Assembly: GCA_003280725.1 (NCBI GenBank) | Contig: QCED01000005.1 | Coordinates: 1 to 64,000, forward strand | Reading direction: 5' to 3' | DNA from: Prochlorococcus sp. AG-355-M18 | GTDB lineage: Bacteria; Cyanobacteriota; Cyanobacteriia; PCC-6307; Cyanobiaceae | DNA length: 64,000 nt | Shown: positions 1 through 64,000 of the stretch, piece by piece | Layout: every line of letters begins with the position of its first letter | Numbering within the stretch: position 1 is the first letter of the stretch | Program-made: the position numbers and the translations under genes | Notes under the pieces: generated by a model | Told to the model about the DNA's origin: nothing | Seen by the model: the letters and a program-made list of their open reading frames with translations, nothing else | Databases searched by the model: none

Positions 1-2
1 AA

Positions 3-767
3 TCTAAACATATTTTTTTAAAAATTGATGATTTACGTTTTAAATATTTTACTGACAATAAACATGTCAGCTTATATGAAGCTCGAAATAAAGCATTGAA
101 TTTGGCAAAAGGAAAATATATTTGTTTTTTAGATGTAGATGATCAATGGATGCCCGAGAAACTAAAATCTCAAGTTGATATTATGCTCAGTAATCCTAAA
201 ATTGGCTTTTGTTATAGCGGATTTAAATTTTTATATGAGGGGAATATCAAATTAAGATCAGCTTATAGCAACGATAATTTAAAAAGTGGTCATATAACTT
301 CTTCTTTGCTTAAAAAATATAATGTTGGACTATTAACTTTAATGTTAAATAAAGAAATCATAGATTCTAACTCTCTTGAATTTGACAATCGATTTAATAT
401 AATCGGCGATTTGGATTTTGTTTTACGATTATCAAGGGTTAGTTTAGGGGTGCCTATTAAAAGTGACTTAGCAATTTATAGAAGTCATAAAAATAATTTA
501 AGTAGAAATATTTATTTAACTCTAAAAGAAAGAAAAATATGGCAAAATGAAATGCTATTTTCTAAACTTTTTAAAAAGAAAGAACTCCTACCATTTTTTT
601 ATGAAACTAAATACCTTGAATTTAGAAATGCAATTAACAATCAAAGATTTAAAAAATCTTTTAAACAATTATTTTTTTTAAAAGGCTCTTTCTTTTTAAA
701 AGGTATAGTAATATTAAGTTTTAGTTTAATAAAATTAGTTTTTAAGAATACCAAAAATTTTAATTAA
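3..767 (+). CDS. Family 2 glycosyltransferase, 5' end cut by window edge
   Basis: The ORF track starts this gene at a TTG (96), but the frame is open back to base 3 with typical GT2 sequence (ARNKALNLAKGKYI), so the real start lies before the window. The visible part contains the GT-A metal-binding acidic motif in FLDVDDQW and a later IIGDLDFVLRLS segment. The basic C-terminus with a hydrophobic stretch (FFLKGIVILSFSLIKLVF) may associate with the membrane. It should transfer a sugar from a nucleotide donor during surface-polysaccharide assembly on the cytoplasmic face. Donor and acceptor cannot be read from the sequence. It precedes the RmlD-like and CapE-like genes on the same strand. Confidence 0.85.
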   Translation, partial: SKHIFLKIDDLRFKYFTDNKHVSLYEARNKALNLAKGKYICFLDVDDQWMPEKLKSQVDIMLSNPKIGFCYSGFKFLYEGNIKLRSAYSNDNLKSGHITSSLLKKYNVGLLTLMLNKEIIDSNSLEFDNRFNIIGDLDFVLRLSRVSLGVPIKSDLAIYRSHKNNLSRNIYLTLKERKIWQNEMLFSKLFKKKELLPFFYETKYLEFRNAINNQRFKKSFKQLFFLKGSFFLKGIVILSFSLIKLVFKNTKNFN

Positions 768-799
768 CTATAAATAAGAAATAGAAGAAATTTTTAAAA

Positions 800-1672
800 A
801 TGAAATTACTTATATTTGGCTCAAATGGACTTGTTGGGAATACATTAACAAAATATTTTCTTGCAAAAAGGAATTTTGTAACATTGGGTGTAGTACGCGA
901 TGATTCTAAAATAAGTTTATTTCACAGAAACTATGAAAAAAATTTTATTACTTTAAAGAATTTTTTAAATTTTGATGGAATTGACAAAATAATTAATGGA
1001 TTCCAACCTGATTTTGTAATCAACTCTTGTGGAATAACAAATAAAATTAATTATAAAAAGGCTAATTTAGTTGAAAAATATATACAAATAAATTCTTTAT
1101 TTCCTCATAAACTATATGAAATTTGTAACAAGTACAAAATTAAACTAATTCATCTAAGCTCTGATTGTGTTTTTTCTGGGATAAAAGGTTTTTATAGTGA
1201 AAATGATTTTCCTGATCCAAAAGATATATATGGCAGAAGTAAATTAATTGGTGAATTAGATTATAAAAATAGCATCACTATTAGAAAATCAGTTATTGGG
1301 CACGAATTAGATACTAAAAAAGGTCTTTTAGAGTGGTTTTTAAGCGAAAAAGATGTTGTTAAGGGCTTTAAAAATGTAATTTTTTCTGGGATGACAGTAC
1401 TTGAATTGGCTAATTTAATCGAAAATTTTATTATTCCAAATAAAACTTTAAGTGGAATCTTTCATGTATCAGGAAATGCAATCTCAAAGTATGATTTATT
1501 AAAGATAATTGCGGAAGTCTACAGTAAATCAATTGATATTTGTTTAGATAAATCAATTAATATTGATAGGTCTTTAAATAGTTCAAAGTTTAACGAAATT
1601 ACAGGTTACAATGCCAAGCCATGGCCTATATTAATTAAGTCAATGTATGAGTTTAATTTATTAAATAAATGA
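800..1672 (+). CDS. RmlD-type SDR reductase (NDP-4-keto-6-deoxyhexose reductase)
   Basis: This 290-residue protein is an extended short-chain dehydrogenase. The nucleotide-binding GSNGLVG is at residues 7-13, the SSDCVFSG segment is near 120 and the catalytic Y144-x3-K148 sits in YGRSK. The overall pattern is that of dTDP-4-dehydrorhamnose reductase. No RmlA, RmlB or RmlC is visible here. Its stop overlaps the start of the CapE-like gene by 4 bases, so the two are probably translationally coupled. This suggests it reduces the 4-keto sugar made by CapE, as the RmlD-like WbvR does in UDP-L-QuiNAc synthesis. The fold is secure; the substrate is inferred. Confidence 0.85.
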   Translation: MKLLIFGSNGLVGNTLTKYFLAKRNFVTLGVVRDDSKISLFHRNYEKNFITLKNFLNFDGIDKIINGFQPDFVINSCGITNKINYKKANLVEKYIQINSLFPHKLYEICNKYKIKLIHLSSDCVFSGIKGFYSENDFPDPKDIYGRSKLIGELDYKNSITIRKSVIGHELDTKKGLLEWFLSEKDVVKGFKNVIFSGMTVLELANLIENFIIPNKTLSGIFHVSGNAISKYDLLKIIAEVYSKSIDICLDKSINIDRSLNSSKFNEITGYNAKPWPILIKSMYEFNLLNK

Positions 1673-2679
1673 ATTTAGAAGGAAAAGTATTTTTTATAAC
1701 AGGAGGTACTGGTTCTTTTGGAAGTACTGTATGTAATTTTCTTCTAAAAAAAGGTGTTAAAGAAATTCGAATTTTTAGTAGAGATGAAAACAAGCAATAT
1801 GAAATGAGAAAAAAAGTTAATGATTCAAGAGTTAATTTTTTGATTGGTGACGTAAGAAATTTTGATTCACTCTTAGAGGGTTGTTATGGAAGTGACTATG
1901 TTTTCCATGCTGCGGCATTAAAGCAAGTCCCATCATGTGAGTTTTATCCTTTAGAGGCTGTAAAAACTAATATTATTGGGACTGAAAATCTTTTAAAAGC
2001 AGCAACTATAAATAAAATAAAAAAAGTCGTACTTTTAAGTACCGATAAGGCTGTTTACCCAATTAATGCAATGGGTATATCTAAAGCTATGATGGAAAAA
2101 ATAATGCTTGCAAAGTCAATGCAAGATGATACTAAAATAATATTTTGTGCAACAAGGTATGGGAATGTAATGTGTTCAAGAGGATCTGTTATCCCTTTAT
2201 TTGTTAGTCAAATCAAAAGTAATCAGCCATTAACAATAACTGATCCTGGAATGACCAGATATCTAATGACATTAAATCAATCTGTCGATTTAGTTATGCA
2301 TGCATTTGATAAAGGAATAAAAGGTGATATTTTTGTTCAAAAGTCTTCATCTTCCACATTGGTTGATTTAGCTACTGCTTTAAAAAATATTTTCAATTAT
2401 GAAAAAGATAATTTAATTATTGGCACTAGACATGGAGAAAAGCTTTATGAATCCCTTTTATCTAGAGAGGAGATGTCTAGAGTTTTCGATCACGGCAAAT
2501 TTTATAGATTGCCTTCAGATAATAGATCTTTAAATTACAAATGTTATTTTGAAGAAGGGAAAGAGATCAATAAAAAATACCAGGAATACACATCACATAA
2601 TGCAAAAAGATTAACTGTTCCTGAGGTTGAGAAATTATTATTAAGTTTGGATTTTATTAAAAAAGCCCTAAAAAAATAA
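1669..2679 (+). CDS. capE: UDP-GlcNAc 4,6-dehydratase/5-epimerase, CapE/FnlA (WbjB) type
   Basis: A 336-residue polysaccharide-biosynthesis SDR. GGTGSFG at residues 12-18 binds NAD(P), and STDKAVYPINAMGISK carries the active site with M135 where classical SDRs have Tyr, followed by K139. As I recall, this Met is typical of the CapE/FnlA branch. Family knowledge: it converts UDP-GlcNAc to a UDP-4-keto-6-deoxy-L-hexosamine, the first step to UDP-L-FucNAc, L-RhaNAc or L-QuiNAc. The start overlaps the upstream reductase by 4 bases. Partners (2-epimerase, CapF-like protein, WbuB-like transferase) lie 8-11 kb into the window on the other strand. Confidence 0.85.
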   Translation: MNLEGKVFFITGGTGSFGSTVCNFLLKKGVKEIRIFSRDENKQYEMRKKVNDSRVNFLIGDVRNFDSLLEGCYGSDYVFHAAALKQVPSCEFYPLEAVKTNIIGTENLLKAATINKIKKVVLLSTDKAVYPINAMGISKAMMEKIMLAKSMQDDTKIIFCATRYGNVMCSRGSVIPLFVSQIKSNQPLTITDPGMTRYLMTLNQSVDLVMHAFDKGIKGDIFVQKSSSSTLVDLATALKNIFNYEKDNLIIGTRHGEKLYESLLSREEMSRVFDHGKFYRLPSDNRSLNYKCYFEEGKEINKKYQEYTSHNAKRLTVPEVEKLLLSLDFIKKALKK

Positions 2680-2725
2680 AATATATTTTTGAAATTAGTA
2701 TAAATCTAACTTTGGTATTTAAAAA

Positions 2726-3682
2726 TTAAAAATATGCTTTCTTAAACCAATCTATAGTTAAATTTATTCCATTTTCTAAACTTGTTTTTGGCTGCCATGA
2801 TAAATTTTCAATTGCTTTAGTTATATCTGGTTGTCTTTGAAGTGGGTCATCTTCAGGTAAAGGGTGGTAAATTAGCTTTAATTCAGGATTTATAAGTTGT
2901 TTTATTTTTTTAGCTAATTCAATTATCGTAAATTGTTCTGGGTTCCCAATATTTGTAGGTGAATTTAAATTTGAATCCATTAACTTTATCATGCCTTCTA
3001 TTAAATCATCAACATAACAAAATGATCGAGTTTGACTACCATCTCCATATATAGGTAATGGTTTTCCTTGGAGAGCTTGGAAAATAAAATTACTTATTAC
3101 TCTTCCGTCATCTGCTTTCATCCTTGGCCCATAAGTGTTGAAAATCCTTACAATTTTAATATTTAAATTATGTATTCTTCTGTAATCTGAACATAAAGTT
3201 TCTGCAATTCTTTTTCCTTCGTCATAGCAACTTCTTATACCTGTGGTATTAACTGATCCCCGATATGTTTCTGGCTGTGGATTTATTTCAGGATCCCCAT
3301 AAATTTCACTTGTGCTTGCAAGTAAGAAATCAGCTCCTACTCTTCTTGCTAAACCAAGCATATTATAGGTACCTAAAAAAATAGTCTTAGATGTTTTTAT
3401 TGGATTAGATTGATAATGTACCGGAGAAGCAGGACAAGCAAGGTGCCAAATTCTATCTACTTCGAGTTGAATAGAGTCTGTAACATCATGCCTAATTATT
3501 TCAAAGTTAGGATGATTAATCCATTGCTTTAAATTTGATCTTTCACCTGTGAAGTAATTATCTAAACTTATAACTTTTTCATTGTTTTTCATTAATCTAT
3601 CAATTAAGTGTGAGCCAAGGAATCCTGCTCCTCCAGTTACCAGATTCCTAGTTGTTTGTGAATTCTTATTCTTAAGATTCAT
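2726..3682 (-). CDS. UDP-glucuronate decarboxylase (UDP-xylose synthase)
   Basis: An extended SDR of 318 residues. TGGAGFLG is at 16-23, the family signature [11 protein letters not shown] near 81-91, TSEIYGDP near 124-131 and catalytic Y153-x3-K157 in SCYDEGK. The match to UXS-type decarboxylases is close along the whole length. The enzyme turns UDP-glucuronate into UDP-xylose in the cytoplasm. It is transcribed divergently from the UDP-glucose dehydrogenase that makes its substrate, with a 225-bp shared upstream region, so the two probably form one pathway. It converges on the CapE-like gene. Confidence 0.92.
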
Positions 3683-3907
3683 GATAATTCTTAATTCGAG
3701 AATACTTGATTGAAAAAATTAAAAGATTTATATAAAATTGTGGGTTGTTAAAAAAAATTTTGCGAATTTTTTATCAGAATTAAGAACTATTTTTACAGAA
3801 TAATTTCATCAATTTAAGATGTTATAGTTAAATTTAGGTGAAAATAGTTCTATCAAAATTTAAACCACAAATTATTTATATTCTAGAATGCTAAAACAAA
3901 TATCCTT
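3683..3907. promoter_or_regulatory. Divergent promoter region between UDP-xylose synthase and ugd
   Basis: This 225-bp AT-rich gap lies between two divergently read genes of one pathway. It contains an 11-bp inverted repeat, AGAACTATTTT at 3783-3793 and AAAATAGTTCT at 3841-3851, with a 47-base spacer. This could be an operator or a long-range stem. I saw no clear -10/-35 pair that could be called with confidence. Confidence 0.35.
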
Positions 3908-5332
3908 ATGAAAAAATATGATATCAGAAAAATTTGTTGCATTGGAGCTGGATATGTTGGTGGCCCAACAATGGCAGTATTTGCAAAGTATTGTCCAAAT
4001 ATAACAATTAATGTAGTAGATATTAATAAGAAAAGAATAGATGATTGGAATAGCAATAACCCTTTAAACTTTCCGATTTTTGAACCTGGATTAGACAAAT
4101 TGATTCTTAGTTTTAGAGATAAAAATCTTTTCTTTACAACAGATTTAGAAAAATCAATATCAGAAGCAGATATGGTTTTCATATCAGTTAATACGCCAAC
4201 AAAGACTAAAGGTGTTGGTGCGGGTAAGGCGAGTGATCTGAAATGGGTTGAAGCCTCTGCAAGGCAAATTGCAGAATTTTCAAAATCGCACACGATTGTT
4301 GTTGAGAAAAGCACTCTTCCTGTTAAAACTGCAGAAACAATCAAAAATATATTATCTAGTTCGCAAGATATTAGCTCTGTTGATAAGAAAACCTTCTCAG
4401 TCTTGTCAAATCCAGAGTTTTTATCAGAGGGCAACGCAATTAATGATTTGCAGTATCCAGATAGAGTGTTAATAGGTGGTGAAGATGAAAGTTCAATTAA
4501 TGCATTATCAAATCTTTATCTAAATTGGGTTCCAGAAAAAAAGATTTTGAAAACTAATATTTGGAGCTCAGAACTTTCAAAATTAACTGCGAATGCATTT
4601 CTCGCTCAAAGAATTTCCTCTATAAATTCAATATCAGCCTTATGTGAAGTTACTGGAGCTGATATTAAGCAGGTTTCAAAAGCTATAGGTATGGATACAA
4701 GAATAGGTCGAAAATTTTTAGCTTCTGGTCCTGGGTTTGGGGGAAGTTGTTTTCAAAAAGATATTTTAAATTTAATCTATTTATGTAATTATTATAAATT
4801 AGATGAGGTAGCTAATTATTGGAAAGGAGTAATTGATATTAATAATTGGCAGAAAGAAAGAATTTCTAAAATTATTGTTAATAATCTCTTTGGAAATGTA
4901 TCTGGTAAAAAAATTGCAATTTTGGGTTTCGCTTTTAAAGCAAATACTAATGATACAAGAGAATCTCCAAGCATTAGTATTTGTCAAGATTTAATCGAAG
5001 AAGGAGCGCATATTGCAATTTATGATCCCAAAGTTGAAAATTCTAAAATTGAAGATGATTTTAAAAAATTAAATAAAATTAATTTTGAGCAGTGTAGAGT
5101 AAATTGGGAAATTTGTTCATCTATTCAAGAAGCAGCTCTTGAAAGTGATGCAATAGTTGTTTTGACGGAATGGCAAGAATTCTTATACATAGACTGGAAA
5201 AGTTTGATAAATTCAATGCGAAAACCAGCTTGGCTTTTTGATACAAGGTCTTGTATCGATCATAATAAGGCTAAAAATGTTGGCTTCAATGTATGGGAAA
5301 TAGGTAATTCAGTTTCAATTAATAAATATTAA
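3908..5332 (+). CDS. ugd: UDP-glucose 6-dehydrogenase, animal/eukaryote-like type
   Basis: A 474-residue enzyme that oxidises UDP-glucose to UDP-glucuronate with two NAD+. The N-terminal Rossmann motif GAGYVGGPT begins near residue 13, the loop VNTPTKT is at 94-100, and catalytic Cys281 sits in GPGFGGSCFQKD. The length and N-terminus (CIGAGYVGGPTMAVFA, CP.I.V.VVDIN) look more like metazoan UGDH than the shorter bacterial Ugd. It feeds the divergent UDP-xylose synthase. The 183-aa ORF on the other strand is a shadow. Confidence 0.93.
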   Translation: MKKYDIRKICCIGAGYVGGPTMAVFAKYCPNITINVVDINKKRIDDWNSNNPLNFPIFEPGLDKLILSFRDKNLFFTTDLEKSISEADMVFISVNTPTKTKGVGAGKASDLKWVEASARQIAEFSKSHTIVVEKSTLPVKTAETIKNILSSSQDISSVDKKTFSVLSNPEFLSEGNAINDLQYPDRVLIGGEDESSINALSNLYLNWVPEKKILKTNIWSSELSKLTANAFLAQRISSINSISALCEVTGADIKQVSKAIGMDTRIGRKFLASGPGFGGSCFQKDILNLIYLCNYYKLDEVANYWKGVIDINNWQKERISKIIVNNLFGNVSGKKIAILGFAFKANTNDTRESPSISICQDLIEEGAHIAIYDPKVENSKIEDDFKKLNKINFEQCRVNWEICSSIQEAALESDAIVVLTEWQEFLYIDWKSLINSMRKPAWLFDTRSCIDHNKAKNVGFNVWEIGNSVSINKY

Positions 5333-5351
5333 AATTTATTTTTTATTTATT

Positions 5352-5753
5352 ATGAAATTTGGTGGATTATTTTTTTTAAAAGAAACTAAATTAAGAAAAA
5401 ATAAGAAATTATTATTCATTTTTTATGGAATATTAAATACTTTTTTTACTAATATCCTATTGCAGGTAAGCTTATTTTTCTTCCCAATAATATTATCTAC
5501 TTTAATGAGTCAAATTTTTAATCTTAATTTTGGATATTATTTATATGGTAAAAAAGTTTTCCAAGTTAAATATTTCACAAAAAAACAATATTTAAAGTAC
5601 CTAATAAGTAATTTTATTATTTGGAATATCAACTGGATTTTCATAAGTTCTCTTATTTCTTACAATATTTCAAAGAATCTAGCGGCTTTTTTGGTAATAC
5701 CTTTTCTTGCTTTAATATCATTTATATATCAAAAGTATTTTATTTTTGTTTGA
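5352..5753 (+). CDS. GtrA-like small polytopic membrane protein
   Basis: The 133-residue protein has about four hydrophobic segments and ends in an aromatic/basic tail (FIYQKYFIFV), as GtrA-family proteins do. It begins 19 bases after ugd and is followed 12 bases later by a GtrB-like polyprenyl-phosphate glycosyltransferase. GtrA proteins are thought to flip polyprenyl-phosphate-linked sugars across the membrane or to help the GtrB partner. The family call rests on topology, size and neighbour rather than on a strong sequence motif. Confidence 0.6.
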   Translation: MKFGGLFFLKETKLRKNKKLLFIFYGILNTFFTNILLQVSLFFFPIILSTLMSQIFNLNFGYYLYGKKVFQVKYFTKKQYLKYLISNFIIWNINWIFISSLISYNISKNLAAFLVIPFLALISFIYQKYFIFV

Positions 5754-5765
5754 TAATTCTGAAAG

Positions 5766-6506
5766 ATGAATTTATTACCTGAAAAAAATTTTCTAAACAT
5801 TGGACCAAATGATGATGAAATTTTATTATCTATTATTGTGCCTTGTTTTAATGAAATTCATACTATCAGCCAGGTGATAGAAAAAATTAAAGAATCACCA
5901 GTCAATAATAAAGAGATAATAATAATAGATGATTTCTCAAATGATGGTTCAAGGGAATTCCTAAATAATTTAAATGATGATTTGATTAATGTTATCTTCC
6001 ATAAAACTAATCAAGGAAAAGGTGCTGCTATAAATACTGGAATTAAATATGCTAGAGGCAAGATAATTATTATTCAAGATGCTGATCTAGAATATGACCC
6101 TAATGAATTTCCAAATATTATAAAACCAATTACGGATAATAAAGCTGATGTGGTTTATGGAAGTAGGTTTCAAGGTGGTCAACCTCACCGAGTAGTTTAC
6201 TTTTGGCATCGGGTTGGAAATGGTTTTCTTACTTTTTTAAGTAATATTTTTACAGATTTAAATTTATCTGATATGGAGACATGTTATAAAGCTTTTCGAA
6301 GTGAAATTATTAAAAATATAAGAATCGAAGAGAAAAGGTTTGGTTTTGAGCCAGAAATAACTGCAAAAATCTCGAAAAAGGATTATAGAATTTATGAAGT
6401 GGGAATTTCTTATTATGGAAGAACCTATAAAGAGGGAAAAAAAATTGGTTGGAAAGATGGTTTCCAGGCAATATGGTGTATTTTGAAATATAATTTATTC
6501 CGATAA
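5766..6506 (+). CDS. GtrB/DPM1-like family 2 glycosyltransferase
   Basis: A 246-residue GT-A enzyme. SIIVPCFNE opens the fold, followed by IIIIDDFSNDGS, the conserved NQGKGAAINTGIKYARG and the metal-binding IIIQDADLEYDP. The DMETCYKAFR segment is typical of dolichol-phosphate-mannose-synthase-like enzymes. There is no C-terminal membrane domain, so the preceding GtrA-like protein may supply the membrane part. It probably loads a sugar onto a polyprenyl phosphate; the sugar is unknown. The 3' end overlaps the convergent membrane-protein gene by 12 bases. Confidence 0.85.
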   Translation: MNLLPEKNFLNIGPNDDEILLSIIVPCFNEIHTISQVIEKIKESPVNNKEIIIIDDFSNDGSREFLNNLNDDLINVIFHKTNQGKGAAINTGIKYARGKIIIIQDADLEYDPNEFPNIIKPITDNKADVVYGSRFQGGQPHRVVYFWHRVGNGFLTFLSNIFTDLNLSDMETCYKAFRSEIIKNIRIEEKRFGFEPEITAKISKKDYRIYEVGISYYGRTYKEGKKIGWKDGFQAIWCILKYNLFR

Positions 6507-8279
6507 AATTTTCTTTTTGCAATATCTTATATTCTGTTGAGTTCTACTGAAGATGTTTCTTGTTGCTTTAATAGTATTTATAATTTCACAGTCATATTTT
6601 TTTTCGAGGCTTATATCTTCCCAAGCATTTACAATTTGGGTAACATTAAATTTTTTTAGACAAATTTCTTTTGATTTTTCTTGTCCATTAAACTTAAATT
6701 CATTTATACATCTATTCATCATATCTTTATCTATATAATTGGTGGGATAATAAAATCTAGTATTTCTGTCATCAAATAATATCGTTCCTTTCATTTTTTG
6801 ATCAATCAAACCAGAATTTTCATATCCATATGCAGAGAATTTCATATTTTTACTATATTCAAATGCAGTACTTAAATTTAAAAATATCGAAAAAATTAAA
6901 AGTATAATTGAGATAGATATTTGAATAATTATAGTAATGAAATGCAAATTTTTGAATATTAAACTTGTTCTTAATTTATCTAGAGAACTTACTTGATAGA
7001 ATAATAATATTAAAGGTGAAGAATAGTAATCTGGTCTGCCTTGACAGAAAAGCAATAATAAAAGAAGTTGTGAGATAAAGATTAAAAATAAAGAATTTTT
7101 CTTAAATTTATATTCTTTTATATTTTTAAAGATATAAGAAATAAAAATAAGGGATGTAAACATACCCAGTGATTGGCCAAGGTCACTTATTTTTGTAGGA
7201 ATAAATATATTTACAAAAAATAAATTTTCTCTTCTATAATTTCTTAACATTTTTGAAAATTCTATTATTTGAATATCATTTTTGTTAAAAATATTTGTAA
7301 ATAATGGAAAAGCAAAGTTATTATTTATGAAATGTCTACTAATTAATAATGATATTAAAATCAAAATTGATAATATAACTGTTTTACTTAGTATTATTTT
7401 CTTAAACAATTTGAATTGATTCGTTAATGAATTTTCATTTTTATAAAAGTAAAATATGATATCAAGTAAAATTGGGACAATAATTATTATTGAAGATATC
7501 TTGAAACATATGCAATTTAAAATTGATATTGCTAATAGTTTTAATGTTAAAAGAGATTTGTTTTCCCTCCATATAAGATATATAACAATAAGAGAAGACT
7601 CTCCCAGAAATATTGGTTTTCCAATTGTACTCCATTGAATAAAAGTTGGGATTGACAAAAACGCAACTAGGTAAAGATTATTTTTAAAATTCTTTGATAA
7701 AAATAAAACTAAAATCGGTAAATTTATTATTTGGAGAAGTCGTATTAACCAAATAGAGTTTTCTTGAATAAATGCTAAGTTTGCATAATCACCAATGCCA
7801 AGTAATCCTTGATGTAAGCCTCCATCAATAAAAAAACCTCCCCTTAGATAAAACTGAAATGGGTACCCTACATGATAATCTGCAGCATCAGGATGATTTA
7901 TGGGACCTACTGAAGAAAATAAAATTATTGCTAATAGAAAACAAGATATACAAAGTAAAATTTTTTGGAATTTAGATGTATTGTGTTCTAAAAAGAAAAG
8001 GTTGATTTCATTAATTAAAAATTTTCTGGTTAAAAGTAATTTGCTTAAAGGATTTTGTGTTTTAAGAAGTGAAATTAATAAAAAACTTAAAGCAAAAATT
8101 AATACCGGGAATTGACTTAAACCAATTACTATTAAAACTAAAGATAGAAACCCTAATAATGCTTGTGCGAAAGAAAAAGTCGTAAAAATTAATGAGTAAA
8201 AAGATTTAAAATCTAATTCATTTTTTCTTGGAAATAAAATAAGAATTGATGCAAGCCAAATAATACTATATGAAATCAT
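6495..8279 (-). CDS. Large polytopic membrane protein, probable lipid-sugar glycosyltransferase (GT-C-like)
   Basis: The 594-residue protein has roughly ten or more hydrophobic helices, then a soluble tail from about residue 500 with several Cys. An acidic/His motif follows an early helix (GPINHPDAADYHVGYPFQFYLRGG), resembling the first periplasmic loop of GT-C transferases. It ends the minus-strand island operon, and its start overlaps the stop of the WbuB-like gene by 4 bases. With the convergent GtrA- and GtrB-like genes it could be the third, GtrC-like component that uses the lipid-linked sugar. No specific family could be assigned. Confidence 0.55.
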   Translation of the reverse strand: MISYSIIWLASILILFPRKNELDFKSFYSLIFTTFSFAQALLGFLSLVLIVIGLSQFPVLIFALSFLLISLLKTQNPLSKLLLTRKFLINEINLFFLEHNTSKFQKILLCISCFLLAIILFSSVGPINHPDAADYHVGYPFQFYLRGGFFIDGGLHQGLLGIGDYANLAFIQENSIWLIRLLQIINLPILVLFLSKNFKNNLYLVAFLSIPTFIQWSTIGKPIFLGESSLIVIYLIWRENKSLLTLKLLAISILNCICFKISSIIIIVPILLDIIFYFYKNENSLTNQFKLFKKIILSKTVILSILILISLLISRHFINNNFAFPLFTNIFNKNDIQIIEFSKMLRNYRRENLFFVNIFIPTKISDLGQSLGMFTSLIFISYIFKNIKEYKFKKNSLFLIFISQLLLLLLFCQGRPDYYSSPLILLFYQVSSLDKLRTSLIFKNLHFITIIIQISISIILLIFSIFLNLSTAFEYSKNMKFSAYGYENSGLIDQKMKGTILFDDRNTRFYYPTNYIDKDMMNRCINEFKFNGQEKSKEICLKKFNVTQIVNAWEDISLEKKYDCEIINTIKATRNIFSRTQQNIRYCKKKILSE

Positions 8280-9517
8280 TTGACTTTATAAATTTTTTTT
8301 TTGTTTATCTCTTTTATTATTATTTTATTCAGTTTATTTAATAATTTTTCTCTAGAAAATTCTCTTTCACAATATTCCTTACCGTTTTTGCCCATTTTTT
8401 TTAAATCATTTTTATTTAAATTGATCATTTTAAATATTATTTTTGATAGTTTAATATGGTCTCCAGGTTTGCATACTACTCCAGCATTTGCTTCTTTAAT
8501 TATATTTGCCCCTTCTCCTCCAATCATCCCAATTATTGGAATTCCTGATGAAAGATAAAATTGAATTTTGCCAGGGATGGTCATATTAAATACTTTTTTA
8601 TCCAATAATGTAACCAGTAAAGCATCTGCATGTAAAAAAAATGAATTCATTCTTTTTATTGGATAACTTTTATGTAGCTCAAAATATTGATTTAAATTTC
8701 TTTTTCTTATTTCTTTCTTTATCCAGTTTTTTTCACTACCTTCACCAATTAATATAATTCTAAATTTATTATTATTTTTTGAACTTAGTATTTCAACTGC
8801 TTTTATTAAATTTGGGAAATCTTGAGCTTTACCAATATTACCAGCAAATAATATTGTAAAAATTTTCTTATTTTTTATTTCAATAGCTGGCTTTGTTTCT
8901 TTTTTAAATAATTCAGAATCTCCCCATGATGGGAAATAAGATGTATTTCTTGCTGATGGATAACTATTAATTTCTTTCAAGATTTTTTTCGATTGAGCTA
9001 AAATTAAATCACATCTTCCATAAATCCAATTAACTAAAGTTTTTAAAAATCTTATTAGGAATTTATTTTTTATGATGTCTAGGGCCTCTAAAGTGTCTGG
9101 CCATAAATCTAAGACCCAAAAAATTTGAGGACATTTTTTTGTTTTAGAGTAAAAAGCTGAAGTTATTCCAATTGTTACAGGAGATAATTGGCAAGTAAAA
9201 ATAATATCAAAATTCGTTTTGCGGAGTTTAAAGTATCCAAGAAATATTGAACTAAATAAAAAGCTTAGATAATTGAGTATCAAGTTAAATTTATTTCTTT
9301 TTCTTGGCATGATTGGAACTCTTATTATTCTTGCTCCTTTATAGCGACTGTATTTAGCATTATTTTTTTTATATTCCTTATAGATATCTCCATTAGGATA
9401 ATTTGGATAACCTGTGAGGACAGTAAGCTCATGGCCTGATTTTACTAAATCTTCAGTAAGTTCATTTATACGAAAATTCTCTGGCCAAAAGTATTGCGAA
9501 ATAATAAGTATTTTCAA
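8276..9517 (-). CDS. GT4 glycosyltransferase, WbuB-like (probable L-FucNAc/L-QuiNAc transferase)
   Basis: A 413-residue GT-B enzyme. The N-terminus MKILIISQYFWPENFRINELTEDL with TGYPNYPNG is the hallmark of WbuB/WcaI-type transferases. The C-terminal domain has LLFAGNIGKAQDF, IGEGSEK and a PIIGMIGGEGANII acceptor/donor region. WbuB proteins are associated with transfer of N-acetyl-L-fucosamine, which fits the nearby CapE-, CapF- and CapG-like genes. It lies 7 bases downstream of the 2-epimerase and overlaps the following gene, so it belongs to the same operon. The donor sugar is inferred from context. Confidence 0.85.
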   Translation of the reverse strand: MKILIISQYFWPENFRINELTEDLVKSGHELTVLTGYPNYPNGDIYKEYKKNNAKYSRYKGARIIRVPIMPRKRNKFNLILNYLSFLFSSIFLGYFKLRKTNFDIIFTCQLSPVTIGITSAFYSKTKKCPQIFWVLDLWPDTLEALDIIKNKFLIRFLKTLVNWIYGRCDLILAQSKKILKEINSYPSARNTSYFPSWGDSELFKKETKPAIEIKNKKIFTILFAGNIGKAQDFPNLIKAVEILSSKNNNKFRIILIGEGSEKNWIKKEIRKRNLNQYFELHKSYPIKRMNSFFLHADALLVTLLDKKVFNMTIPGKIQFYLSSGIPIIGMIGGEGANIIKEANAGVVCKPGDHIKLSKIIFKMINLNKNDLKKMGKNGKEYCEREFSREKLLNKLNKIIIKEINKKKIYKVK

Positions 9518-9524
9518 GTTTTTA

Positions 9525-10652
9525 TTAATATTTTTTCCATATGTTTCTATGAATATAATCTGTGTAGCTAATAATTATTCTTAATATTTTTTCTGAAACA
9601 TTATTCACACTATAGTCTTTTACTAGATTTAAGCTTCTATCTTTATCTATTTTTTGCGAGGATAATATTTCCATAGCCTGAATCACCCTATTAAGGTTAA
9701 CTCCAGTCATCATAACAGAGCTTTCCTCCATTGCTTCAGGTCTTTCATGTGCCTCTCTGATATTTAAAGCAGGGAAATTTAATATAGATGATTCTTCGTT
9801 GATTGTTCCACTATCAGAAAGTACAGTTTTAGAATTTATTTGTAAATTAATATAATCTGAAAAACTAAGAGGCTTTAATAGAATTATTTTCTCATTAAAA
9901 AAATAGTCTTTATCTTTAAGTTTATTTCTTGTTCTAGGATGTGTAGAAACTATAATTGGCAAATTGTATTTTTTTTCGAGAGCATTAATTATATCAACAA
10001 TCATTTTTAAATTTTTTGTATCAACATTTTCTTCTCTATGAAAGCTAGCAAGAAAATAATTTCTTTTTTTTAAATTAAGACTAGAAAGAATCGTGGATTT
10101 ATTTATTTTATTTTTATAGAAATTTAAAACTTCAAACATTGGGCTCCCAACTTTAATAACCATATCTTTTGCAATGCCTTCATTTAATAAATATTCCCTC
10201 GCGATAGAACTATAAGTTATGTTGATATCAGCGGTATGATCAACAATTTTTCTGTTTACTTCCTCTGGTACTCTCATATCAAAACATCTGTTACCAGCCT
10301 CATAATGGAAAGTGGGTATTTTCCTCTTTTTTGCAGCAATTATGGACATACAACTATTTGTATCTCCTAAAACTAGTAAAGCTTCTGGTTTTATTTCCTC
10401 TAAAAGTTGGTCAACTTTAATTAATAATTTTCCAATAGTTCTAGAGGGACTTACGTCTGCTGAGTTTAAAAAATAATTTGGCTGCCTTATCTCTAAATCT
10501 TCAAAAAATATTTCATTAAGTTCATAATCATAATTTTGTCCTGTATGAACTAATATGTGATCTGTGAATATATCCAATTTTGCAATAATTCTAGATAATC
10601 TTATTATTTCTGGTCTAGTACCAATAATTGTCATTACTTTTAATTTATTCAT
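9525..10652 (-). CDS. wecB: UDP-N-acetylglucosamine 2-epimerase (WecB/CapG/FnlC family)
   Basis: The 375-residue protein starts with VMTIIGTRPEIIRL, followed by VHTGQNYD, LGDTNS, HYEAGNRCFD and PEEVNRKIVDHTAD, all diagnostic of hydrolysis-free UDP-HexNAc 2-epimerases. LSDSGTINEES is in the C-terminal half. Ordinary WecB makes UDP-ManNAc. Homologues placed with CapE and CapF (CapG, FnlC, WbjD) perform the last C2 inversion to UDP-L-FucNAc or UDP-L-QuiNAc. The island context, and the GNRCFDMRVPEEVNRK wording common in that branch, favour the second role. Confidence 0.9.
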   Translation of the reverse strand: MNKLKVMTIIGTRPEIIRLSRIIAKLDIFTDHILVHTGQNYDYELNEIFFEDLEIRQPNYFLNSADVSPSRTIGKLLIKVDQLLEEIKPEALLVLGDTNSCMSIIAAKKRKIPTFHYEAGNRCFDMRVPEEVNRKIVDHTADINITYSSIAREYLLNEGIAKDMVIKVGSPMFEVLNFYKNKINKSTILSSLNLKKRNYFLASFHREENVDTKNLKMIVDIINALEKKYNLPIIVSTHPRTRNKLKDKDYFFNEKIILLKPLSFSDYINLQINSKTVLSDSGTINEESSILNFPALNIREAHERPEAMEESSVMMTGVNLNRVIQAMEILSSQKIDKDRSLNLVKDYSVNNVSEKILRIIISYTDYIHRNIWKKY

Positions 10653-10724
10653 TTTTGCAATTTTTTATAAACTTCTAAAACGAATTATAAAATACTTTAA
10701 GAAGTCTTTTAGCTAAAAAAATAT

Positions 10725-11453
10725 TTATAAATTTTTGAAGCTTAAAAAAGTCTTATACAAATTTTTTTTTAAGGGACCCATCTTTTCAATTACTTCTGGA
10801 TTATTAGGAGATGTTTCAAATTCATTAATGCTTTTAGCAAGTTCTTTAATACTAATTTTATATTTATTTCGCATATTAATAAATTGTCCATAATTACTTT
10901 TTGTTATTAAGTCATTTAATTGTTCACATAAGTCATCTACATAAATTAGATCTATAACTTTATTAGGATTTATAATTTTTAAGGGGTATTTATTAGCAAC
11001 GTTATAACAGAAAGTTGCCACTACAGAATTATAATTCGGTTTACATCCGCTTCCAAATATTCCAGGCATTCTCAAAATATATACTTTATTTTTATAAAAT
11101 CTTTCTAATTCGAGACAAATATATTCAGCTTTTTTTTTACTTTCACCATATGGATTTCTTAAAAGGACTTGACTAGACGATCCATAATACAAGTCAATGT
11201 TTGAATTCTTCTCTAAAATCTTACAAAGTTTTTTTGTGAGTAAAACATTTACTTTCTCTAATTCATTAATATCTTGCGATTGATTACTACCTGCAAAATG
11301 AAAAACTTTATCTATTTTGAAAACTGATTTTTCAAGATCTTCCAAAGTATGTTCTCTAGAAAATTCAAAGACTTTGTGAGAAGTATTAAATCTTAAGTAT
11401 CTAACGAAACTTTTCCCTATAAAACCATTAGATCCTGTTACCAGTATATTCAT
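10725..11453 (-). CDS. capF: CapF/FnlB-like NAD(P)-dependent reductase lacking the C-terminal cupin domain
   Basis: This 242-residue protein aligns by eye with the N-terminal SDR half of CapF. It has GSNGFIG at residues 7-13, HFAGSNQ, the active-site Y102-x3-K106 in NPYGESKKK, and the very characteristic CKPNYNSVVATFCYNVA. CapF/FnlB proteins are usually about 370 residues, with a C-terminal cupin needed for the epimerisation step. Here the protein stops after the SDR part, and only 72 bases separate it from the next gene, so no cupin remnant is encoded downstream. It may be a pure 4-keto reductase. It lies in the minus-strand operon, 7 bases after the polymerase gene. Confidence 0.82.
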   Translation of the reverse strand: MNILVTGSNGFIGKSFVRYLRFNTSHKVFEFSREHTLEDLEKSVFKIDKVFHFAGSNQSQDINELEKVNVLLTKKLCKILEKNSNIDLYYGSSSQVLLRNPYGESKKKAEYICLELERFYKNKVYILRMPGIFGSGCKPNYNSVVATFCYNVANKYPLKIINPNKVIDLIYVDDLCEQLNDLITKSNYGQFINMRNKYKISIKELAKSINEFETSPNNPEVIEKMGPLKKNLYKTFLSFKNL

Positions 11454-11460
11454 TTTTAAT

Positions 11461-12771
11461 TTAATGTTGTATACTTACAACCTCATTTTCTTGACCAATG
11501 ATTTGAATTAAAGAAGCTAATAAAACTGAGAATAAAATACTAATTTTGCCATCATAATATGTAATATCATTTAAATGCGAGATTAAGAAAATTACAAAAG
11601 ATATAATAAATGGTTTATAGGAAAAATTCTTTTGATAAGATTTTTTTAATGAATTAAGCTTTTCAATTGACTTTTGAAGTATTCTAATTATTAGTAAAAA
11701 AACTAAAGTAGCTAATGGAATTCCAAAATTAGCAGCAAGCTCAATAATCATATTGTGCGTATGCTGATAATTTTGGAATGGAGGCAAGAACATATTTACA
11801 TAAGGAAGAGATCCTGCCCCCCAACCAAATATTGGTTTTTGGGCTATTAATGATATGGCTTTAACCCATATATTTATTCTTGGAGAGTTTAAATTGAGAT
11901 CTATATTAGATAATTTATTAAACAAATGAAATCCATCTATATTTAATAAATTTGGCATTAATAAATTAAAAATAAAAAATCCAAAAATTATAAAAAAGGT
12001 AAAGTAAATGAATTTTCTTATACCAAAAGTTAATAAAAAAATTATCAATAAACCTAAAAAAGCATTTCTTGAATTGGTAACAAGTACAAAGTAGACAAAA
12101 AATATATTTAAGATTAAGAGGAATAATTTGTTTTTATTTATTTTTTCTGAACGTAATAAAGATAATGAGAAAGGTAAACATAAGGTAAGCCACATACCAG
12201 TATAATTTGGGTTGTTGAATAAACCACTTACTCCTCCCCCAGTTATGTTTGGAATATCCATACCTAAAACATATTCATAATTAAACCAAACAACCGTGCT
12301 GAATAATGTTTTAAATGGTCCATAAATATTTAAAAACTTATGCATAAAACAGCTTGCAATAACTGGTATAGTTCCAGATATTAGAAATTTCTGAAATAAT
12401 AATCTTTGCCTTTCACTTTTTAAATATATTTGGAATCCTAAAAAAGCAAAATAAATAGGAATCCAGTTAAATAAGTTAAGCCAAAGTATCGAATTCTGAG
12501 AACCTAATAATTCATCTAATGGATTTGGAAAACTATTAATAATAGTACTTACTACAATAATTATTAAACATATAAAAAAAGCCAAATTATATTTGTTTTT
12601 AAGAAGATTCTCTTTATTTGTAGTGAATGAAAAAAATATTGAGATTAATAAAAGTATTATTCCTATTGGCAAAGCTGAAGGTAGAAAAAATATGCCAAAT
12701 AAAAAAATTAAATTTCCTGATTCTAAATTATTTTCAAAAATATTTTTTTTATATTCTTTTAAAAAATTCAT
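11461..12771 (-). CDS. O-antigen polymerase/ligase family membrane protein (Wzy_C)
   Basis: The 436-residue protein has about eleven hydrophobic helices. The Wzy_C-type block has ITGGGVSGLFNNPNYTGMWL before the middle, the VTNSRNAFLGL segment, and FGWGAGSLPYVN then HTHNMIIELAANFGIPLATL in the large loop. The conserved His and Arg fit bacterial O-antigen ligases or polymerases, which join lipid-linked glycans in the periplasm. It is the first gene of the five-gene minus-strand operon. Sequence alone cannot separate Wzy from WaaL. Confidence 0.85.
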   Translation of the reverse strand: MNFLKEYKKNIFENNLESGNLIFLFGIFFLPSALPIGIILLLISIFFSFTTNKENLLKNKYNLAFFICLIIIVVSTIINSFPNPLDELLGSQNSILWLNLFNWIPIYFAFLGFQIYLKSERQRLLFQKFLISGTIPVIASCFMHKFLNIYGPFKTLFSTVVWFNYEYVLGMDIPNITGGGVSGLFNNPNYTGMWLTLCLPFSLSLLRSEKINKNKLFLLILNIFFVYFVLVTNSRNAFLGLLIIFLLTFGIRKFIYFTFFIIFGFFIFNLLMPNLLNIDGFHLFNKLSNIDLNLNSPRINIWVKAISLIAQKPIFGWGAGSLPYVNMFLPPFQNYQHTHNMIIELAANFGIPLATLVFLLIIRILQKSIEKLNSLKKSYQKNFSYKPFIISFVIFLISHLNDITYYDGKISILFSVLLASLIQIIGQENEVVSIQH

Positions 12772-12891
12772 AAAAACTTGTTTATCAAATATTTGTAGTT
12801 TCTTAAAAATTTATTTTAGTTAAAAATTTATTAAGTATGTAAAAATTGATGAATTTTGAATAATTAATTTAAAATCTATTTATAAAAATTA

Positions 12892-12965
<74 letters not shown>

Positions 12966-13073
12966 GCACTTAAATATTATATCTGAAGATAAGTACACAA
13001 CAAACTATAAATAATTTTAATTAAAATTTTACTTTTTTTAAAGTAAATTACCTTTTTAATAAATTTTTATAGA

Positions 13074-13772
13074 ATGAAGTTTAATTATACAATTAATTTG
13101 GTTAAAAGACTTTCTATAGATCAAAAAGAGGAAATTATTAAAGGTTTTTTGAATGGTCAAAGCCTAGATTTTTTAGCAAAAAATTTTGGATATACTAAAT
13201 TAACTATTTCTAGACATCTAAAAAAATTTTTTGGAAAAGAAGAGTTTGATAATTTAATTAAAGGGGAGAAGCCTCTCAAAAATAAAAAAATAGATAAAAC
13301 AGAAAAGTATAAAACTAATAAAAACAAAAATGATTCAATCTCAATTGAGGATTTTTCACAAGAAGAAAATAATTCACCACTTTTTGATGCAGATTATATT
13401 AAAGATGATTCTTTCATGGAGATTACCCCTTTAAATTTTGATATAGATAATGAGCCTCGAAAAGATTTATCTTCTGTGCCAATAGAAAATGCAGTTTTAC
13501 CAAAAATTGTATATATGATTGTTAATAAAAAAATTGAGTTGGAAACTAAGTTACTTAAGGAATATGCTGATTGGCATTTTCTTCCAGAGGAGGATTTGAA
13601 TAGTAGGACAATTGAAATATATACTGATATTAAAAACGCTAAAAGGGATTGTAAAAAAGAGCAAAAAGTAATAAAGGTACCTAATACGGATGTTTTTAAA
13701 ATCGTATCTAGGATTCTCGTTTCAAGAGGCATAACTCGCATAATTAAAGAAGAGCAACTCATTTCCCTTTAA
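13074..13772 (+). CDS. Hypothetical protein with N-terminal helix-turn-helix-like segment
   Basis: The product has 232 residues. The first 50 (KEEIIKGFLNGQSLDFLAKNFGYTKLTISRHLKKFFG) read like a Hin/resolvase-type helix-turn-helix. A charged low-complexity linker of Lys, Asp and Ser follows, then a folded C-terminal part (IEIYTDIKNAKRDCKKEQKVIKVPNTDVFKIVSRIL). It could be a small DNA-binding regulator; no named family is recognised. It stands alone downstream of the tRNA-Arg and its 3' end overlaps a convergent gene by 14 bases. Confidence 0.7.
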   Translation: MKFNYTINLVKRLSIDQKEEIIKGFLNGQSLDFLAKNFGYTKLTISRHLKKFFGKEEFDNLIKGEKPLKNKKIDKTEKYKTNKNKNDSISIEDFSQEENNSPLFDADYIKDDSFMEITPLNFDIDNEPRKDLSSVPIENAVLPKIVYMIVNKKIELETKLLKEYADWHFLPEEDLNSRTIEIYTDIKNAKRDCKKEQKVIKVPNTDVFKIVSRILVSRGITRIIKEEQLISL

Positions 13773-13995
13773 ATCTATCGCTAAAAATATTGTCAACTTT
13801 AATAAAACTTCCGGCTATAGATCCCGAAATAAAACTAATCCCAATAATGAAACTTATAGGTAACTCAACAGTTTCATTACTAAAGAAATTTAATTTAGTC
13901 TTGTTTGTACTATTTTGTATACCAATAAAAAGCATTAAAAATAGTGAGCTGTTAAATAATAAAGAAAAAATTATTTTTTTAAATGTAATAATCAT
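13759..13995 (-). CDS. Small LapA-like (DUF1049-type) two-helix membrane protein
   Basis: The 78 residues carry two hydrophobic helices (about 8-24 and 46-64), with an NSTNKTKLNFF loop between them and a Gly/Ser-rich second helix (FIIGISFISGSIAGSF). This is the pattern of the short LapA/DUF1049 proteins common in cyanobacteria. It lies 14 bases downstream of rsmI on the same strand and may be co-transcribed. The role is unknown; LapA relatives take part in envelope lipopolysaccharide assembly. The family call is by pattern only. Confidence 0.6.
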   Translation of the reverse strand: MIITFKKIIFSLLFNSSLFLMLFIGIQNSTNKTKLNFFSNETVELPISFIIGISFISGSIAGSFIKVDNIFSDRFKGK

Positions 13996-14009
13996 CTCTT
14001 TAAGATTAT

Positions 14010-14879
14010 CTAGTTTTGATACAAATTATAAATAGTTCTTTTAGAAATGTTATTTTTTTTCGCTAAGTATTTTGATGCCATTGATAAACTTAATCCAGCT
14101 TTTACTAAGAAATGAAGTTCTTTTCTTAATTCATTTTCATCAAAATTTATTTCTTGAGATAATTTAATACCCTCTATCAATATTGTAAATTCTCCTTGAG
14201 GTGTTTTACATTCAAAAAATTCTATTAATTCGTTTATTTTTAATCCGATATGCTCCTCAAACTTTTTTGTTAATTCTCTTGCAACTACAACTCGTCTAGA
14301 GCCGCCACAATATTGTTTTAGTTCTTTCAAAAGTTTTTTAATTCTGTGAGGCGATTCAAAAATAATGGTAGTTTTTGAATTTTTACTTATTTCAATAAGT
14401 AATCTTTCTCTATCTATTTTCTTCTTAGGAAGAAAACCTTCAAATATGAATTTCGAAGATGACAAACCACTTGTTACTAGAGCGGTTATAGCTGAACAAG
14501 GCCCAGGGATGCAAATGACATTAAAACCTAAGGATCTAGCTCTTTTTACTAATTCTTCTCCTGGGTCGCATATCCCTGGCATACCGGCATCACTAACAAG
14601 TGCTATAGATTTGCCAGAATCAAGATCTTCAATGATTTTAATTATTCTTTTTAAAAAATTATATTTATTAAAACTAATAAGGTTATTTGAAATTTTGTAG
14701 TAGCTCATTAATTTTTTAGTCTGACGAGTATCCTCACAAGCTATAAAACAAACATTATTTAATATATTCAACGCTCTTTTAGAAATATCAGAAAGATTAC
14801 CAATAGGAGTACCCACTAAATATAAAGTACTATTTTCAGGTTCAATATTTCTATGAGATAATAAGTTTTTGTTTCCCAT
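14010..14879 (-). CDS. rsmI: 16S rRNA (cytidine1402-2'-O)-methyltransferase RsmI
   Basis: A 289-residue tetrapyrrole-methylase-fold enzyme. TLYLVGTPIGNLSDIS opens it, then ACEDTRQTKKL, LVSDAGMPGICDPGEELV, CIPGPCSAITALVTSGL and FIFEGFLPKK follow in family order. The C-terminal KYLAKKNNISKRTIYNLYQ is the usual small helical tail. It uses SAM to methylate C1402 in the ribosomal P site. Its start lies only 3 bases from the divergent cysQ start, so the promoters of the two genes must sit inside each other's coding sequence. Confidence 0.95.
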   Translation of the reverse strand: MGNKNLLSHRNIEPENSTLYLVGTPIGNLSDISKRALNILNNVCFIACEDTRQTKKLMSYYKISNNLISFNKYNFLKRIIKIIEDLDSGKSIALVSDAGMPGICDPGEELVKRARSLGFNVICIPGPCSAITALVTSGLSSSKFIFEGFLPKKKIDRERLLIEISKNSKTTIIFESPHRIKKLLKELKQYCGGSRRVVVARELTKKFEEHIGLKINELIEFFECKTPQGEFTILIEGIKLSQEINFDENELRKELHFLVKAGLSLSMASKYLAKKNNISKRTIYNLYQN

Positions 14880-14882
14880 ATT

Positions 14883-15785
14883 GTGGTTAGTCTTCCTGAT
14901 GGAGTTGTTATAAATAATCTAATCGAAGATTTAAAGATTTACAGTTGGGAGGCTGCTGATATATTGATGTATTATTCAGAACAAATTAAAAATATTAGTT
15001 ATAAGAGAGAGATTTTAAAATCATTAGATCTTAAAGATCCAGTCACAGAGGCTGACTTAAAAGTTAACGAGAAAATAATAAATAATATTCAAAAAAATTA
15101 CATCAACACAAATTGGGAAATTCTTAGTGAGGAAAATGTAAAGAAGGAATCAAGCAGCCTTCACCTAAATTCAGATTGGTTATGGGTACTTGATCCTCTC
15201 GATGGGACGAAAGATTTTATTCAAGGAACTGGTAATTATGCCATGCATTTGGCTTTAAATTATAGACAAAAACCCTTTATTGGAATTGTGTTAATTCCAG
15301 ATAGGGATGAATTATGGATTTCAGATGGGAAAAAGACTTGGTGTGAAGGTAGGTACAGAAAACATACAAATAAGCTTCTTCATGGAAAGGAATTTCTTCA
15401 AGAGATGGTTTTAGTTACTAGTAAAAATCATAGAAATCCAACTTTAAAAAGATTAATAGATAAAGTTAATTTTAAAAAAGTTACAATTATGGGAAGCATT
15501 GGATGCAAGTTTGCTTCAATTTTAAGGGGTGAAAGTGATGTTTATATCTCTTTAAGCTTGCCAGGTGAAAGTTCACCAAAAGATTGGGATTTTGCAGCCC
15601 CAGAGGCTATTTTAAAAGCTGCAGGAGGCTCAGTTACAGACATTGATAATAAAGAACTATCTTACGGAAAATCAAATTATGAAAAAGGAGGGATTATTAT
15701 TGCATCTAATAATAAACAAAATCATGAAAGATTATGTTTACAAATTAAGGAGGTTATTAAAAAATACAATATTTACCCTCTTTAA
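14883..15785 (+). CDS. cysQ: 3'(2'),5'-bisphosphate nucleotidase CysQ
   Basis: The 300-residue protein is an inositol-monophosphatase-fold enzyme. DPVTEADLKVNEKI gives the first metal ligands, WEILSEEN the Glu, and WVLDPLDGTKDFIQG the classic DPLDGT metal site; DWDFAAPEAILKAAGG is the C-terminal WDxAA signature. It recycles PAP from sulfate assimilation. The chosen GTG start keeps the N-terminal helix; the next in-frame ATG would remove it. It faces rsmI with a 3-base gap and ends 2 bases from the end of the convergent pnp. Confidence 0.92.
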   Translation: MVSLPDGVVINNLIEDLKIYSWEAADILMYYSEQIKNISYKREILKSLDLKDPVTEADLKVNEKIINNIQKNYINTNWEILSEENVKKESSSLHLNSDWLWVLDPLDGTKDFIQGTGNYAMHLALNYRQKPFIGIVLIPDRDELWISDGKKTWCEGRYRKHTNKLLHGKEFLQEMVLVTSKNHRNPTLKRLIDKVNFKKVTIMGSIGCKFASILRGESDVYISLSLPGESSPKDWDFAAPEAILKAAGGSVTDIDNKELSYGKSNYEKGGIIIASNNKQNHERLCLQIKEVIKKYNIYPL

Positions 15786-15787
15786 AA

Positions 15788-17953
15788 CTAATTAAGAGGT
15801 GCTACTGGTGTAGGAGTTGGTTCTGGATAAGACATCCCTCCGTTCTGTGCAACCCCCCTTAAGGTCAAATTAATCCTACCTCTACTGTCAATCTCGCGAA
15901 CTCTTACAGTTACTTCATCACCTTGTCTAACAACATCTTCAACTCTTTCAACTCTAGCCTCAGACAATTGGGAGATATGAACCATCCCTTCTTTGCCAGG
16001 TAGGATTTCAACAAAAGCTCCAATTGGAATAATTCTTGTAACGACACCAGCGAAAATCTCACCTTCATGAACTTTACGAGTTAACCCTTCTATTATCTTT
16101 TGAGCTTCTTCAGCAGCAGCACCATCATGGGAAGCTATTGTAACAATCCCTCCATCTTCTATGTCTATTTTGGTATTTGTTCTTTCTGTTATTCCCTTAA
16201 TAGTTCTACCCCCTGGCCCAATAACAGTTCCAATAAGTTCTGGATCAATCCTAAAACTTAATAATCTGGGAGCATGAGGGGATAATGATTCTTGAGGTTT
16301 ATCTATTGCTTCTTGCATTTTTTCTAAGATGTGTAACCTTGCAGGACGTGCTTTTTTGATGGCTTCGGAAATAACTGCAACTGATAATCCTGTAATTTTC
16401 ATATCCATTTGTAATGCTGTTATGCCTTTTTCAGTACCAGCAACTTTGAAGTCCATGTCACCAAGGAAATCTTCAATACCTTGAATATCTGTGAGAATTC
16501 TAACCTCTTTACCTTCTTTGATTAATCCCATTGCAGTTCCACTCACAGGAGCTTTTAATGGTACTCCAGCATCTAGTAATGATAATGTACTGCCACATAC
16601 TGATCCCATTGAAGTGGACCCATTTGAACTTAAAACCTCGCTTACAACTCGTAATACATATGGAAAAGTTTCTTTGCCGGGAAGTACAGGAATTATAGCT
16701 CTTTCCGCTAATGCACCATGACCTATTTCTCTTCTGCCAGGAGTTCTCATTGGTCTAGTCTCTCCAACTGAATAAGGTGGAAAATTATAGTGATGCAAGT
16801 AAGTTTTTTCAGTGCTTGGATTTAGATCATCCATTTCTTGCGCGTCACTAGGAGTTCCAAGTGTCGTAGTGGATAAAACTTGCGTTAGACCTCTTTGAAA
16901 TAATGCTGAACCATGAACTCTTTTAGGTAGGATTCCAGCAGAAGCTGAGATTTTTCTGACTTCGTCTAAATTTCTTCCGTCAACCCTTTTGCCATCATTA
17001 ATTATTTGAGACCTCATTAATTTCTTCGTTAATTTTTTAAAGTCAGAGTGAATTAACTTATCATTGTTTGTATTTAAAACTTTTAATTGATTATCGTCTT
17101 TTAAAGATTCAATTTTGGTTTGAATTTCAAGTTTTATTTTTTCAAGTTCAAGATCTCTATCTTCTTTTGACTGATCAAATTTCTTCAAAACTAAGTCAAT
17201 TGACTTAGTACAGTTTTTCTCCAAGTATGAAGATAATGTTTTATCTTCTTCTGGTTCAGATGGTTTAACTTGTTTTAGGCCTAATTCTTTAAGTAAATCA
17301 TCTTGGGCCTTTACAAGTTCTAAAACTGCTTCGTAACCAAAATCTATAGCTTCGATTGTATCCTGCTCTGATAATTGGTTGGCACCTGCTTCAATCATGA
17401 CTATACCATCAGGTGATCCTGCGACAACAATGTCTAGATCTCCTTTTTCAATCTCTCTGTAGCTTGGATTTAGGATGAAATCATCTCCTATTAGCCCAAC
17501 TCTTACAGCAGCCATTGGTCCATAAAATGGAATCTCTCCAAGTAAAGTTGCTATTGAGGCCCCAGTAACAGCCAATACATCTGCTGGAACTCGCTCATCA
17601 AGAGATAGGCAAGATGCCACTATTTGAATCTCCTCTCTCATCCATGAGGGAAAAAGTGGCCTCATTGGCCTATCAATTAGTCTTGAAATTAAAGTTGCTC
17701 TTTCTGGAGGGCGACCCTCTCTTCTCATAAATCCGCCAGGGATTCTCCCAGCAGCATAAAGTTTTTCCTCATAGTCACATATCAGAGGTAGAAAGTCTGA
17801 AGCTTCTTTTTTTACTGTTTTTGTTGCTGTAACCAATAGAGAAGTGTCACCACACTCAATCATTACTGATCCATTTGCTTGAGGAGCATATAGTCCTGTA
17901 GTTAGTCGTATCTCTCGTCCGTCAAACGTGATCGACTTATTTTGTCCTTCCAC
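15788..17953 (-). CDS. pnp: Polyribonucleotide nucleotidyltransferase (PNPase)
   Basis: The full-length protein has 721 residues. There are two RNase PH-like domains ([32 protein letters not shown] in the first; [36 protein letters not shown] and [22 protein letters not shown] in the second). A KH domain ([15 protein letters not shown]) and an S1 domain ([34 protein letters not shown]) follow, then a short Pro-rich tail. It degrades RNA 3'-5' with phosphate. It is downstream of rpsN with a 171-bp gap and probably has its own promoter. Confidence 0.98.
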
Positions 17954-18124
17954 TTTTTAAATTATAAATCTATACATAATTTATTCTTACATTTTATAGG
18001 GACATATTGAGTAAATTATTTAGATAAGCTATAAAAATTTTTAAAAATGTCCTGAAATTGCATTTTTATTTTCTCAAATATATCTTTTTTCTGTAAAAAT
18101 TTAATACTGAAAAAAGAAACAATA

Positions 18125-18427
18125 CTACCAACTTGATTTAACTACCCCAGGAAGTTCTCCATTATGAGCTCTCTGCCTTAATTGATTCCTGCAAAGACCA
18201 AAGTCTCTGTAAACTCCTCTTGGTTTACCAGTTGCCCAACATCTATTCCTTACCCTATTGGGAGCAGAGTTTCTTGGAAGTGCTTGAATTTTTCTATGTA
18301 TTTCTAGCCTTTTCATTGGATCTTTTGCTGAATTGAATTCATCTAATAAAGCTTTTCTTTTTGCAGCATATTTTTTAACTAGCTTTTTGCGTTTGACCTC
18401 TCTAGCAATCATTGACTTTTTTGCCAT
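18125..18427 (-). CDS. rpsN: 30S ribosomal protein S14
   Basis: The 100-residue basic protein starts [20 protein letters not shown]. It has [51 protein letters not shown] at the C-terminus, the longer cyanobacterial/chloroplast S14 form without the CxxC zinc pairs. It binds 16S rRNA in the small-subunit head. It is 60 bp downstream of rseP on the same strand. Confidence 0.98.
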
Positions 18428-18487
18428 TTAAAAGAAATTAATACTATCTAGTATATTAACAGCTCGGCTAACAATTTTTGAATTTTT

Positions 18488-19567
18488 TTATTGCTTTAAT
18501 AATCTTTGTACGATTATAAGTTGACTTGTATCTCTAATTATAAGAAGCACACTTAGCCCGACTAAAAGAAAAAAACTGGACTGAGTAACAACCATTTGTA
18601 TCTTAACTGGTACAGGTTTACCCCTAAACCCTTCAATTAAAGTGAAAACAAGTTGACCTCCATCCAAGAGAGGTAAAGGTAATGAATTGAGCACTGCCAA
18701 ATTAATAGATATTAAAGCTGCAAATAATAATATTCCATTTCCTCCTTGTTGAGATAGTTGAGCCCCAATTTCAACGATTTTGACTGGCCCACTTAATTGT
18801 TGTGCTGTTGATGAGAAATTTGTAATTAATCCTTTATATCCTTGTATGGTTTTTACCAAAAGTGAGGAAAACTCATTATTAGCATATTTAAAAAGTTCGT
18901 ATAAGTTTTTTGTTTTTTGAGTTTCTTTCCTAATGTTGGGCTGTAATTGAGCTCCAATTGTCCCTTTCCCATCAACATTTTTTGGTACCAAAGTTAAATC
19001 TTTAAAACCTCCCTCCCTCTCAACTTTAATTAAAAATGGGGTTTCTGATGAATTTTGAATCTTTTTTACTAAAGTGGAAACAGCTTGATCACCAACTCCT
19101 AAAGTAACAGCATCAATTTTTAAGATTTTATCTCCTGGTTCTAAGCCTGCTAGCGAAGCAGCTTTTTCAGGTTGAGTAGCTAAAACTAAAATTCCAGGTT
19201 CGGGGTCAAAGGGAATTCCAATAGTAGTTACATTAATGATTAATATGGTGTAGGCGAGGATTAGATTGGCGAATACTCCTGCTGAAATCACAATAACTTT
19301 CTGAATTATTGGCCTATTTTTTAAAAGATTTGGATCTTTAGGGTCAATACTATTTAGTTCTTCATCAGGGAAGGAAACAAAGCCACCTAAAGGAAAAGCT
19401 CTTAATGAATAGGTTATATCTTTATATTTTTTCTGAATTATAGAAGGGCCAAAACCAATCGAGAATCCATCAACATAGATACCTTGTAAAATTGCTGCGA
19501 GAAAATGACCCATCTCATGAAAAAAAATGAGAAATCCCAGAACTGTTATTGAGGTTAAAACATTCAT
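18488..19567 (-). CDS. rseP: Site-2 intramembrane metalloprotease RseP
   Basis: A 359-residue membrane protease. The zinc motif H17-E-M-G-H21 is in the first helix, one PDZ domain covers about residues 125-200 (ILVLATQPEKAASLAGLEPGDKIL), and the second active-site motif NSLPLPLLDGGQLVF lies in a late helix. It cleaves membrane proteins such as anti-sigma factors within the bilayer. It follows serS with a 9-base gap and belongs to the long minus-strand operon. Confidence 0.95.
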   Translation of the reverse strand: MNVLTSITVLGFLIFFHEMGHFLAAILQGIYVDGFSIGFGPSIIQKKYKDITYSLRAFPLGGFVSFPDEELNSIDPKDPNLLKNRPIIQKVIVISAGVFANLILAYTILIINVTTIGIPFDPEPGILVLATQPEKAASLAGLEPGDKILKIDAVTLGVGDQAVSTLVKKIQNSSETPFLIKVEREGGFKDLTLVPKNVDGKGTIGAQLQPNIRKETQKTKNLYELFKYANNEFSSLLVKTIQGYKGLITNFSSTAQQLSGPVKIVEIGAQLSQQGGNGILLFAALISINLAVLNSLPLPLLDGGQLVFTLIEGFRGKPVPVKIQMVVTQSSFFLLVGLSVLLIIRDTSQLIIVQRLLKQ

Positions 19568-19576
19568 TATTTTATA

Positions 19577-20854
19577 TTAAGCAGTTTTTAGGGAATCTGA
19601 TCCAAAATATGGAACTAGAGCATCTGGAATCTTAACGCTTCCATCTTTTTGTTGACCATTCTCAAGAATCGCAGCCATTGTCCTTCCAATTGCAAGACCA
19701 CTACCATTTAAGGTGTGTAAATATGTATTTTTATTATTAATTTTTGATCTTATTGATGATCTGCGTGATTGAAAGTCTAGACAATTGCTACAACTTGAAA
19801 TTTCTCTATAACATTTACTGCTGGGAAGCCAGACTTCAAGGTCAAAAGTTCTACTAGAAGAAAAGCCTAAATCACCAGTACATATATCTACTAATCTGTA
19901 AGGTAAGTTGAGCTTTTTTAAAATGCTTTCTGCATCAGAAGTAATCTTTTTATGAGCCTCTTGAGATTTACTTGGATCACAAAACCAATATAATTCAACC
20001 TTATTAAATTGATGTAGTCTTATTAAACCTTTAGTATCTCTTCCATAAGTCCCAGCTTCTCTCCTGAAACATGGGCTATATGCAACATACTTAATTGGTA
20101 ATTGCTGGGGATCAATTATCTCATTTTTATGAAAAGCAGTTAGTGGAACTTCAGCTGTTGGAGAAAGCCATAAATCGTCATTAGAGCACTTAAAACTCTC
20201 ATTAGAAAATTTGGGTAATTGCCCAGATCCCTTAAGACTTTCTGAATTTACTAAAGCTGGCAGCATTAACTCAAAATAACCATTTTTAGTGTGTATATCG
20301 AGCATGAAATTTATTAATGCCCTCTCCAATCTGGCGCCGTCACCAATAAGGGTGATAAAACGACTTTTTGATATTTTTGTGGATTTTATAGAGTCAAAAA
20401 GGTTAAGATTTTCACCTATTTCCCAATGAGATTTAAGACCCTCTGCTATTAAGGGATCTCCCCAAGTTTTTATTTGAATATTATTACTTTCGTTTTTCCC
20501 AATAGGTGCGTCTTTGCTAGGAAAATTTGGTAAATTAGAAATCTCATTTTTTATTTGTTCATCTAATATTCTTTGCTTCTCTTCAAATTCAGAAATTTTA
20601 CTTCTGTATTCGTTTCCTTTTTTCTTTAAATTCTTTATTTCTTGAGAATCATTATTTTGACATTTATTAATTTCTTGACCAATTAATTTACTTAACTTTT
20701 TACTTTCAGATTGGAGGCTGGATATCTCTATATCAATTTCCTTTTTTTTAATTGTTAATTCATTTATGTTCGATATATTAAAAGCTTTCCCTCTTAAAGA
20801 TAAACTCTCTTCAACGGATTTTGGATGTTCTCTTATTAATTTTTGATCTAACAC
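19577..20854 (-). CDS. serS: Seryl-tRNA synthetase
   Basis: The enzyme has 425 residues. The N-terminal coiled-coil arm (about residues 25-110, rich in Lys/Glu) binds the tRNA-Ser long variable arm. The class II catalytic domain shows motif 2 in [21 protein letters not shown] and motif 3 in [18 protein letters not shown]. It charges tRNA-Ser in the cytosol, including the tRNA-Ser(CGA) found further along this window. It sits 125 bp downstream of the Ycf46-like gene. Confidence 0.97.
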
Positions 20855-20979
20855 TCTTTTTTTGTTTATACCTTAAACAAGATAGTTAATCTAAATTCAT
20901 AATTAGGGATTTTTGATAAAAAATTAACTTAATTAATGATTCCTGACTTTTGCAAATTTCTTAATAAATTAAATTTTGG

Positions 20980-22446
20980 CTAGGATGCAGAACGTGCTCT
21001 TCCTGTCGATGACCATTCTTTTAATAAATCAATTTGCTCTTTAGCTGTTCTTGATAAAGGGACTAATTCAGAAACTGACTTTATTAAATCTTTTTCCATT
21101 AGATCCCTATTTTCAGAGAATGAAATATGCATTCCTTCTATTACAGCTTGTTCAAGTTCTGCGCCAGAAAACCCATCTGTCCTATCAATAATAGTAGAAA
21201 GAGGAAAACTGTAGCTGGGCCTTCTTTTTTTTAAGTGCAGTTGAAGAATACTTAATCTTTCTTGTGGATTCGGTAAATCTAGAAAAAATATTTCATCAAA
21301 TCTACCTTTTCTCAATAATTCTCCAGGAAGCTTATCAATTGCATTAGCTGTGGCAATAACAAATACGGCAGATTCTTTTTCGGCCATCCAGGTAAGTAAA
21401 CTTGCCAAAACTCTTTGACTTGTCCCTCCATCACTTCTTGCATCACCGCCAAATCCCTTATCAATTTCATCTATCCAAAGAATACAAGGCGACATAGCTT
21501 CAGCCCTAGATATTGTCTCTCTCGTCCTTGCTTCACTTGAACCAACAAGACTAGAAAATAGTCTTCCCACATCTAACCTTAGAAGTGGCATCGACCAACT
21601 CTTGGAAATTGATTTTGCAGTAAGAGATTTTCCGGTACCTTGAGCTCCAACAAGTAACACCCCTTTCGGAATAGGTATTCCATATTCTCTAGCTTCTTTA
21701 GAAAATGCTCTATATCTTTGATTAAGCCATACTTTTAGGACATTGAGACCTCCAATATCATCTTGACTTGATTTGGCTTCAAAAAATTCTAAAATTTCAC
21801 TTCTGGCAATAACTTGTTTTTTCTCTTCAAGAATATCTTTGATATCTTCGCTACTTATTTTCCCTCTTTGAGCAAGTGCCTTAGCAGTAACTTGCTTAAC
21901 TTTTATCTCTGTTAATCCACTTGCCGCGATAGAAAGTTCATTTAAGACTTGCTCCTCAAGATTTGAATTAGTATTAATAGCAATTTTATTTATTAGATTT
22001 TTCAATTCTTTTTGGTTAGGCAAAGGTAGGTTTATAATTGCCATTAATTCATCAAGCTCTTCTGAAGATGGAAATAGGTGTGAACTAAAAATTAAATTAT
22101 GACTAGTTTCCTTAAGTGAAGAGGATAGTTCTTTAATTGTACGATTTATAGATGGATCATCAAAAAATTTATGAAAATCTTTAACCAATAGTATTGTTGA
22201 TAATTCATTACTTTGATCTTTAAGCCAATTAAGTACCCCTATTGGATTATTAGAAAATTTACCTTCTTCATTTAATGATCCTTTAATGCCTCTAACGCAA
22301 TCCCAGCAGACGTATCTTTTAATGTTTAATCTTTCACGTGAAATATTAAGTATTCTTTCTAATCTCTCCTCTTCTTTAGTCCTTATCCATATTAATGATG
22401 TTCTTGATTTGATAAGTAATTCTAAATTATTACACCAAGAATTCAT
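20980..22446 (-). CDS. AAA+ ATPase, Ycf46-like
   Basis: A 488-residue single-AAA protein. The N-terminal half (NLELLIKSRTSLIWIRTKEEERLERIL, GVLNWLKDQ, LLVKDFHKFFDD) is the conserved Ycf46 domain. The AAA module follows with Walker A GAQGTGKSLTAK, Walker B CILWIDEIDKGF, sensor VIATANAIDKLP and the Arg finger RKGRFDEIFF. Ycf46 is conserved in cyanobacteria and algal plastids and has been linked to carbon-uptake and photosynthesis regulation, but its biochemistry is poorly defined. It lies 9 bases after yidC. Confidence 0.88.
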   Translation of the reverse strand: MNSWCNNLELLIKSRTSLIWIRTKEEERLERILNISRERLNIKRYVCWDCVRGIKGSLNEEGKFSNNPIGVLNWLKDQSNELSTILLVKDFHKFFDDPSINRTIKELSSSLKETSHNLIFSSHLFPSSEELDELMAIINLPLPNQKELKNLINKIAINTNSNLEEQVLNELSIAASGLTEIKVKQVTAKALAQRGKISSEDIKDILEEKKQVIARSEILEFFEAKSSQDDIGGLNVLKVWLNQRYRAFSKEAREYGIPIPKGVLLVGAQGTGKSLTAKSISKSWSMPLLRLDVGRLFSSLVGSSEARTRETISRAEAMSPCILWIDEIDKGFGGDARSDGGTSQRVLASLLTWMAEKESAVFVIATANAIDKLPGELLRKGRFDEIFFLDLPNPQERLSILQLHLKKRRPSYSFPLSTIIDRTDGFSGAELEQAVIEGMHISFSENRDLMEKDLIKSVSELVPLSRTAKEQIDLLKEWSSTGRARSAS

Positions 22447-22455
22447 TATTTGAGA

Positions 22456-23604
22456 TTAGAGTTGTTTTTTACTATTGGGTTCGAATGGTAATCTTTTCTC
22501 TGAAATAGTTGAAGCAGTAGTTGTAATTGCTTCATTTTTCCCTATTAGCTGTTGATCCAAGATTTTCTGTAAATTCTCAGGAAGTGCTTCCTTGTTAAGA
22601 AGGAAAGTTTGAAATGCTTGGAATATGTTAGCAACAACCATGTATAGTAAAACCCCTGCCGGTAGAGGGAAAAACAAGAACATACCAGTAATCATGACTG
22701 GAGTTATTTTGTTAGCTGTTGATTGCTGAGGGTTTGCGGGCATTCCCTGACTAGACAAAACCTGGGAGAGTAATAATGTTAGTCCAAAGGCACCAACTAG
22801 TGCAGCAATATCCCAGTTAATAGATCCATCAACATAAAATCCAACTTGACCAAGTGCTTTAATAAAAAGGAATCCACTTTTAGCGGCTAGACCTGGGATT
22901 TTAGCTTCAACTGTTGCATCTCCCGGTTTAATGGCAGTTACTGTACCATCTTGAGAAACACTTAGAATTTCTGTTCCCTTTGATACCTTCCAAGATGGAA
23001 GGAATTTTGAACCATTGTCGTAATTAGATAAAACTTCTGAGTAGCTGTTACCGTTTGTTGTTTGCAAATTTATTTTAATTGATTCATCTGTTCCTAATTT
23101 TGTTCCATTAGGTATAGTTGCAATTACAGGGAAATGAGATTTTTCTGTTACGAATATAGAGTGTCTCGGCGATTTATATGGTTTTGGATCAATAGCCGCA
23201 ATTTGATCTTGAGGAACAACTTTAAGATTTATATTGTAAGGAACATCGGCAAATGGTGAACCTCTCAATGTTGCAAATAATGCGAAAAGTACTGGCATTT
23301 GCACAATTAAAGGAAGGCAACCAGCAAGTGGACTACCAAACTCATTCATTAGTTTTCCTAGTTCTTCTTGCTGTTTCTTTGGATCACCTGAAAACTTAGA
23401 TTTTATTTCAGCTTGTCTTTTTTGCATTACTGGTTGAGCAATTTTCATCCTCCTTGCACTTCTAATGGACCCAGCGCTTAAGGGGAAAAGTGCTATTCTT
23501 ATTACAACTGTTAATGCAACAATTGCTAAACCGTAACTTGGTACTAAACCGTAGAAAAAATCTAGAATAGGGATAAGTAATTTTTCAGAAATGAACCCTA
23601 TCAC
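22456..23604 (-). CDS. yidC: Membrane protein insertase YidC/Oxa1
   Basis: The 382-residue protein has the Oxa1 core helices. [42 protein letters not shown] opens it with the conserved hydrophilic-groove Arg, and [30 protein letters not shown] and [19 protein letters not shown] follow. A moderate soluble insertion of about 120 residues interrupts the core, as is usual in marine picocyanobacteria. It inserts proteins into thylakoid and plasma membranes. The position beside rnpA/rpmH is the conserved bacterial arrangement. Confidence 0.95.
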
Positions 23605-23672
23605 GATATTAAAGAGAGTGTAATTTTAATTGACATTTTATTTTACAGGAAAAAGAGTTTTTTGTAATTAAT

Positions 23673-24086
23673 TTAGGATTTAGTAGCAAATCCTTGTACC
23701 TCGTTAAGGTTTATAGTTTGTGATATTTTGATTACATTTTCTTCTATAAATTTTTGTTTCTCTCTAAATAGAGGTAAGGATTTCATCTCAACCTTTGACC
23801 CATCATTTAGGATTAGAACCATATCACCGTAAGATCCGAATCCTCTTGGAATAGATCTTACTTCTTCAATATTGCTAAGTGAAACTTGTGTTTTATTTTT
23901 GCCAAACCAGCCACCATCTATCGTAATTCTCTTATTTGTAATTTTATATCTTAACCACAAAGCTCTAACAATAGCGGCGAAGGTGAATGGCAAACCAAGA
24001 ATAGTTATTGCTGCTATGAGATTAATTATTAAATCTCCTTTCGCAGGTCCTCCTTCGTAAAAGATTTCTTCATTCATGTTAATCAT
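23673..24086 (-). CDS. Bacterial PH-domain membrane protein
   Basis: The 137-residue protein has a hydrophobic helix pair at about residues 18-45. A bacterial PH (bPH2) module follows: LRYKITNKRITIDGGWFGKNKTQVSLSNIEEVRSIPRGFGSYGDMVLIL. The start overlaps the rnpA stop by 4 bases (ATGA), indicating translational coupling. It lies between rnpA and yidC, in the slot often filled by yidD or small membrane genes in other bacteria. A role in membrane-protein biogenesis is plausible but only inferred from position. Confidence 0.85.
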   Translation of the reverse strand: MINMNEEIFYEGGPAKGDLIINLIAAITILGLPFTFAAIVRALWLRYKITNKRITIDGGWFGKNKTQVSLSNIEEVRSIPRGFGSYGDMVLILNDGSKVEMKSLPLFREKQKFIEENVIKISQTINLNEVQGFATKS

Positions 24087-24469
24087 TTAATTAGACGAGA
24101 TTTGAACATTAAGTTTTGAAATTCCTCCAAAAGTTTATTTTTATCATTGTAGAAATCTCCAAACTTAAGGTTAACAAGTAACCAATAAGGTTTGTGGTTA
24201 TTAATTTTTTGAATATTTATTAACAACCATTCTTGCAAAATTCTTCTTAATTTGTTTCGATCTACAGCTTTTTTTGAAACTTTTTTACTAATAGTAATTG
24301 CCACCCTCAAATTGTTTTTTGTGTTTCTGATTTTATGGGATGAAAGTATTTTAGGATTTGATCTTGCAACTTTAAATGTCATTAATTTTCCATGATATTT
24401 TATGGAGTTTTTATGGATATAATTAAAAGTCCTATGACCTTTTAAACGCATATCTTTTGGTAAGGCCAT
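24083..24469 (-). CDS. rnpA: Ribonuclease P protein component
   Basis: The 128-residue basic protein opens MALPKDMRLKGHRTFNYIHKNSIKYHG. The RNR-like signature VAITISKKVSKKAVDRNKLRRILQEWL has the expected Arg/Lys spacing. It binds the RNase P RNA and helps remove tRNA 5' leaders. It is 10 bases downstream of rpmH and overlaps the PH-domain gene, giving the classic rpmH-rnpA order. Confidence 0.95.
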   Translation of the reverse strand: MALPKDMRLKGHRTFNYIHKNSIKYHGKLMTFKVARSNPKILSSHKIRNTKNNLRVAITISKKVSKKAVDRNKLRRILQEWLLINIQKINNHKPYWLLVNLKFGDFYNDKNKLLEEFQNLMFKSRLIK

Positions 24470-24479
24470 TTATATAGAG

Positions 24480-24617
24480 TTAAACTGCTATCCTTTCTCT
24501 CCCTTTTTGTCTTCTGCTTCTTATAACTCTTCTACCAGTATGAGAACGCATTCTCACTCTAAAACCAGATACGCGTTTTCTTTTTCTTGAAGTTCCGCCA
24601 AAAGTTCTTTTAGTCAT
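24480..24617 (-). CDS. rpmH: 50S ribosomal protein L34
   Basis: This gene is too short for the ORF track. On the minus strand it encodes 45 residues, starting [20 protein letters not shown] and ending in [18 protein letters not shown] before TAA. This is the standard L34 signature. It heads the rpmH-rnpA-PH-yidC-ycf46-like-serS-rseP-rpsN gene string. Confidence 0.97.
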
Positions 24618-24647
24618 TTTTTTTATTATCCATCCTTAATTTATCAT

Positions 24648-25226
24648 TTAATCGATCACTATAGTCCAACTTCCTAAATAACTTAAATTCGATAGTCCTT
24701 TAGGTTGTCCATATGAATGGAATTGATATAGTCCCGATTTTTTGGGATTAAAGACTTTTAAGACAATTGCATAACTATTCTTATTTGAGGGAATTGGGCT
24801 GTATGGATAAATGTTTAGTGAACGTAAGGATGAGTCTTCAGCATTTATTTCAATATCAGCAGGGATATCTTCTAGACATTTAGTTCGACCTTCAAATCCA
24901 CCTATCTTAACCTTGCATATACTAATATTCTCTTTTTTTAAAGTTGATTTAAAGGTTTCAGGGATTGCTAGATTTATTTTTAAAAGGTCAACAGTTCTAT
25001 CTGATGGCCTCAAGAAAAAATAAATTGTGTTTCTTAATCTCCTATCTTTTTCTTTTTGAAACCACTTTAATCTTCTGTACCCCGTGTTTTGATCCCATTG
25101 GAATTCTAATCCTGCTCTAGCTTCTTGAATATTGTTAAATAGTGGTGTTGAAAATAAAATTGTAGGAATAAGAAAAAATCTTAAAATTTCAAAATTAAAA
25201 GTTAATTTTTTTGTTTTTTTTAACAT
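24648..25226 (-). CDS. Exported DUF2808-like cyanobacterial protein
   Basis: The 192-residue protein has a basic N-terminus and a hydrophobic signal segment (ILRFFLIPTILFSTPLF) with likely cleavage near AREA/ARAG (about residue 37). The mature part (LLKINLAIPETFKSTLKKENISICKV, NIYPYSPIPSNKNSYAIVLKVFNPKKSGLYQFHSYGQ) resembles the DUF2808 family of secreted cyanobacterial proteins. The function is unknown. It is upstream of rpmH on the same strand, with 30 bases between them, so it may be co-transcribed. Confidence 0.65.
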   Translation of the reverse strand: MLKKTKKLTFNFEILRFFLIPTILFSTPLFNNIQEARAGLEFQWDQNTGYRRLKWFQKEKDRRLRNTIYFFLRPSDRTVDLLKINLAIPETFKSTLKKENISICKVKIGGFEGRTKCLEDIPADIEINAEDSSLRSLNIYPYSPIPSNKNSYAIVLKVFNPKKSGLYQFHSYGQPKGLSNLSYLGSWTIVID

Positions 25227-25296
25227 TGGTTAATTAAAATTGAATGAATCAGTTGGGTCTATCCAAATTTTAAGTGGAAAAATCTTTTTACTAAGG

Positions 25297-25668
25297 TTAA
25301 CATCTATCCCTCCTTAATTTTGAAGCGCCTCTTAAATAAGGATGCTTTATTGGATTATCTGGCGGTAATAAAACTTGTGCCATAATTCTTATACAAAAAT
25401 TGACATCGTTAGAGACATACATTTGTTGACAGTCTAAAAATGCAACTGAGTCAAGTCCATTACACTTTCTTGCAATTGAAGCGGGGAAACAGGCATCTAA
25501 ATCTTTTGTTGCTGTGAATGTAATGGATAGTAAATTTGTCTTAATAAGGTTATTGCGTGATATTAATTCATTTATTAATTCCACTACAGCCTCTTCTATC
25601 TCATTTACAGAATTTCCAGATGCTGTTGTAGCTCCTCGAATAATTGCAATTTTATAATCATCTTTCAT
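25297..25668 (-). CDS. aroH: Chorismate mutase, AroH type
   Basis: The 123-residue protein matches the trimeric AroH family. IAIIRGATTASGNSVNEIEEAVVELINELISRN forms the N-terminal half, LLSITFTATKDLDACFPA contains active-site residues, and MAQVLLPP... with the basic HPYLRGASKLRRD closes the site. It converts chorismate to prephenate for Phe and Tyr synthesis. It follows sppA by 18 bases and they probably share a transcript. Confidence 0.93.
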   Translation of the reverse strand: MKDDYKIAIIRGATTASGNSVNEIEEAVVELINELISRNNLIKTNLLSITFTATKDLDACFPASIARKCNGLDSVAFLDCQQMYVSNDVNFCIRIMAQVLLPPDNPIKHPYLRGASKLRRDRC

Positions 25669-25686
25669 TTTTTCATACCTATTTTT

Positions 25687-26496
25687 TTAAGGCTTATATA
25701 ACCAAAGTATTTTATTAGATAAATCAATTTCAAAGGTGACATTGTCCACAATTTTTTCAATAATTTTACTTCCAGGTAATAATCCAAGTATTTTCTTTTT
25801 TTTCTTACCAAATGTTAAGGGCTGAATTTCAGGATCTATATTAACCATTTTTGCCGCAATTTCCCTTGCAACAAATTCATCACCTACTTCATCAACAAGA
25901 CCTAAATCTTTTGCTTGACTTCCAGTAAAAATTCTTCCATCTGCAAATTTTCTTACTTCTTCAAGAGGTAAATTTCTTCCTTCAGCAACAGCTTCTGTAA
26001 ATTGTTTATAGCTTTCATCTATTAAGCCTTGAAGTAATCCTCTGCCTTCTTCGCTTAAAGGTTTATCTGGAGAAAGTATATCTTTAAATACACCGCTTTT
26101 AACAGTCTCGAATTTTATACCAATTTTGTCTAATAATTCAGATAAATTATTTCCTCTTATAATCACACCAATAGACCCAGTAATTGTGCCTGGATTAGCA
26201 ACAATTTTGTCAGATGCAACACTTATGTAAACCCCTCCAGATGCTGATATGTTCCCAAAACTAGCGATTACCTTACATCCTTTATCTTTTAATCTTTTGA
26301 TAGCGGAATATATTTCTTGGCTATCTCCAACAGTACCTCCTGGAGAATCTATTCTCACGATTAAAGCAGGAAATTCTCTATCCTCTATTTGTTTAAGAGC
26401 TTTAAGGACAGAAACTCTTGTTGAACTAGTAATAGGCTCGTCAATTACTATACGAGCTATTCTTTTTTTTGACTTTCGTCTAAAAGGCCAAATCAT
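25687..26496 (-). CDS. sppA: Signal peptide peptidase SppA (36K type)
   Basis: The ORF track starts at 26685, but that N-terminus has no family character and would overlap the divergent EamA gene by 137 bases. The ATG at 26496 (MIWPFRRKSKKRIARIVIDEPI) gives a normal 269-residue protein. IVRIDSPGGTVGDSQEIY, then the catalytic-Ser segment NISASGGVYISVASDKIVANPGTITGSIGVI, and later LSEEGRGLLQGLIDESYKQF define SppA. It degrades leftover signal peptides in the membrane. Confidence 0.92.
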   Translation of the reverse strand: MIWPFRRKSKKRIARIVIDEPITSSTRVSVLKALKQIEDREFPALIVRIDSPGGTVGDSQEIYSAIKRLKDKGCKVIASFGNISASGGVYISVASDKIVANPGTITGSIGVIIRGNNLSELLDKIGIKFETVKSGVFKDILSPDKPLSEEGRGLLQGLIDESYKQFTEAVAEGRNLPLEEVRKFADGRIFTGSQAKDLGLVDEVGDEFVAREIAAKMVNIDPEIQPLTFGKKKKKILGLLPGSKIIEKIVDNVTFEIDLSNKILWLYKP

Positions 26497-26548
26497 TCTT
26501 TTAAGGTAAATACATGAAACTACTTTAAAAAGATTATCAGCAGACCTA

Positions 26549-27490
26549 ATGAATTCAATCCTAAATTGGTTTTTAATGATACTCCCATTTGCACTTTGGG
26601 GGACTTCAATGGCAGCTATGACTCCCTTAGTATCTAGTGCTGGGCCTGAGTTTGTGGCTTCATTAAGATTACTTCCTGCGGGCATTCTTGTTCTAATTAC
26701 AACATATTTGTTTAAAAGAGACTTGAAAATTTATAGGTGTGATTTGAAGTGGTTTTTGGTGTTTACAATTATTGATGCTACTTTTTTTCAGTTGTTTTTA
26801 ACCTATGGAATTGAAAAAACTGGTGCAGGCCTAGGATCTGTCTTGATCGATTCTCAGCCCCTTTTGGTGGCAATTTTAGCGAGGGCTATTTTTGGAAATT
26901 TAATTAACCCAGTAGGGTGGCTAGGGTTACTTTTTGGGTTGGGGGGCATAATATTCCTAGGAGTCCCTAAAGAATTTTTAGAAAATTGGTGGTTAATGTC
27001 TGATAAGTCAATGACTGATATAGCTTTTAACTTTGGGGAACTATGGATGCTTGCCGCCTCTCTTACCATGGCACTTGGAACAATTTTAATAAGATTCACA
27101 TGTACTAAAAGTGATCCAGTTGCGGTTACAGGATGGCACATGGTTTTAGGAAGTCTGCCCTTAATAATTATGCATTGCATAAAATCAAATTTTCAAATAA
27201 TTCCGAATTGGTCAATATTTGATTGGAGTCTAATGTCATTCGCAAGTATCTTTGGCGGAGCAATAGCTTATGGATTGTTTTTTTACTTCGCTAACAACAA
27301 AGAAATTACTGGATTTAGTACTCTTGCATTTTTAACTCCTGTATTTGCTCTTCTAAGTGGAGGTATTTGGTTAGATGAAAGACTTACTATCGTTCAATGG
27401 ATAGGAGTTATTTTTGTACTTATCTCAGTATTTTTTGTTAGCCAGAGAAGGTCTTTATGGGAAAATAAGTTTACTGATACTAGTATTTAA
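26549..27490 (+). CDS. EamA/DMT-superfamily transporter
   Basis: A 313-residue protein with ten predicted helices in two EamA repeats. The repeat signatures are WGTSMAAMTPLVSSAGPEFVASLRLLPAG and, in the second half, LAFLTPVFALLSGGIWLDERLTIVQWIGVIFVLISVF. Such proteins export metabolites in the inner membrane; the substrate is unknown. It is divergent from sppA with a 52-bp gap and is followed 30 bases later by a glycosyltransferase gene. Confidence 0.9.
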   Translation: MNSILNWFLMILPFALWGTSMAAMTPLVSSAGPEFVASLRLLPAGILVLITTYLFKRDLKIYRCDLKWFLVFTIIDATFFQLFLTYGIEKTGAGLGSVLIDSQPLLVAILARAIFGNLINPVGWLGLLFGLGGIIFLGVPKEFLENWWLMSDKSMTDIAFNFGELWMLAASLTMALGTILIRFTCTKSDPVAVTGWHMVLGSLPLIIMHCIKSNFQIIPNWSIFDWSLMSFASIFGGAIAYGLFFYFANNKEITGFSTLAFLTPVFALLSGGIWLDERLTIVQWIGVIFVLISVFFVSQRRSLWENKFTDTSI

Positions 27491-27520
27491 TTAGTTTCTT
27501 GGTGTAAATATTTTAAGAAA

Positions 27521-28597
27521 ATGCGAATAGTTTTGATAAGTACTCCAATTGGTTATCTGGGAAGCGGGAAGGGTGGTGGAGTTGAGTTAACTTTGAACTC
27601 TCTAGTATCAGGTTTGCTTGTTTTAGGGCACTCAGTAGAGGTGATAGCTCCTGAAAATTCTAAATTATGTGAAAGTAATAAAAAAGCAAAATTGCATTTT
27701 GTAGGAGGTAAAGAACAAATCAGCATGCAGCATCAAAATTACGATTCTCCAGTAATTATCCCAGACAATTCACTCCTAGCTGGAATGATAGAAAAAGGAT
27801 TAGATATCGCTAAACAGTCAGATGTATTGTTGAACATGTCTTATGATTGGTTGCCTATTTGGATGACTCTAAATGTTGAGATACCTATTGCGCATATTAT
27901 TAGTATGGGTTCTGAAAGTTCAGTAATTTGTAATTTAATCTCAAAGGTATATGCTAAACATCCACATAATTTTGCTTTTCATTCAAAAATACAAGCTAAT
28001 GATTATCCGGATATAAAAAACCCTACAATTATTGGAAATGGTTTTGAATTAGATAATTATATTTTTCAAGACTCTGTGAATGGCCCTTTGGCTTGGGTTG
28101 GAAGAGTTGCACCAGAGAAAGGTTTAGAGGATGCAGTATATGTAGCAAATGAACTTGGCGAAAAACTAAATGTTTGGGGATTAATTGAAGATGAAAACTA
28201 TGCATCAAAGATAGAAGATTCATATCCCCAAGGTACTATTGATTGGATGGGTTATTTAGCAACCGAAAAATTGCAAAAGGAACTTGGCAAATGTAGGGTA
28301 TTGCTTAATACGCCGAAATGGAATGAAGCATACGGTAATGTTATTGTTGAGGCTTTAGCCTGTGGGGTACCAGTTATAGCTTACAAAAGGGGAGGGCCTA
28401 GTGAAATTATTCAACATGGTGAAACAGGTTATCTTGCTAATCCTGATGATAAAGAATCTCTAATTTCCTATGTAGAGATGATTGATAAAATAAAGCGTAA
28501 TAATTGTAGAGAATGGGTTGAAAAAAATGCTTCTGCAAATATATTTGCTAACAAGGTTGTTAACTGGCTTAATAAGGTAATCAAAGACTATAAGTGA
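27521..28597 (+). CDS. GT4-family glycosyltransferase
   Basis: A 358-residue GT-B protein. The N-terminal loop STPIGYLGSGKGGGVELTLNSLVSGLLVLGH is the acceptor-side Gly-rich motif. AWVGRVAPEKGLEDAV starts the C-terminal domain, and NEAYGNVIVEALACGVPVIAYKRGGPSEIIQHGETGYL contains the E-x7-E retaining signature. It transfers a sugar from a nucleotide donor; the substrate is unknown. It is followed 14 bases later by a GT39-like membrane transferase, suggesting a short glycolipid operon within core genes. Confidence 0.9.
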   Translation: MRIVLISTPIGYLGSGKGGGVELTLNSLVSGLLVLGHSVEVIAPENSKLCESNKKAKLHFVGGKEQISMQHQNYDSPVIIPDNSLLAGMIEKGLDIAKQSDVLLNMSYDWLPIWMTLNVEIPIAHIISMGSESSVICNLISKVYAKHPHNFAFHSKIQANDYPDIKNPTIIGNGFELDNYIFQDSVNGPLAWVGRVAPEKGLEDAVYVANELGEKLNVWGLIEDENYASKIEDSYPQGTIDWMGYLATEKLQKELGKCRVLLNTPKWNEAYGNVIVEALACGVPVIAYKRGGPSEIIQHGETGYLANPDDKESLISYVEMIDKIKRNNCREWVEKNASANIFANKVVNWLNKVIKDYK

Positions 28598-28611
28598 TGT
28601 AAATATACTAA

Positions 28612-30417
28612 ATGATTCTTCTTAACTCACAAAAAAGGTTTATAACATTATTAATTGTTTTAATTTCTGGTTTATTTATATTCATTCTAGATTTAGGTTC
28701 AACAGGATTAGTAGATGAAACCCCTCCCTTGTTTGCCGCCGCAGCGCGAGCAATGAGTGAGTCTGGCGATTGGTTGACTCCAAAAGTCAATGGGATATTC
28801 CGTTTTGATAAGCCCCCTCTAATTTATTGGCTAATGGGTTTTTTTTACTCATTACCGAAAAACGAGATTTGGGATAGTTTGGGAACGCTTTCAGCAAGAC
28901 TCCCTTCAGCTTTGGGATCATTATTTTTAATGTTGATGATTGGAGATACCTTATTTTGTTGGCCACAGATGGGCAATAGGCAATTCCTCACTCCAATAGT
29001 TGCATCATTAGGATTTGCTTTATCTCCATTAATAATCATATGGAGTAGAACTGCTGTAAGTGATGCTCTTTTAACTGGAACCTTAGGGATTAGTCTGCTT
29101 TTGTTTTGGAGAAGAATGGCAAGTGAAAATAGTGATCAATGCATTTCAGCTTGGGTATTTTTGGGTTTTGCAATTTTAACTAAAGGACCTGTAGCGTTTG
29201 TTTTGGCAGCATTGACTATTACATTTTTCTTATTTAGTCAGAAGGATTGGAAAAGATTGCTCTTCAAGATAAAACCAAGGAAAGGTTTTTTAATAACAAT
29301 ACTAATAAGTGTTCCATGGTACATCTTAGAACTGATAAAAGAGGGAAAACCTTTTTGGGACAATTTTTTTGGTTATCACAACTTTCAAAGGTATACATCA
29401 GTTGTAAATAATCATGCGGAACCGCTCTGGTTTTTTCTTTATATAATGATACTGGCTTCATTACCAATGACCCCTTTTTTGTATCACGGGATAATTAAAG
29501 CCTCTCAGGAAGTACTTAAAAGTTCAAAAGAAAGTATAAATATCACTAATACCCTTTATACATATTCTCTATGTTGGTTAATATCCGTTCTAATATTCTT
29601 TAGTATTTCTGCGACGAAACTACCAAGCTATTGGTTGCCAGCAATCCCAGCAGCGGGAATTTTAATTAGTAATAGCTTTATAAACTTAAAAAATTCAAAA
29701 AAAATTTATTTATATTTGTGGACTTTTAATATTTTAATTTTGTTTGGTATCTCATTAGCATTCTTTTTCTCAAATACTTGGTTAACTTCAATAAATGATC
29801 CTGAAATGCCTAATCTTGCCTCTGAACTAATAAGTTCTGGAATCATTTTTAAAGCCAAATTGTTATTCTCTTCATTTACACTTCTTACAATAATTTTATT
29901 TTCTTTGAAATCTAAAAATATCTTTCTTTATTTCCAAATTTTACTTTTAATTGCACAATCTTTTTTGATGCCACCAATTAGAAAATTAGCAGATACTTCT
30001 AGGCAATTACCTTTGAGGAATATCTCAAAATTAATTTCAGATATTCGTGAAGGGAGGGAAACTTTAGCAATGATAGGGATTAGAAAACCATCCTTACATT
30101 ATTATTCGAGACAAATAGTTTTTTATGAACCAAATACTAAAGAAGGATTAATTAATCTTTCAGACAGGCTAAATAATGATAGAAGAGAATATTATGAGGA
30201 TCAACCTGATTATGAATATAAATCTTTACTAGTTGTAATAGATGAGTACTCTTCGCGAGAACAGCACTGGTCAAATATGAATCATCAAAAATTGGGCGAA
30301 TATGGGATTTATAGATTATGGAGAATTCAGAAAAGTGATTTAAATAAATATTCGGAACTTTTAGTAAAAAGTGGTTATAAGTCTGACTGGGAAAATAGAA
30401 AAGTTGAAAAATTTTAA
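28612..30417 (+). CDS. ArnT/PMT-like membrane glycosyltransferase (GT39/GT83 type)
   Basis: The 601-residue protein has about twelve helices. The first periplasmic loop carries the acidic motif DETPPLFAAAARAMSESGDWLTPKVNGIFRFDKPPLIYWLMG, typical of ArnT-type transferases that use polyprenyl-phosphate sugars. IIWSRTAVSDALLTG and WRRMAS...ILTKGPVAFVLAAL follow. The C-terminal 170 residues are soluble. It probably glycosylates a lipid or protein on the periplasmic side. It could draw on lipid-linked sugars made elsewhere in the window; that link is only inference. Confidence 0.88.
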   Translation: MILLNSQKRFITLLIVLISGLFIFILDLGSTGLVDETPPLFAAAARAMSESGDWLTPKVNGIFRFDKPPLIYWLMGFFYSLPKNEIWDSLGTLSARLPSALGSLFLMLMIGDTLFCWPQMGNRQFLTPIVASLGFALSPLIIIWSRTAVSDALLTGTLGISLLLFWRRMASENSDQCISAWVFLGFAILTKGPVAFVLAALTITFFLFSQKDWKRLLFKIKPRKGFLITILISVPWYILELIKEGKPFWDNFFGYHNFQRYTSVVNNHAEPLWFFLYIMILASLPMTPFLYHGIIKASQEVLKSSKESINITNTLYTYSLCWLISVLIFFSISATKLPSYWLPAIPAAGILISNSFINLKNSKKIYLYLWTFNILILFGISLAFFFSNTWLTSINDPEMPNLASELISSGIIFKAKLLFSSFTLLTIILFSLKSKNIFLYFQILLLIAQSFLMPPIRKLADTSRQLPLRNISKLISDIREGRETLAMIGIRKPSLHYYSRQIVFYEPNTKEGLINLSDRLNNDRREYYEDQPDYEYKSLLVVIDEYSSREQHWSNMNHQKLGEYGIYRLWRIQKSDLNKYSELLVKSGYKSDWENRKVEKF

Positions 30418-30665
30418 CAAGGTCTTTTTTTAAGAAGAGCGTTTTTCAGATCATCAAGGCTGCACTTACTGGGGATTTCAATTTCATTGAAATCTTCAAG
30501 TAATTCAAGATCGATTACAGAATCCTCGGCTAAAAAACTAAAAACTTCATTAATGCTTATTCCCATATCTTGCGCCATCTCTGATATTAGCCTCAGAGTA
30601 TCTCTCCTCACAGAAATCCTGAGATCTATAGGGATATATTCATTTTCAGGGTTTGCTGATTTCAT
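30414..30665 (-). CDS. Small CopG/ribbon-helix-helix-like protein
   Basis: The 83-residue acidic protein contains IPIDLRISVRRDTLRLISEMAQDMGISINEVFSFLAED. This resembles a ribbon-helix-helix DNA-binding segment (a beta strand, then two helices). The rest (LELLEDFNEIEIPSKCSLDDLKNALLKKRPC) is a charged tail. No toxin gene lies beside it, so an antitoxin role is not supported. It overlaps the convergent GT39-like gene by 4 bases. Confidence 0.65.
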   Translation of the reverse strand: MKSANPENEYIPIDLRISVRRDTLRLISEMAQDMGISINEVFSFLAEDSVIDLELLEDFNEIEIPSKCSLDDLKNALLKKRPC

Positions 30666-30745
30666 AAACTAAATCTTAAGACATTATGTAGTTATCAGGA
30701 TATAATCTTTACAATATTCATTATTCATGCTCAGAACTATATTTT

Positions 30746-31531
30746 TTATTTAAATATATTCATAAGAATTTTTAAGAGAGGAATTGTAATTATTGAAATT
30801 AAAGTTGTAGTAAAAAGAATTTGTGAAGCGATTTTTTGTTTTACGTCATAAGCTTCTGCCATTAAAATTGTAGATATTGCCGTTGGAGTTCCTGCCTGAA
30901 GTATTACTGCTGATGATTGATAGAAGTCAAAATTTAAAAATTTGCTTATTAAAAAAACAATAAAAGGAAGAATAAATAACTTTAATAAAATTGAGAATTT
31001 GATTTCTTCATTGATATCAGAAATTTTATTCTTTTGATTTGTAATAATTCCCAGTCTTGTTCCCACAATTATTATTGCCAAAGCGATAACTATTCTTGCA
31101 GGTATCCAAAGGTAATTTCCTAATATTTCATCTATTTGAAAAAGATACGCTAATAGTACACCAATGATTCCTCTTGAAGCAGGACTATTTATCAATACGT
31201 TTGATAAGCCTTGGATATTTGGGATGTTTTTGTTGTTGGATTTTTCTTGAAGAAAAAAAGGTCCAAATATCCAAGCGAATAGAGTTGTTCCTAGGTCAAA
31301 TCCAATAGTGAAGTTAATAGTTGTTGACGGTAAAAGAGCTATCGCAATTGGTATTCCAAGAAATGATGTATTACCTATAAGGCCTGCTAGCTGCAAAGTG
31401 TAATTTGAAAGTCTATTTTTAAATATTGGGAATATATTTATTAGAATTATTAAAAATCCAATTAGGGAGAATGCTAAAAATGCGCTTTTAATAAGGTTTA
31501 CGTCTATACCCTCTTTTAATAAGAGGCCCAT
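30746..31531 (-). CDS. AEC (auxin efflux carrier) family transporter; true start probably upstream and non-ATG
   Basis: The listed ORF (261 residues) shows the AEC-type C-terminal half (SSAVILQAGTPTAISTILMAEAYD) and GLIGNTSFLGIPIAIALLP, but lacks the usual first helix. Reading further in frame gives IYSLFINIIPFLIFGFFLGKKKPKISKYIARPLIRFG directly joined to this ORF. That is the expected AEC N-terminus, bounded by a TAA at 31673-31675. No ATG, GTG or TTG occurs in that 141-base stretch. Either a rare ATT/ATA start is used or the start was lost. Substrate unknown. Confidence 0.75.
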   Translation of the reverse strand: MGLLLKEGIDVNLIKSAFLAFSLIGFLIILINIFPIFKNRLSNYTLQLAGLIGNTSFLGIPIAIALLPSTTINFTIGFDLGTTLFAWIFGPFFLQEKSNNKNIPNIQGLSNVLINSPASRGIIGVLLAYLFQIDEILGNYLWIPARIVIALAIIIVGTRLGIITNQKNKISDINEEIKFSILLKLFILPFIVFLISKFLNFDFYQSSAVILQAGTPTAISTILMAEAYDVKQKIASQILFTTTLISIITIPLLKILMNIFK

Positions 31532-31733
31532 TACACTTAATGGAATTCCAAATCTTATTAAAGGTCTTGCAATATATTTAGAAATTTTTGGTTTTTTCTT
31601 TCCAAGAAAAAAACCAAAAATTAAGAAAGGGATAATATTTATAAAGAGAGAGTAAATGGTATTAATAAATATTTAATAAAGCAATATTAACTTGCTGTTG
31701 CACTGTAAAAAAAGTTTTTTATGCATTGATGTA

Positions 31734-31997
31734 CTAAATTATTTTCCATATTGCTTTATCAGGAATTAAAGGGGATTTATTTAAATCTTCTGGTTCTTTA
31801 GTTAAAACCCTCCAAGTTGGCACTCTACAAGTAACGTAAGCTGGACTTTCAATTAAAACCCCTGGTTTCTCATCAAAAGTACAAGTAAAACCCTCTTTCC
31901 AAAAGCCACCATTATTAAGGCTACCTTTAAACCAAACCCAGCATTTTGAAGTTTTCAAGATCAGCAAAAATTTAGTTTTATGATAAATAATATTCAA
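31734..31997 (-). CDS. Conserved-looking small hypothetical protein
   Basis: Up to 87 residues. The first codon in the track is TTG at 31997, with no convincing ribosome binding site, so the true start may be further inside, near LILKTSKCWVWF. The core (CWVWFKGSLNNGGFWKEGFTCTFDEKPGVLIESPAYVTCRVPTWRV) is rich in Trp and Cys and looks like a small folded domain. No family is recognised. It is read in the same direction as the SemiSWEET gene 37 bases upstream. Confidence 0.55.
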   Translation of the reverse strand: MNIIYHKTKFLLILKTSKCWVWFKGSLNNGGFWKEGFTCTFDEKPGVLIESPAYVTCRVPTWRVLTKEPEDLNKSPLIPDKAIWKII

Positions 31998-32033
31998 GAA
32001 ATATCTCTATATTATTTAATACTATTAAGATAA

Positions 32034-32303
32034 TTATTGCTGGCTTAATAGTTTTGAAAAATATATTTTTGAGATTAATATCAAGAGATTTAAAATTAAG
32101 GTAATTACATTAGCAATCAATATTGGTGTAGAAGAAATTTTGTAACCGTAAATAATCCAAGACAAGACTCCAATAATAAACATAATTAAAGTTGTCAAAG
32201 AAACATCATCTGCCTTTTTTGTTATTAGAGTCTTTATCAATTGAGGTAGAAATGCCGCCGTCGTTAAAATCGCGGCGAAATATCCAAATATGTCAACATT
32301 CAT
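32034..32303 (-). CDS. SemiSWEET/PQ-loop family small transporter
   Basis: An 89-residue protein with three helices, a single SWEET triple-helix bundle. The PQ-loop motif is in ILTTAAFLPQLIKTLITKKADDVSL, followed by the second helix with WIIYGYKISSTPILIANVITLILN. SemiSWEETs dimerise to pass sugars across membranes. The short gap to the peroxiredoxin-like gene (13 bases) suggests one transcript. Confidence 0.88.
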   Translation of the reverse strand: MNVDIFGYFAAILTTAAFLPQLIKTLITKKADDVSLTTLIMFIIGVLSWIIYGYKISSTPILIANVITLILNLLILISKIYFSKLLSQQ

Positions 32304-32316
32304 AAAAGTTTTAAAA

Positions 32317-33051
32317 CTATTTTTTAATTAAATCAGATAAAAAGGCTAGTGGCTCTCTCATATTTGATGAATATCCAAGCACATCACTTGAAAAAAATTT
32401 ATAAAGAACTTGATCTTTATCATTTAATAAAAAAGAAGCTCCTCTTTGAGGAAGAAATTTTTCATGCAGAATATAATCACCCCAATTTTGGATTATTTCA
32501 TTCATATTATTTAATCTAAATGTGGCTAATTCAAATGGTCTTAAATAACCATCTCCGAAAACCTGCTTAAAAGAATTCCCGGAGAAGTTTAGAAATTTTA
32601 AAATACTTATTTCATCAAATTCCGAATATATTTGTTGTGCTTTGCGGTCGCCTGTATAACCTCTTAAAACCTCTTTGATCGTTTTAAATGAATTGATTCC
32701 AGATAGCATTAAAAGCATATTGATCCAACCTCCTAAACCTATATCTAATCCTCTAGAGATGTTTAGATTATTATGGATTTGATTATCAGAAACAACTATT
32801 AAATTTTCTTCACGAAAGCCAGTGAAGTTGCAGAATTTTTCTTTTCCATTCTGATTTCCAATTGCGATAGCAAAAATATCCAGATTTTTATCTTGATAAT
32901 TATCTATAAAATTTTTTAAATTTATTGCATATTCAAAACTATCAAAATCTCCTAATAAGCCAAATAAAACAATTAATTTAAATTCCCCTTCCCCTTTAAA
33001 GTTAAATTCTGTAATGAGATTATTGAGATTATTCTGAAATTTGTCAGTCAC
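32317..33051 (-). CDS. Peroxiredoxin-like (AhpC/TSA-type, PRX-like2) protein
   Basis: The 244-residue protein reads as a thioredoxin-fold domain (FKLIVLFGLLGDFDSFEYAINLKNFI, LDIFAIAIGNQNGKEKFCNFTGF). A single Cys in KEKFCNFTGF is a possible redox residue, and a C-terminal SFLLNDKDQVLYKFFSSDVLGYSS follows, as in PRX-like2 proteins. The usual TxxC peroxidatic motif is not evident, so activity is uncertain. It is divergent from isiB with a 140-bp gap, hinting at shared redox or iron control. Confidence 0.65.
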   Translation of the reverse strand: MTDKFQNNLNNLITEFNFKGEGEFKLIVLFGLLGDFDSFEYAINLKNFIDNYQDKNLDIFAIAIGNQNGKEKFCNFTGFREENLIVVSDNQIHNNLNISRGLDIGLGGWINMLLMLSGINSFKTIKEVLRGYTGDRKAQQIYSEFDEISILKFLNFSGNSFKQVFGDGYLRPFELATFRLNNMNEIIQNWGDYILHEKFLPQRGASFLLNDKDQVLYKFFSSDVLGYSSNMREPLAFLSDLIKK

Positions 33052-33191
33052 GATTTTTTAAATGTTTTTTAAATAAATCAAAAAAAATTTTTCTTACTTT
33101 AATTAGTATAAAATTTTACATGAAAAAGTTTTTAAAGAAATTAATTTAACGTTTTTAGATTTTATTATTCTAAGGTAAACATTTTGAAGTT

Positions 33192-33716
33192 ATGACCGTA
33201 GGAATTTATTACGCAACTACAACTGGAAAAACTGAAGACGTAGCAGATCGTCTTCACAACTTTATTTCTTCAGCAGAAGCACCTAAAGATGTTTCTGATG
33301 TAGATAACCTTTCAGAATTAGAAGGTCTCGATGGGATTATCTGTGGGATACCTACTTGGAATACCGGAGCAGACGAAGAAAGATCTGGAACAGCATGGGA
33401 TTCAATCCTTGAGGATATTGGTGAACTAAGTTTATCAGGGAAAAAAGTTGCAATTTTTGGATTAGGAGATTCTTCAACCTATACAGAAAATTATTGTGAT
33501 GCCATGGAAGAACTTCATAGCTACTTCGCGAAAGCAGGCGCCGAAATGGTCGGTTACGTAGATAAATCTTCTTATACTTTTGATGAGTCTAAAAGTGTCA
33601 TAGGAGAAAGTTTTTGTGGATTGCCTCTTGATGAGGATAGTGAATCTGATTTGACTGATTCTCGTCTTGAAACATGGGCGTCTCAGCTTAAGAATGAAAT
33701 CCCCTCGTTGGCATAA
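33192..33716 (+). CDS. isiB: Flavodoxin
   Basis: The 174-residue long-chain flavodoxin starts TVGIYYATTTGKTEDVADRL, the FMN phosphate loop (T-x-T-G-x-T). GIPTWNTGADEERSGTAWDS and FGLGDSSTYTENYCDAMEEL supply the Trp and Tyr-side FMN contacts. It replaces ferredoxin as a photosystem I electron acceptor under iron limitation. A pcb antenna gene follows 144 bp downstream on the same strand, recalling the isiAB iron-stress pair of other cyanobacteria. Confidence 0.95.
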   Translation: MTVGIYYATTTGKTEDVADRLHNFISSAEAPKDVSDVDNLSELEGLDGIICGIPTWNTGADEERSGTAWDSILEDIGELSLSGKKVAIFGLGDSSTYTENYCDAMEELHSYFAKAGAEMVGYVDKSSYTFDESKSVIGESFCGLPLDEDSESDLTDSRLETWASQLKNEIPSLA

Positions 33717-33860
33717 GCTTTTAAAGATATTGCTTTCCTAATTTGTAACATTTGTTCTTTTGAAATATGTTTTTTTTACATAAGTAATTAAATCTGTAAA
33801 GAACATGTAAAAAAAAATACTGATTAGCAATAAGCTCAACTTGCTGTTTACTTAAATCAA

Positions 33861-34919
33861 GTGTTACAAACTTACGGAAAATCTGATGTTACCTATGACT
33901 GGTACGCGGGGAATTCTGGTGTTGTTGGCCGTTCAGGTAAATTCATAGCAGCTCATGCTGCCCATGCAGGATTAATGATGTTTTGGGCAGGAGCTTTTGG
34001 ATTATTCGAATTGGCTCGTTATGACGCCAGTGTCCCAATGGGTGCACAGAAAGCAATTGTTTTGCCTCATCTTGCTGGTATTGGTATAGGGGGCGTTGAA
34101 AATGGTGTTATTACAGAACCATATGGAATTGTTGTAATTTGCACATTACATCTAATTTTCTCAGCAGTGTTAGGTGCTGGAGGATTATTACATTCCAATA
34201 AATTTGCTGGAGATCTTGGAGACTATCCAGAGAATAGTAAGCCACAAAAATTTGATTTTGAGTGGGATGATCCAGATAAATTGACTTTTATACTTGGTCA
34301 CCATCTTATTTTTCTTGGCATTGGTGCAATAATGTTTGTCGAATGGGCTAGGATCCACGGAATATATGATCCCGCAATAGGATCTACTAGACAAGTTGTT
34401 TACAATTTAGATATTGCGGCTATCTGGAATCATCAATTTGACTTTTTAAAAATTGATAGTCTTGAAGATGTCATGGGAGGTCATGCTTTCCTAGCTTTCC
34501 TCGAAATCATTGGTGGGGTTTTCCATATTTGTACTAAGCAATTTGGAGAATATACTGAATTTAAAGGAAAAGGATTACTCGGTGCTGAGGCTATTTTGTC
34601 GTACTCAGTAGTAGGTGTTTCTTATATGGCTTTTGTGGCTGCTTTTTGGTGTGCCTCCAATACAACGATATATCCAGTTGATCTATATGGAGAGCCCTTA
34701 AAGCTTCAATTTGAATTCGCCCCTTATTTTACTGATACGGTAGATTTAGGCTCAGGAGCTTACAGTTCGAGAGCTTGGCTTGCTAATACTCATTTCTATT
34801 TGGGTTTCTTTTTCTTACAAGGCCATCTTTGGCACGCATTAAGAGCTATGGGATTTGACTTTAAGAAAATTGGTCAAGCATTTGATAACATAGAAAATAC
34901 AAAAATTACACAAAATTAA
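33861..34919 (+). CDS. pcb: Prochlorophyte chlorophyll a2/b2-binding antenna protein Pcb (CP43/IsiA family)
   Basis: The 352-residue protein starts at a GTG. It has six helices and the family phrases GRSGKFIAAHAAHAGLMMFWAGAFGLFELARYDASVPMGAQ, ILGHHLIFLGIGAIMFVEWAR, MGGHAFLAFLEIIGGVFHI and ANTHFYLGFFFLQGHLWHALRAMG, with the His residues that ligate chlorophyll. It lacks the large lumenal loop of CP43, as Pcb/IsiA do. Pcb proteins form the membrane-intrinsic antenna of Prochlorococcus. Its position after isiB suggests the iron-stress version. Confidence 0.93.
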   Translation: MLQTYGKSDVTYDWYAGNSGVVGRSGKFIAAHAAHAGLMMFWAGAFGLFELARYDASVPMGAQKAIVLPHLAGIGIGGVENGVITEPYGIVVICTLHLIFSAVLGAGGLLHSNKFAGDLGDYPENSKPQKFDFEWDDPDKLTFILGHHLIFLGIGAIMFVEWARIHGIYDPAIGSTRQVVYNLDIAAIWNHQFDFLKIDSLEDVMGGHAFLAFLEIIGGVFHICTKQFGEYTEFKGKGLLGAEAILSYSVVGVSYMAFVAAFWCASNTTIYPVDLYGEPLKLQFEFAPYFTDTVDLGSGAYSSRAWLANTHFYLGFFFLQGHLWHALRAMGFDFKKIGQAFDNIENTKITQN

Positions 34920-34932
34920 TTTAATCTATTGA

Positions 34933-34963
34933 AAACCTCTCTTTTTAAAGGGAGGTTTTTTTA
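34933..34963 (+). terminator. Rho-independent terminator after pcb
   Basis: AAACCTCTCTTT, a 2-base loop, then AAAGGGAGGTTT forms a 12-bp stem with one G-T pair, followed by a run of T. It lies 13 bases after the pcb stop and should end the isiB-pcb transcript. Confidence 0.85.
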
Positions 34964-34995
34964 TGTAAGATTACCATCAGGAATTAAAAAAATTA

Positions 34996-35649
34996 ATGAA
35001 AAATCCAAAAGAAATAAATTGTAAGGAGATTTTTCGAAATGCTTATGAAAAAAGGTATACCTGGAAGAATGATTTTAATGGTTACCAAGGTAAATGTACC
35101 TTTTTAACTAACGATAATATTCATGAAGGTGAATTTGTATTAGGTAAAGATTTTAAACCACTTATTCAAAAAATAGATAATGAAAAAATTGTTAAAATAA
35201 TTTCCTCTCAATTATTTGAGGTATGTATTCACAGAGTAAAGAGACAATTTCATTCTGTGCATTCAGAGAATAACTTTAATTTTCTAAGAAGTTCTGAAAG
35301 TGGTATTGAAATGAGTATATCTGGTAAAAATGAAGGGGATAAATATAGAGTTAAAAATGAATGCATTAATATGGTATATAGAAAAATTCATGGAACTATT
35401 ATTGAAATTTTTGTTGATGAATTTATTGATACAGGAATAGGTTTCCTTAGTAAAAAATACAGTAGTCAACAAATCAATCCCAAGAACCTAAAGGCAAATT
35501 CACAAAAGATGGAATATTATGATGATTTTATAAATTTAGGAAAAGACGATTACTGGATCTTAAATTCGAGAACAATTAAATTCTTAAACCAAAATCGAGA
35601 AGAAGAACTACAAAAATTTATTTTCGAAGACTTGCGTTTATTGAACTAA
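34996..35649 (+). CDS. DUF3386-like cyanobacterial protein
   Basis: The 217-residue soluble protein opens IFRNAYEKRYTWKNDFNGYQGKCTFL, the phrase I associate with the DUF3386 family of cyanobacteria and plants. A second conserved-looking stretch is LFEVCIHRVKRQFHSVHSENNF. There is no signal peptide or membrane helix. The function is unknown. It follows the pcb terminator by 32 bases and so likely has its own promoter. Confidence 0.65.
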   Translation: MKNPKEINCKEIFRNAYEKRYTWKNDFNGYQGKCTFLTNDNIHEGEFVLGKDFKPLIQKIDNEKIVKIISSQLFEVCIHRVKRQFHSVHSENNFNFLRSSESGIEMSISGKNEGDKYRVKNECINMVYRKIHGTIIEIFVDEFIDTGIGFLSKKYSSQQINPKNLKANSQKMEYYDDFINLGKDDYWILNSRTIKFLNQNREEELQKFIFEDLRLLN

Positions 35650-35654
35650 TTTCT

Positions 35655-35900
35655 TTATTCAACTAACCTAAATCCTTTGTCAAGTAGTTTTTGATAAAGG
35701 AGTCTTGCTCTGAAGGCTAAAATTTGTTCTTCATTATCATTACTAATTACATGAAAATAATTATTATCCAATTTGTTTTTGCTAAAACAAACATTTGCTT
35801 CACCTAACCTTAGAGTCCAGTTTTCTTCTTTGGCTAAATACTGATTAGGACCAAGATCCCAAGGGCATTTTTCAGGATATTTTTCTCTTTTAGAGCCCAT
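35655..35900 (-). CDS. Small conserved-looking hypothetical protein
   Basis: The 81-residue protein has an even, coding-like composition (YPEKCPWDLGPNQYLAKEENWTLRLGEANVCFSKNKLDNNYFHVIS) and a clear ATG. No domain is recognised. It converges on the DUF3386-like gene with a 5-base gap, and no partner on its strand is close. Confidence 0.65.
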   Translation of the reverse strand: MGSKREKYPEKCPWDLGPNQYLAKEENWTLRLGEANVCFSKNKLDNNYFHVISNDNEEQILAFRARLLYQKLLDKGFRLVE

Positions 35901-35996
35901 ATAAATAATTCCAACTATCCAATGTTAGTTAAAATTTAAAAGTATGGCTATAGATTTTTGTTAATAACCTTGCCTTAAATATGGTATGGGTATTAT

Positions 35997-36635
35997 TTAA
36001 CCTTTAGTCGCAATTAAACAATAAAATGGGTCTTTATTTAAAAAATTAAAAAAACTAAAGGAGGAATCATTAAATTTTTTAATAATTTTTGGTTCATTAA
36101 ATCCGTTTGTGATTAATACTTTTCTTACATATTTGACTCTTTCTTCCTCAGTAGAGGTAGTCCATATATTAGGAGCCTTATGCCAAAATGCTCTATTTGA
36201 AAAAGCTATTATAAACTTGCCCTGACTACTCAAAATTCTTGCAATTTCGCTAGTTAAATTTTCTGGATATTGTAAATATTGCCAAGCTGCGACCATTAGA
36301 CAATAATCAACACTTTCATTATCTAGGGGAATTTCTTGATTTAAATTGAAATTTTGTATCCAAAAAGTATCAAAAATTTTGTTCTTCTCAAGTTCTTGTT
36401 TGTTTAATCCATGGCCAATTACTTTTTTATATTTTTTCTCTTCAGGTAAATAACTATCCCAACTGGACATTAAATCGAGGACAGTCGAATAATCTGAAAT
36501 TTCTTTTTTATAAACATTTGAAAGATAATGCCTGAAGTTTGAATCTAAATGATAAACAAACTTTGGGTCAGAATAAAATTCTTCATCATTGCTCTCGTCA
36601 AGTTTTTTTCTTTGATAATTATTTAAAACTTCCAA
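35997..36635 (-). CDS. Class I SAM-dependent methyltransferase
   Basis: The 212-residue protein has a methyltransferase core: STVLDLMSSWDSYLPE as motif I, ESVDYCLMVAAWQYLQYPENLTSEIARILSSQGKFIIAFSNRAFWHKAP as motifs IV-VI. This is the Methyltransf_11 pattern. Motif I is unusual (DLMSSWDSY instead of a Gly-rich loop). The substrate is unknown. It is a single minus-strand gene. Confidence 0.75.
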   Translation of the reverse strand: MEVLNNYQRKKLDESNDEEFYSDPKFVYHLDSNFRHYLSNVYKKEISDYSTVLDLMSSWDSYLPEEKKYKKVIGHGLNKQELEKNKIFDTFWIQNFNLNQEIPLDNESVDYCLMVAAWQYLQYPENLTSEIARILSSQGKFIIAFSNRAFWHKAPNIWTTSTEEERVKYVRKVLITNGFNEPKIIKKFNDSSFSFFNFLNKDPFYCLIATKG

Positions 36636-36789
36636 AACGATAATTAGTTAGTGCTCTTATAAACTTAGTGAATAGATATTAATATTGTGTAGTTGAAATG
36701 TATTTTGCTTTTAATTAATTAAAGATTTTTAAAAAACCTAGACATCTATTCAAAAAAAGTTAAATTATTAATTAATAATTTAGTTAAAA

Positions 36790-36960
36790 ATGATTGAATT
36801 CAAAAGGGGCAAAAAAAGTAGATCTAAAAATTCCCTTTTCAATCCATATAAAAACGGAATAAGTGAATATGATATGGCATATCTTTCATCAAGAAAAGCT
36901 ACAAAAAATAAGACTTTTACTCTACAAAATAATTCTCAAAAAGATAATTTAGCTGCATAA
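36790..36960 (+). CDS. Small basic hypothetical protein upstream of the tautomerase gene
   Basis: This 56-residue ORF is below the track's cutoff. It starts MIEFKRGKKSRSKNSLFNPY and ends KDNLAA, two bases before the tautomerase ATG. The tight spacing and the Lys/Ser/Asn-rich but varied sequence suggest a real short gene in that operon. No family is recognised. Confidence 0.5.
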   Translation: MIEFKRGKKSRSKNSLFNPYKNGISEYDMAYLSSRKATKNKTFTLQNNSQKDNLAA

Positions 36961-36962
36961 AT

Positions 36963-37295
36963 ATGCCTTACATTAATGTTTCTACATCAGCAAAAATAGA
37001 GGATAAGAAAAAATTACTTGAAGAAATCTCAATATTAGTTTCGTCTTTAACAAATAAATCAAAAAGATTTGTTATGGCTAAATTAGATGATAATTCTGAA
37101 ATGTATTTCGATGATGAAAGCCCTTGTTGCTTTTTAGAGATTAAGTCAATAGGATCTTTAAATCCTTCAGAAATGGCAAAGCCAATATCTAATTTTGTTT
37201 ATGAGAAAATTGGAATACCAATAGATAAGATTTATATTTCTTTCGAGGATGTGCCTGCTTCAATGTGGGCTTGGAATGGAAGAACCTTTGGTTAA
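36963..37295 (+). CDS. MIF/phenylpyruvate tautomerase-like protein
   Basis: The 110-residue protein begins MPYINVSTSAKIEDKKKLLEEISILVSSLTNK, giving the N-terminal catalytic proline of the tautomerase superfamily after Met removal. FVMAKLDDNSEMYFDDESPCCFLEIKSIG and KIYISFEDVPASMWAWNGRTFG match the MIF fold length and C-terminus. The natural substrate in cyanobacteria is unclear. It is followed 26 bases later by a DUF1824-like gene. Confidence 0.88.
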   Translation: MPYINVSTSAKIEDKKKLLEEISILVSSLTNKSKRFVMAKLDDNSEMYFDDESPCCFLEIKSIGSLNPSEMAKPISNFVYEKIGIPIDKIYISFEDVPASMWAWNGRTFG

Positions 37296-37321
37296 TAATT
37301 ATAATTTTAGGTATTAATTAA

Positions 37322-37711
37322 ATGGAGATAAATAAGTTAGCAGATTTAAACAGTCTTAGAACTGCTCCTATTTTAAGTAAAGTTCAAATAAAAAAACTAT
37401 TAGAAGAAATAGAAACTAATATTTTTATTGCTGATTGGATAACAATTGGAATAATGGCACCTAGTGATACTAAAGCTATTGAAGCATTACAATCAATTAC
37501 TAAAAAATATTCCTCAATTAAATTTGTGAATCTAGACTCCCTTCATGCCGATGGAAGTGTTTTTTTAAAAGGTAATCAAAAAACTGGTAATGTTTTTATT
37601 AGATCTGAAAATGGTCTCGGTGAAGGTATTTTATTAACTTGTCAGTATGACCATGAATCTAAAGAATCTATTACTGTTGGACCATTACCACTAGATTTTT
37701 TTCATGATTAA
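37322..37711 (+). CDS. DUF1824-like cyanobacterial protein
   Basis: The 129-residue soluble protein has FIADWITIGIMAPSDTKAIEALQSITKKY and the C-terminal GEGILLTCQYDHESKESITVGPLPLDFF, as I recall for the DUF1824 family. The function is unknown. It lies in the same direction as the tautomerase and glyQ, 26 and 151 bases away. Confidence 0.7.
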   Translation: MEINKLADLNSLRTAPILSKVQIKKLLEEIETNIFIADWITIGIMAPSDTKAIEALQSITKKYSSIKFVNLDSLHADGSVFLKGNQKTGNVFIRSENGLGEGILLTCQYDHESKESITVGPLPLDFFHD

Positions 37712-37862
37712 TTTCTAATTTATGTTTATATTGGATTAAGTTTTATGCTATCCAAATACCAGATAATGCTTCTCAGAAATTAGAGTTAAAAATATTTTTT
37801 GTTTTAAGTTTTGTTATTATGTTTAATGGCATTGATCTAAATTCTAAACTTCTTAAAATTTG

Positions 37863-38729
37863 ATGTTTTTTCAGGATATAATTCAAAATTTAAATAATTT
37901 TTGGTCCAAAGAGGGTTGTTTAATTATGCAGCCATATGATACTGAAAAGGGTGCTGGTACAATGAGTCCTCATACTTTTTTGAGGGCAATTGGACCCGAA
38001 CCTTGGTCTGTTGCATATGCTGAGCCATGTAGAAGACCCACAGACGGAAGATTTGGTGATAACCCTAATCGTGCACAACATTATTTTCAATATCAAGTAA
38101 TAATTAAGCCTTCCCCAGATGGGATCCAAGAAAAATATTTGAAATCTCTGGAATCTCTTGGAATAGAGGCTAAAAATCATGACATAAGATTTGTTGAAGA
38201 TAATTGGGAGTCGCCAACTCTTGGAGCTTGGGGCGTAGGTTGGGAAGTATGGCTAGACGGAATGGAAGTTACTCAATTCACTTATTTTCAACAATGCGGG
38301 GGAGTTGATTGTCAACCAATACCAATTGAAATTACATACGGTTTAGAGAGAATTGCAATGTTTTTGCAGGATAAAGAAAGTATCTGGGACTTAAATTGGA
38401 ATAAAGATCTGAAATACAGCGATATTTGGCTTCAATTTGAAAAAGGTCAATGTTCATATAATTTCTCTGAATCAAATCCTGAAAATCTCAGAAAATTATT
38501 TGAGATATATCAAGATGAAGCAAATTCATTAATTGAAAAGAAGCTAACTTACCCCGCGCTTGATTATGTTTTAAAGTGTAGTCATAGCTTTAATTTGCTT
38601 GATGCTAGAGGCGTAATATCAGTAACTGATCGTGCCCAGTATATAGAAAAAATCAGAAAGTTAGCTAGAGAAGTCGCGTCTTCATGGATACTAGAGAGGG
38701 AACGCATGGGCTTTCCCTTAGTAAAGTAA
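37863..38729 (+). CDS. glyQ: Glycyl-tRNA synthetase alpha subunit
   Basis: The ORF track adds a TTG codon before the ATG at 37863; the ATG gives the usual [14 protein letters not shown] start, 288 residues. Class II tetrameric GlyRS phrases are clear: [78 protein letters not shown] and the motif-3 [13 protein letters not shown]. With the beta subunit encoded elsewhere it charges tRNA-Gly. Confidence 0.97.
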
Positions 38730-38861
38730 GATTTATATCTCGAAAGTATCAGAATGTTATTTCCTAAGGTAAAGAAATATACATGACAAAGTTATTTTTT
38801 ATTTTTGGATTATTTCTACCAAATTTTTGTTGTAAGGTAACAAAAATAACAATTTTAATAA

Positions 38862-39890
38862 ATGAAATTAAAGAATTATTTAAAAAGGCTATTTTTTACT
38901 TCAGTGACATTATCGCTACTTCTAAATAATCAACCTGTAAATTCTGCAGAGAAAGAGGTTAGGTTATTTTCTGGTAGACATTACAATACAGATAAAGAGG
39001 TTTATCAAAAATTTCAAGAACAAACTGGCATCAAAGTTAGATATATAGAAACAGATGGAAAAGCTATAATTGAGCGCTTAAAAAGAGAGGGTAAAAATTC
39101 TCAGGCTGATTTAGTAATTCTTGTTGATGCAGCAAGAATTGAAAATGCATCAAAGGCAAATTTATTTCAAAAAATTAATTCAAATATTCTAGAAAATAGT
39201 GTTCCAAATAATTTAAGAGATCCTAGAAATAAATGGTTTGGCCTTACTAGGCGATTAAGGGTAATCATCACAAATCCGGATATTGTGGATATTACAAAAA
39301 TCAAAAATTTTGAGGATCTAACCAATCCTTCTTTTAAAGGAAAAGTATGTCTAAGAAATAGAAAAAGTCCTTATAATCAATCTTTGGTTTCTAATCAAAT
39401 AGCAAAGAAAGGCGTTGGCCAAACAAAAATTTGGCTTAAGGGTTTGATATCAAATGTCTCCACTCCCTATTTTTCTGGAGATTCTTCATTAATAAGAGCT
39501 GTAGGGCAGGGAACGTGCGGTATTGGAATCGTTAATCATTATTATGTCGCAAGGATGCTTGATGGAGTTAAAGGCCCAAGGGATGCTTCTTTAGCAGAAA
39601 AAATAAAATTAATAATACCCAATCCTGCGCATGTAAATATAACTGCTGGGGGCGTATATAAATATGCAGAAAACAAGACTGAGGCTATTAAACTTCTTGA
39701 ATATTTAGCTTCTAGTGAAGGTAGTCAAGGTTTAGCTAATAAAACTTATGAGCACCCTTTAAAGGAATCAAGTCAAAATAGAATTGTTAGTAAATTTGGA
39801 GATTTCACTCCAGATAATGTGACTATAAAAGAAATTGGCAAATTCAATAGTAAGGCAATAGAAATAATGAAAGAAACTGGTTGGAATTAA
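38862..39890 (+). CDS. futA: Periplasmic Fe(III)-binding protein FutA/IdiA
   Basis: The 342-residue protein has a signal peptide (LKRLFFTSVTLSLLLNNQPVNSA, cleavage about residue 29). The mature part starts KEVRLFSGRHYNTDKEVYQKFQEQTGIKVRYIETDG. LVDAARIENAS, CLRNRKSPYNQSLVSNQIA and CGIGIVNHYYVARML include the conserved Tyr ligands for ferric iron. It delivers Fe(III) to an ABC importer; no permease or ATPase gene is in the window. It stands alone, 132 bp after glyQ. Confidence 0.93.
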   Translation: MKLKNYLKRLFFTSVTLSLLLNNQPVNSAEKEVRLFSGRHYNTDKEVYQKFQEQTGIKVRYIETDGKAIIERLKREGKNSQADLVILVDAARIENASKANLFQKINSNILENSVPNNLRDPRNKWFGLTRRLRVIITNPDIVDITKIKNFEDLTNPSFKGKVCLRNRKSPYNQSLVSNQIAKKGVGQTKIWLKGLISNVSTPYFSGDSSLIRAVGQGTCGIGIVNHYYVARMLDGVKGPRDASLAEKIKLIIPNPAHVNITAGGVYKYAENKTEAIKLLEYLASSEGSQGLANKTYEHPLKESSQNRIVSKFGDFTPDNVTIKEIGKFNSKAIEIMKETGWN

Positions 39891-39944
39891 CAAAAATCTA
39901 AATATATTTTTAGTATAAATTTTTTAATTTATATTTTAAATATG

Positions 39945-40029
39945 GGAGAGGTGGCTGAGTGGTCGAAAGCGAACGACTCGAAATCGTTTAATAGGTAACT
40001 ATTCGTGGGTTCGAATCCCACCCTCTCCG
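39945..40029 (+). tRNA. tRNA-Ser (anticodon CGA)
   Basis: GGAGAGG pairs with CCTCTCC as the acceptor stem, with G as discriminator. The anticodon loop CTCGAAA gives CGA (Ser, UCG), followed by a long class II variable arm, and the T loop is GTTCGAATC. It marks the left border of an accessory stretch with short repeats. Confidence 0.97.
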
Positions 40030-40261
40030 GATTTTTTTAGTGTCTGACAATGTCAGAGGCATTCTGTTAGTGTCAAAATCCTTGTAAATACTAGCAATAA
40101 CAATAATTATTGTAATTTATTCTTAAAAACAGTATCTCATAATGTCAGGTGAATTCAGACAATGTCAGACCTTTTTTCTCTAAAAGTGTTGGGGGAATGG
40201 GTTCTATTCAAAAAAGTTAGTTTTATAAATTTTTTTAGTGAAATGAACCACTGATTTAAAT
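40030..40261. repeat. tRNA-Ser-proximal non-coding segment with short palindromes and a G-rich repeat
   Basis: No gene is visible here. A perfect odd palindrome TCTGACA-A-TGTCAGA is at 40043-40057. Its 12-base half GACAATGTCAGA (40046-40057) recurs at 40158-40169, and AATGTCAG also appears at 40141-40148. The G-rich element GTGTTGGGGGAATGGGTTC at 40186-40204 recurs further on (40641, 40661, 41555). Such repeats next to a tRNA 3' end may be remains of mobile-element ends. Confidence 0.6.
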
Positions 40262-40588
40262 TTAAAAATTACAATTTTTGTATTCATTACCATCTTCTCT
40301 CATTACAGATAATCCATCATCAAATCCTCCCTTAACTACAGAAAATTGCCTTTTGTCATTTTTAAAAACGCTTAAAAAGTTTTTTTTAAATGTTTTTGCT
40401 GTAGTAAAAGAAATTTTATTAGCAACCATTAAATCGCATAAAGTTGAGGCACTTCCTAAACCACCACCATATAGATAAAATTCAGTTTCGTTTCTTGGTT
40501 GAATATTTTGAAAATAACCCGCGTTTAATTTATTTGATAAACCTCCACTAAAAAACAAAAAGAGAACAATTAAGAATTTTTTATGCAT
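40262..40588 (-). CDS. Small secreted hypothetical protein
   Basis: The ORF track starts at 40684, but that would run the coding region through two copies of the G-rich repeat. The ATG at 40588 gives MHKKFLIVLFLFFSGGLSNKLNAG, a clean signal peptide, and a 108-residue protein. The mature part (GGGLGSASTLCDLMVANKISFTTAKTFKKNFLSVFKND) has one Cys near the middle and ends DGNEYKNCNF. It resembles small exported cyanobacterial proteins with two Cys. No family name can be given. Confidence 0.65.
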   Translation of the reverse strand: MHKKFLIVLFLFFSGGLSNKLNAGYFQNIQPRNETEFYLYGGGLGSASTLCDLMVANKISFTTAKTFKKNFLSVFKNDKRQFSVVKGGFDDGLSVMREDGNEYKNCNF

Positions 40589-40640
40589 CTTTAAGTCTTT
40601 AAACTCCATCAAGTGTATATCAACCTTAAGAATAAAAAAA

Positions 40641-40678
40641 GTGTTAGGGGAATTTTGAAAGTGTTGGGGAATGGGTTC
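40641..40678. repeat. Two tandem copies of the GTGTTGGGG(G)AAT repeat
   Basis: GTGTTAGGGGAATT at 40641 and GTGTTGGGGAATGGGTTC at 40661 are separated by a few bases. They are near copies of the element at 40186-40204, including the GAATGGGTTC tail in the second copy. The two sites thus bracket the 108-aa secreted ORF. Confidence 0.65.
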
Positions 40679-40762
40679 AATCACACAAAATAGACTTTAT
40701 CTTACTTTACTTGACTAAATTATTAAGATCTTTATCGTTTGAATAATGGAATATTTAATTAA

Positions 40763-41080
40763 ATGACTCTTACACCTAATCAAAGAAGAGAAAAATGTAA
40801 TCCTATTTTAATTGGTGTCTGTGTAGGTTTACTTTCTCCTTTGAGTTCTATTATTTGGGGGATAAGACAGAGGTCTTGGAGTCTTTCTTTAGTTCCTTAT
40901 CTTTTAGTTTTTTTTATTGGAATTATAATTTTACTTCAAACTGGTGTAGAAAAATTAAAACCTGGAGTAAAATATCCACTTCAACTTATTAGTGGTTTTA
41001 TATCTTACGAAATGACTAAAAATATGAAACAAAAAGCAATAAATGATAAGAAAAAAACTATTGATATTGAAAAAGAATAG
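40763..41080 (+). CDS. Small two-helix membrane protein
   Basis: The 105-residue protein has a short polar N-terminus, then two hydrophobic segments (NPILIGVCVGLLSPLSSIIWG and LSLVPYLLVFFIGIIILLQTG), and a Lys-rich tail. No family is recognised. It is the first of several tiny plus-strand membrane ORFs in this stretch. Confidence 0.55.
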   Translation: MTLTPNQRREKCNPILIGVCVGLLSPLSSIIWGIRQRSWSLSLVPYLLVFFIGIIILLQTGVEKLKPGVKYPLQLISGFISYEMTKNMKQKAINDKKKTIDIEKE

Positions 41081-41220
41081 ATAATTTAATCTCTAATTAA
41101 AACTATCTTAAAGTTAAATAAAATATATTATCTTCGGAGATTCTTGATTGAATTTTTAACAAAAAATTTTTTTATTTATAAATTGTGTAATTATTTATAA
41201 TAACTATAAATAGTTTACTT

Positions 41221-41343
41221 ATGATTAACAAAAAAGATTCTTCAGGATTTGCTAATAGTGTCAAAACATTTATTACTTATGGAGTAGGTGCTTTTATTGG
41301 AGTATTAATTGTTCGAGTTATTAAAGCAATAATTTTTAGTTAA
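41221..41343 (+). CDS. Tiny single-helix membrane peptide
   Basis: The ORF encodes 40 residues: a polar start MINKKDSSGFANSVKTFIT and one hydrophobic helix YGVGAFIGVLIVRVIKAIIF. It is too short for the track. The amphipathic start plus helix resembles small picocyanobacterial membrane peptides, but conservation was not tested. It precedes another small membrane ORF by 25 bases. Confidence 0.4.
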   Translation: MINKKDSSGFANSVKTFITYGVGAFIGVLIVRVIKAIIFS

Positions 41344-41368
41344 TTTAAAGTTTTATTCTAAGTAAATT

Positions 41369-41551
41369 ATGGAATTAATCTTTGCACTAGTATTTCCAAT
41401 AATTTTGTTAATAGGATTAACTTTTTTCTTTATGAGTGAAGGAATTCCTGCTTGGATTCAAAACCTCAGTGAAAAATCATCAACTATATGGAATTTTGGA
41501 ATAGTTTCAATGTCTACAATGACAATAATAATTTATTTATCAAGGAGATAA
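41369..41551 (+). CDS. Small two-helix membrane peptide
   Basis: This 60-residue protein has two hydrophobic stretches (ELIFALVFPIILLIGLTFFFM and IWNFGIVSMSTMTIIIYL) linked by EGIPAWIQNLSEKSST. It is not a Hlip, since the ExxHxR-type chlorophyll motif is absent. A copy of the G-rich repeat begins 3 bases after its stop. Confidence 0.5.
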   Translation: MELIFALVFPIILLIGLTFFFMSEGIPAWIQNLSEKSSTIWNFGIVSMSTMTIIIYLSRR

Positions 41552-41554
41552 AAA

Positions 41555-41820
41555 GTGTTGGGGGAATTTGAAGGATTTGCAAATATATCAGTGCAAGTGA
41601 GTGTCTGAGAGTTTCTGAGAGTGTCTAATAGATTCATCTCAACTAACACCATCACCGTTTTGAGGTGACATTAGGTGCCATGAAGTACCATAAGTTGACA
41701 TGTACTAATCAAAAGAAGGCAACTATAAATTACTAGGCAAAAGTTGATGTACCTAAGTGCCATGCAATACCAACATACCGATTTGAATGCTAGGGAAATT
41801 ATATAAGTAGGTATTTAGAT
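41555..41820. repeat. Repeat-rich non-coding segment
   Basis: No convincing gene is seen. It opens with GTGTTGGGGGAATTT (41555-41569), another copy of the G-rich element. A 10-base tandem follows (GTGTCTGAGA, GTTTCTGAGA, GTGTCTAATA) at 41601-41630. Two near copies GTGCCATGAAGTACCA (41675-41690) and GTGCCATGCAATACCA (41757-41772) come next. Base composition is visibly richer in G and C than the neighbouring DNA. Confidence 0.6.
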
Positions 41821-41982
41821 TTAGTCAGCGCATGAGTTTTGATGGTAAACACTTATTGTCCCCCCAACAGTTGGGTAACTTGGTGAAATGGCATTAGCAA
41901 TTAATGGGTAAGCAAAAATGCTAATTGCCAAGGCAAAAATCGATGCAGGAGTTGCCAATGTAATAAGGGTTTCTTTGTCCAT
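41821..41982 (-). CDS. Small single-helix membrane peptide
   Basis: A 53-residue ORF below the track cutoff. It starts MDKETLITLATPASIFALAI, continues with a hydrophobic stretch to YPLIANA, and ends in a short polar tail with one Cys. The sequence looks coding rather than random and carries one membrane helix. Its own codons include TGTTGGGGGG, similar to the local G-rich repeat in inverse orientation. No family is recognised. Confidence 0.45.
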   Translation of the reverse strand: MDKETLITLATPASIFALAISIFAYPLIANAISPSYPTVGGTISVYHQNSCAD

Positions 41983-42449
41983 GATGGTATAAAAGTTTCC
42001 CTATTTTTAGCATTAGAAAACAATAGAGGAAAGAAAGATAAAAAATGTAAAAACATTTGGAAAAATCCCAAAAAGATTTGGTTTTTTTTTCAAATTAGTT
42101 CCACAATCAGTAAGCTAAATTGTGCCCTCTCTATTGATCTCTTTTTGTGAAGATTTATGTTTTTTGAAAAGTTTAGTATTTTTAGTCTTTTTAATAAATT
42201 TTAGTTACCTAGATTTTACAAAAATCAAATCATATTAAAATAATGTTGTTTGGAGATTGTTCTAACATTTGTTGTTGGATTAATAACTATTAATTGCTTT
42301 ATATTTCTATATTAGTCTGATTTCATCAGATAAGTTATGAAGCCAAATTATATATTTTTTAATTTAGGAGGTTTTAAGACTCAAATTTAATTTTAGATAG
42401 CAGTCTAGATAACAAATCTTAGTTTATTTACATTTTAGACTTTGTATTT
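41983..42449. other. Non-coding stretch without visible genes
   Basis: This 467-base gap holds only very short ORFs (under 20 codons) and AT-rich runs. I see no tRNA, strong terminator or array. It separates the small membrane peptide from the secreted 129-aa protein. Confidence 0.5.
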
Positions 42450-42839
42450 TTATCGGATAACTTCGCATTTCCCATAGCTCCCTAAAGGAGAAGCTTTTTT
42501 ATCCATATCCATTGATAAATAATTCGAGTATTTTTCTTTGGTAAGCTTATTAATAAATATTGCATATAATGCTGGGTAAGAATCAAATTTTTGAATAAGA
42601 GTTAGGAAGTTTTCATTTTCAATGCCTATTTCGTGATAATAAATCTCGTCTTTATAAGTTTCTTTGAATCTATTACCTACTCTTTCCAACAAAAATTCAC
42701 TAGGTTTATTTAACATCTTTCCATCTGTATAATATTCATTTTTACATCGGTACTTTTCGGAATATACTTTTGGAAATATAAGCAATGTTGAAATTAAAAA
42801 GAAATAAATACTTGTACTAAAAAGTTTTTTGTTTTTCAA
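42450..42839 (-). CDS. Secreted hypothetical protein with TTG start
   Basis: The 129-residue protein has a signal peptide (KNKKLFSTSIYFFLISTLLIFPKVYS, cleavage near residue 27). The mature part starts EKYRCKNEYYTDGKMLNKPSEFLLERVGNRFKETYKDE and ends GSYGKCEVIR, with two Cys that could pair. The first possible codon is TTG; no in-frame ATG lies before it. A perfect 18-bp hairpin ends 4 bases upstream of this start. No family is recognised. Confidence 0.65.
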   Translation of the reverse strand: MKNKKLFSTSIYFFLISTLLIFPKVYSEKYRCKNEYYTDGKMLNKPSEFLLERVGNRFKETYKDEIYYHEIGIENENFLTLIQKFDSYPALYAIFINKLTKEKYSNYLSMDMDKKASPLGSYGKCEVIR

Positions 42840-42843
42840 AGGA

Positions 42844-42883
42844 CTTATGCATGATATTTATCATTATAAATATCATGCATAAG
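42844..42883. repeat. Perfect 18-bp inverted repeat with 4-base loop
   Basis: CTTATGCATGATATTTAT, loop CATT, then ATAAATATCATGCATAAG, with no mismatch. It lies directly upstream of the TTG start of the minus-strand secreted protein, so in RNA it would cover the 5' leader. There is no T tract of terminator type. It could be a regulatory hairpin, a protein-binding palindrome or a remnant of a small repeat element. Confidence 0.9.
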
Positions 42884-43254
42884 ATTTTAAAATTATTCAT
42901 TTTTAAAAATTCAGCGAATTAATTTTATTAAGCTAAATTGGATTTCATATCAAATTAAATTGCCATTAAATTTGTCTAAGTTCTTTTTACTTCTGCTGAA
43001 TTAAAAAATAACCTTAAAGCGTAGGGTTTCATCTTTAAATTTAATTACGATAGATAAGAGCATAACAAATTTTTCGAAATTGATTTAGATTATTTAAAAA
43101 CTTTTTTGTTTTTGCTTTAAGTTCTTAAAAACTACTCTAATTTGAATATTACTTTTTTTAAAAAGAGAAGATAACAATTTTTAATTTTAACTTGATTTTA
43201 GGTAAAAAATCTATATTTTAAAGTTGTTATAGAATCTATAAATTTTTGAAAAAT
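42884..43254. other. AT-rich non-coding stretch before the glycan cluster
   Basis: The 371 bases show no gene, tRNA or array. It should contain the promoter of the plus-strand cluster that starts with the 2OG-oxygenase gene, but no -10 element can be chosen with confidence in such AT-rich DNA. Confidence 0.4.
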
Positions 43255-43902
43255 ATGAAAGTTCAAATCAAACCTGGTTTTTTATTCCCAACACAGTTTT
43301 GGACTGCTGAACTAAATGAAAATATAGATAAATTACAAAATGAAGCTTATTTAATTAGAAAAATTGATAAGGATGGTATTCGGAAAAGTAATTCTGGTTT
43401 TGAGGGGTATCATTCAAAAGATATTGGAGATTTAAATAATCTTCCAGGAACTAACCAATTATTAATACAAATAATTAATGCTGTTAATGCAATTCATCAA
43501 ATAAGTAGACAAGGGGAGCTGCAACTAACAAATTTCTGGATAAATATAAATGGGAAAGGTTCTTCGAATACACCTCACACTCATTCAGGACTAACTTATT
43601 CGGGTGTATTTTTTATTAAAGTACCAAAAGAAATGAAAGGAGGAAGATTCCTTTTTTATAGGAATTTTAATGAAGCTGATTTCATATCTACAGAATATAT
43701 GGGGCATTTTAAAGAAGGATATAAAATGCAAGGATATGATTATCCCATTAATACAATTTCACCAAAAGAAAATATGCTAATTGTTTTTCCTTCTTGGGTA
43801 CCACATGCAGTTGAGATTAATTTATCTGATGAAGAAAGGATAAGTTTATCATTTAATTTTAAATTAAATAGGAGTTTCTCTAAAGTTAAAAAGTCCCTTT
43901 AA
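43255..43902 (+). CDS. 2-oxoglutarate/Fe(II) oxygenase-like protein (TIGR02466 type)
   Basis: I use the ATG at 43255 rather than the TTG three codons earlier; it gives 215 residues. LFPTQFWTAELNENIDKLQ, the segment NTPHTHSGLTYSGVFFIKVP with the metal-binding His, and LIVFPSWVPHAVEINLSDEERISLSFNFKL with the second His and the 2OG-binding Arg are typical of the TIGR02466 oxygenases common in marine cyanobacteria and their phages. The substrate is unknown. It starts the plus-strand cluster but is 219 bases from the next gene. Confidence 0.8.
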   Translation: MKVQIKPGFLFPTQFWTAELNENIDKLQNEAYLIRKIDKDGIRKSNSGFEGYHSKDIGDLNNLPGTNQLLIQIINAVNAIHQISRQGELQLTNFWININGKGSSNTPHTHSGLTYSGVFFIKVPKEMKGGRFLFYRNFNEADFISTEYMGHFKEGYKMQGYDYPINTISPKENMLIVFPSWVPHAVEINLSDEERISLSFNFKLNRSFSKVKKSL

Positions 43903-44121
43903 ATTTCTATTCTTTTTGAGTTCTTATTGAAAGGACTTTGTTTTACGATATAGAAAGCATTCGATATTTTTCTGCTTTGTTATCTATATTTAAAACTTAT
44001 TCAAACCTTAATAGAAATTAGATATTGTTATTATTTATTCATTATTAAATTATTAGAAATTTATATTGTTTTTTTGATTTATCAAAGGATTTAATTAAAA
44101 TAAAATCAAATATAAGATAAT

Positions 44122-44871
44122 ATGAAATTTTTGCTCCAAAAAAAAAATAGTTATATTCTCCTTAATTTTAAATTTTTTAATAATCTCAGAAAAATCCTCT
44201 CCTACACTATAGAGAAAATCTATAATTTTTTTGATTTTTTTCATACTTTTAGACTTAAGAAGTTTTATGAAAGAAAAGATTTTGATCTAGTTGTTGATGT
44301 GGGATCCCATAAAGGAGAATTTATCTATAGAGTCATAAAAAAAGGAATTCCTATATATTCATTTGAACCTCAAACTAAAGTAATAAGATACTTAAAAAAA
44401 AATACATCTAAAAATAATGTTCTTGAATATTTTGACTATGCTTTAGGAAATTACGAAGGATCTATTGATTTATATATTAATAATATGAGTTCAACAAGTA
44501 CTACAAAAATAACCAAATTAAAAAGTAAATGGGTTAAATTCAAAAATTTCGTTTTAGGAGGTAAAGTCTCTTTGGATAGAGAAACAGTAAAGATATCAAC
44601 TCTTGATAAATTATTATTTGATAAATTAGGTTCAGAGAAAATATTATTAAAAATAGATGTTGAAGGAGGCGAAAATGAAGTTTTGCAGGGTAGTGAAAAA
44701 ATTCTTAAAAAATGCAATGTTGTTTTGATACAAATAGAATCATCAAATTACAATATATATAAAAATAGTTATAGTCCTGAAAAATTATTGTTGAGTCATG
44801 GTTATGAAATAGAAAAGAAATTTATTTTTCCTCTTATGAATTTTACAGACATTATTTTCAAAAAAAACTAA
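44122..44871 (+). CDS. FkbM-family methyltransferase
   Basis: The 249-residue protein has a SAM-binding core (FDLVVDVGSHKGEFIYRVIKKG, IYSFEPQTKVIRYLKKN). The FkbM C-terminal signature is TVKISTLDKLL...ILLKIDVEGGENEVLQGSEKILKKCNVVLIQIE. FkbM enzymes O-methylate sugars and natural products, so it may methylate a sugar of the glycan made by this cluster. It is 7 bases upstream of the GtrA gene. Confidence 0.92.
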   Translation: MKFLLQKKNSYILLNFKFFNNLRKILSYTIEKIYNFFDFFHTFRLKKFYERKDFDLVVDVGSHKGEFIYRVIKKGIPIYSFEPQTKVIRYLKKNTSKNNVLEYFDYALGNYEGSIDLYINNMSSTSTTKITKLKSKWVKFKNFVLGGKVSLDRETVKISTLDKLLFDKLGSEKILLKIDVEGGENEVLQGSEKILKKCNVVLIQIESSNYNIYKNSYSPEKLLLSHGYEIEKKFIFPLMNFTDIIFKKN

Positions 44872-44878
44872 ATAAGTT

Positions 44879-45274
44879 TTGTATTTAAATTTCAGTCAAT
44901 TTTTAAAATTCCTCCTTGCAGGGGGTTTGGCAGCTATTGCAAATATTTTTAGTAGAACTATTTTTTCTTATTTTTTCCCATATGAAATATCTATAATCTT
45001 TTCCTTTATGGTGGGACTTCTGTTTGGATATTTTTTAATGCGGAATTATGTTTTTTATTTAAAAAAAAATTTTTTATTTAAACAGATTATAAGGTTTTTA
45101 ATAATAAATTTTATGGCTTTGCTTCAAACTTTATTAATAACTATAGCTTTCAAATACTTATTAGATTTTTTTCTAGAAAATATAGATCTTATAGAACTAA
45201 TTGCTCATATCATAGGAGTTTCTTGCCCAGCTTTAACTAGTTATTTTGCACATAAATACTTTACTTTTAAATAG
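44879..45274 (+). CDS. GtrA-family membrane protein
   Basis: The 131-residue protein starts at a TTG 7 bases after the FkbM stop. It has four helices with the GtrA pattern: FLKFLLAGGLAAIANIFSRTIFSYFFPYE, then FGYFLMRNYVFYLK and the final LTSYFAHKYFTFK. GtrA proteins help move or anchor polyprenyl-phosphate sugars; the mycobacterial member Rv3789 lies beside dprE1. Here the DprE1- and DprE2-like genes are in the same cluster, which makes a role with a lipid-linked pentose plausible. Confidence 0.88.
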   Translation: MYLNFSQFLKFLLAGGLAAIANIFSRTIFSYFFPYEISIIFSFMVGLLFGYFLMRNYVFYLKKNFLFKQIIRFLIINFMALLQTLLITIAFKYLLDFFLENIDLIELIAHIIGVSCPALTSYFAHKYFTFK

Positions 45275-45387
45275 AAATTAAAACATGCAGTTATTCATTA
45301 ATGCAAAAGCGGAGAGAAAAAATAAAAAAAATAAAAAATATAAAATTTAAATATTGATGTAATATATGAGTGATTTACAAGAAAAAG

Positions 45388-46542
45388 ATGAATATATTTA
45401 TAAAAACGAAAAAAAATATATTGAACTTTTCAAATAATTTAGAGATTTATTACTTCATACCATCATTATCAGTAGCACTAATATCATGTCTTCCACCATT
45501 TAGATCGATACAGTCTATTTCATATTGGATAAAAGGTTATTATTATGTTAATTATTTTGACTTGGGTTTTATAAAAAGAGGATTGGTTGGAACCATTATA
45601 AAAATTTCAAACCTTTCTGATTATTTAAGTCCTTCTTTATTAGTTCTTTTTTGCCATATATTTTTTGTTATAATTTTTTCAATTATTTTCTGGATTTTTA
45701 CAAAAGATTGTTTTAAAAATTTTAAGATAAAGGATAAGATATTTTATTATTCATTTTTTTTATTAAGTCCAGTTTTATTTTTGCGATTGGGTTATGACAT
45801 TGGAAGGATGGATCTATATCTTCTGTTGATTTCATTGACAGCAATTATATCTATTCAGAAAAATTACTTTTCTTTTACCAAGAATTCTTTACTCACATCT
45901 ATTTTTATATCAATTCAACTTTTAATACATGATGCATCTATATTATTTTATTCGCCATTAATATTTAGCTTTTATTTATATAAATATTCTTACTTAATAA
46001 ATGCGCAGTTTAAGAAAATATTTTTAATTTTCTTGATCCCAATTTTAGTTGGTACATCACTTTTAATATTTGGAAAATATGAATTAGGGGCTGTTCAACT
46101 TGAACAATATTTAAGCAATATAAGTCCTGAGTTGAGTGGATCTATGAGAATGGAGTTGACTAATACTTTTAGAGAGAATTCTCAAGCTGGTTTAAATCTT
46201 TTAACACTTAAAGGCTTTCTTGGAGGTAACTATTTAGTCACAACATATTATGCTTTCTTAGTAATTATTTTAATAAAATTTGTCAAATTATCATATTTTT
46301 TAAAACTTTCAGTTTTCACACCCTTGTGTGTATCATTTTTAGCTATGGATCATACAAGATATCTTGCTATTTCAGCTATTTGCTGTAATTTATTATTTCT
46401 TATTAGTGCTGGAGAATTTAAATTAACCACGCCTCAGAACTTTAGATTTTGTTTTTATATATTTTTTACTGCAATATTTTTCTTAGGACCATGGGGAATA
46501 ATATCATCAGATGCTCTACCTTTGTTAAAACATTATTTTTAA
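45388..46542 (+). CDS. Polytopic membrane protein, possible lipid-sugar transferase or polymerase
   Basis: The track starts at a GTG (45370); the ATG at 45388 gives about 384 residues and is my choice. About nine to ten hydrophobic helices are visible. Charged loop phrases include DLGFIKRGLVGTIIKI and LRLGYDIGRMDLYLL, which resemble the loops of uncharacterised membrane proteins in polysaccharide loci. No family is assigned. Located between GtrA and UbiA, it is a candidate for the transferase that uses the lipid-linked sugar. Confidence 0.6.
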   Translation: MNIFIKTKKNILNFSNNLEIYYFIPSLSVALISCLPPFRSIQSISYWIKGYYYVNYFDLGFIKRGLVGTIIKISNLSDYLSPSLLVLFCHIFFVIIFSIIFWIFTKDCFKNFKIKDKIFYYSFFLLSPVLFLRLGYDIGRMDLYLLLISLTAIISIQKNYFSFTKNSLLTSIFISIQLLIHDASILFYSPLIFSFYLYKYSYLINAQFKKIFLIFLIPILVGTSLLIFGKYELGAVQLEQYLSNISPELSGSMRMELTNTFRENSQAGLNLLTLKGFLGGNYLVTTYYAFLVIILIKFVKLSYFLKLSVFTPLCVSFLAMDHTRYLAISAICCNLLFLISAGEFKLTTPQNFRFCFYIFFTAIFFLGPWGIISSDALPLLKHYF

Positions 46543-46655
46543 AAATATATAAAATTTATTTATAAATTTTTTTTAATTTTAGAATATTATAAATATCTTA
46601 TTAAAAACAATTGATTTGCATTTGTATAAACATCAAATAATATTAAATAAAGAAT

Positions 46656-47603
46656 TTGATAATCTTGACTGGAATACTTCATAAAAATAATCTTGGGTTT
46701 ATTTTTTTGTCATTATTGAAAGCATGTAGACCTATTCAGTGGACAAAAAATCTACTTGTTTTTGCAGTAATTCTTTTTTCTTTTAAGTTAAATAAATTAA
46801 TTTTAATCAATTCCTTTTATGCCTTTATTAGTTTTTGTTTTATTTCTTCTGCAATTTATTTAATTAATGATATTAGAGATATAAGCAAGGATAAGCTGCA
46901 TCCAAAAAAACGATATAGGCCAATACCAAAGGGTGATATATCTTTAAATCTTGTTAAATTTAGTTCTATATTTTTAGCAACATTAGGATTATTTATTGGT
47001 TATCTAATTTCAATTAAGTTTTTGTTGATAATAATCATATATGGGGTAATTCAAATTCTTTATTGTATTAGATTAAAAAAAGAACCGTTATTAGATATTA
47101 TTTGTATTGCCTCTGGTTTTTTATTGAGAGCTATTTCTGGTGTTATTGCTTCAGGACTTAATTTTTCTCCATGGTTTATCTTAACTATTGGACTTTTAGC
47201 TTTGTTCTTAGCTGTAGAGAAAAGGAAAGCTGAATTGATTTTTTATAAGGAAACATCTATTTTAACTAGAGAAACTCTTGAAAAATATTCATTACCATTA
47301 CTTCAACGATATGAAAGTTTATTAAGTTCAAGTACATTTATTAGTTACAGCTTATGGGCTGCTGGACCTTCGTTAAATGGAGCCTCTTCTCCTTGGATGT
47401 TACTTTCAATACCATTTGTACTTTTAGGTATATTCAGATATTTATTCATAAGTGATCCTGAGGTTTCGAAAAATTTATCCTCTAAAGGAATATCATTATC
47501 AACGGAAAATCCTGAATTAATTCTAATTTATGATTCTGGGATTAGGAATTTAATTATCTTTTGGATAATAACTATAGTTTTAATAGGTATATTCTTTCAT
47601 TAA
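46656..47603 (+). CDS. ubiA: UbiA-family decaprenyl-phosphate phosphoribosyltransferase-like enzyme
   Basis: The 315-residue protein has about nine helices. KACRPIQWTKNLLVFAVILF and the catalytic SAIYLINDIRDISKDKLHPKKRYRPIPKG (NDxxD at 71-75) closely follow mycobacterial Rv3806c, as do YGVIQILYCIRLKKEPLLDIICIASGFLLRAISG and SPWFILTIGLLALFLAVEKRKAEL. That enzyme joins PRPP to polyprenyl phosphate, the first step to polyprenyl-phospho-arabinose. The start is uncertain (TTG at 46656 or 46665). DprE1- and DprE2-like genes follow in the same cluster. Confidence 0.88.
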   Translation: MIILTGILHKNNLGFIFLSLLKACRPIQWTKNLLVFAVILFSFKLNKLILINSFYAFISFCFISSAIYLINDIRDISKDKLHPKKRYRPIPKGDISLNLVKFSSIFLATLGLFIGYLISIKFLLIIIIYGVIQILYCIRLKKEPLLDIICIASGFLLRAISGVIASGLNFSPWFILTIGLLALFLAVEKRKAELIFYKETSILTRETLEKYSLPLLQRYESLLSSSTFISYSLWAAGPSLNGASSPWMLLSIPFVLLGIFRYLFISDPEVSKNLSSKGISLSTENPELILIYDSGIRNLIIFWIITIVLIGIFFH

Positions 47604-47678
47604 TTATTTTTTCTAAATTCTTAATAGAAAAAAAACTTTTATTAACATAAATAAAGTTTAATTTATAATATTGGATTT

Positions 47679-48617
47679 ATGAAAATTTTTCTTCCAGGAG
47701 GAGCTGGCTTGGTAGGAATAAATTTAATAGCATCTATCACATCATCTAATCCGGATTGGAAAATGGTTGTTGTTGATAAGAATTTAAATTCAATTAATGT
47801 TGCAAGAAGAATTTTCCCTGATGTAAGTTATCTTTGTGAGGATTTATCATTTACCAAAAATCAAAAATGGCCATTTGAGATTAAAGATTGTGATATATGC
47901 ATTATGCTACAAGCTGAAATTGGTAGTGTTAACGATAAGTTATTTGAGATAAATAATATAAAGACAACAAAGGTAATCCTAAATGAACTAAAAAAATTTG
48001 GGGTTAGTAGAATAATTCATATAAGTAGTTCAGTCGTTAATTCAAAATCAGATGACTTATACACAAAAACAAAAAGGCAACAAGAGTTGATTGTTTTAAG
48101 TCATTTCCCAGATTCAGTAATATTAAGACCAACTTTAATGTTTGGTTGGTTTGATAGGAAACACCTTGGATGGTTATCTAATCTAATGGTCTCATTTCCT
48201 TTTTTTCCAATTCCTGGGAGAGGTCAGTTCATAAGACAACCTCTATATGTGGGAGATTTCTGTTCCATAATTAAAAGTTGTATTTGTGATCCCTCCTTGA
48301 AAGGCTCATATAATATTACTGGCCTTGAAAAAATCAAGTACGTAGATTTAATGAAAATATTAAGGAAAATAAAATCATCTAAAACCTTATTTATTTATTT
48401 ACCTATCCCTTTATTTAGTTTCTTATTAAGATTATGGGCGTTTATTTCTAATAAGCCAGCATTCACAAGTTCTCAACTTTATGCACTCATAGCAGGAGAT
48501 CAATTTGAATTAATTGATTGGCCAACGATTTTTAAAGTAGAAAAAACAAATATTGAGAATGCTTTAAATTTGACTCATAATGATCCAAGATATAGCAAAA
48601 TTAAAATTCCATTTTAA
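47679..48617 (+). CDS. NAD-dependent epimerase/dehydratase (atypical SDR)
   Basis: The 312-residue protein starts FLPGGAGLVGINLIASI (Gly-rich loop about residues 7-13). A later DLYTKTKRQQELIVL supplies Y-x3-K, then ILRPTLMFGWFDRKHLGW. The SPLYVGDFCSI and YNITGLEKIKYVDLMKIL segments are the usual substrate-domain motifs of UDP-sugar epimerases. The substrate is unknown; a role in modifying a sugar nucleotide or a lipid-linked sugar of this locus is likely. It lies between ubiA and an FAD oxidoreductase on the same strand. Confidence 0.82.
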   Translation: MKIFLPGGAGLVGINLIASITSSNPDWKMVVVDKNLNSINVARRIFPDVSYLCEDLSFTKNQKWPFEIKDCDICIMLQAEIGSVNDKLFEINNIKTTKVILNELKKFGVSRIIHISSSVVNSKSDDLYTKTKRQQELIVLSHFPDSVILRPTLMFGWFDRKHLGWLSNLMVSFPFFPIPGRGQFIRQPLYVGDFCSIIKSCICDPSLKGSYNITGLEKIKYVDLMKILRKIKSSKTLFIYLPIPLFSFLLRLWAFISNKPAFTSSQLYALIAGDQFELIDWPTIFKVEKTNIENALNLTHNDPRYSKIKIPF

Positions 48618-48645
48618 AAATTAAGATTAATTATTGATTAAATAA

Positions 48646-49941
48646 ATGAAAAAAAAACAAAAAGAAATAGCCATTATTGGAGGCGGTCCTATGGGATTAG
48701 CTATAGCTTATCAACTTACTTTAAAAGGGTTTAAACCTGTCATTTATGAAGCAGATAATAGATTGGGTGGAATGACAGCTTGTTTTAATTTTGAAGGATT
48801 AGACATTGAGAGGTTCTATCATTTTCATTGCCTCTCAGATTTTGAGTTTATAAAAATACTTAAAGAAATTGGATTGATGAAATATTTAAAATGGAAAGAA
48901 ACAAAAATGGGTTTTTATTATGATAAAAAATTATATAAATGGGGTTCTATAGATGCTGTAATTCGATTTGATAAGATTCCTTTATTAACAAGAATTAGAT
49001 ATTTGTGCCATGCTGCAAGATGCTTAACTATTAGAAATTGGAATCATTTGGATAAAATAACAGCAGTTGAATGGTTAAAAAAATGGCTTGGGAAAAGTGG
49101 TTATTACAAATTGTGGCATAAACTTTTTGAATATAAATTTTATCATTTTTCTAATGAAATTTCTGCAGCATGGATATGGAGTAGGATTAATAGACTAGGT
49201 AAGTCTAGAAAAAATTTAAAAGAAAAATTAGGGTATTTGGAAGGTGGATCTAAGCAATTGATTAACCGTTTAGCAAAAATAATTTCAGAGAAAGGAACTT
49301 TAATTAATCTTTCTACTCCTGTTTTAGGTATTAACCCTAGAAAAGATAGTGGGGCAAATATTACGACTTCTCTTGGATGTAAAGAGTATGATCTTGTAAT
49401 TAGTACTATACCTTTACCATTAGTAGGAGAAATATTTCGTCATAGTGGTATAGATCAAAAAATTACTTCTAAGTATGAATGTTTAGATTGTGTTGCATGT
49501 GCATGTGTAATTTTTAAAACTAGAAAAAAAATAACAGATAATTTCTGGACAAATATTAATGATAAACAATTCAATATTCCAGGGATAGTTGAAATAAGTA
49601 ATTTGAGAGAATTTAATCATCACATAACATATGTTCCTTTTTATATGCCAGAAACTCATGAAGAATATTTACTTGAAAACAAACATTTTATAAATAAGGC
49701 TTGGGATTGCCTTAAGTTAATAAATCCAGATTTAAATGATTCTGACCTTATAGCTTCACATTGCAGTAGATATAGATTTGCTCAACCAGTTTGCAGTACT
49801 AACTATCAGAAAAAACTACCACCAAAACAACCTTTTAAAGGGGTTTATACCGTTGATACAAATTTTTATTATCCAGAAGATAGAGGTATCAATGAAAGTT
49901 TTAGTTTTGGAAGAAATTTAGTTGACCAATTATTTCCATAA
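48646..49941 (+). CDS. FAD-dependent oxidoreductase (amine-oxidase/protoporphyrinogen-oxidase-like)
   Basis: A 431-residue flavoprotein. The dinucleotide motif AIIGGGPMGLAIAYQLTLKGFKPVIYEADNRLGGM (about residues 8-42) and the C-terminal GVYTVDTNFYYPEDRGINESFSFGRNL FAD-contact segment are clear. The middle has FDGLDIERFYH-like text (FEGLDIERFYHFHC) and a Tyr/Trp-rich substrate domain. Relatives are found in polysaccharide loci, but their reaction is generally undefined. It is not an obvious UDP-galactopyranose mutase. It is 28 bases after the epimerase gene. Confidence 0.8.
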   Translation: MKKKQKEIAIIGGGPMGLAIAYQLTLKGFKPVIYEADNRLGGMTACFNFEGLDIERFYHFHCLSDFEFIKILKEIGLMKYLKWKETKMGFYYDKKLYKWGSIDAVIRFDKIPLLTRIRYLCHAARCLTIRNWNHLDKITAVEWLKKWLGKSGYYKLWHKLFEYKFYHFSNEISAAWIWSRINRLGKSRKNLKEKLGYLEGGSKQLINRLAKIISEKGTLINLSTPVLGINPRKDSGANITTSLGCKEYDLVISTIPLPLVGEIFRHSGIDQKITSKYECLDCVACACVIFKTRKKITDNFWTNINDKQFNIPGIVEISNLREFNHHITYVPFYMPETHEEYLLENKHFINKAWDCLKLINPDLNDSDLIASHCSRYRFAQPVCSTNYQKKLPPKQPFKGVYTVDTNFYYPEDRGINESFSFGRNLVDQLFP

Positions 49942-49980
49942 AGTGAAATATAATTTATACAAAATAATTAAGGATATATT

Positions 49981-50946
49981 TTGTTTCTTATAAATCTAAA
50001 GAAAAAGTTTAAAAATTTTAAATCATCTAATATTGAGACTATGTTGATATTGCTGATAGCGGTATTAATCTTTTGTTTTGGGATTAACAAGATTTTAAAA
50101 ATAGATAAATCTAGTTTAGATATAGTTAAAGATTCAACTTTGAGATTGGTTTATTGGTTGCCAATTTTCTATTTAATACTTTCTTTGAGTTATTTTGGCA
50201 GATATTTAAGGTGGAGATTAATACTGGGTTCTTTTTCCATTGGAAGTTGGAGTAAAGATGATGCTTTATCCTGGTTTAAAGGTTTTGCTTTAACAGCATC
50301 TCCAGGAAAGATTGGAGAAATTTCGAGAATTAGAACAACAAGTAAAGAGTTAGGTTATTCGAAAAAAATATTATTAATTGCTTTTTTCTTTGAAAGATTT
50401 CTAGATGCGTCAGCAGTTTTGATATGGATCCTCGTTCTACTACCTGAATTGATTTTGGAAAAGCTGATAAAGCTATTGTCCAGTAACTTTGATTTTATAA
50501 TGTTAATTATATTTTTCACTGTTTTTATCTTTTTTTATTTATTTAAAAAATTTAAAAAGATATTTAAAAAAAAATGGGTATTGATAACAGGCTATCTTTC
50601 TAGAGGGCAAATAATAATACTTTTTGTAAAAAGTCTTTCTACCAGCGTCTGTTTCTGGGGTATAGAAGCAATGATCCTTTGGTTATTAGTTTATGTCCTT
50701 TCGCCAGATTCAATATCACAAGCAAATGCAATAAAGATATATTTATTTTCTGGTCTTGCAGGTGTATTATCTGGCCTACCAGGGGGTATTGGAGTTAATG
50801 AAGCCACAGCAACGTTATTACTTCAAAAAGAGGGAGTCCCAACTTTAATTGCTTTAAGTATTTCAATCTTGAGAAGATTAATTACAATATGGAGTATTAC
50901 ATTGATCTCCATTATTTTATCAATAAGCGCAAATAAATTAAGATAA
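49981..50946 (+). CDS. Lysylphosphatidylglycerol-synthase-type transmembrane protein (UPF0104 family)
   Basis: The 321-residue protein starts at a TTG and has about eight helices. ALTASPGKIGEISRIRTTSKELGYSKK and the C-terminal GLAGVLSGLPGGIGVNEATATLLLQKEGVPTLIALSISILRRLITIW are the hallmarks of the LPG_synthase_TM fold. These are lipid-handling membrane proteins, and several act as flippases. In this cluster it could move the lipid-linked sugar across the membrane, in place of or together with GtrA. Confidence 0.88.
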   Translation: MFLINLKKKFKNFKSSNIETMLILLIAVLIFCFGINKILKIDKSSLDIVKDSTLRLVYWLPIFYLILSLSYFGRYLRWRLILGSFSIGSWSKDDALSWFKGFALTASPGKIGEISRIRTTSKELGYSKKILLIAFFFERFLDASAVLIWILVLLPELILEKLIKLLSSNFDFIMLIIFFTVFIFFYLFKKFKKIFKKKWVLITGYLSRGQIIILFVKSLSTSVCFWGIEAMILWLLVYVLSPDSISQANAIKIYLFSGLAGVLSGLPGGIGVNEATATLLLQKEGVPTLIALSISILRRLITIWSITLISIILSISANKLR

Positions 50947-51077
50947 TTATTTTTTAAAAAAAATTATTTTAACTTTTTAAAATTAAAAGTCTTATATCTA
51001 TTATTCTATTTAGAATTGGTTTATATTCTTAATCATTTAAGGCAGATTTAAATTTAAAGTTCACCATTAATTAATAT

Positions 51078-51806
51078 ATGAAACCATTTGAAAGTGTATT
51101 TATACTTGGAGGTACAAGTACTATTGCAAGAGCAATATGTGTAAAACTAGCTGAATCAGGTGTAAAAAAATTTCATTTAGTTTCAAGAGATAAAAATTCT
51201 AATATTCAATTTGTAAAAAAATTACGTTCTTTATATAGAGTTGAAGTTACTCAAGAAGAGCATGATTTATTAAGTAATTGTTCATTATCTGAGCCTTTTT
51301 TACCGAAAGTAGATTTTTATGATCTTTATTTATTAACAAGTGGTTATATGGGAGATTCAGATTTAGCGAAAGTAAGTACTCTTGAGGCCTTAAAAATAAA
51401 TGCAATCAATTATAGTAGTTTAATTCCTTGGTTAACAGAGATAACAAATTATCAAAGAATAAAATTAAAAGGGTCTTTATGGGTCTTTACTTCTGTGGCT
51501 TGTGATCGCGGGAGACCTTCAAATTATCATTATGGTGCGGCAAAAGCAGCGTTATCAATTTTCTGTGAAGGCTTACTTCTTAGATGTCATGATAAACCAT
51601 TTTCAGTACGTATAATTAAGGCTGGATACATGGATACACCTATGGCGGAAAATGCTCCAAAACTACTACGTGTATCTCCTAAAAAGGTTGCTGAAGATTT
51701 AATGCATAATCCAAATAAAAGAGGAATAGAATATCTACCTTGGTGGTGGAATTTGATTATGTTTTTTGTGAGAATTCTTCCTGATAAATATGCGGCTAAA
51801 TTATGA
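51078..51806 (+). CDS. dprE2: DprE2-like SDR (polyprenyl-phospho-2-keto-pentose reductase)
   Basis: The 242-residue SDR has ILGGTSTIARAI (Gly motif 11-17), LLTSGYMGD, a Ser in FTSVACDRGRP, and the catalytic YGAAKAALS. The tail VRIIKAGYMDTPMAENAPKLLRVSPKKVAEDLMHNPNKRGIEYLPWWWNLIMFFVRILPDKYAAKL follows the DprE2 layout (RPG.V.T.M...). In mycobacteria DprE2 reduces the 2-keto intermediate to decaprenyl-phospho-arabinose. Its stop overlaps the DprE1-like start by 4 bases, as expected for two subunits of one epimerase. Confidence 0.88.
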   Translation: MKPFESVFILGGTSTIARAICVKLAESGVKKFHLVSRDKNSNIQFVKKLRSLYRVEVTQEEHDLLSNCSLSEPFLPKVDFYDLYLLTSGYMGDSDLAKVSTLEALKINAINYSSLIPWLTEITNYQRIKLKGSLWVFTSVACDRGRPSNYHYGAAKAALSIFCEGLLLRCHDKPFSVRIIKAGYMDTPMAENAPKLLRVSPKKVAEDLMHNPNKRGIEYLPWWWNLIMFFVRILPDKYAAKL

Positions 51807-53182
51807 ACTTTGAGGAAAAAAAAATTGATAGAAAATCTATTTCAGGATGGGGATGTAATTTACATGCAAAAATATCTGAAATAAATCCTATTTCAATTAA
51901 GGATTTGCAAAATTCAATTATTAACTTTAATGAATCTTCAGTTATTTCAAGAGGAGCAGGGAGATCATATGGAGATGCTGCTCTCCTGAATAATGGGTTA
52001 ATAATTTTTCTCAAAGCTTTTGATCATATTGATCTGAATGTAAAAAAGAAAAGAGTAAAGGTTGGTGGAGGAGTAAGCATAGATAATCTTTTGAAAATAA
52101 TTATTCCAAAAGGTTTTTTTATACCTGTATCTCCTGGGACCAGATTTGTAACTGTTGGTGGGGCAATCGCTTCAGATGTTCATGGAAAGAATCATTATTT
52201 AAATGGAAGTTTTGGAAATCATGTTATTGAAATAAAATTAGTTGATGGTTTGGGTCAATTAAGAACACTTTCTTTAAATAAAGATCAAAATAAAGAGGCA
52301 AGAAATCAATTTTGGGCAACGATAGGAGGTATGGGATTAACAGGAGTAGTTGTTGAAGCTACATTTTCTTTGATTCCGATACAAACATCAAAAATAATTG
52401 TTGATACCTTTAGGTACAAAGATTTGGATAATTTAATGGATGGAATGATACAAGCTCAAAAAAAATATCAGTATTGTGTCGCATGGGTAGATAGTTTAAA
52501 TCAAAAAAATAGGGGTATTTTAACTTGTGGAAATCATGCCACTTTAGAAAATATGAAGACAAAAAAAAATCTTGAAGAACCTTTAAAGTACGAATCGAAA
52601 TCTATAGCTTCAGTTCCAAAAATTTTTCACAATGGCGTTTTAAATAAATATACAGTAGCTGCATTTAATAAGTTCTTGTATAGAAAAACTCCCAAAATAA
52701 AAAGAGAATCTTTCCAATCCATGGAAGCTTTTTTTTATCCACTTGATGGCATTAAAAATTGGAATAAATTGTATGGTAAAAGAGGTTTCTTACAATATCA
52801 ATTTGTTGTTCCTGACAGGTCATCTCAAGTAATACTAGAATCGTTGGAAATATTAAGAAAAATTGGCGTTCCAAGTTTCTTAACGGTGTTAAAAAGATTT
52901 GGCCCATGTAATTCTTCTTTCTTATCATTCCCTCAGAAAGGTTGGACTTTAGCGATAGATATACCACTTACACTTCCTAATATTGAACTAACATTATTAA
53001 AACTTGATTTGAAAATAGCCAAAGCAGGAGGAAAGATTTATCTTGCAAAAGACTCTAGACAATCCTCAGAAATTTTTTATAAAACATATCCAAGGATTAA
53101 AGATTGGAAATTAATTAGAGATTCTTTAGATCCAAATAATATATTTTGTTCAGATCTAGCAAAAAGATTAGGGATGTTTTGA
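51803..53182 (+). CDS. dprE1: DprE1-like FAD oxidase (polyprenyl-phospho-ribose 2'-oxidase)
   Basis: The 459-residue flavoprotein has SGWGCNLHAKI, FAD-binding SRGAGRSYGDAA (49-60), SPGTRFVTVGGAIASDVHGKNHYLNGSFGNHV, and ATIGGMGLTGVVVEATFSLIPI. The C-terminal AKDSRQSSEIFYKTYPRIKDWKLIRDSLDPNNIFCSDLAKRLGMF ends the same way as mycobacterial DprE1, including the Lys of AKDSR. The position equivalent to Cys387, the benzothiazinone target, is Ala384 in GWTLAIDIP. It should oxidise the 2'-OH of a polyprenyl-phospho-ribose. Confidence 0.92.
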   Translation: MNFEEKKIDRKSISGWGCNLHAKISEINPISIKDLQNSIINFNESSVISRGAGRSYGDAALLNNGLIIFLKAFDHIDLNVKKKRVKVGGGVSIDNLLKIIIPKGFFIPVSPGTRFVTVGGAIASDVHGKNHYLNGSFGNHVIEIKLVDGLGQLRTLSLNKDQNKEARNQFWATIGGMGLTGVVVEATFSLIPIQTSKIIVDTFRYKDLDNLMDGMIQAQKKYQYCVAWVDSLNQKNRGILTCGNHATLENMKTKKNLEEPLKYESKSIASVPKIFHNGVLNKYTVAAFNKFLYRKTPKIKRESFQSMEAFFYPLDGIKNWNKLYGKRGFLQYQFVVPDRSSQVILESLEILRKIGVPSFLTVLKRFGPCNSSFLSFPQKGWTLAIDIPLTLPNIELTLLKLDLKIAKAGGKIYLAKDSRQSSEIFYKTYPRIKDWKLIRDSLDPNNIFCSDLAKRLGMF

Positions 53183-53377
53183 GTATTAAAATTTATATTC
53201 TCTTGAAATATTTAAGTAAAATCTCGACCTGAAAATTAATTTGGGAAATATTATGCTATCACTTAAATCACGAGTGAAAAAAGATTTTTATTTATAATTT
53301 CTTGAGTATTTTAATTACTTAAAACATAACGTTAGTCAATTAATAATTATTGAATTGAATGGGGAATTTTTTTAAAA

Positions 53378-53623
53378 TCACCAAAAAGGATCAGTTGTTA
53401 AGGTGACTTTGAATGAACAACTTTTTTTACTCTTAATATTATTTATACAAGGTCTAACTGTCTCTCCGTTTACATCTATTTCACATGCCCCACAACTACC
53501 TGTAAGACATCCTGTTGGGATTTTAAAACCTGCTTTTTTAGCCATCAAAAACCAATCATCACCATCTGATGCATAATTAATTATTTCGTTGGGCCATAAA
53601 ATTTTGATTTTTGATTTTTTCAA
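53378..53623 (-). CDS. Small [2Fe-2S] ferredoxin-fold protein with SDH-type cysteine spacing
   Basis: The 81-residue protein binds a 2Fe-2S cluster through C-x4-C-x2-C in GCLTGSCGACEID and a fourth Cys after 11 residues (VNGETVRPC). This spacing is like the succinate dehydrogenase iron-sulfur subunit rather than plant-type ferredoxin (x29). The protein is short and free-standing. Its start overlaps the cobQ stop by 4 bases, so it is translationally coupled to cobalamin synthesis. The electron partner is unknown. Confidence 0.82.
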   Translation of the reverse strand: MKKSKIKILWPNEIINYASDGDDWFLMAKKAGFKIPTGCLTGSCGACEIDVNGETVRPCINNIKSKKSCSFKVTLTTDPFW

Positions 53624-55149
53624 TTTAATACTTTTGAAATTTCTAAATGCTTGTCAAATTCGTTGGCAAGGTTAGTAATAATAGATTCTCTTTTGATTTT
53701 ATAGGAACTTGTTCTAGTTTCAAATATGGGCAAATTTTTTCTTTTTCTTATTAAATTTATATATTGGTTTCTCCAGTAATCATTCTCAAAAACCCCATGC
53801 ATATATGTTCCTACGATAGTTCCACCACTTTTATTCTCATCATACCAGCCCAGATCTAGGTCTTTAAAAAGAGATTTAATATTTGAATATTTTTTGCTCC
53901 CATCTGATTCAGTTACACCAGTATGTATCTCAAAACCTTTAATTTTTGATTTACAAGGCCATAATGATTCACAATTAACTTGTCGGGTTAATTTTTTTTT
54001 GAGAAAAGTTGTTTTCAATGGAAGAAGTCCTAATCCTTCAATTACTCCGCCAAACTTCGCATTTGAGCCTTCCTTGAAAAAGGGATCTTCGAGTGTACTT
54101 CCTAACATTTGTAGACCTCCACAAATTCCAATAATATTTCCACTGTTATTTGAGTATTCTTTTATGTCCTCAGATAGTCCAGAGCGTTTTAGAAATATTA
54201 AATCTTTAATAGTTTGTTTACTTCCTGGGATAATAATAAAATCAAGTTTGTTAAGATTTTGGGATTCTTCAATCCATTCAATTAAAATTTTTTCTTCATT
54301 TTCTAATGGATCAAAATCTGAAAAGTTGCTTATAGATGGCAATTTAATAATGCCAATACTCATTTCTGGATCGGCTGTAAAAGATTTCTTTTCTAATAAA
54401 TCAAGAGAATCTTCTGGCGGAAATCTATCATTTAACCAAGGAATAATTCCTAAAACGGGAATTTTAGTTTTACTCTCTATCCATTTTTTCCCTTCTTCAA
54501 ATAATGAAAGATCACCTCTAAATCTATTTATAAGTATCCCTTTAATAAGTTTTCTTTCTTCAGGGTTCATTAACTCGAGTGTTCCCACTATTTGAGCAAA
54601 TACTCCCCCTCTTTCGATATCAGAAACCAAAATACAATTTGCATCTAAATATTTTGCAACTTTTAAATTAGTAAGGTCTCTATGAACTAAGTTCATTTCT
54701 ACGGGACTTCCTGCGCCTTCTACTACCAAACGACAATCTGGGTTTTTTTTATAAATAGAATTTAAGCTTTGTTTAATTACTTCCCAACCTGGAATAAACC
54801 AATTTTTGTAATAATCTTTGGCTGTCGTAACCCCAATACTCTTTCCTAAATGAATAACTTCGCTCGTCGAATCCCCCTGGGGTTTTAATAGAATTGGGTT
54901 CATTTCTGATGAAGGAACAATTCCACAAGCAAAAGCTTGAAGTGCTTGAGAATATGCCATCTCTCCTCCTTCCCAATCAACCCAAGCGTTGTTACTCATA
55001 TTTTGTCCTTTAAAAGGTATTGGTTCTTCTCCGTAATTTTTAAGAATCCTACAAATAGCAGTAACCGTTAATGATTTTCCAGCTCCACTTGAAGTGCCAA
55101 GGACCATTATTGGTTTTTTTATTGCATTTAATTTAGCTTGTAACTCCAT
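53620..55149 (-). CDS. cobQ: Cobyric acid synthase
   Basis: The 509-residue amidotransferase joins a P-loop synthetase domain (VLGTSSGAGKSLTVTAICRIL, PFKGQNMSNNAWVDWEGGEMAYSQALQAFACG, VVEGAGSPVEMNL) to a class I glutamine amidotransferase domain with the active Cys in GICGGLQMLG and the His in GTYMHGVFEND. It amidates four carboxyl groups in corrin synthesis. It is divergent from maf with a 66-bp gap. The 233-aa plus-strand ORF inside it is a shadow. Confidence 0.96.
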   Translation of the reverse strand: MELQAKLNAIKKPIMVLGTSSGAGKSLTVTAICRILKNYGEEPIPFKGQNMSNNAWVDWEGGEMAYSQALQAFACGIVPSSEMNPILLKPQGDSTSEVIHLGKSIGVTTAKDYYKNWFIPGWEVIKQSLNSIYKKNPDCRLVVEGAGSPVEMNLVHRDLTNLKVAKYLDANCILVSDIERGGVFAQIVGTLELMNPEERKLIKGILINRFRGDLSLFEEGKKWIESKTKIPVLGIIPWLNDRFPPEDSLDLLEKKSFTADPEMSIGIIKLPSISNFSDFDPLENEEKILIEWIEESQNLNKLDFIIIPGSKQTIKDLIFLKRSGLSEDIKEYSNNSGNIIGICGGLQMLGSTLEDPFFKEGSNAKFGGVIEGLGLLPLKTTFLKKKLTRQVNCESLWPCKSKIKGFEIHTGVTESDGSKKYSNIKSLFKDLDLGWYDENKSGGTIVGTYMHGVFENDYWRNQYINLIRKRKNLPIFETRTSSYKIKRESIITNLANEFDKHLEISKVLN

Positions 55150-55215
55150 TCGTAATTTATATTAATTTTGAATTTTTTTTATTGATATATTTAACTATAA
55201 TTCAAAAAAATCTTT

Positions 55216-55836
55216 GTGTTAATTCTAGCCTCTGCATCCCAATCTAGGAAGAAATTACTAGAGAATTGTGAAATTAAGTTCCTGCAAATATCTAGCAATT
55301 TTGATGAATCTTTAATAAAAGATAAGAATATATCTTCTTTAGCTTTAGAGTTGTCTTTTCAAAAGGCTACAAGTTTAGCTGAAAATATTCAAAAAATAAC
55401 AATGCCCGAAGAATTTAATTATGAAGGCCTTGAAATCCTTGGGTGTGATTCAATTTTTGAATTTAAAGGGGAAGCTTATGGAAAGCCACATAATAAAGAA
55501 GAGGCTTTTATTAGATGGAAAAAAATGTCTGGAGAATTTGGTATTTTGCATACTGGACATACCCTTTTAATTGGAATATTTGATATGACTTCAAAAATTT
55601 TTATAAAAACTAAAACAATCAAACAAACTGTAAGTTCAAGAGTTTATTTTTCAAAGTTGGAGGATTCAGAAATAGAAAGCTATGTTAATACTCTTGAACC
55701 GCTATATTGCGCTGGAGGATTTGCTTTGGAGGGTATAGGAGGTAAATATATAGAAAAAGTGGAAGGTTGTTTCAGTAATGTGATGGGGTTAAGTTTGCCA
55801 TGGCTTAGAAAAAATTTATATAAACAAGAAAATTGA
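55216..55836 (+). CDS. maf: Maf-family nucleoside triphosphate pyrophosphatase
   Basis: The 206-residue protein begins at GTG with [18 protein letters not shown], the Maf phosphate-binding motif. [41 protein letters not shown] and [34 protein letters not shown] complete the fold. Maf proteins hydrolyse non-canonical or modified NTPs. A bidirectional terminator separates it from psbC. Confidence 0.93.
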
Positions 55837-55847
55837 GCAAAAAAAAA

Positions 55848-55871
55848 CCCTATCAATAGATAGGGCTTTTT
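55848..55871. terminator. Bidirectional terminator between maf and psbC
   Basis: CCCTATC-AATA-GATAGGG forms a 7-bp perfect stem with an A tract on the left and CTTTTT on the right. It can therefore stop both the plus-strand maf transcript and the minus-strand psbDC transcript. Confidence 0.88.
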
Positions 55872-55884
55872 GATGAAATAGAAA

Positions 55885-57264
55885 TTAATCTAAATCAGGC
55901 ATTTCTAGAGCTGGCTCACTCTTTCTGTCGATTCCTTTTTCGAAACCAGCAGCGGCTGCTCTAGCACGTCCAGCATGCCAAAGATGACCGATGAAAGTAA
56001 ACCATCCTAAGAAGAATTGAGCTGCAGCTAACCATTGTCTTAAATTAACGAAGTTAACAGCATTAGGCTCTGTAATAATTCCACCAACAGAGTTGATAGA
56101 AGCGTTAGGAGCATGAGTCATATATTCAGCAGCTCTTCTTACTTGCCAAGGCTGAATATCATTTTGGATTTTCTCAAGGCTTAATCCATTAGGACCTCTT
56201 AGAGGCTCTAACCATGGACCTCTGAAGTCCCAAAATCTCATTGTTTCACCACCAAATATAATTTCACCAGTAGGAGATCTCATGAGATACTTACCAAGAC
56301 CTGTTGGTCCCATTGTTGAGCCTACATTAGCTCCAATTCTTTGATCTCTCACTAGGAAAGTAAAGCTTTGGGCCTGTGAAGCTTCAGCATTTGTAGGGCC
56401 ATAAAACTCAGAAGGGTAAGCAGTATTGTTAAACCAGATGAAAGTTGAAGCAATAAAACTTGCTACACAAATTCCACCAAGAGCATAACTTAGTAGTCCT
56501 TCACCATTCCAGATGAATGCTCTTCTTGCCCATCCAAATGGCTTGGTAAAGATATGGAATATTCCTCCAATAATTGCAGTTATACCCACATAGACATGCC
56601 CACCAACAATATCTTCAATGGAGTTAACACCGATTATTGAACCAGCTCCTCCCCATGGAGATCTGAAAAGATAACCAAGAATAACTCTTGGATCTAAAGT
56701 TGGATTTACAAGCCTGACTTCACCACCGCCGGGTGCCCATGTATCATATGCACCGCCAATAAAACACCAGTTTACTGACCATGCTAATGCACCTACACCT
56801 AGAACAATCAAATGATATCCAAGAATATTGGTCATTTGATTTTTATCTCTCCAGTCAGTAGAGAAAAATGGAAAATCTTGCTCGAGTTTTTCAGGACCTG
56901 CTAATGAATGGTAAATACCACCAAAACCAAGCACAGCGGAAGCTATCAAGTGCACCACACCTGCCTGGAAGAAAGGCATGATATCAGTAACTTCACCACC
57001 AGGACCTATTCCATAACCAAACATTGCAACGTGTGGCATACAGATTAGACCTTGCTCCCACATTGGTTTATCAAAAGTAAAATGATTAACCTCAAAAAGC
57101 ATCATTGCTCCCGCCCAAAAGACTATGAGTCCAGAGTGAGCAATGTGAGCTCCTAATAAACGTCCAGATAAATTGATTAATCTAGCATTGCCTACATACC
57201 AGGCATAGCCAGTTTCCTCAATACTTTGGTTTGGAGCTCTTAATAAATTATTAAAGGGCGTTTC
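55885..57264 (-). CDS. psbC: Photosystem II CP43 (PsbC)
   Basis: I take the GTG at 57264 ([15 protein letters not shown]) as the start, 459 residues. It overlaps psbD by 14 bases, the classical psbD-psbC arrangement. The longer ORF from the ATG at 57303 also reads [16 protein letters not shown], as in other cyanobacteria. [82 protein letters not shown] with the Mn-cluster Glu/Arg loop, and [19 protein letters not shown] define CP43. Confidence 0.97.
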
Positions 57265-58327
57265 CACGTGGAAGAACCTCCTCAGGGAATACAAAGTTTT
57301 CATGTGGTTGATCCACAGAAGACATCCATGCTCGCATACCTTCGTTCAAAAGTATATTTTTTGTATAGAAAGTTTCGAATTCTGGATCTTCAGCTGCACG
57401 GATTTCTTGGCTTACGAAATCATAAGCTCTTAAGTTTAGTGCTAAGCCTACAATACCAATTGAAGATGTCCACATACCCATAACAGGTACAAAAAGCATC
57501 AAGAAGTGTAAGAAGCGCTTATTTGAAAAAGCAATTCCGAAGATTTGGCTCCAGAATCTATTCGCTGTAATCATTGAATAAGTTTCTTCTTCTTGAGTTG
57601 GATCAAAAGCTCTGAATGTTGAACTTTGAACCTTACCATCTGTATAAATACTTGTATCTTCATACAAAGTGTTTTGAACTGTAGCTCCATGAATAGCACA
57701 AAGTAGAGCGCCACCAAGGATTCCAGCAACTCCCATCATGTGAAATGGATTTAAAGTGATATTGTGAAAACCTTGGATGAACAGAATGTAACGGAAGATT
57801 GCTGCAACACCGAATGAAGGTGCGAAGAACCAACTATGCTGTCCTAAAGGATAAATAAGGAAAATGCTTGTAAATACTGCAATTACTGCTGAGAAAGCTA
57901 ATGCGTTGTATGGTCTAATTCCAACAAGGCCAGCAATTTCAAACTGACGAAGCATAAAGCCAATTAGGCCAAATACTCCATGTAATGCAACGAAGTTCCA
58001 AAGACCACCAAGTTGTAGCCATCTTACGAAACTACCTTGGGCTTCAGGACCCCATAAAAATAGAAGACTGTGTCCCATGGCATCACCAGGGGTACTTACA
58101 GCTGCTGTTAAAAAGTTACAACCTTCAAGGTATGAGCTTGCAACTCCGTGTGTGTACCAAGAGGTAACAAATGTTGTTCCGACGAACCAACCGCCTATTG
58201 CAAGATATGCACAAGGAAGAAGAAGTAGTCCGGACCAACCAATAAATACAAAGCGGTCGCGCTTCAACCAATCATCGAGGACATCAAACCATCCTCTTTG
58301 TGGGGCGCTACCAACTGCGATCGTCAT
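57251..58327 (-). CDS. psbD: Photosystem II D2 (PsbD)
   Basis: The 358-residue protein begins [47 protein letters not shown] and ends [10 protein letters not shown]. It has five helices with [46 protein letters not shown] and [33 protein letters not shown], holding the chlorophyll, pheophytin and QA-iron ligands. It pairs with D1 in the PSII core. psbC overlaps its 3' end. Confidence 0.99.
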
Positions 58328-58509
58328 GAGAAATCGTTTTTAGCTTCGGGATACGCAGTGACTGTAACAAAGATTGAGAGTAATGTGGGGAAATATTTGT
58401 ATATCTGAAATGCCTTGTAAAGCTTTCCTGACTTTTTTATTAAAAATTAGGTAAGAATACTCCTTTAGTTTGTTAAATTATCTGAATTAGGCTCTAAAAA
58501 AAAATAAAA
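58328..58509. promoter_or_regulatory. Divergent upstream region of psbD and ycf4
   Basis: This 182-bp gap separates two divergent photosynthesis genes and must contain both promoters. No confident operator is visible. Confidence 0.4.
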
Positions 58510-59067
58510 ATGAATTCAAACCTCACTTCTTTCAATAAAATAGAACAAAAAATTGGTGGTTCAAGAAAAATTTCTAATTATATCATTGGTGGAATGTTAA
58601 CGATTGGGGGCATTGGTTTTCTTTTGGCTTCCATATCCAGCTATACAGGAAAAGATCTATTACCTTTGGGAAATCCTTCAACTTTATTATTTATACCTCA
58701 AGGGATAATAATGGGTGCATATGGCGTAATAGCTAATTTATTAAATATATATTTATGGTATTTGGTTTACATAAACTTTGGTTCGGGAAGTAATTCATTT
58801 GATAAATCATCAAAATCTGTAGAAATAAAAAGGAAAGGTTTATTTAAAGAAATTGAAGTTAAATTGAATTTCGATGAAATTAAATCAGTTAAATTGGATA
58901 TAAGTGAGGGCTTTAATCCTAGAAGAAGAATTGCCTTAGTACTAAAAGGCAGAAAAAAACCTTTGCCTCTTAGCGGTGCAGGAGAACTTAAACCACTTCT
59001 TCAGGTTGAAGAAGAAGGCGCAAGGCTGGCTAAATTTTTGAATGTAAATTTGGAGGGTTTAAAATAA
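58510..59067 (+). CDS. ycf4: Photosystem I assembly protein Ycf4
   Basis: The 185-residue protein has two N-terminal helices (YIIGGMLTIGGIGFLLASISSY and IPQGIIMGAYGVIANLLNIYLWYLVYINFGSGSNSFDK). A soluble domain follows: VEIKRKGLFKEIEVKLNFDEIKSVKLDISEGFNPRRRIALVLKGRKKPLPLS. These match Ycf4, which helps assemble photosystem I. The stop codon appears to overlap a non-ATG start of the next gene. Confidence 0.96.
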   Translation: MNSNLTSFNKIEQKIGGSRKISNYIIGGMLTIGGIGFLLASISSYTGKDLLPLGNPSTLLFIPQGIIMGAYGVIANLLNIYLWYLVYINFGSGSNSFDKSSKSVEIKRKGLFKEIEVKLNFDEIKSVKLDISEGFNPRRRIALVLKGRKKPLPLSGAGELKPLLQVEEEGARLAKFLNVNLEGLK

Positions 59068-59717
59068 AAAAATATCTATTCAAAGCAATATCTATCATTC
59101 ATGTTTTGTTTTGGGTGTCAGCATGTAGTTTTAAAAATGAAATTGATTCAAATTATCATTGCCAAAAACTTAAATTAAATTGCATCAAAAATAATAAGGT
59201 AGTTCAATTTAAAACTTCAGAAGGAGATTTTGAGGTTGAGCTTTTTGGAAAAGATAACCCAGTAACAGTATCTAATTTTCTAGAAAACGTTGACAATGAA
59301 ATCTATGTAAATAGTAAATTTTATAAAATAATAAAATTTCCCCAACTAAAGTTTATACACGGAGGTTTTAATCCGGAAAATAAAGTTTATTTTGAACGAA
59401 ATCAAATCTTTAATAAGACAAATCCTTCAATACCTTTAGAAATAAAATTCAAAGAAGAAATTAATCCTAAATATAACTATCAAATAACGGATCCTTCTGA
59501 AACTAAAGATCTTATTTATACTTTTGAGAAGGGTTCAATCGCTATGGTTAAGAGCGGTAAAAATAAATCTTCATCGACTGAATTTTTTTTTGTAACTAAT
59601 AAGATTCCAGAACTGGACGGAAGATATTCAATTTTTGGAAAAATCATTAAAGGATTAGACTTACTTGAAAAAATTGATAAAGAAGACTACATCAAAGAAG
59701 TCAAGATATCTAATTAA
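59064..59717 (+). CDS. Cyclophilin-type peptidyl-prolyl isomerase, lipoprotein; probable ATA start
   Basis: The track starts at a TTG (59106), which would cut off the signal peptide. In frame upstream lies ATA at 59064, overlapping the ycf4 stop as ATAA, with a GGAGGG ribosome binding site 6 bases before it. From there the product is [24 protein letters not shown], a lipoprotein signal with Cys. The body ([78 protein letters not shown]) is cyclophilin-like with a divergent core. About 217 residues. Confidence 0.8.
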
Positions 59718-60238
59718 ATTTCTAGAGAATATTTGTTGATTTTCAACATTTCTGTATTAACGCCGGAAGAGCGCTTTAGAGCAACCTTTCCAGTTCTTGC
59801 TATTTCAAGAATGCCATAGGGTTCTAGCAATTTCTCTAAAGCAACTAACTTACCAGGGTCTCCAACCACTTCGAGTGTTAAGGCTATATCTGACACGTCA
59901 ACAACTTTTGCACGGAATATCTGAACTATATCTAATATGTTACTTCTGGTATCTTCTTTTGATGAAACTTTTAGTAACATCAACTCCCTCTCAACTGCTG
60001 CGAGGTTAGTAAAATCTACAACTCCAAGAACATTAAATAACTTATTAAGTTGCTTAGTCATTTGCTGAAGAGTTTCATCGTCACCTTCTACAACCATTGT
60101 TAATCTTGAAATCCCTTTGGATTCAGCAGGCCCTACTGCAAGGCTATCTATGTTGAATCCTCTTCTAGCAAAAAGACCTGAGATTCGACTCAAGGCTCCA
60201 GATTCATCTTCTACAAGAACTGATAGTGTATGTTTCAT
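59714..60238 (-). CDS. ilvH: Acetolactate synthase small subunit
   Basis: The 174-residue regulatory subunit begins [55 protein letters not shown], an ACT domain that binds valine. The C-terminal [62 protein letters not shown] follows. It controls the catalytic subunit in branched-chain amino acid synthesis. It overlaps the convergent isomerase gene by 4 bases and lies 3 bases after the hydrolase gene on its strand. Confidence 0.97.
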
Positions 60239-60241
60239 CTT

Positions 60242-61204
60242 TTAAAAGGTTTTTAAATCTCTAATCCATTTATAGGAGATCCTATTGAATATAGAAGGAT
60301 CTTCATCGTGAATACAATGCCCTGAATTGGATACTATTTTTAATTTTACCCATCTATGGAAATTTGCAATCTTTTTCCCAAGAAACAAAGGTATGAAATT
60401 ATCTTTATCTCCCCAAATTAATAAAAAAGGAACTTTTTTTGAAGAGCAAAGTTTTCTCAAAAGGAAAGAAGATTGAAATTTTTCATCTCTAGAAGACATT
60501 CCAATACACATTGCTCTTAATGATCTAGCTGAAGTCCTCCTTAAAACTGGCTTTGTGACCAAATTTATTAATTCGCTATCAATATTATCTTTTTTGAAAT
60601 AGGCAGAATTTAGACCCAGTCTTATAACCCCTAATTTGGTTATTAAATATAAAATAATCTCTAAAGGGAAAAATATAAAAAATATTGTGATTAATATATC
60701 CTTGAATTTTTTTAATAATGGTTTAATTGCCATTATCTTATTGTTCTCATGAATTTGATCTGGTAGAGGCGATGCTATAACCGTTGCAATCTGGTCCTCT
60801 AATGAAACAGCACATGTTAAAGCCACTAGTGATCCAAGGGAATTGCCAATAAGAATTACTTTCCTAGAATTCTTGGGTCTTACGACCTTTGTAATAAAGT
60901 CTTTAACTTGATTACTCCAAATCTCATTATTTAATTTTCCAATTTGTCTTATCCCAGGTTGATCTGAATCACCAAAACCTATTAAATCCAAGGAATAAGA
61001 GGCAAAATTTCTTTTTGCAAAATATCCTAAATTATTTCTCCAATGTTTTCGATTTGCGCCAAATCCGTGGAGAAAGATAATTGGAATTTCATTATCTTCG
61101 CCTACAACACTCCAACAAATTTTAAAACCATTCCAATTCCAGTAATTCGGAGAGTTAATATTCTCTTCTTTAAAATTGTTATTCATATACTCAAAAATTT
61201 TCAA
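60242..61204 (-). CDS. Alpha/beta hydrolase
   Basis: The 320-residue protein has IPIIFLHGFGANRKHWRNNLGYFAKR (oxyanion HG motif), the nucleophile in ILIGNSLGSLVALTCAVS, an acid in LLIWGDKDNFIPLFLGKKI, and His in IVSNSGHCIHDEDP. This is a complete hydrolase triad. Cyanobacterial relatives include lipid- and chlorophyll-processing enzymes; the substrate is unknown. It is directly upstream of ilvH (3-base gap). Confidence 0.9.
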   Translation of the reverse strand: MKIFEYMNNNFKEENINSPNYWNWNGFKICWSVVGEDNEIPIIFLHGFGANRKHWRNNLGYFAKRNFASYSLDLIGFGDSDQPGIRQIGKLNNEIWSNQVKDFITKVVRPKNSRKVILIGNSLGSLVALTCAVSLEDQIATVIASPLPDQIHENNKIMAIKPLLKKFKDILITIFFIFFPLEIILYLITKLGVIRLGLNSAYFKKDNIDSELINLVTKPVLRRTSARSLRAMCIGMSSRDEKFQSSFLLRKLCSSKKVPFLLIWGDKDNFIPLFLGKKIANFHRWVKLKIVSNSGHCIHDEDPSIFNRISYKWIRDLKTF

Positions 61205-61279
61205 GATATTTGCATTATCTACTTTTTTTACAAATAAATGTAAATTGAATGTAAATTATAGTAAAGATTAAATTTTACT

Positions 61280-61378
61280 ATGGCTAAAGAAATTTTTAGT
61301 ATTGCTGCAGTTTTTTGGATACTGATACCAATAGGATTGGTTGGAGGTGCATTATTATTAAAGTTTCAGGGAGACTGA
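61280..61378 (+). CDS. petM: Cytochrome b6f complex subunit PetM
   Basis: This 32-residue ORF is too short for the track. It reads [20 protein letters not shown] and ends LLLKFQGD, a single thylakoid helix that matches PetM (subunit VII) of picocyanobacteria. It lies divergent from the hydrolase and just before ycf39. Confidence 0.93.
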
Positions 61379-61435
61379 TTCTCACGAATACGTAACAAAT
61401 TGAGTTATGGTCTACAGGTCAAGTAAATCTTAAAT

Positions 61436-62398
61436 ATGAAGATTCTTTTAGTAGGAGCAACAGGTACACTTGGTAGGCAAATAGCAAAGCAAGCTATAGA
61501 AGATGGACACGAAGTAAGATGCTTTGTTAGAAACCCAAGAAAAGCTTCTTTTCTACAAGAATGGGGTTGTGAACTAACTAAAGGAAATTTATTAAACTTT
61601 ACTGATATTGAATATGCTTTGCAAGATATTGAAGTTGTCATTGATGCCGCGACTAGCAGGCCAGATGATCCTAAAAGTATTTATGAAATAGATTGGGATG
61701 GAAAACTTAATTTATTTAATGCTTGTGAATCTTTAAACGTAAAAAGGGTAATATTCCTCTCTATCCTACTAACAGAAAAGTTTAGAAATGTCCCTCTTAT
61801 GGACATTAAATTTTGCACAGAAAAACTTCTTGAGAAATCTGATTTAGAATATACAATCTTCAAATGCGCAGCTTTTATGCAAGGAGTTATCGGTCAATTT
61901 GCCATCCCAATTTTGGATAGTCAAGCAGTATGGATGAGCGGGACTCCAACCAAAATAGCTTATATGAATACTCAAGATATGGCTAAAGTTGTCGTAGCAG
62001 CAGTAAATAATCCAAAAACTCACAGAACGTCATTGCCATTAGTAGGTCCCAAAGCATGGGATTCAAACGAAGTAATATCTTTATGTGAAAAATTTAGTGA
62101 AAAAAAGGCGAAAATTTTTAGGGTTTCCCCTTTCCTAATTAGTGTCACTCAAAAAGTAGTTTCCTTTTTCCAAGATTCTTTAAATGTTGCCGAAAGATTG
62201 GCTTTTGCTGAAGTAACTAGTAGCGGTGAATCATTAGATGCTGATATGAGCAAAACTTACGAAATATTGGAACTTAAAAAAGAAGATATGACATCACTAG
62301 AGAGTTATATAAAGGAGTACTACCAACAAATACTTAAAAGATTAAGGGAAATGGAAGCAGATCTAAATATTGAAGAAAAAAAGAGATTACCTTTTTAG
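61436..62398 (+). CDS. ycf39: Ycf39-like NmrA-type SDR (photosystem II assembly)
   Basis: The 320-residue atypical SDR starts MKILLVGATGTLGRQIAKQAIEDGHEVRCFVRNPRKASFLQEWGCELTKGNLLN, with the GATGTLG nucleotide motif. EVVIDAATSRPDDPKSIYEIDWDGKLNLFNACESLNVKRVIFLSIL and IPILDSQAVWMSGTPTKIAYMNTQDMAKV are Ycf39 signatures. Ycf39 works with Hlips in delivering chlorophyll to D1. It is 57 bp after petM. Confidence 0.93.
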   Translation: MKILLVGATGTLGRQIAKQAIEDGHEVRCFVRNPRKASFLQEWGCELTKGNLLNFTDIEYALQDIEVVIDAATSRPDDPKSIYEIDWDGKLNLFNACESLNVKRVIFLSILLTEKFRNVPLMDIKFCTEKLLEKSDLEYTIFKCAAFMQGVIGQFAIPILDSQAVWMSGTPTKIAYMNTQDMAKVVVAAVNNPKTHRTSLPLVGPKAWDSNEVISLCEKFSEKKAKIFRVSPFLISVTQKVVSFFQDSLNVAERLAFAEVTSSGESLDADMSKTYEILELKKEDMTSLESYIKEYYQQILKRLREMEADLNIEEKKRLPF

Positions 62399-62451
62399 TA
62401 TTGCAATTTTAGATTTACATAGTATATTTGTACTATATAATATTATTGTTT

Positions 62452-62664
62452 ATGTCTGTTTCTAAATCTAAAAATCTTGAACGAAAACTAGATAATTTTG
62501 CAAAAGAAGCAAAAAATGAATTAAATAATGTTTGCGGATCTTCATTATGGGAAAGCCTTGGGTTTGTTTTTTTTGATCAATTAGAAGATTCTGAAAAAAT
62601 TGCGAAAGCAAATTTTTATTATGGACAACTTCAAATAATTAATGAAATTAAATTTTCAATTTGA
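62452..62664 (+). CDS. Small hypothetical protein
   Basis: The track starts at a TTG (62428), but the ATG at 62452 gives a more natural start (MSVSKSKNLERKLDNFAKEAKNELNNVCGSSLWESLG), 70 residues. It is charged, soluble and helix-prone, with a single Cys. No family is recognised. It lies between ycf39 and infA on the same strand. Confidence 0.6.
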   Translation: MSVSKSKNLERKLDNFAKEAKNELNNVCGSSLWESLGFVFFDQLEDSEKIAKANFYYGQLQIINEIKFSI

Positions 62665-62756
62665 ACTGAATTTCATATTTTTACGTATTTAATTTTTTTT
62701 AAATCAATTTTGGCCAATCTTTTTCTGATAATATGAATTTAGTAAAAGATTAATTA

Positions 62757-63026
62757 ATGATTGAAACTTCAGGTGTAATAGAAAAAGAGCAGGGGAATGG
62801 ATTTTATTTGGTCACCTTAGAACAACCTGAAGGACATCAATGTTTATGTAGAGCTGCAGGTAAATTGACTAAATTTAGAATTAAATTACTAGCTGGAGAT
62901 AAAGTGTTAGTTGAGATAAGTCCTTATGATCTTTCTAGAGGGAGGATAACTTATAGAGAAAGAAATGCAGGGGGTGGTTCTAGACCTACAACAAATAAAA
63001 ATAATCCTAAGAGAAATAATAAATAA
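62757..63026 (+). CDS. infA: Translation initiation factor IF-1
   Basis: The 89-residue protein has an S1/OB fold: MIETSGVIEKEQGNGFYLVTLEQPEGHQCLCRAAGKLTKFRIKLLAGDKVLVEISPYDLSRGRITYRER. A basic Asn/Lys-rich tail (GGGSRPTTNKNNPKRNNK) follows. The DLSRGRITYR motif identifies IF-1, in the longer, more divergent picocyanobacterial form. It converges on the NTRC gene with a 9-base gap. Confidence 0.9.
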   Translation: MIETSGVIEKEQGNGFYLVTLEQPEGHQCLCRAAGKLTKFRIKLLAGDKVLVEISPYDLSRGRITYRERNAGGGSRPTTNKNNPKRNNK

Positions 63027-63035
63027 TAAGTTACT

Positions 63036-64000
63036 CTAAATAATATTTTTTATCGCTTCTTTAAACTCACTTCTTTGTTTAACACCTTGCCATTGTTTTT
63101 TTAATAATTTTTCTTTAAAAAGTTGAACTGTTGGTGTGCCGTTAATACCAGCTTGTTTTGCAATTTCTTGATCCTTATCAATATCTATTTCAATACCAAG
63201 AACTGCACCATCAAGTTCCTTAATTACTCTTTTTAACTGAGGTTTCAAAACATGACATGGGCCGCAGCTTGGGGAACTAAAAATTACTAAGATAGGTTTT
63301 TTACTCTCGTGATAAAGTTTTCTTAATGCATAACTGCCTTTTTGCCATTCAGAATTTGAATCGAAAGTATCTTCATTAACTTCTTCTTCATTAAAATCTG
63401 ATGAATTAAGTTTTTTTTCTGGTTCGGGTGTATCTCTGACTATAGTTTTTGCTAAGTTTTTCTCGGCTAACCACCTTTCGGTAGCTAATGCTGCCATGCA
63501 CCCAGTTCCTGCTGCGGTAACTCCTTGTCTCCACTCAGAATCGACAACGTCACCTGCTGCGAAGATGCCTTCAATAGATGTTTCTGGTCTTCCTGATTTG
63601 CAAGCAATATATCCTTTATTATCTAAATCAATTTTTTTTCCTAAGAACTTCGTATTTGGTGTGTGCCCTATCGCGTAAAAAAGACCTTTTATATTGATTT
63701 CCCCTTTACCTTCTTTAGAGTGAATAGTTTCTATTTTCTCAAGCCATTCAGAGCCATCCGCTTTATCAACTTTTGTGTTCCAATGAATTTCTATCTTTGG
63801 ATTGGCTTTTACTCTATCTACCATTGCTGCGCTAGCCCTTAATTTTTCTGATCTAACAATCAAATGCACTTTGCTTCCATACTTTGTGAGATACGCTGCT
63901 TCTTCACATGCAGAGTCGCCCCCTCCAATAACAGCTAATTCTTCACCTCTAAATTGTGGGGTCGCTCCATCACATATTGCACAAGCACTTATTCCTTTAC
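63036..64000 (-). CDS. NADPH-thioredoxin reductase fused to thioredoxin (NTRC), 5' part beyond the window
   Basis: The reading frame is open to the window end, so the ORF-track start at 63869 is internal. The visible reductase part has the redox CAIC motif in SACAICDGATPQ, the NADPH motif AVIGGGDSACEEAAYL, and FAAGDVVDSEWRQGVTAAGTGCMAALATERWL for FAD. After a charged linker a thioredoxin domain follows with VIFSSPSCGPCHVLKPQL (CGPC) and GINGTPTVQLFKEKLL. NTRC passes NADPH electrons to peroxiredoxins and chlorophyll-synthesis enzymes. Confidence 0.93.
   Translation of the reverse strand, partial: KGISACAICDGATPQFRGEELAVIGGGDSACEEAAYLTKYGSKVHLIVRSEKLRASAAMVDRVKANPKIEIHWNTKVDKADGSEWLEKIETIHSKEGKGEINIKGLFYAIGHTPNTKFLGKKIDLDNKGYIACKSGRPETSIEGIFAAGDVVDSEWRQGVTAAGTGCMAALATERWLAEKNLAKTIVRDTPEPEKKLNSSDFNEEEVNEDTFDSNSEWQKGSYALRKLYHESKKPILVIFSSPSCGPCHVLKPQLKRVIKELDGAVLGIEIDIDKDQEIAKQAGINGTPTVQLFKEKLLKKQWQGVKQRSEFKEAIKNII

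Follow-up and report, generated by a model that had tools for sequence, protein, structure and literature searches.

The window analysed here is a stretch of 64,000 nucleotides from Prochlorococcus sp. AG-355-M18, whose genome (1.4 Mb in 52 contigs) is 83% complete. It contains a co-directional run of nine closely packed genes on the forward strand (44122-53182), encoding in order an FkbM methyltransferase, a GtrA protein, a 390-aa membrane protein, a UbiA protein, an extended short-chain dehydrogenase (SDRx), a PRK07233-type flavoprotein, an LPG_synthase_TM protein (LPG_TM), a DprE2-like SDR and DprE1 (Table 1). All of the reading frames are open. A preliminary description of this DNA had located the UbiA protein, the SDR and the oxidase correctly, all on the forward strand and with a 4-base overlap between the last two. 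Its span of 46656-53182 was too narrow, as the cluster starts at 44122 and both intervening and preceding genes had been missed. Of the 30 picocyanobacterial rows compared, 2 have the FkbM methyltransferase, which is an optional accessory. A Pcb-type gene and PSII genes are also found in the window and speak for the label 'Prochlorococcus-type' given in the preliminary description.

Table 1 Genes of the nine-gene cluster and the matches that identify their products
Feature	Position	Strand	Evidence
FkbM-family methyltransferase	44122..44871	+	PF05050 1e-19; TIGR01444 above cut-off; first gene of the run
GtrA-family membrane protein	44879..45274	+	PF04138 4e-12
390-aa multi-helix membrane protein	45370..46542	+	Without Pfam family; about 7 hydrophobic segments
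UbiA, Rv3806c-like polyprenyl-phosphate phosphoribosyltransferase (predicted)	46656..47603	+	NF008978 220.9 bits (cut-off 207); PDB 8j8j 1e-40
SDRx, extended SDR	47679..48617	+	PF01370; GGAGLVG and YTKTK motifs
PRK07233-type FAD oxidoreductase, amine-oxidase superfamily	48646..49941	+	NF005560 445.7 bits (cut-off 252)
LPG_synthase_TM protein, flippase-like	49981..50946	+	PF03706 9e-28; without the N-terminal HAD domain of relatives
DprE2-like classical SDR, divergent	51078..51806	+	PRK07102 153 bits, DprE2 86 bits, both below cut-off; YGAAK
DprE1 FAD oxidase	51803..53182	+	NF053785 469 bits (cut-off 500); PDB 4aut 1e-97

The UbiA protein carries N71-D-x-x-D75 and D79, followed by HPKKRYRPIPKG. 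It scores above the cut-off of the NCBIfam decaprenyl-phosphate phosphoribosyltransferase model, and its top match in the PDB is Rv3806c (8j8j). The PRPP and Mg contacts of Rv3806c are R22, K28, Y70, N73, D77, K87, R90, Q135, Y138, K143, Y157 and K208 (PMC10994848). Ten of these twelve residues are identical in the window protein, the exceptions being Y157, replaced by F, and K208, replaced by E. The genome encodes three further UbiA proteins, which served as a control; these keep N73, R90, Y138 and K143 and lack K28, Y70, K87 and Q135. Because the window protein retains PRPP contacts that are absent from these in-genome controls, it is predicted to use PRPP, unlike the prenyltransferases of quinone or chlorophyll synthesis. 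The equivalog score and the PDB match bear out the preliminary assignment as Rv3806c-like, and the lack of PRPP-binding residues that would have spoken against it is not what the alignment gave.

The score of the oxidase with the NCBIfam DprE1 model falls slightly below the cut-off of 500 bits; two picocyanobacterial orthologues of the same clade exceed it, with 538 and 514 bits. Residues Y60, H132, K134, W230, Q334, Q336, K367 and K418 of the DprE1 pocket are identical in the window protein, Y314 is replaced by F, and C387, the benzothiazinone cysteine, by A. In a tree of 91 sequences, the 26 picocyanobacterial DprE1 proteins form one clade within actinobacterial DprE1, M. tuberculosis included, with Nanopelagicales-type aquatic actinobacteria as nearest neighbours. 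A second, careful tree rejected the monophyly of the actinobacterial proteins (p-AU 0.0018); both trees are unrooted, the actinobacterial sample consists of the best 80 pattern-search matches, and composition varies among the groups. The window oxidase thus groups inside DprE1, and not outside the DprE clades as the preliminary description had allowed. In a UbiA tree, the clade of picocyanobacterial proteins groups with those of other cyanobacteria (support 91), apart from the actinobacterial ones (99). The locus therefore appears to be a mosaic, its DprE1 nested in an actinobacterial clade and its UbiA of cyanobacterial lineage, and such a history suggests exchange among co-occurring aquatic bacteria.

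The SDR that adjoins DprE1 in the window, as it does in picocyanobacterial loci, has the weakest identity of the three. Its best two models are PRK07102 and DprE2, neither of which reaches its cut-off (267 and 250 bits respectively), whereas the DprE1-linked SDRs of other Gram-negatives score above 300 bits with PRK07102 and 171-203 bits with DprE2. It keeps the Y-x-x-x-K site, reading YGAAK where DprE2 has YGSTK. In the SDR tree it sits on an isolated branch of length 1.66. We term it DprE2-like by its motif and its partnership with DprE1; these parts of the original claim held, and the score that would place it in the DprE2 family was not reached.

About 25 picocyanobacterial loci have the UbiA, DprE2 and DprE1 core, and the three genes occur together in nearly all DprE1-bearing picocyanobacterial loci that are uncut by a contig end; their clustering is therefore not due to chance. 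The core is common to picocyanobacteria, other cyanobacteria, Actinobacteria and Proteobacteria, and many relatives have the core genes alone. A full-length DprE1 relative was found in 14 of the 201 genomes of the family sample, and a relative was present in 13 of 151 genus genomes (one as a fragment) and in 15 of the 339 genomes of the phylum sample. Two genomes of the genus (G336 and G279) possess a different form of the locus: it encodes a HAD-UbiA protein, and its DprE1, of only about 36% identity, groups with other cyanobacterial and proteobacterial forms.

Within the picocyanobacteria, SDRx, the flavoprotein and GtrA occur as a set, except that two loci (L026 and L145) have the flavoprotein without SDRx and one (L025) is devoid of GtrA. 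The same cassette extends to Proteobacteria. UbiA, DprE1, DprE2, SDRx, flavoprotein and GtrA genes follow one another in this order on plasmids of Burkholderia stagnalis, Agrobacterium salinitolerans, Rhodobacteraceae SC52 and two Rhizobium tumorigenes strains, and the six-gene cassette was recognised by homology on two more Rhizobium plasmids; relatives of GtrA thus occur in equivalent cassettes of both groups. The window SDRx is 42-44% identical to its proteobacterial cassette counterparts and the window flavoprotein 36-41%. A search of 72,556 plasmids with SDRx returned seven matches, which are exactly the seven plasmids with the cassette flavoprotein, and across 20 rows the catalytic Y128 and K132 of SDRx are kept in 95% or more. 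A flavoprotein of more than 50% identity occurs in 7 family genomes, each of which is among the 14 with DprE1. The chance probability of this co-occurrence is about 2e-8 by a hand calculation that excludes the window genome and treats the genomes as independent, an assumption that does not hold. More distant homologues of the flavoprotein (27-33%) exist in other cyanobacteria, Rhizobium leguminosarum has a short form without the SDRx and flavoprotein pair, and neither protein was present in any of the actinobacterial DprE1 loci examined. As close relatives of SDRx and the flavoprotein were found only beside DprE1, and this in two phyla, the simplest reading is that both would act on the same lipid-linked sugar as DprE1. 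Their conservation favours a pentofuranose with some change beyond arabinose itself. An AlphaFold2 model of the flavoprotein from a three-sequence alignment (pLDDT 45) was too poor for use.

The preliminary description had stated that the dedicated phosphatase was not seen, which is right for the window genome: there is no Rv3807c-like gene within the nine-gene cluster, and no HAD phosphatase (PF12710) was found in the genome at 83% completeness. A PF12710 match is absent also from two near-complete genomes (G223 and G340). Relatives do carry a HAD domain in the locus, where it is fused to UbiA, fused to LPG_TM (L026, L038 and L045) or free beside GtrA (G323 and G234); in four genomes (G323, G234, G270 and G659) the sole PF12710 match of the genome sits in the DprE1 locus. 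In the window branch, either another phosphatase serves or the branch works differently. The genome encodes a DUF212 PAP2-like protein, which we considered and set aside because the family is too general for it to be named as the phosphatase. On a plasmid of Marivivens, a gene annotated as divergent PAP2 adjoins UbiA.

The HAD-LPG_TM fusion of relatives links LPG_TM with the pathway, in which it may be a flippase, and GtrA is a further candidate flippase for a lipid-linked pentose. No MATE protein is encoded among the nine genes, in which GtrA and LPG_TM are present. The 390-aa protein matched no Pfam family, lenient Pfam scans of transferase candidates yielded nothing usable, and an AlphaFold2 model from the single sequence had a pLDDT of 45 and was too poor for use. 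It has two homologues of 56% identity in the genus, both encoded immediately upstream of UbiA; its place and topology make it a candidate GT-C-like pentosyltransferase. A DxGFxKRG motif after its first helix was rejected as a general transferase mark, being confined to the window protein and these two homologues.

From the end of a FutA-like gene at 39890 to the ferredoxin and CobQ genes that begin at 53378, the window holds 13.5 kb. The same interval measures about 190 bases in one genome (G204) and is filled with other cargo in four more (G202, G210, G208 and G209). The G+C content is 22-29% over 42-54 kb and 32-40% immediately to the right. The interval is a hypervariable site of which the locus forms the cargo here, and the gene content of the locus suggests a role in a surface glycan. 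Carriage by phage is unsupported, since no DprE1 relative was found in the phage records or viral contigs searched.

The best explanation of the locus, and one that we hold to be probable, is a horizontally variable surface-glycan island encoding an extended polyprenyl-phosphate pentofuranose pathway. From the observed gene identities, active-site residues, cassette conservation, phylogeny and insertion site, we infer the activities and the order in which they act, the identity of the final sugar and of its acceptor, and a role in variation of the cell surface. UbiA would transfer ribose-5-phosphate from PRPP to polyprenyl phosphate, and a phosphatase, the HAD protein in relatives and some other enzyme here, would strip the 5-phosphate. 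DprE1 with FAD would oxidise C2 and the DprE2-like SDR would reduce the ketone to yield lipid-linked D-arabinofuranose, which SDRx and the flavoprotein would probably modify further. GtrA, LPG_TM or both may move the lipid-linked sugar across the membrane, and the 390-aa protein would be the best candidate for transferring the pentose to a surface glycan. The earlier reading as a polyprenyl-phosphate pentofuranose route of the DPA type is well supported in its general form, but plain arabinofuranose as its end product, plausible in itself, is made less certain by the conserved additional SDR and flavoprotein.

In one version of the extended pathway, the two additional enzymes would oxidise and reduce a second carbon after the inversion of C2 by DprE1 and DprE2, leading to a lipid-linked pentofuranose such as lyxofuranose by a route common to picocyanobacteria and Proteobacteria. 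We rate this specific version as unlikely; lyxofuranose occurs in no solved carbohydrate structure (PMC11127046). The pathway might instead be a plain DPA pathway ending in ordinary D-arabinofuranose, with SDRx and the flavoprotein acting elsewhere, for instance on the polyprenol or on a different sugar within the same glycan. DprE1/E2-type genes accompany Araf in Gram-negatives (PMC11127046), many relatives make do with the core, and two isoprenoid-acting enzymes, phytoene desaturase and HpnE, are among the described proteins nearest to the flavoprotein. The restriction of SDRx and the cassette flavoprotein to the neighbourhood of DprE1 in two phyla, however, fits work on the same intermediate, and we consider the plain pathway possible but on the doubtful side.

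The low score and long branch of the SDR would also be consistent with its being no DprE2 partner at all, so that the endpoint would be lipid-linked ribofuranose or xylofuranose and SDRx would work alone in the manner of ORF13, the C3 epimerase of Citrobacter O2. SDRx has SDR epimerase motifs, and ORF13, an SDR epimerase, converts Ribf to Xylf by itself (PMC11127046). This endpoint is improbable, as DprE1 is intact and always paired with this SDR, their frames overlapping in the window, and the SDR keeps its Y-x-x-x-K site and has as its best two models PRK07102 and DprE2, which are those that SDRs linked to DprE1 match elsewhere. That the genes are unrelated housekeeping functions or degraded remnants, a quinone-type UbiA and generic oxidoreductases merely resembling a pathway, is hardly credible. 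UbiA proteins, SDRs and FAD oxidases do belong to large families with many roles, and no HAD phosphatase was found in this genome; yet the PRPP-specific residues are kept, UbiA passes its equivalog cut-off, the frames are open and more than one phylum has conserved the cassette.

No report of this pathway in cyanobacteria appeared in our literature search, outside of which lay most subscription papers. Pathways of this kind are already known in Gram-negatives, from the systems of PMC11127046 and from the D-Araf of Pseudomonas pilin. New here are the mosaic of DprE1 and UbiA, the extended cassette common to Proteobacteria, the HAD phosphatase forms of relatives and the position as cargo of a hypervariable site. 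Since D-Araf on Pseudomonas pili confers phage resistance (PMC12369383), a role in resistance to cyanophages is now testable. If the reading is true, picocyanobacteria, which include the most abundant photosynthetic organisms, would possess a pathway for a cell-wall precursor of the mycobacterial type, carried as exchangeable cargo in an island for surface glycans. The cassette that they have in common with Proteobacteria predicts an extra step on lipid-linked pentoses and supplies a genomic marker for that step.

In tuberculosis bacteria, a related gene set puts arabinose on a lipid for the building of surface sugars. The window locus resembles this mycobacterial DPA pathway (Rv3806c, Rv3807c, DprE1 and DprE2) in the PRPP contacts of UbiA, the clade of DprE1 and an SDR beside DprE1. 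It differs in its DprE2-DprE1 order, its highly divergent DprE2, the alanine at Cys387 of DprE1, the lack of an Rv3807c-like gene in the cluster and the addition of SDRx, flavoprotein, GtrA and LPG_TM. The Gram-negative three-component systems (Citrobacter youngae O1/O2, GT136), in which the functions of PPPRS, HAD and GT-C were proved in Citrobacter and DprE1/E2 were proposed for Araf systems (PMC11127046), likewise combine a UbiA PRPP transferase with epimerising enzymes that set the pentose, a multi-helix membrane protein and a candidate for the flippase; a HAD phosphatase is found in relatives of the window locus. Unlike them, the window has GtrA and LPG_TM and not a MATE flippase, a transferase candidate that fits no recognisable family, and DprE1/E2 plus a further SDR and flavoprotein. 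The pilin island of Pseudomonas paraeruginosa (PSPA7_6245-6251, TfpW; PMC12369383) is by its description also a lipid-linked D-Araf pathway in a Gram-negative genomic island, but no pilin or TfpW gene was seen in the window cluster. The plasmid cassettes of Burkholderia, Agrobacterium, Rhizobium and Rhodobacteraceae differ from the window in their UbiA-HAD fusion, DprE1-DprE2 order and lack of LPG_TM, and their DprE1 and DprE2 come from other clades; they share with it UbiA, DprE1, the DprE2-like SDR, SDRx, the PRK07233 flavoprotein and GtrA.

Comparison with relatives identified a hypervariable insertion site at 39890-53378, flanked by a FutA-like gene on one side and a ferredoxin/CobQ pair on the other. 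The interval between these flanks spans about 190 bases in the related genome G204, and other relatives carry differing cargo at the same site. The gene set to the left of the site resembles an iron-stress locus, as judged from gene names assigned by eye. A second surface-glycan island, its genes also named by eye, lies at the start of the window, apart from the 44122-53182 cluster.

Two genus members (loci L033 and L034) maintain a distinct second version of the pathway. In addition, fusion of the HAD phosphatase and LPG_synthase_TM domains was detected within three picocyanobacterial pathway loci (L026, L038 and L045).

Coordinates of glycan, iron-related and pathway features (window unless a locus is given)
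Feature	Position	Remark
UDP-glucuronate decarboxylase-like SDR, UDP-glucose dehydrogenase, UDP-GlcNAc 2-epimerase-like	1-13000	names by eye
O-antigen ligase/polymerase-like and multi-helix membrane genes	1-13000	names by eye
Flavodoxin, Pcb/IsiA-like chlorophyll-binding protein, FutA-like iron-binding protein	33192-39890	single stretch; names by eye
HAD-UbiA, small membrane protein, DprE1, DprE2	L033:7445-11346; L034:7558-11484	second pathway version
HAD-LPG_synthase_TM fusion	L026:11472-13058	
HAD-LPG_synthase_TM fusion	L038:6056-7597	
HAD-LPG_synthase_TM fusion	L045:5403-7013	

The DprE1 of record L066, titled as a Bifidobacterium breve MAG, is near-identical to that of a freshwater Actinomycetota MAG (L065), and the Bifidobacterium breve label looks doubtful. 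PRPP-transferase-like UbiA genes were also observed on Lactococcus, Marivivens and haloarchaeal plasmids (records L164 and L161; search matches H28, H30, H33 and H35), with a HAD phosphatase and GtrA adjoining the gene on the Lactococcus plasmid and a divergent PAP2 gene adjoining it on the Marivivens plasmid.
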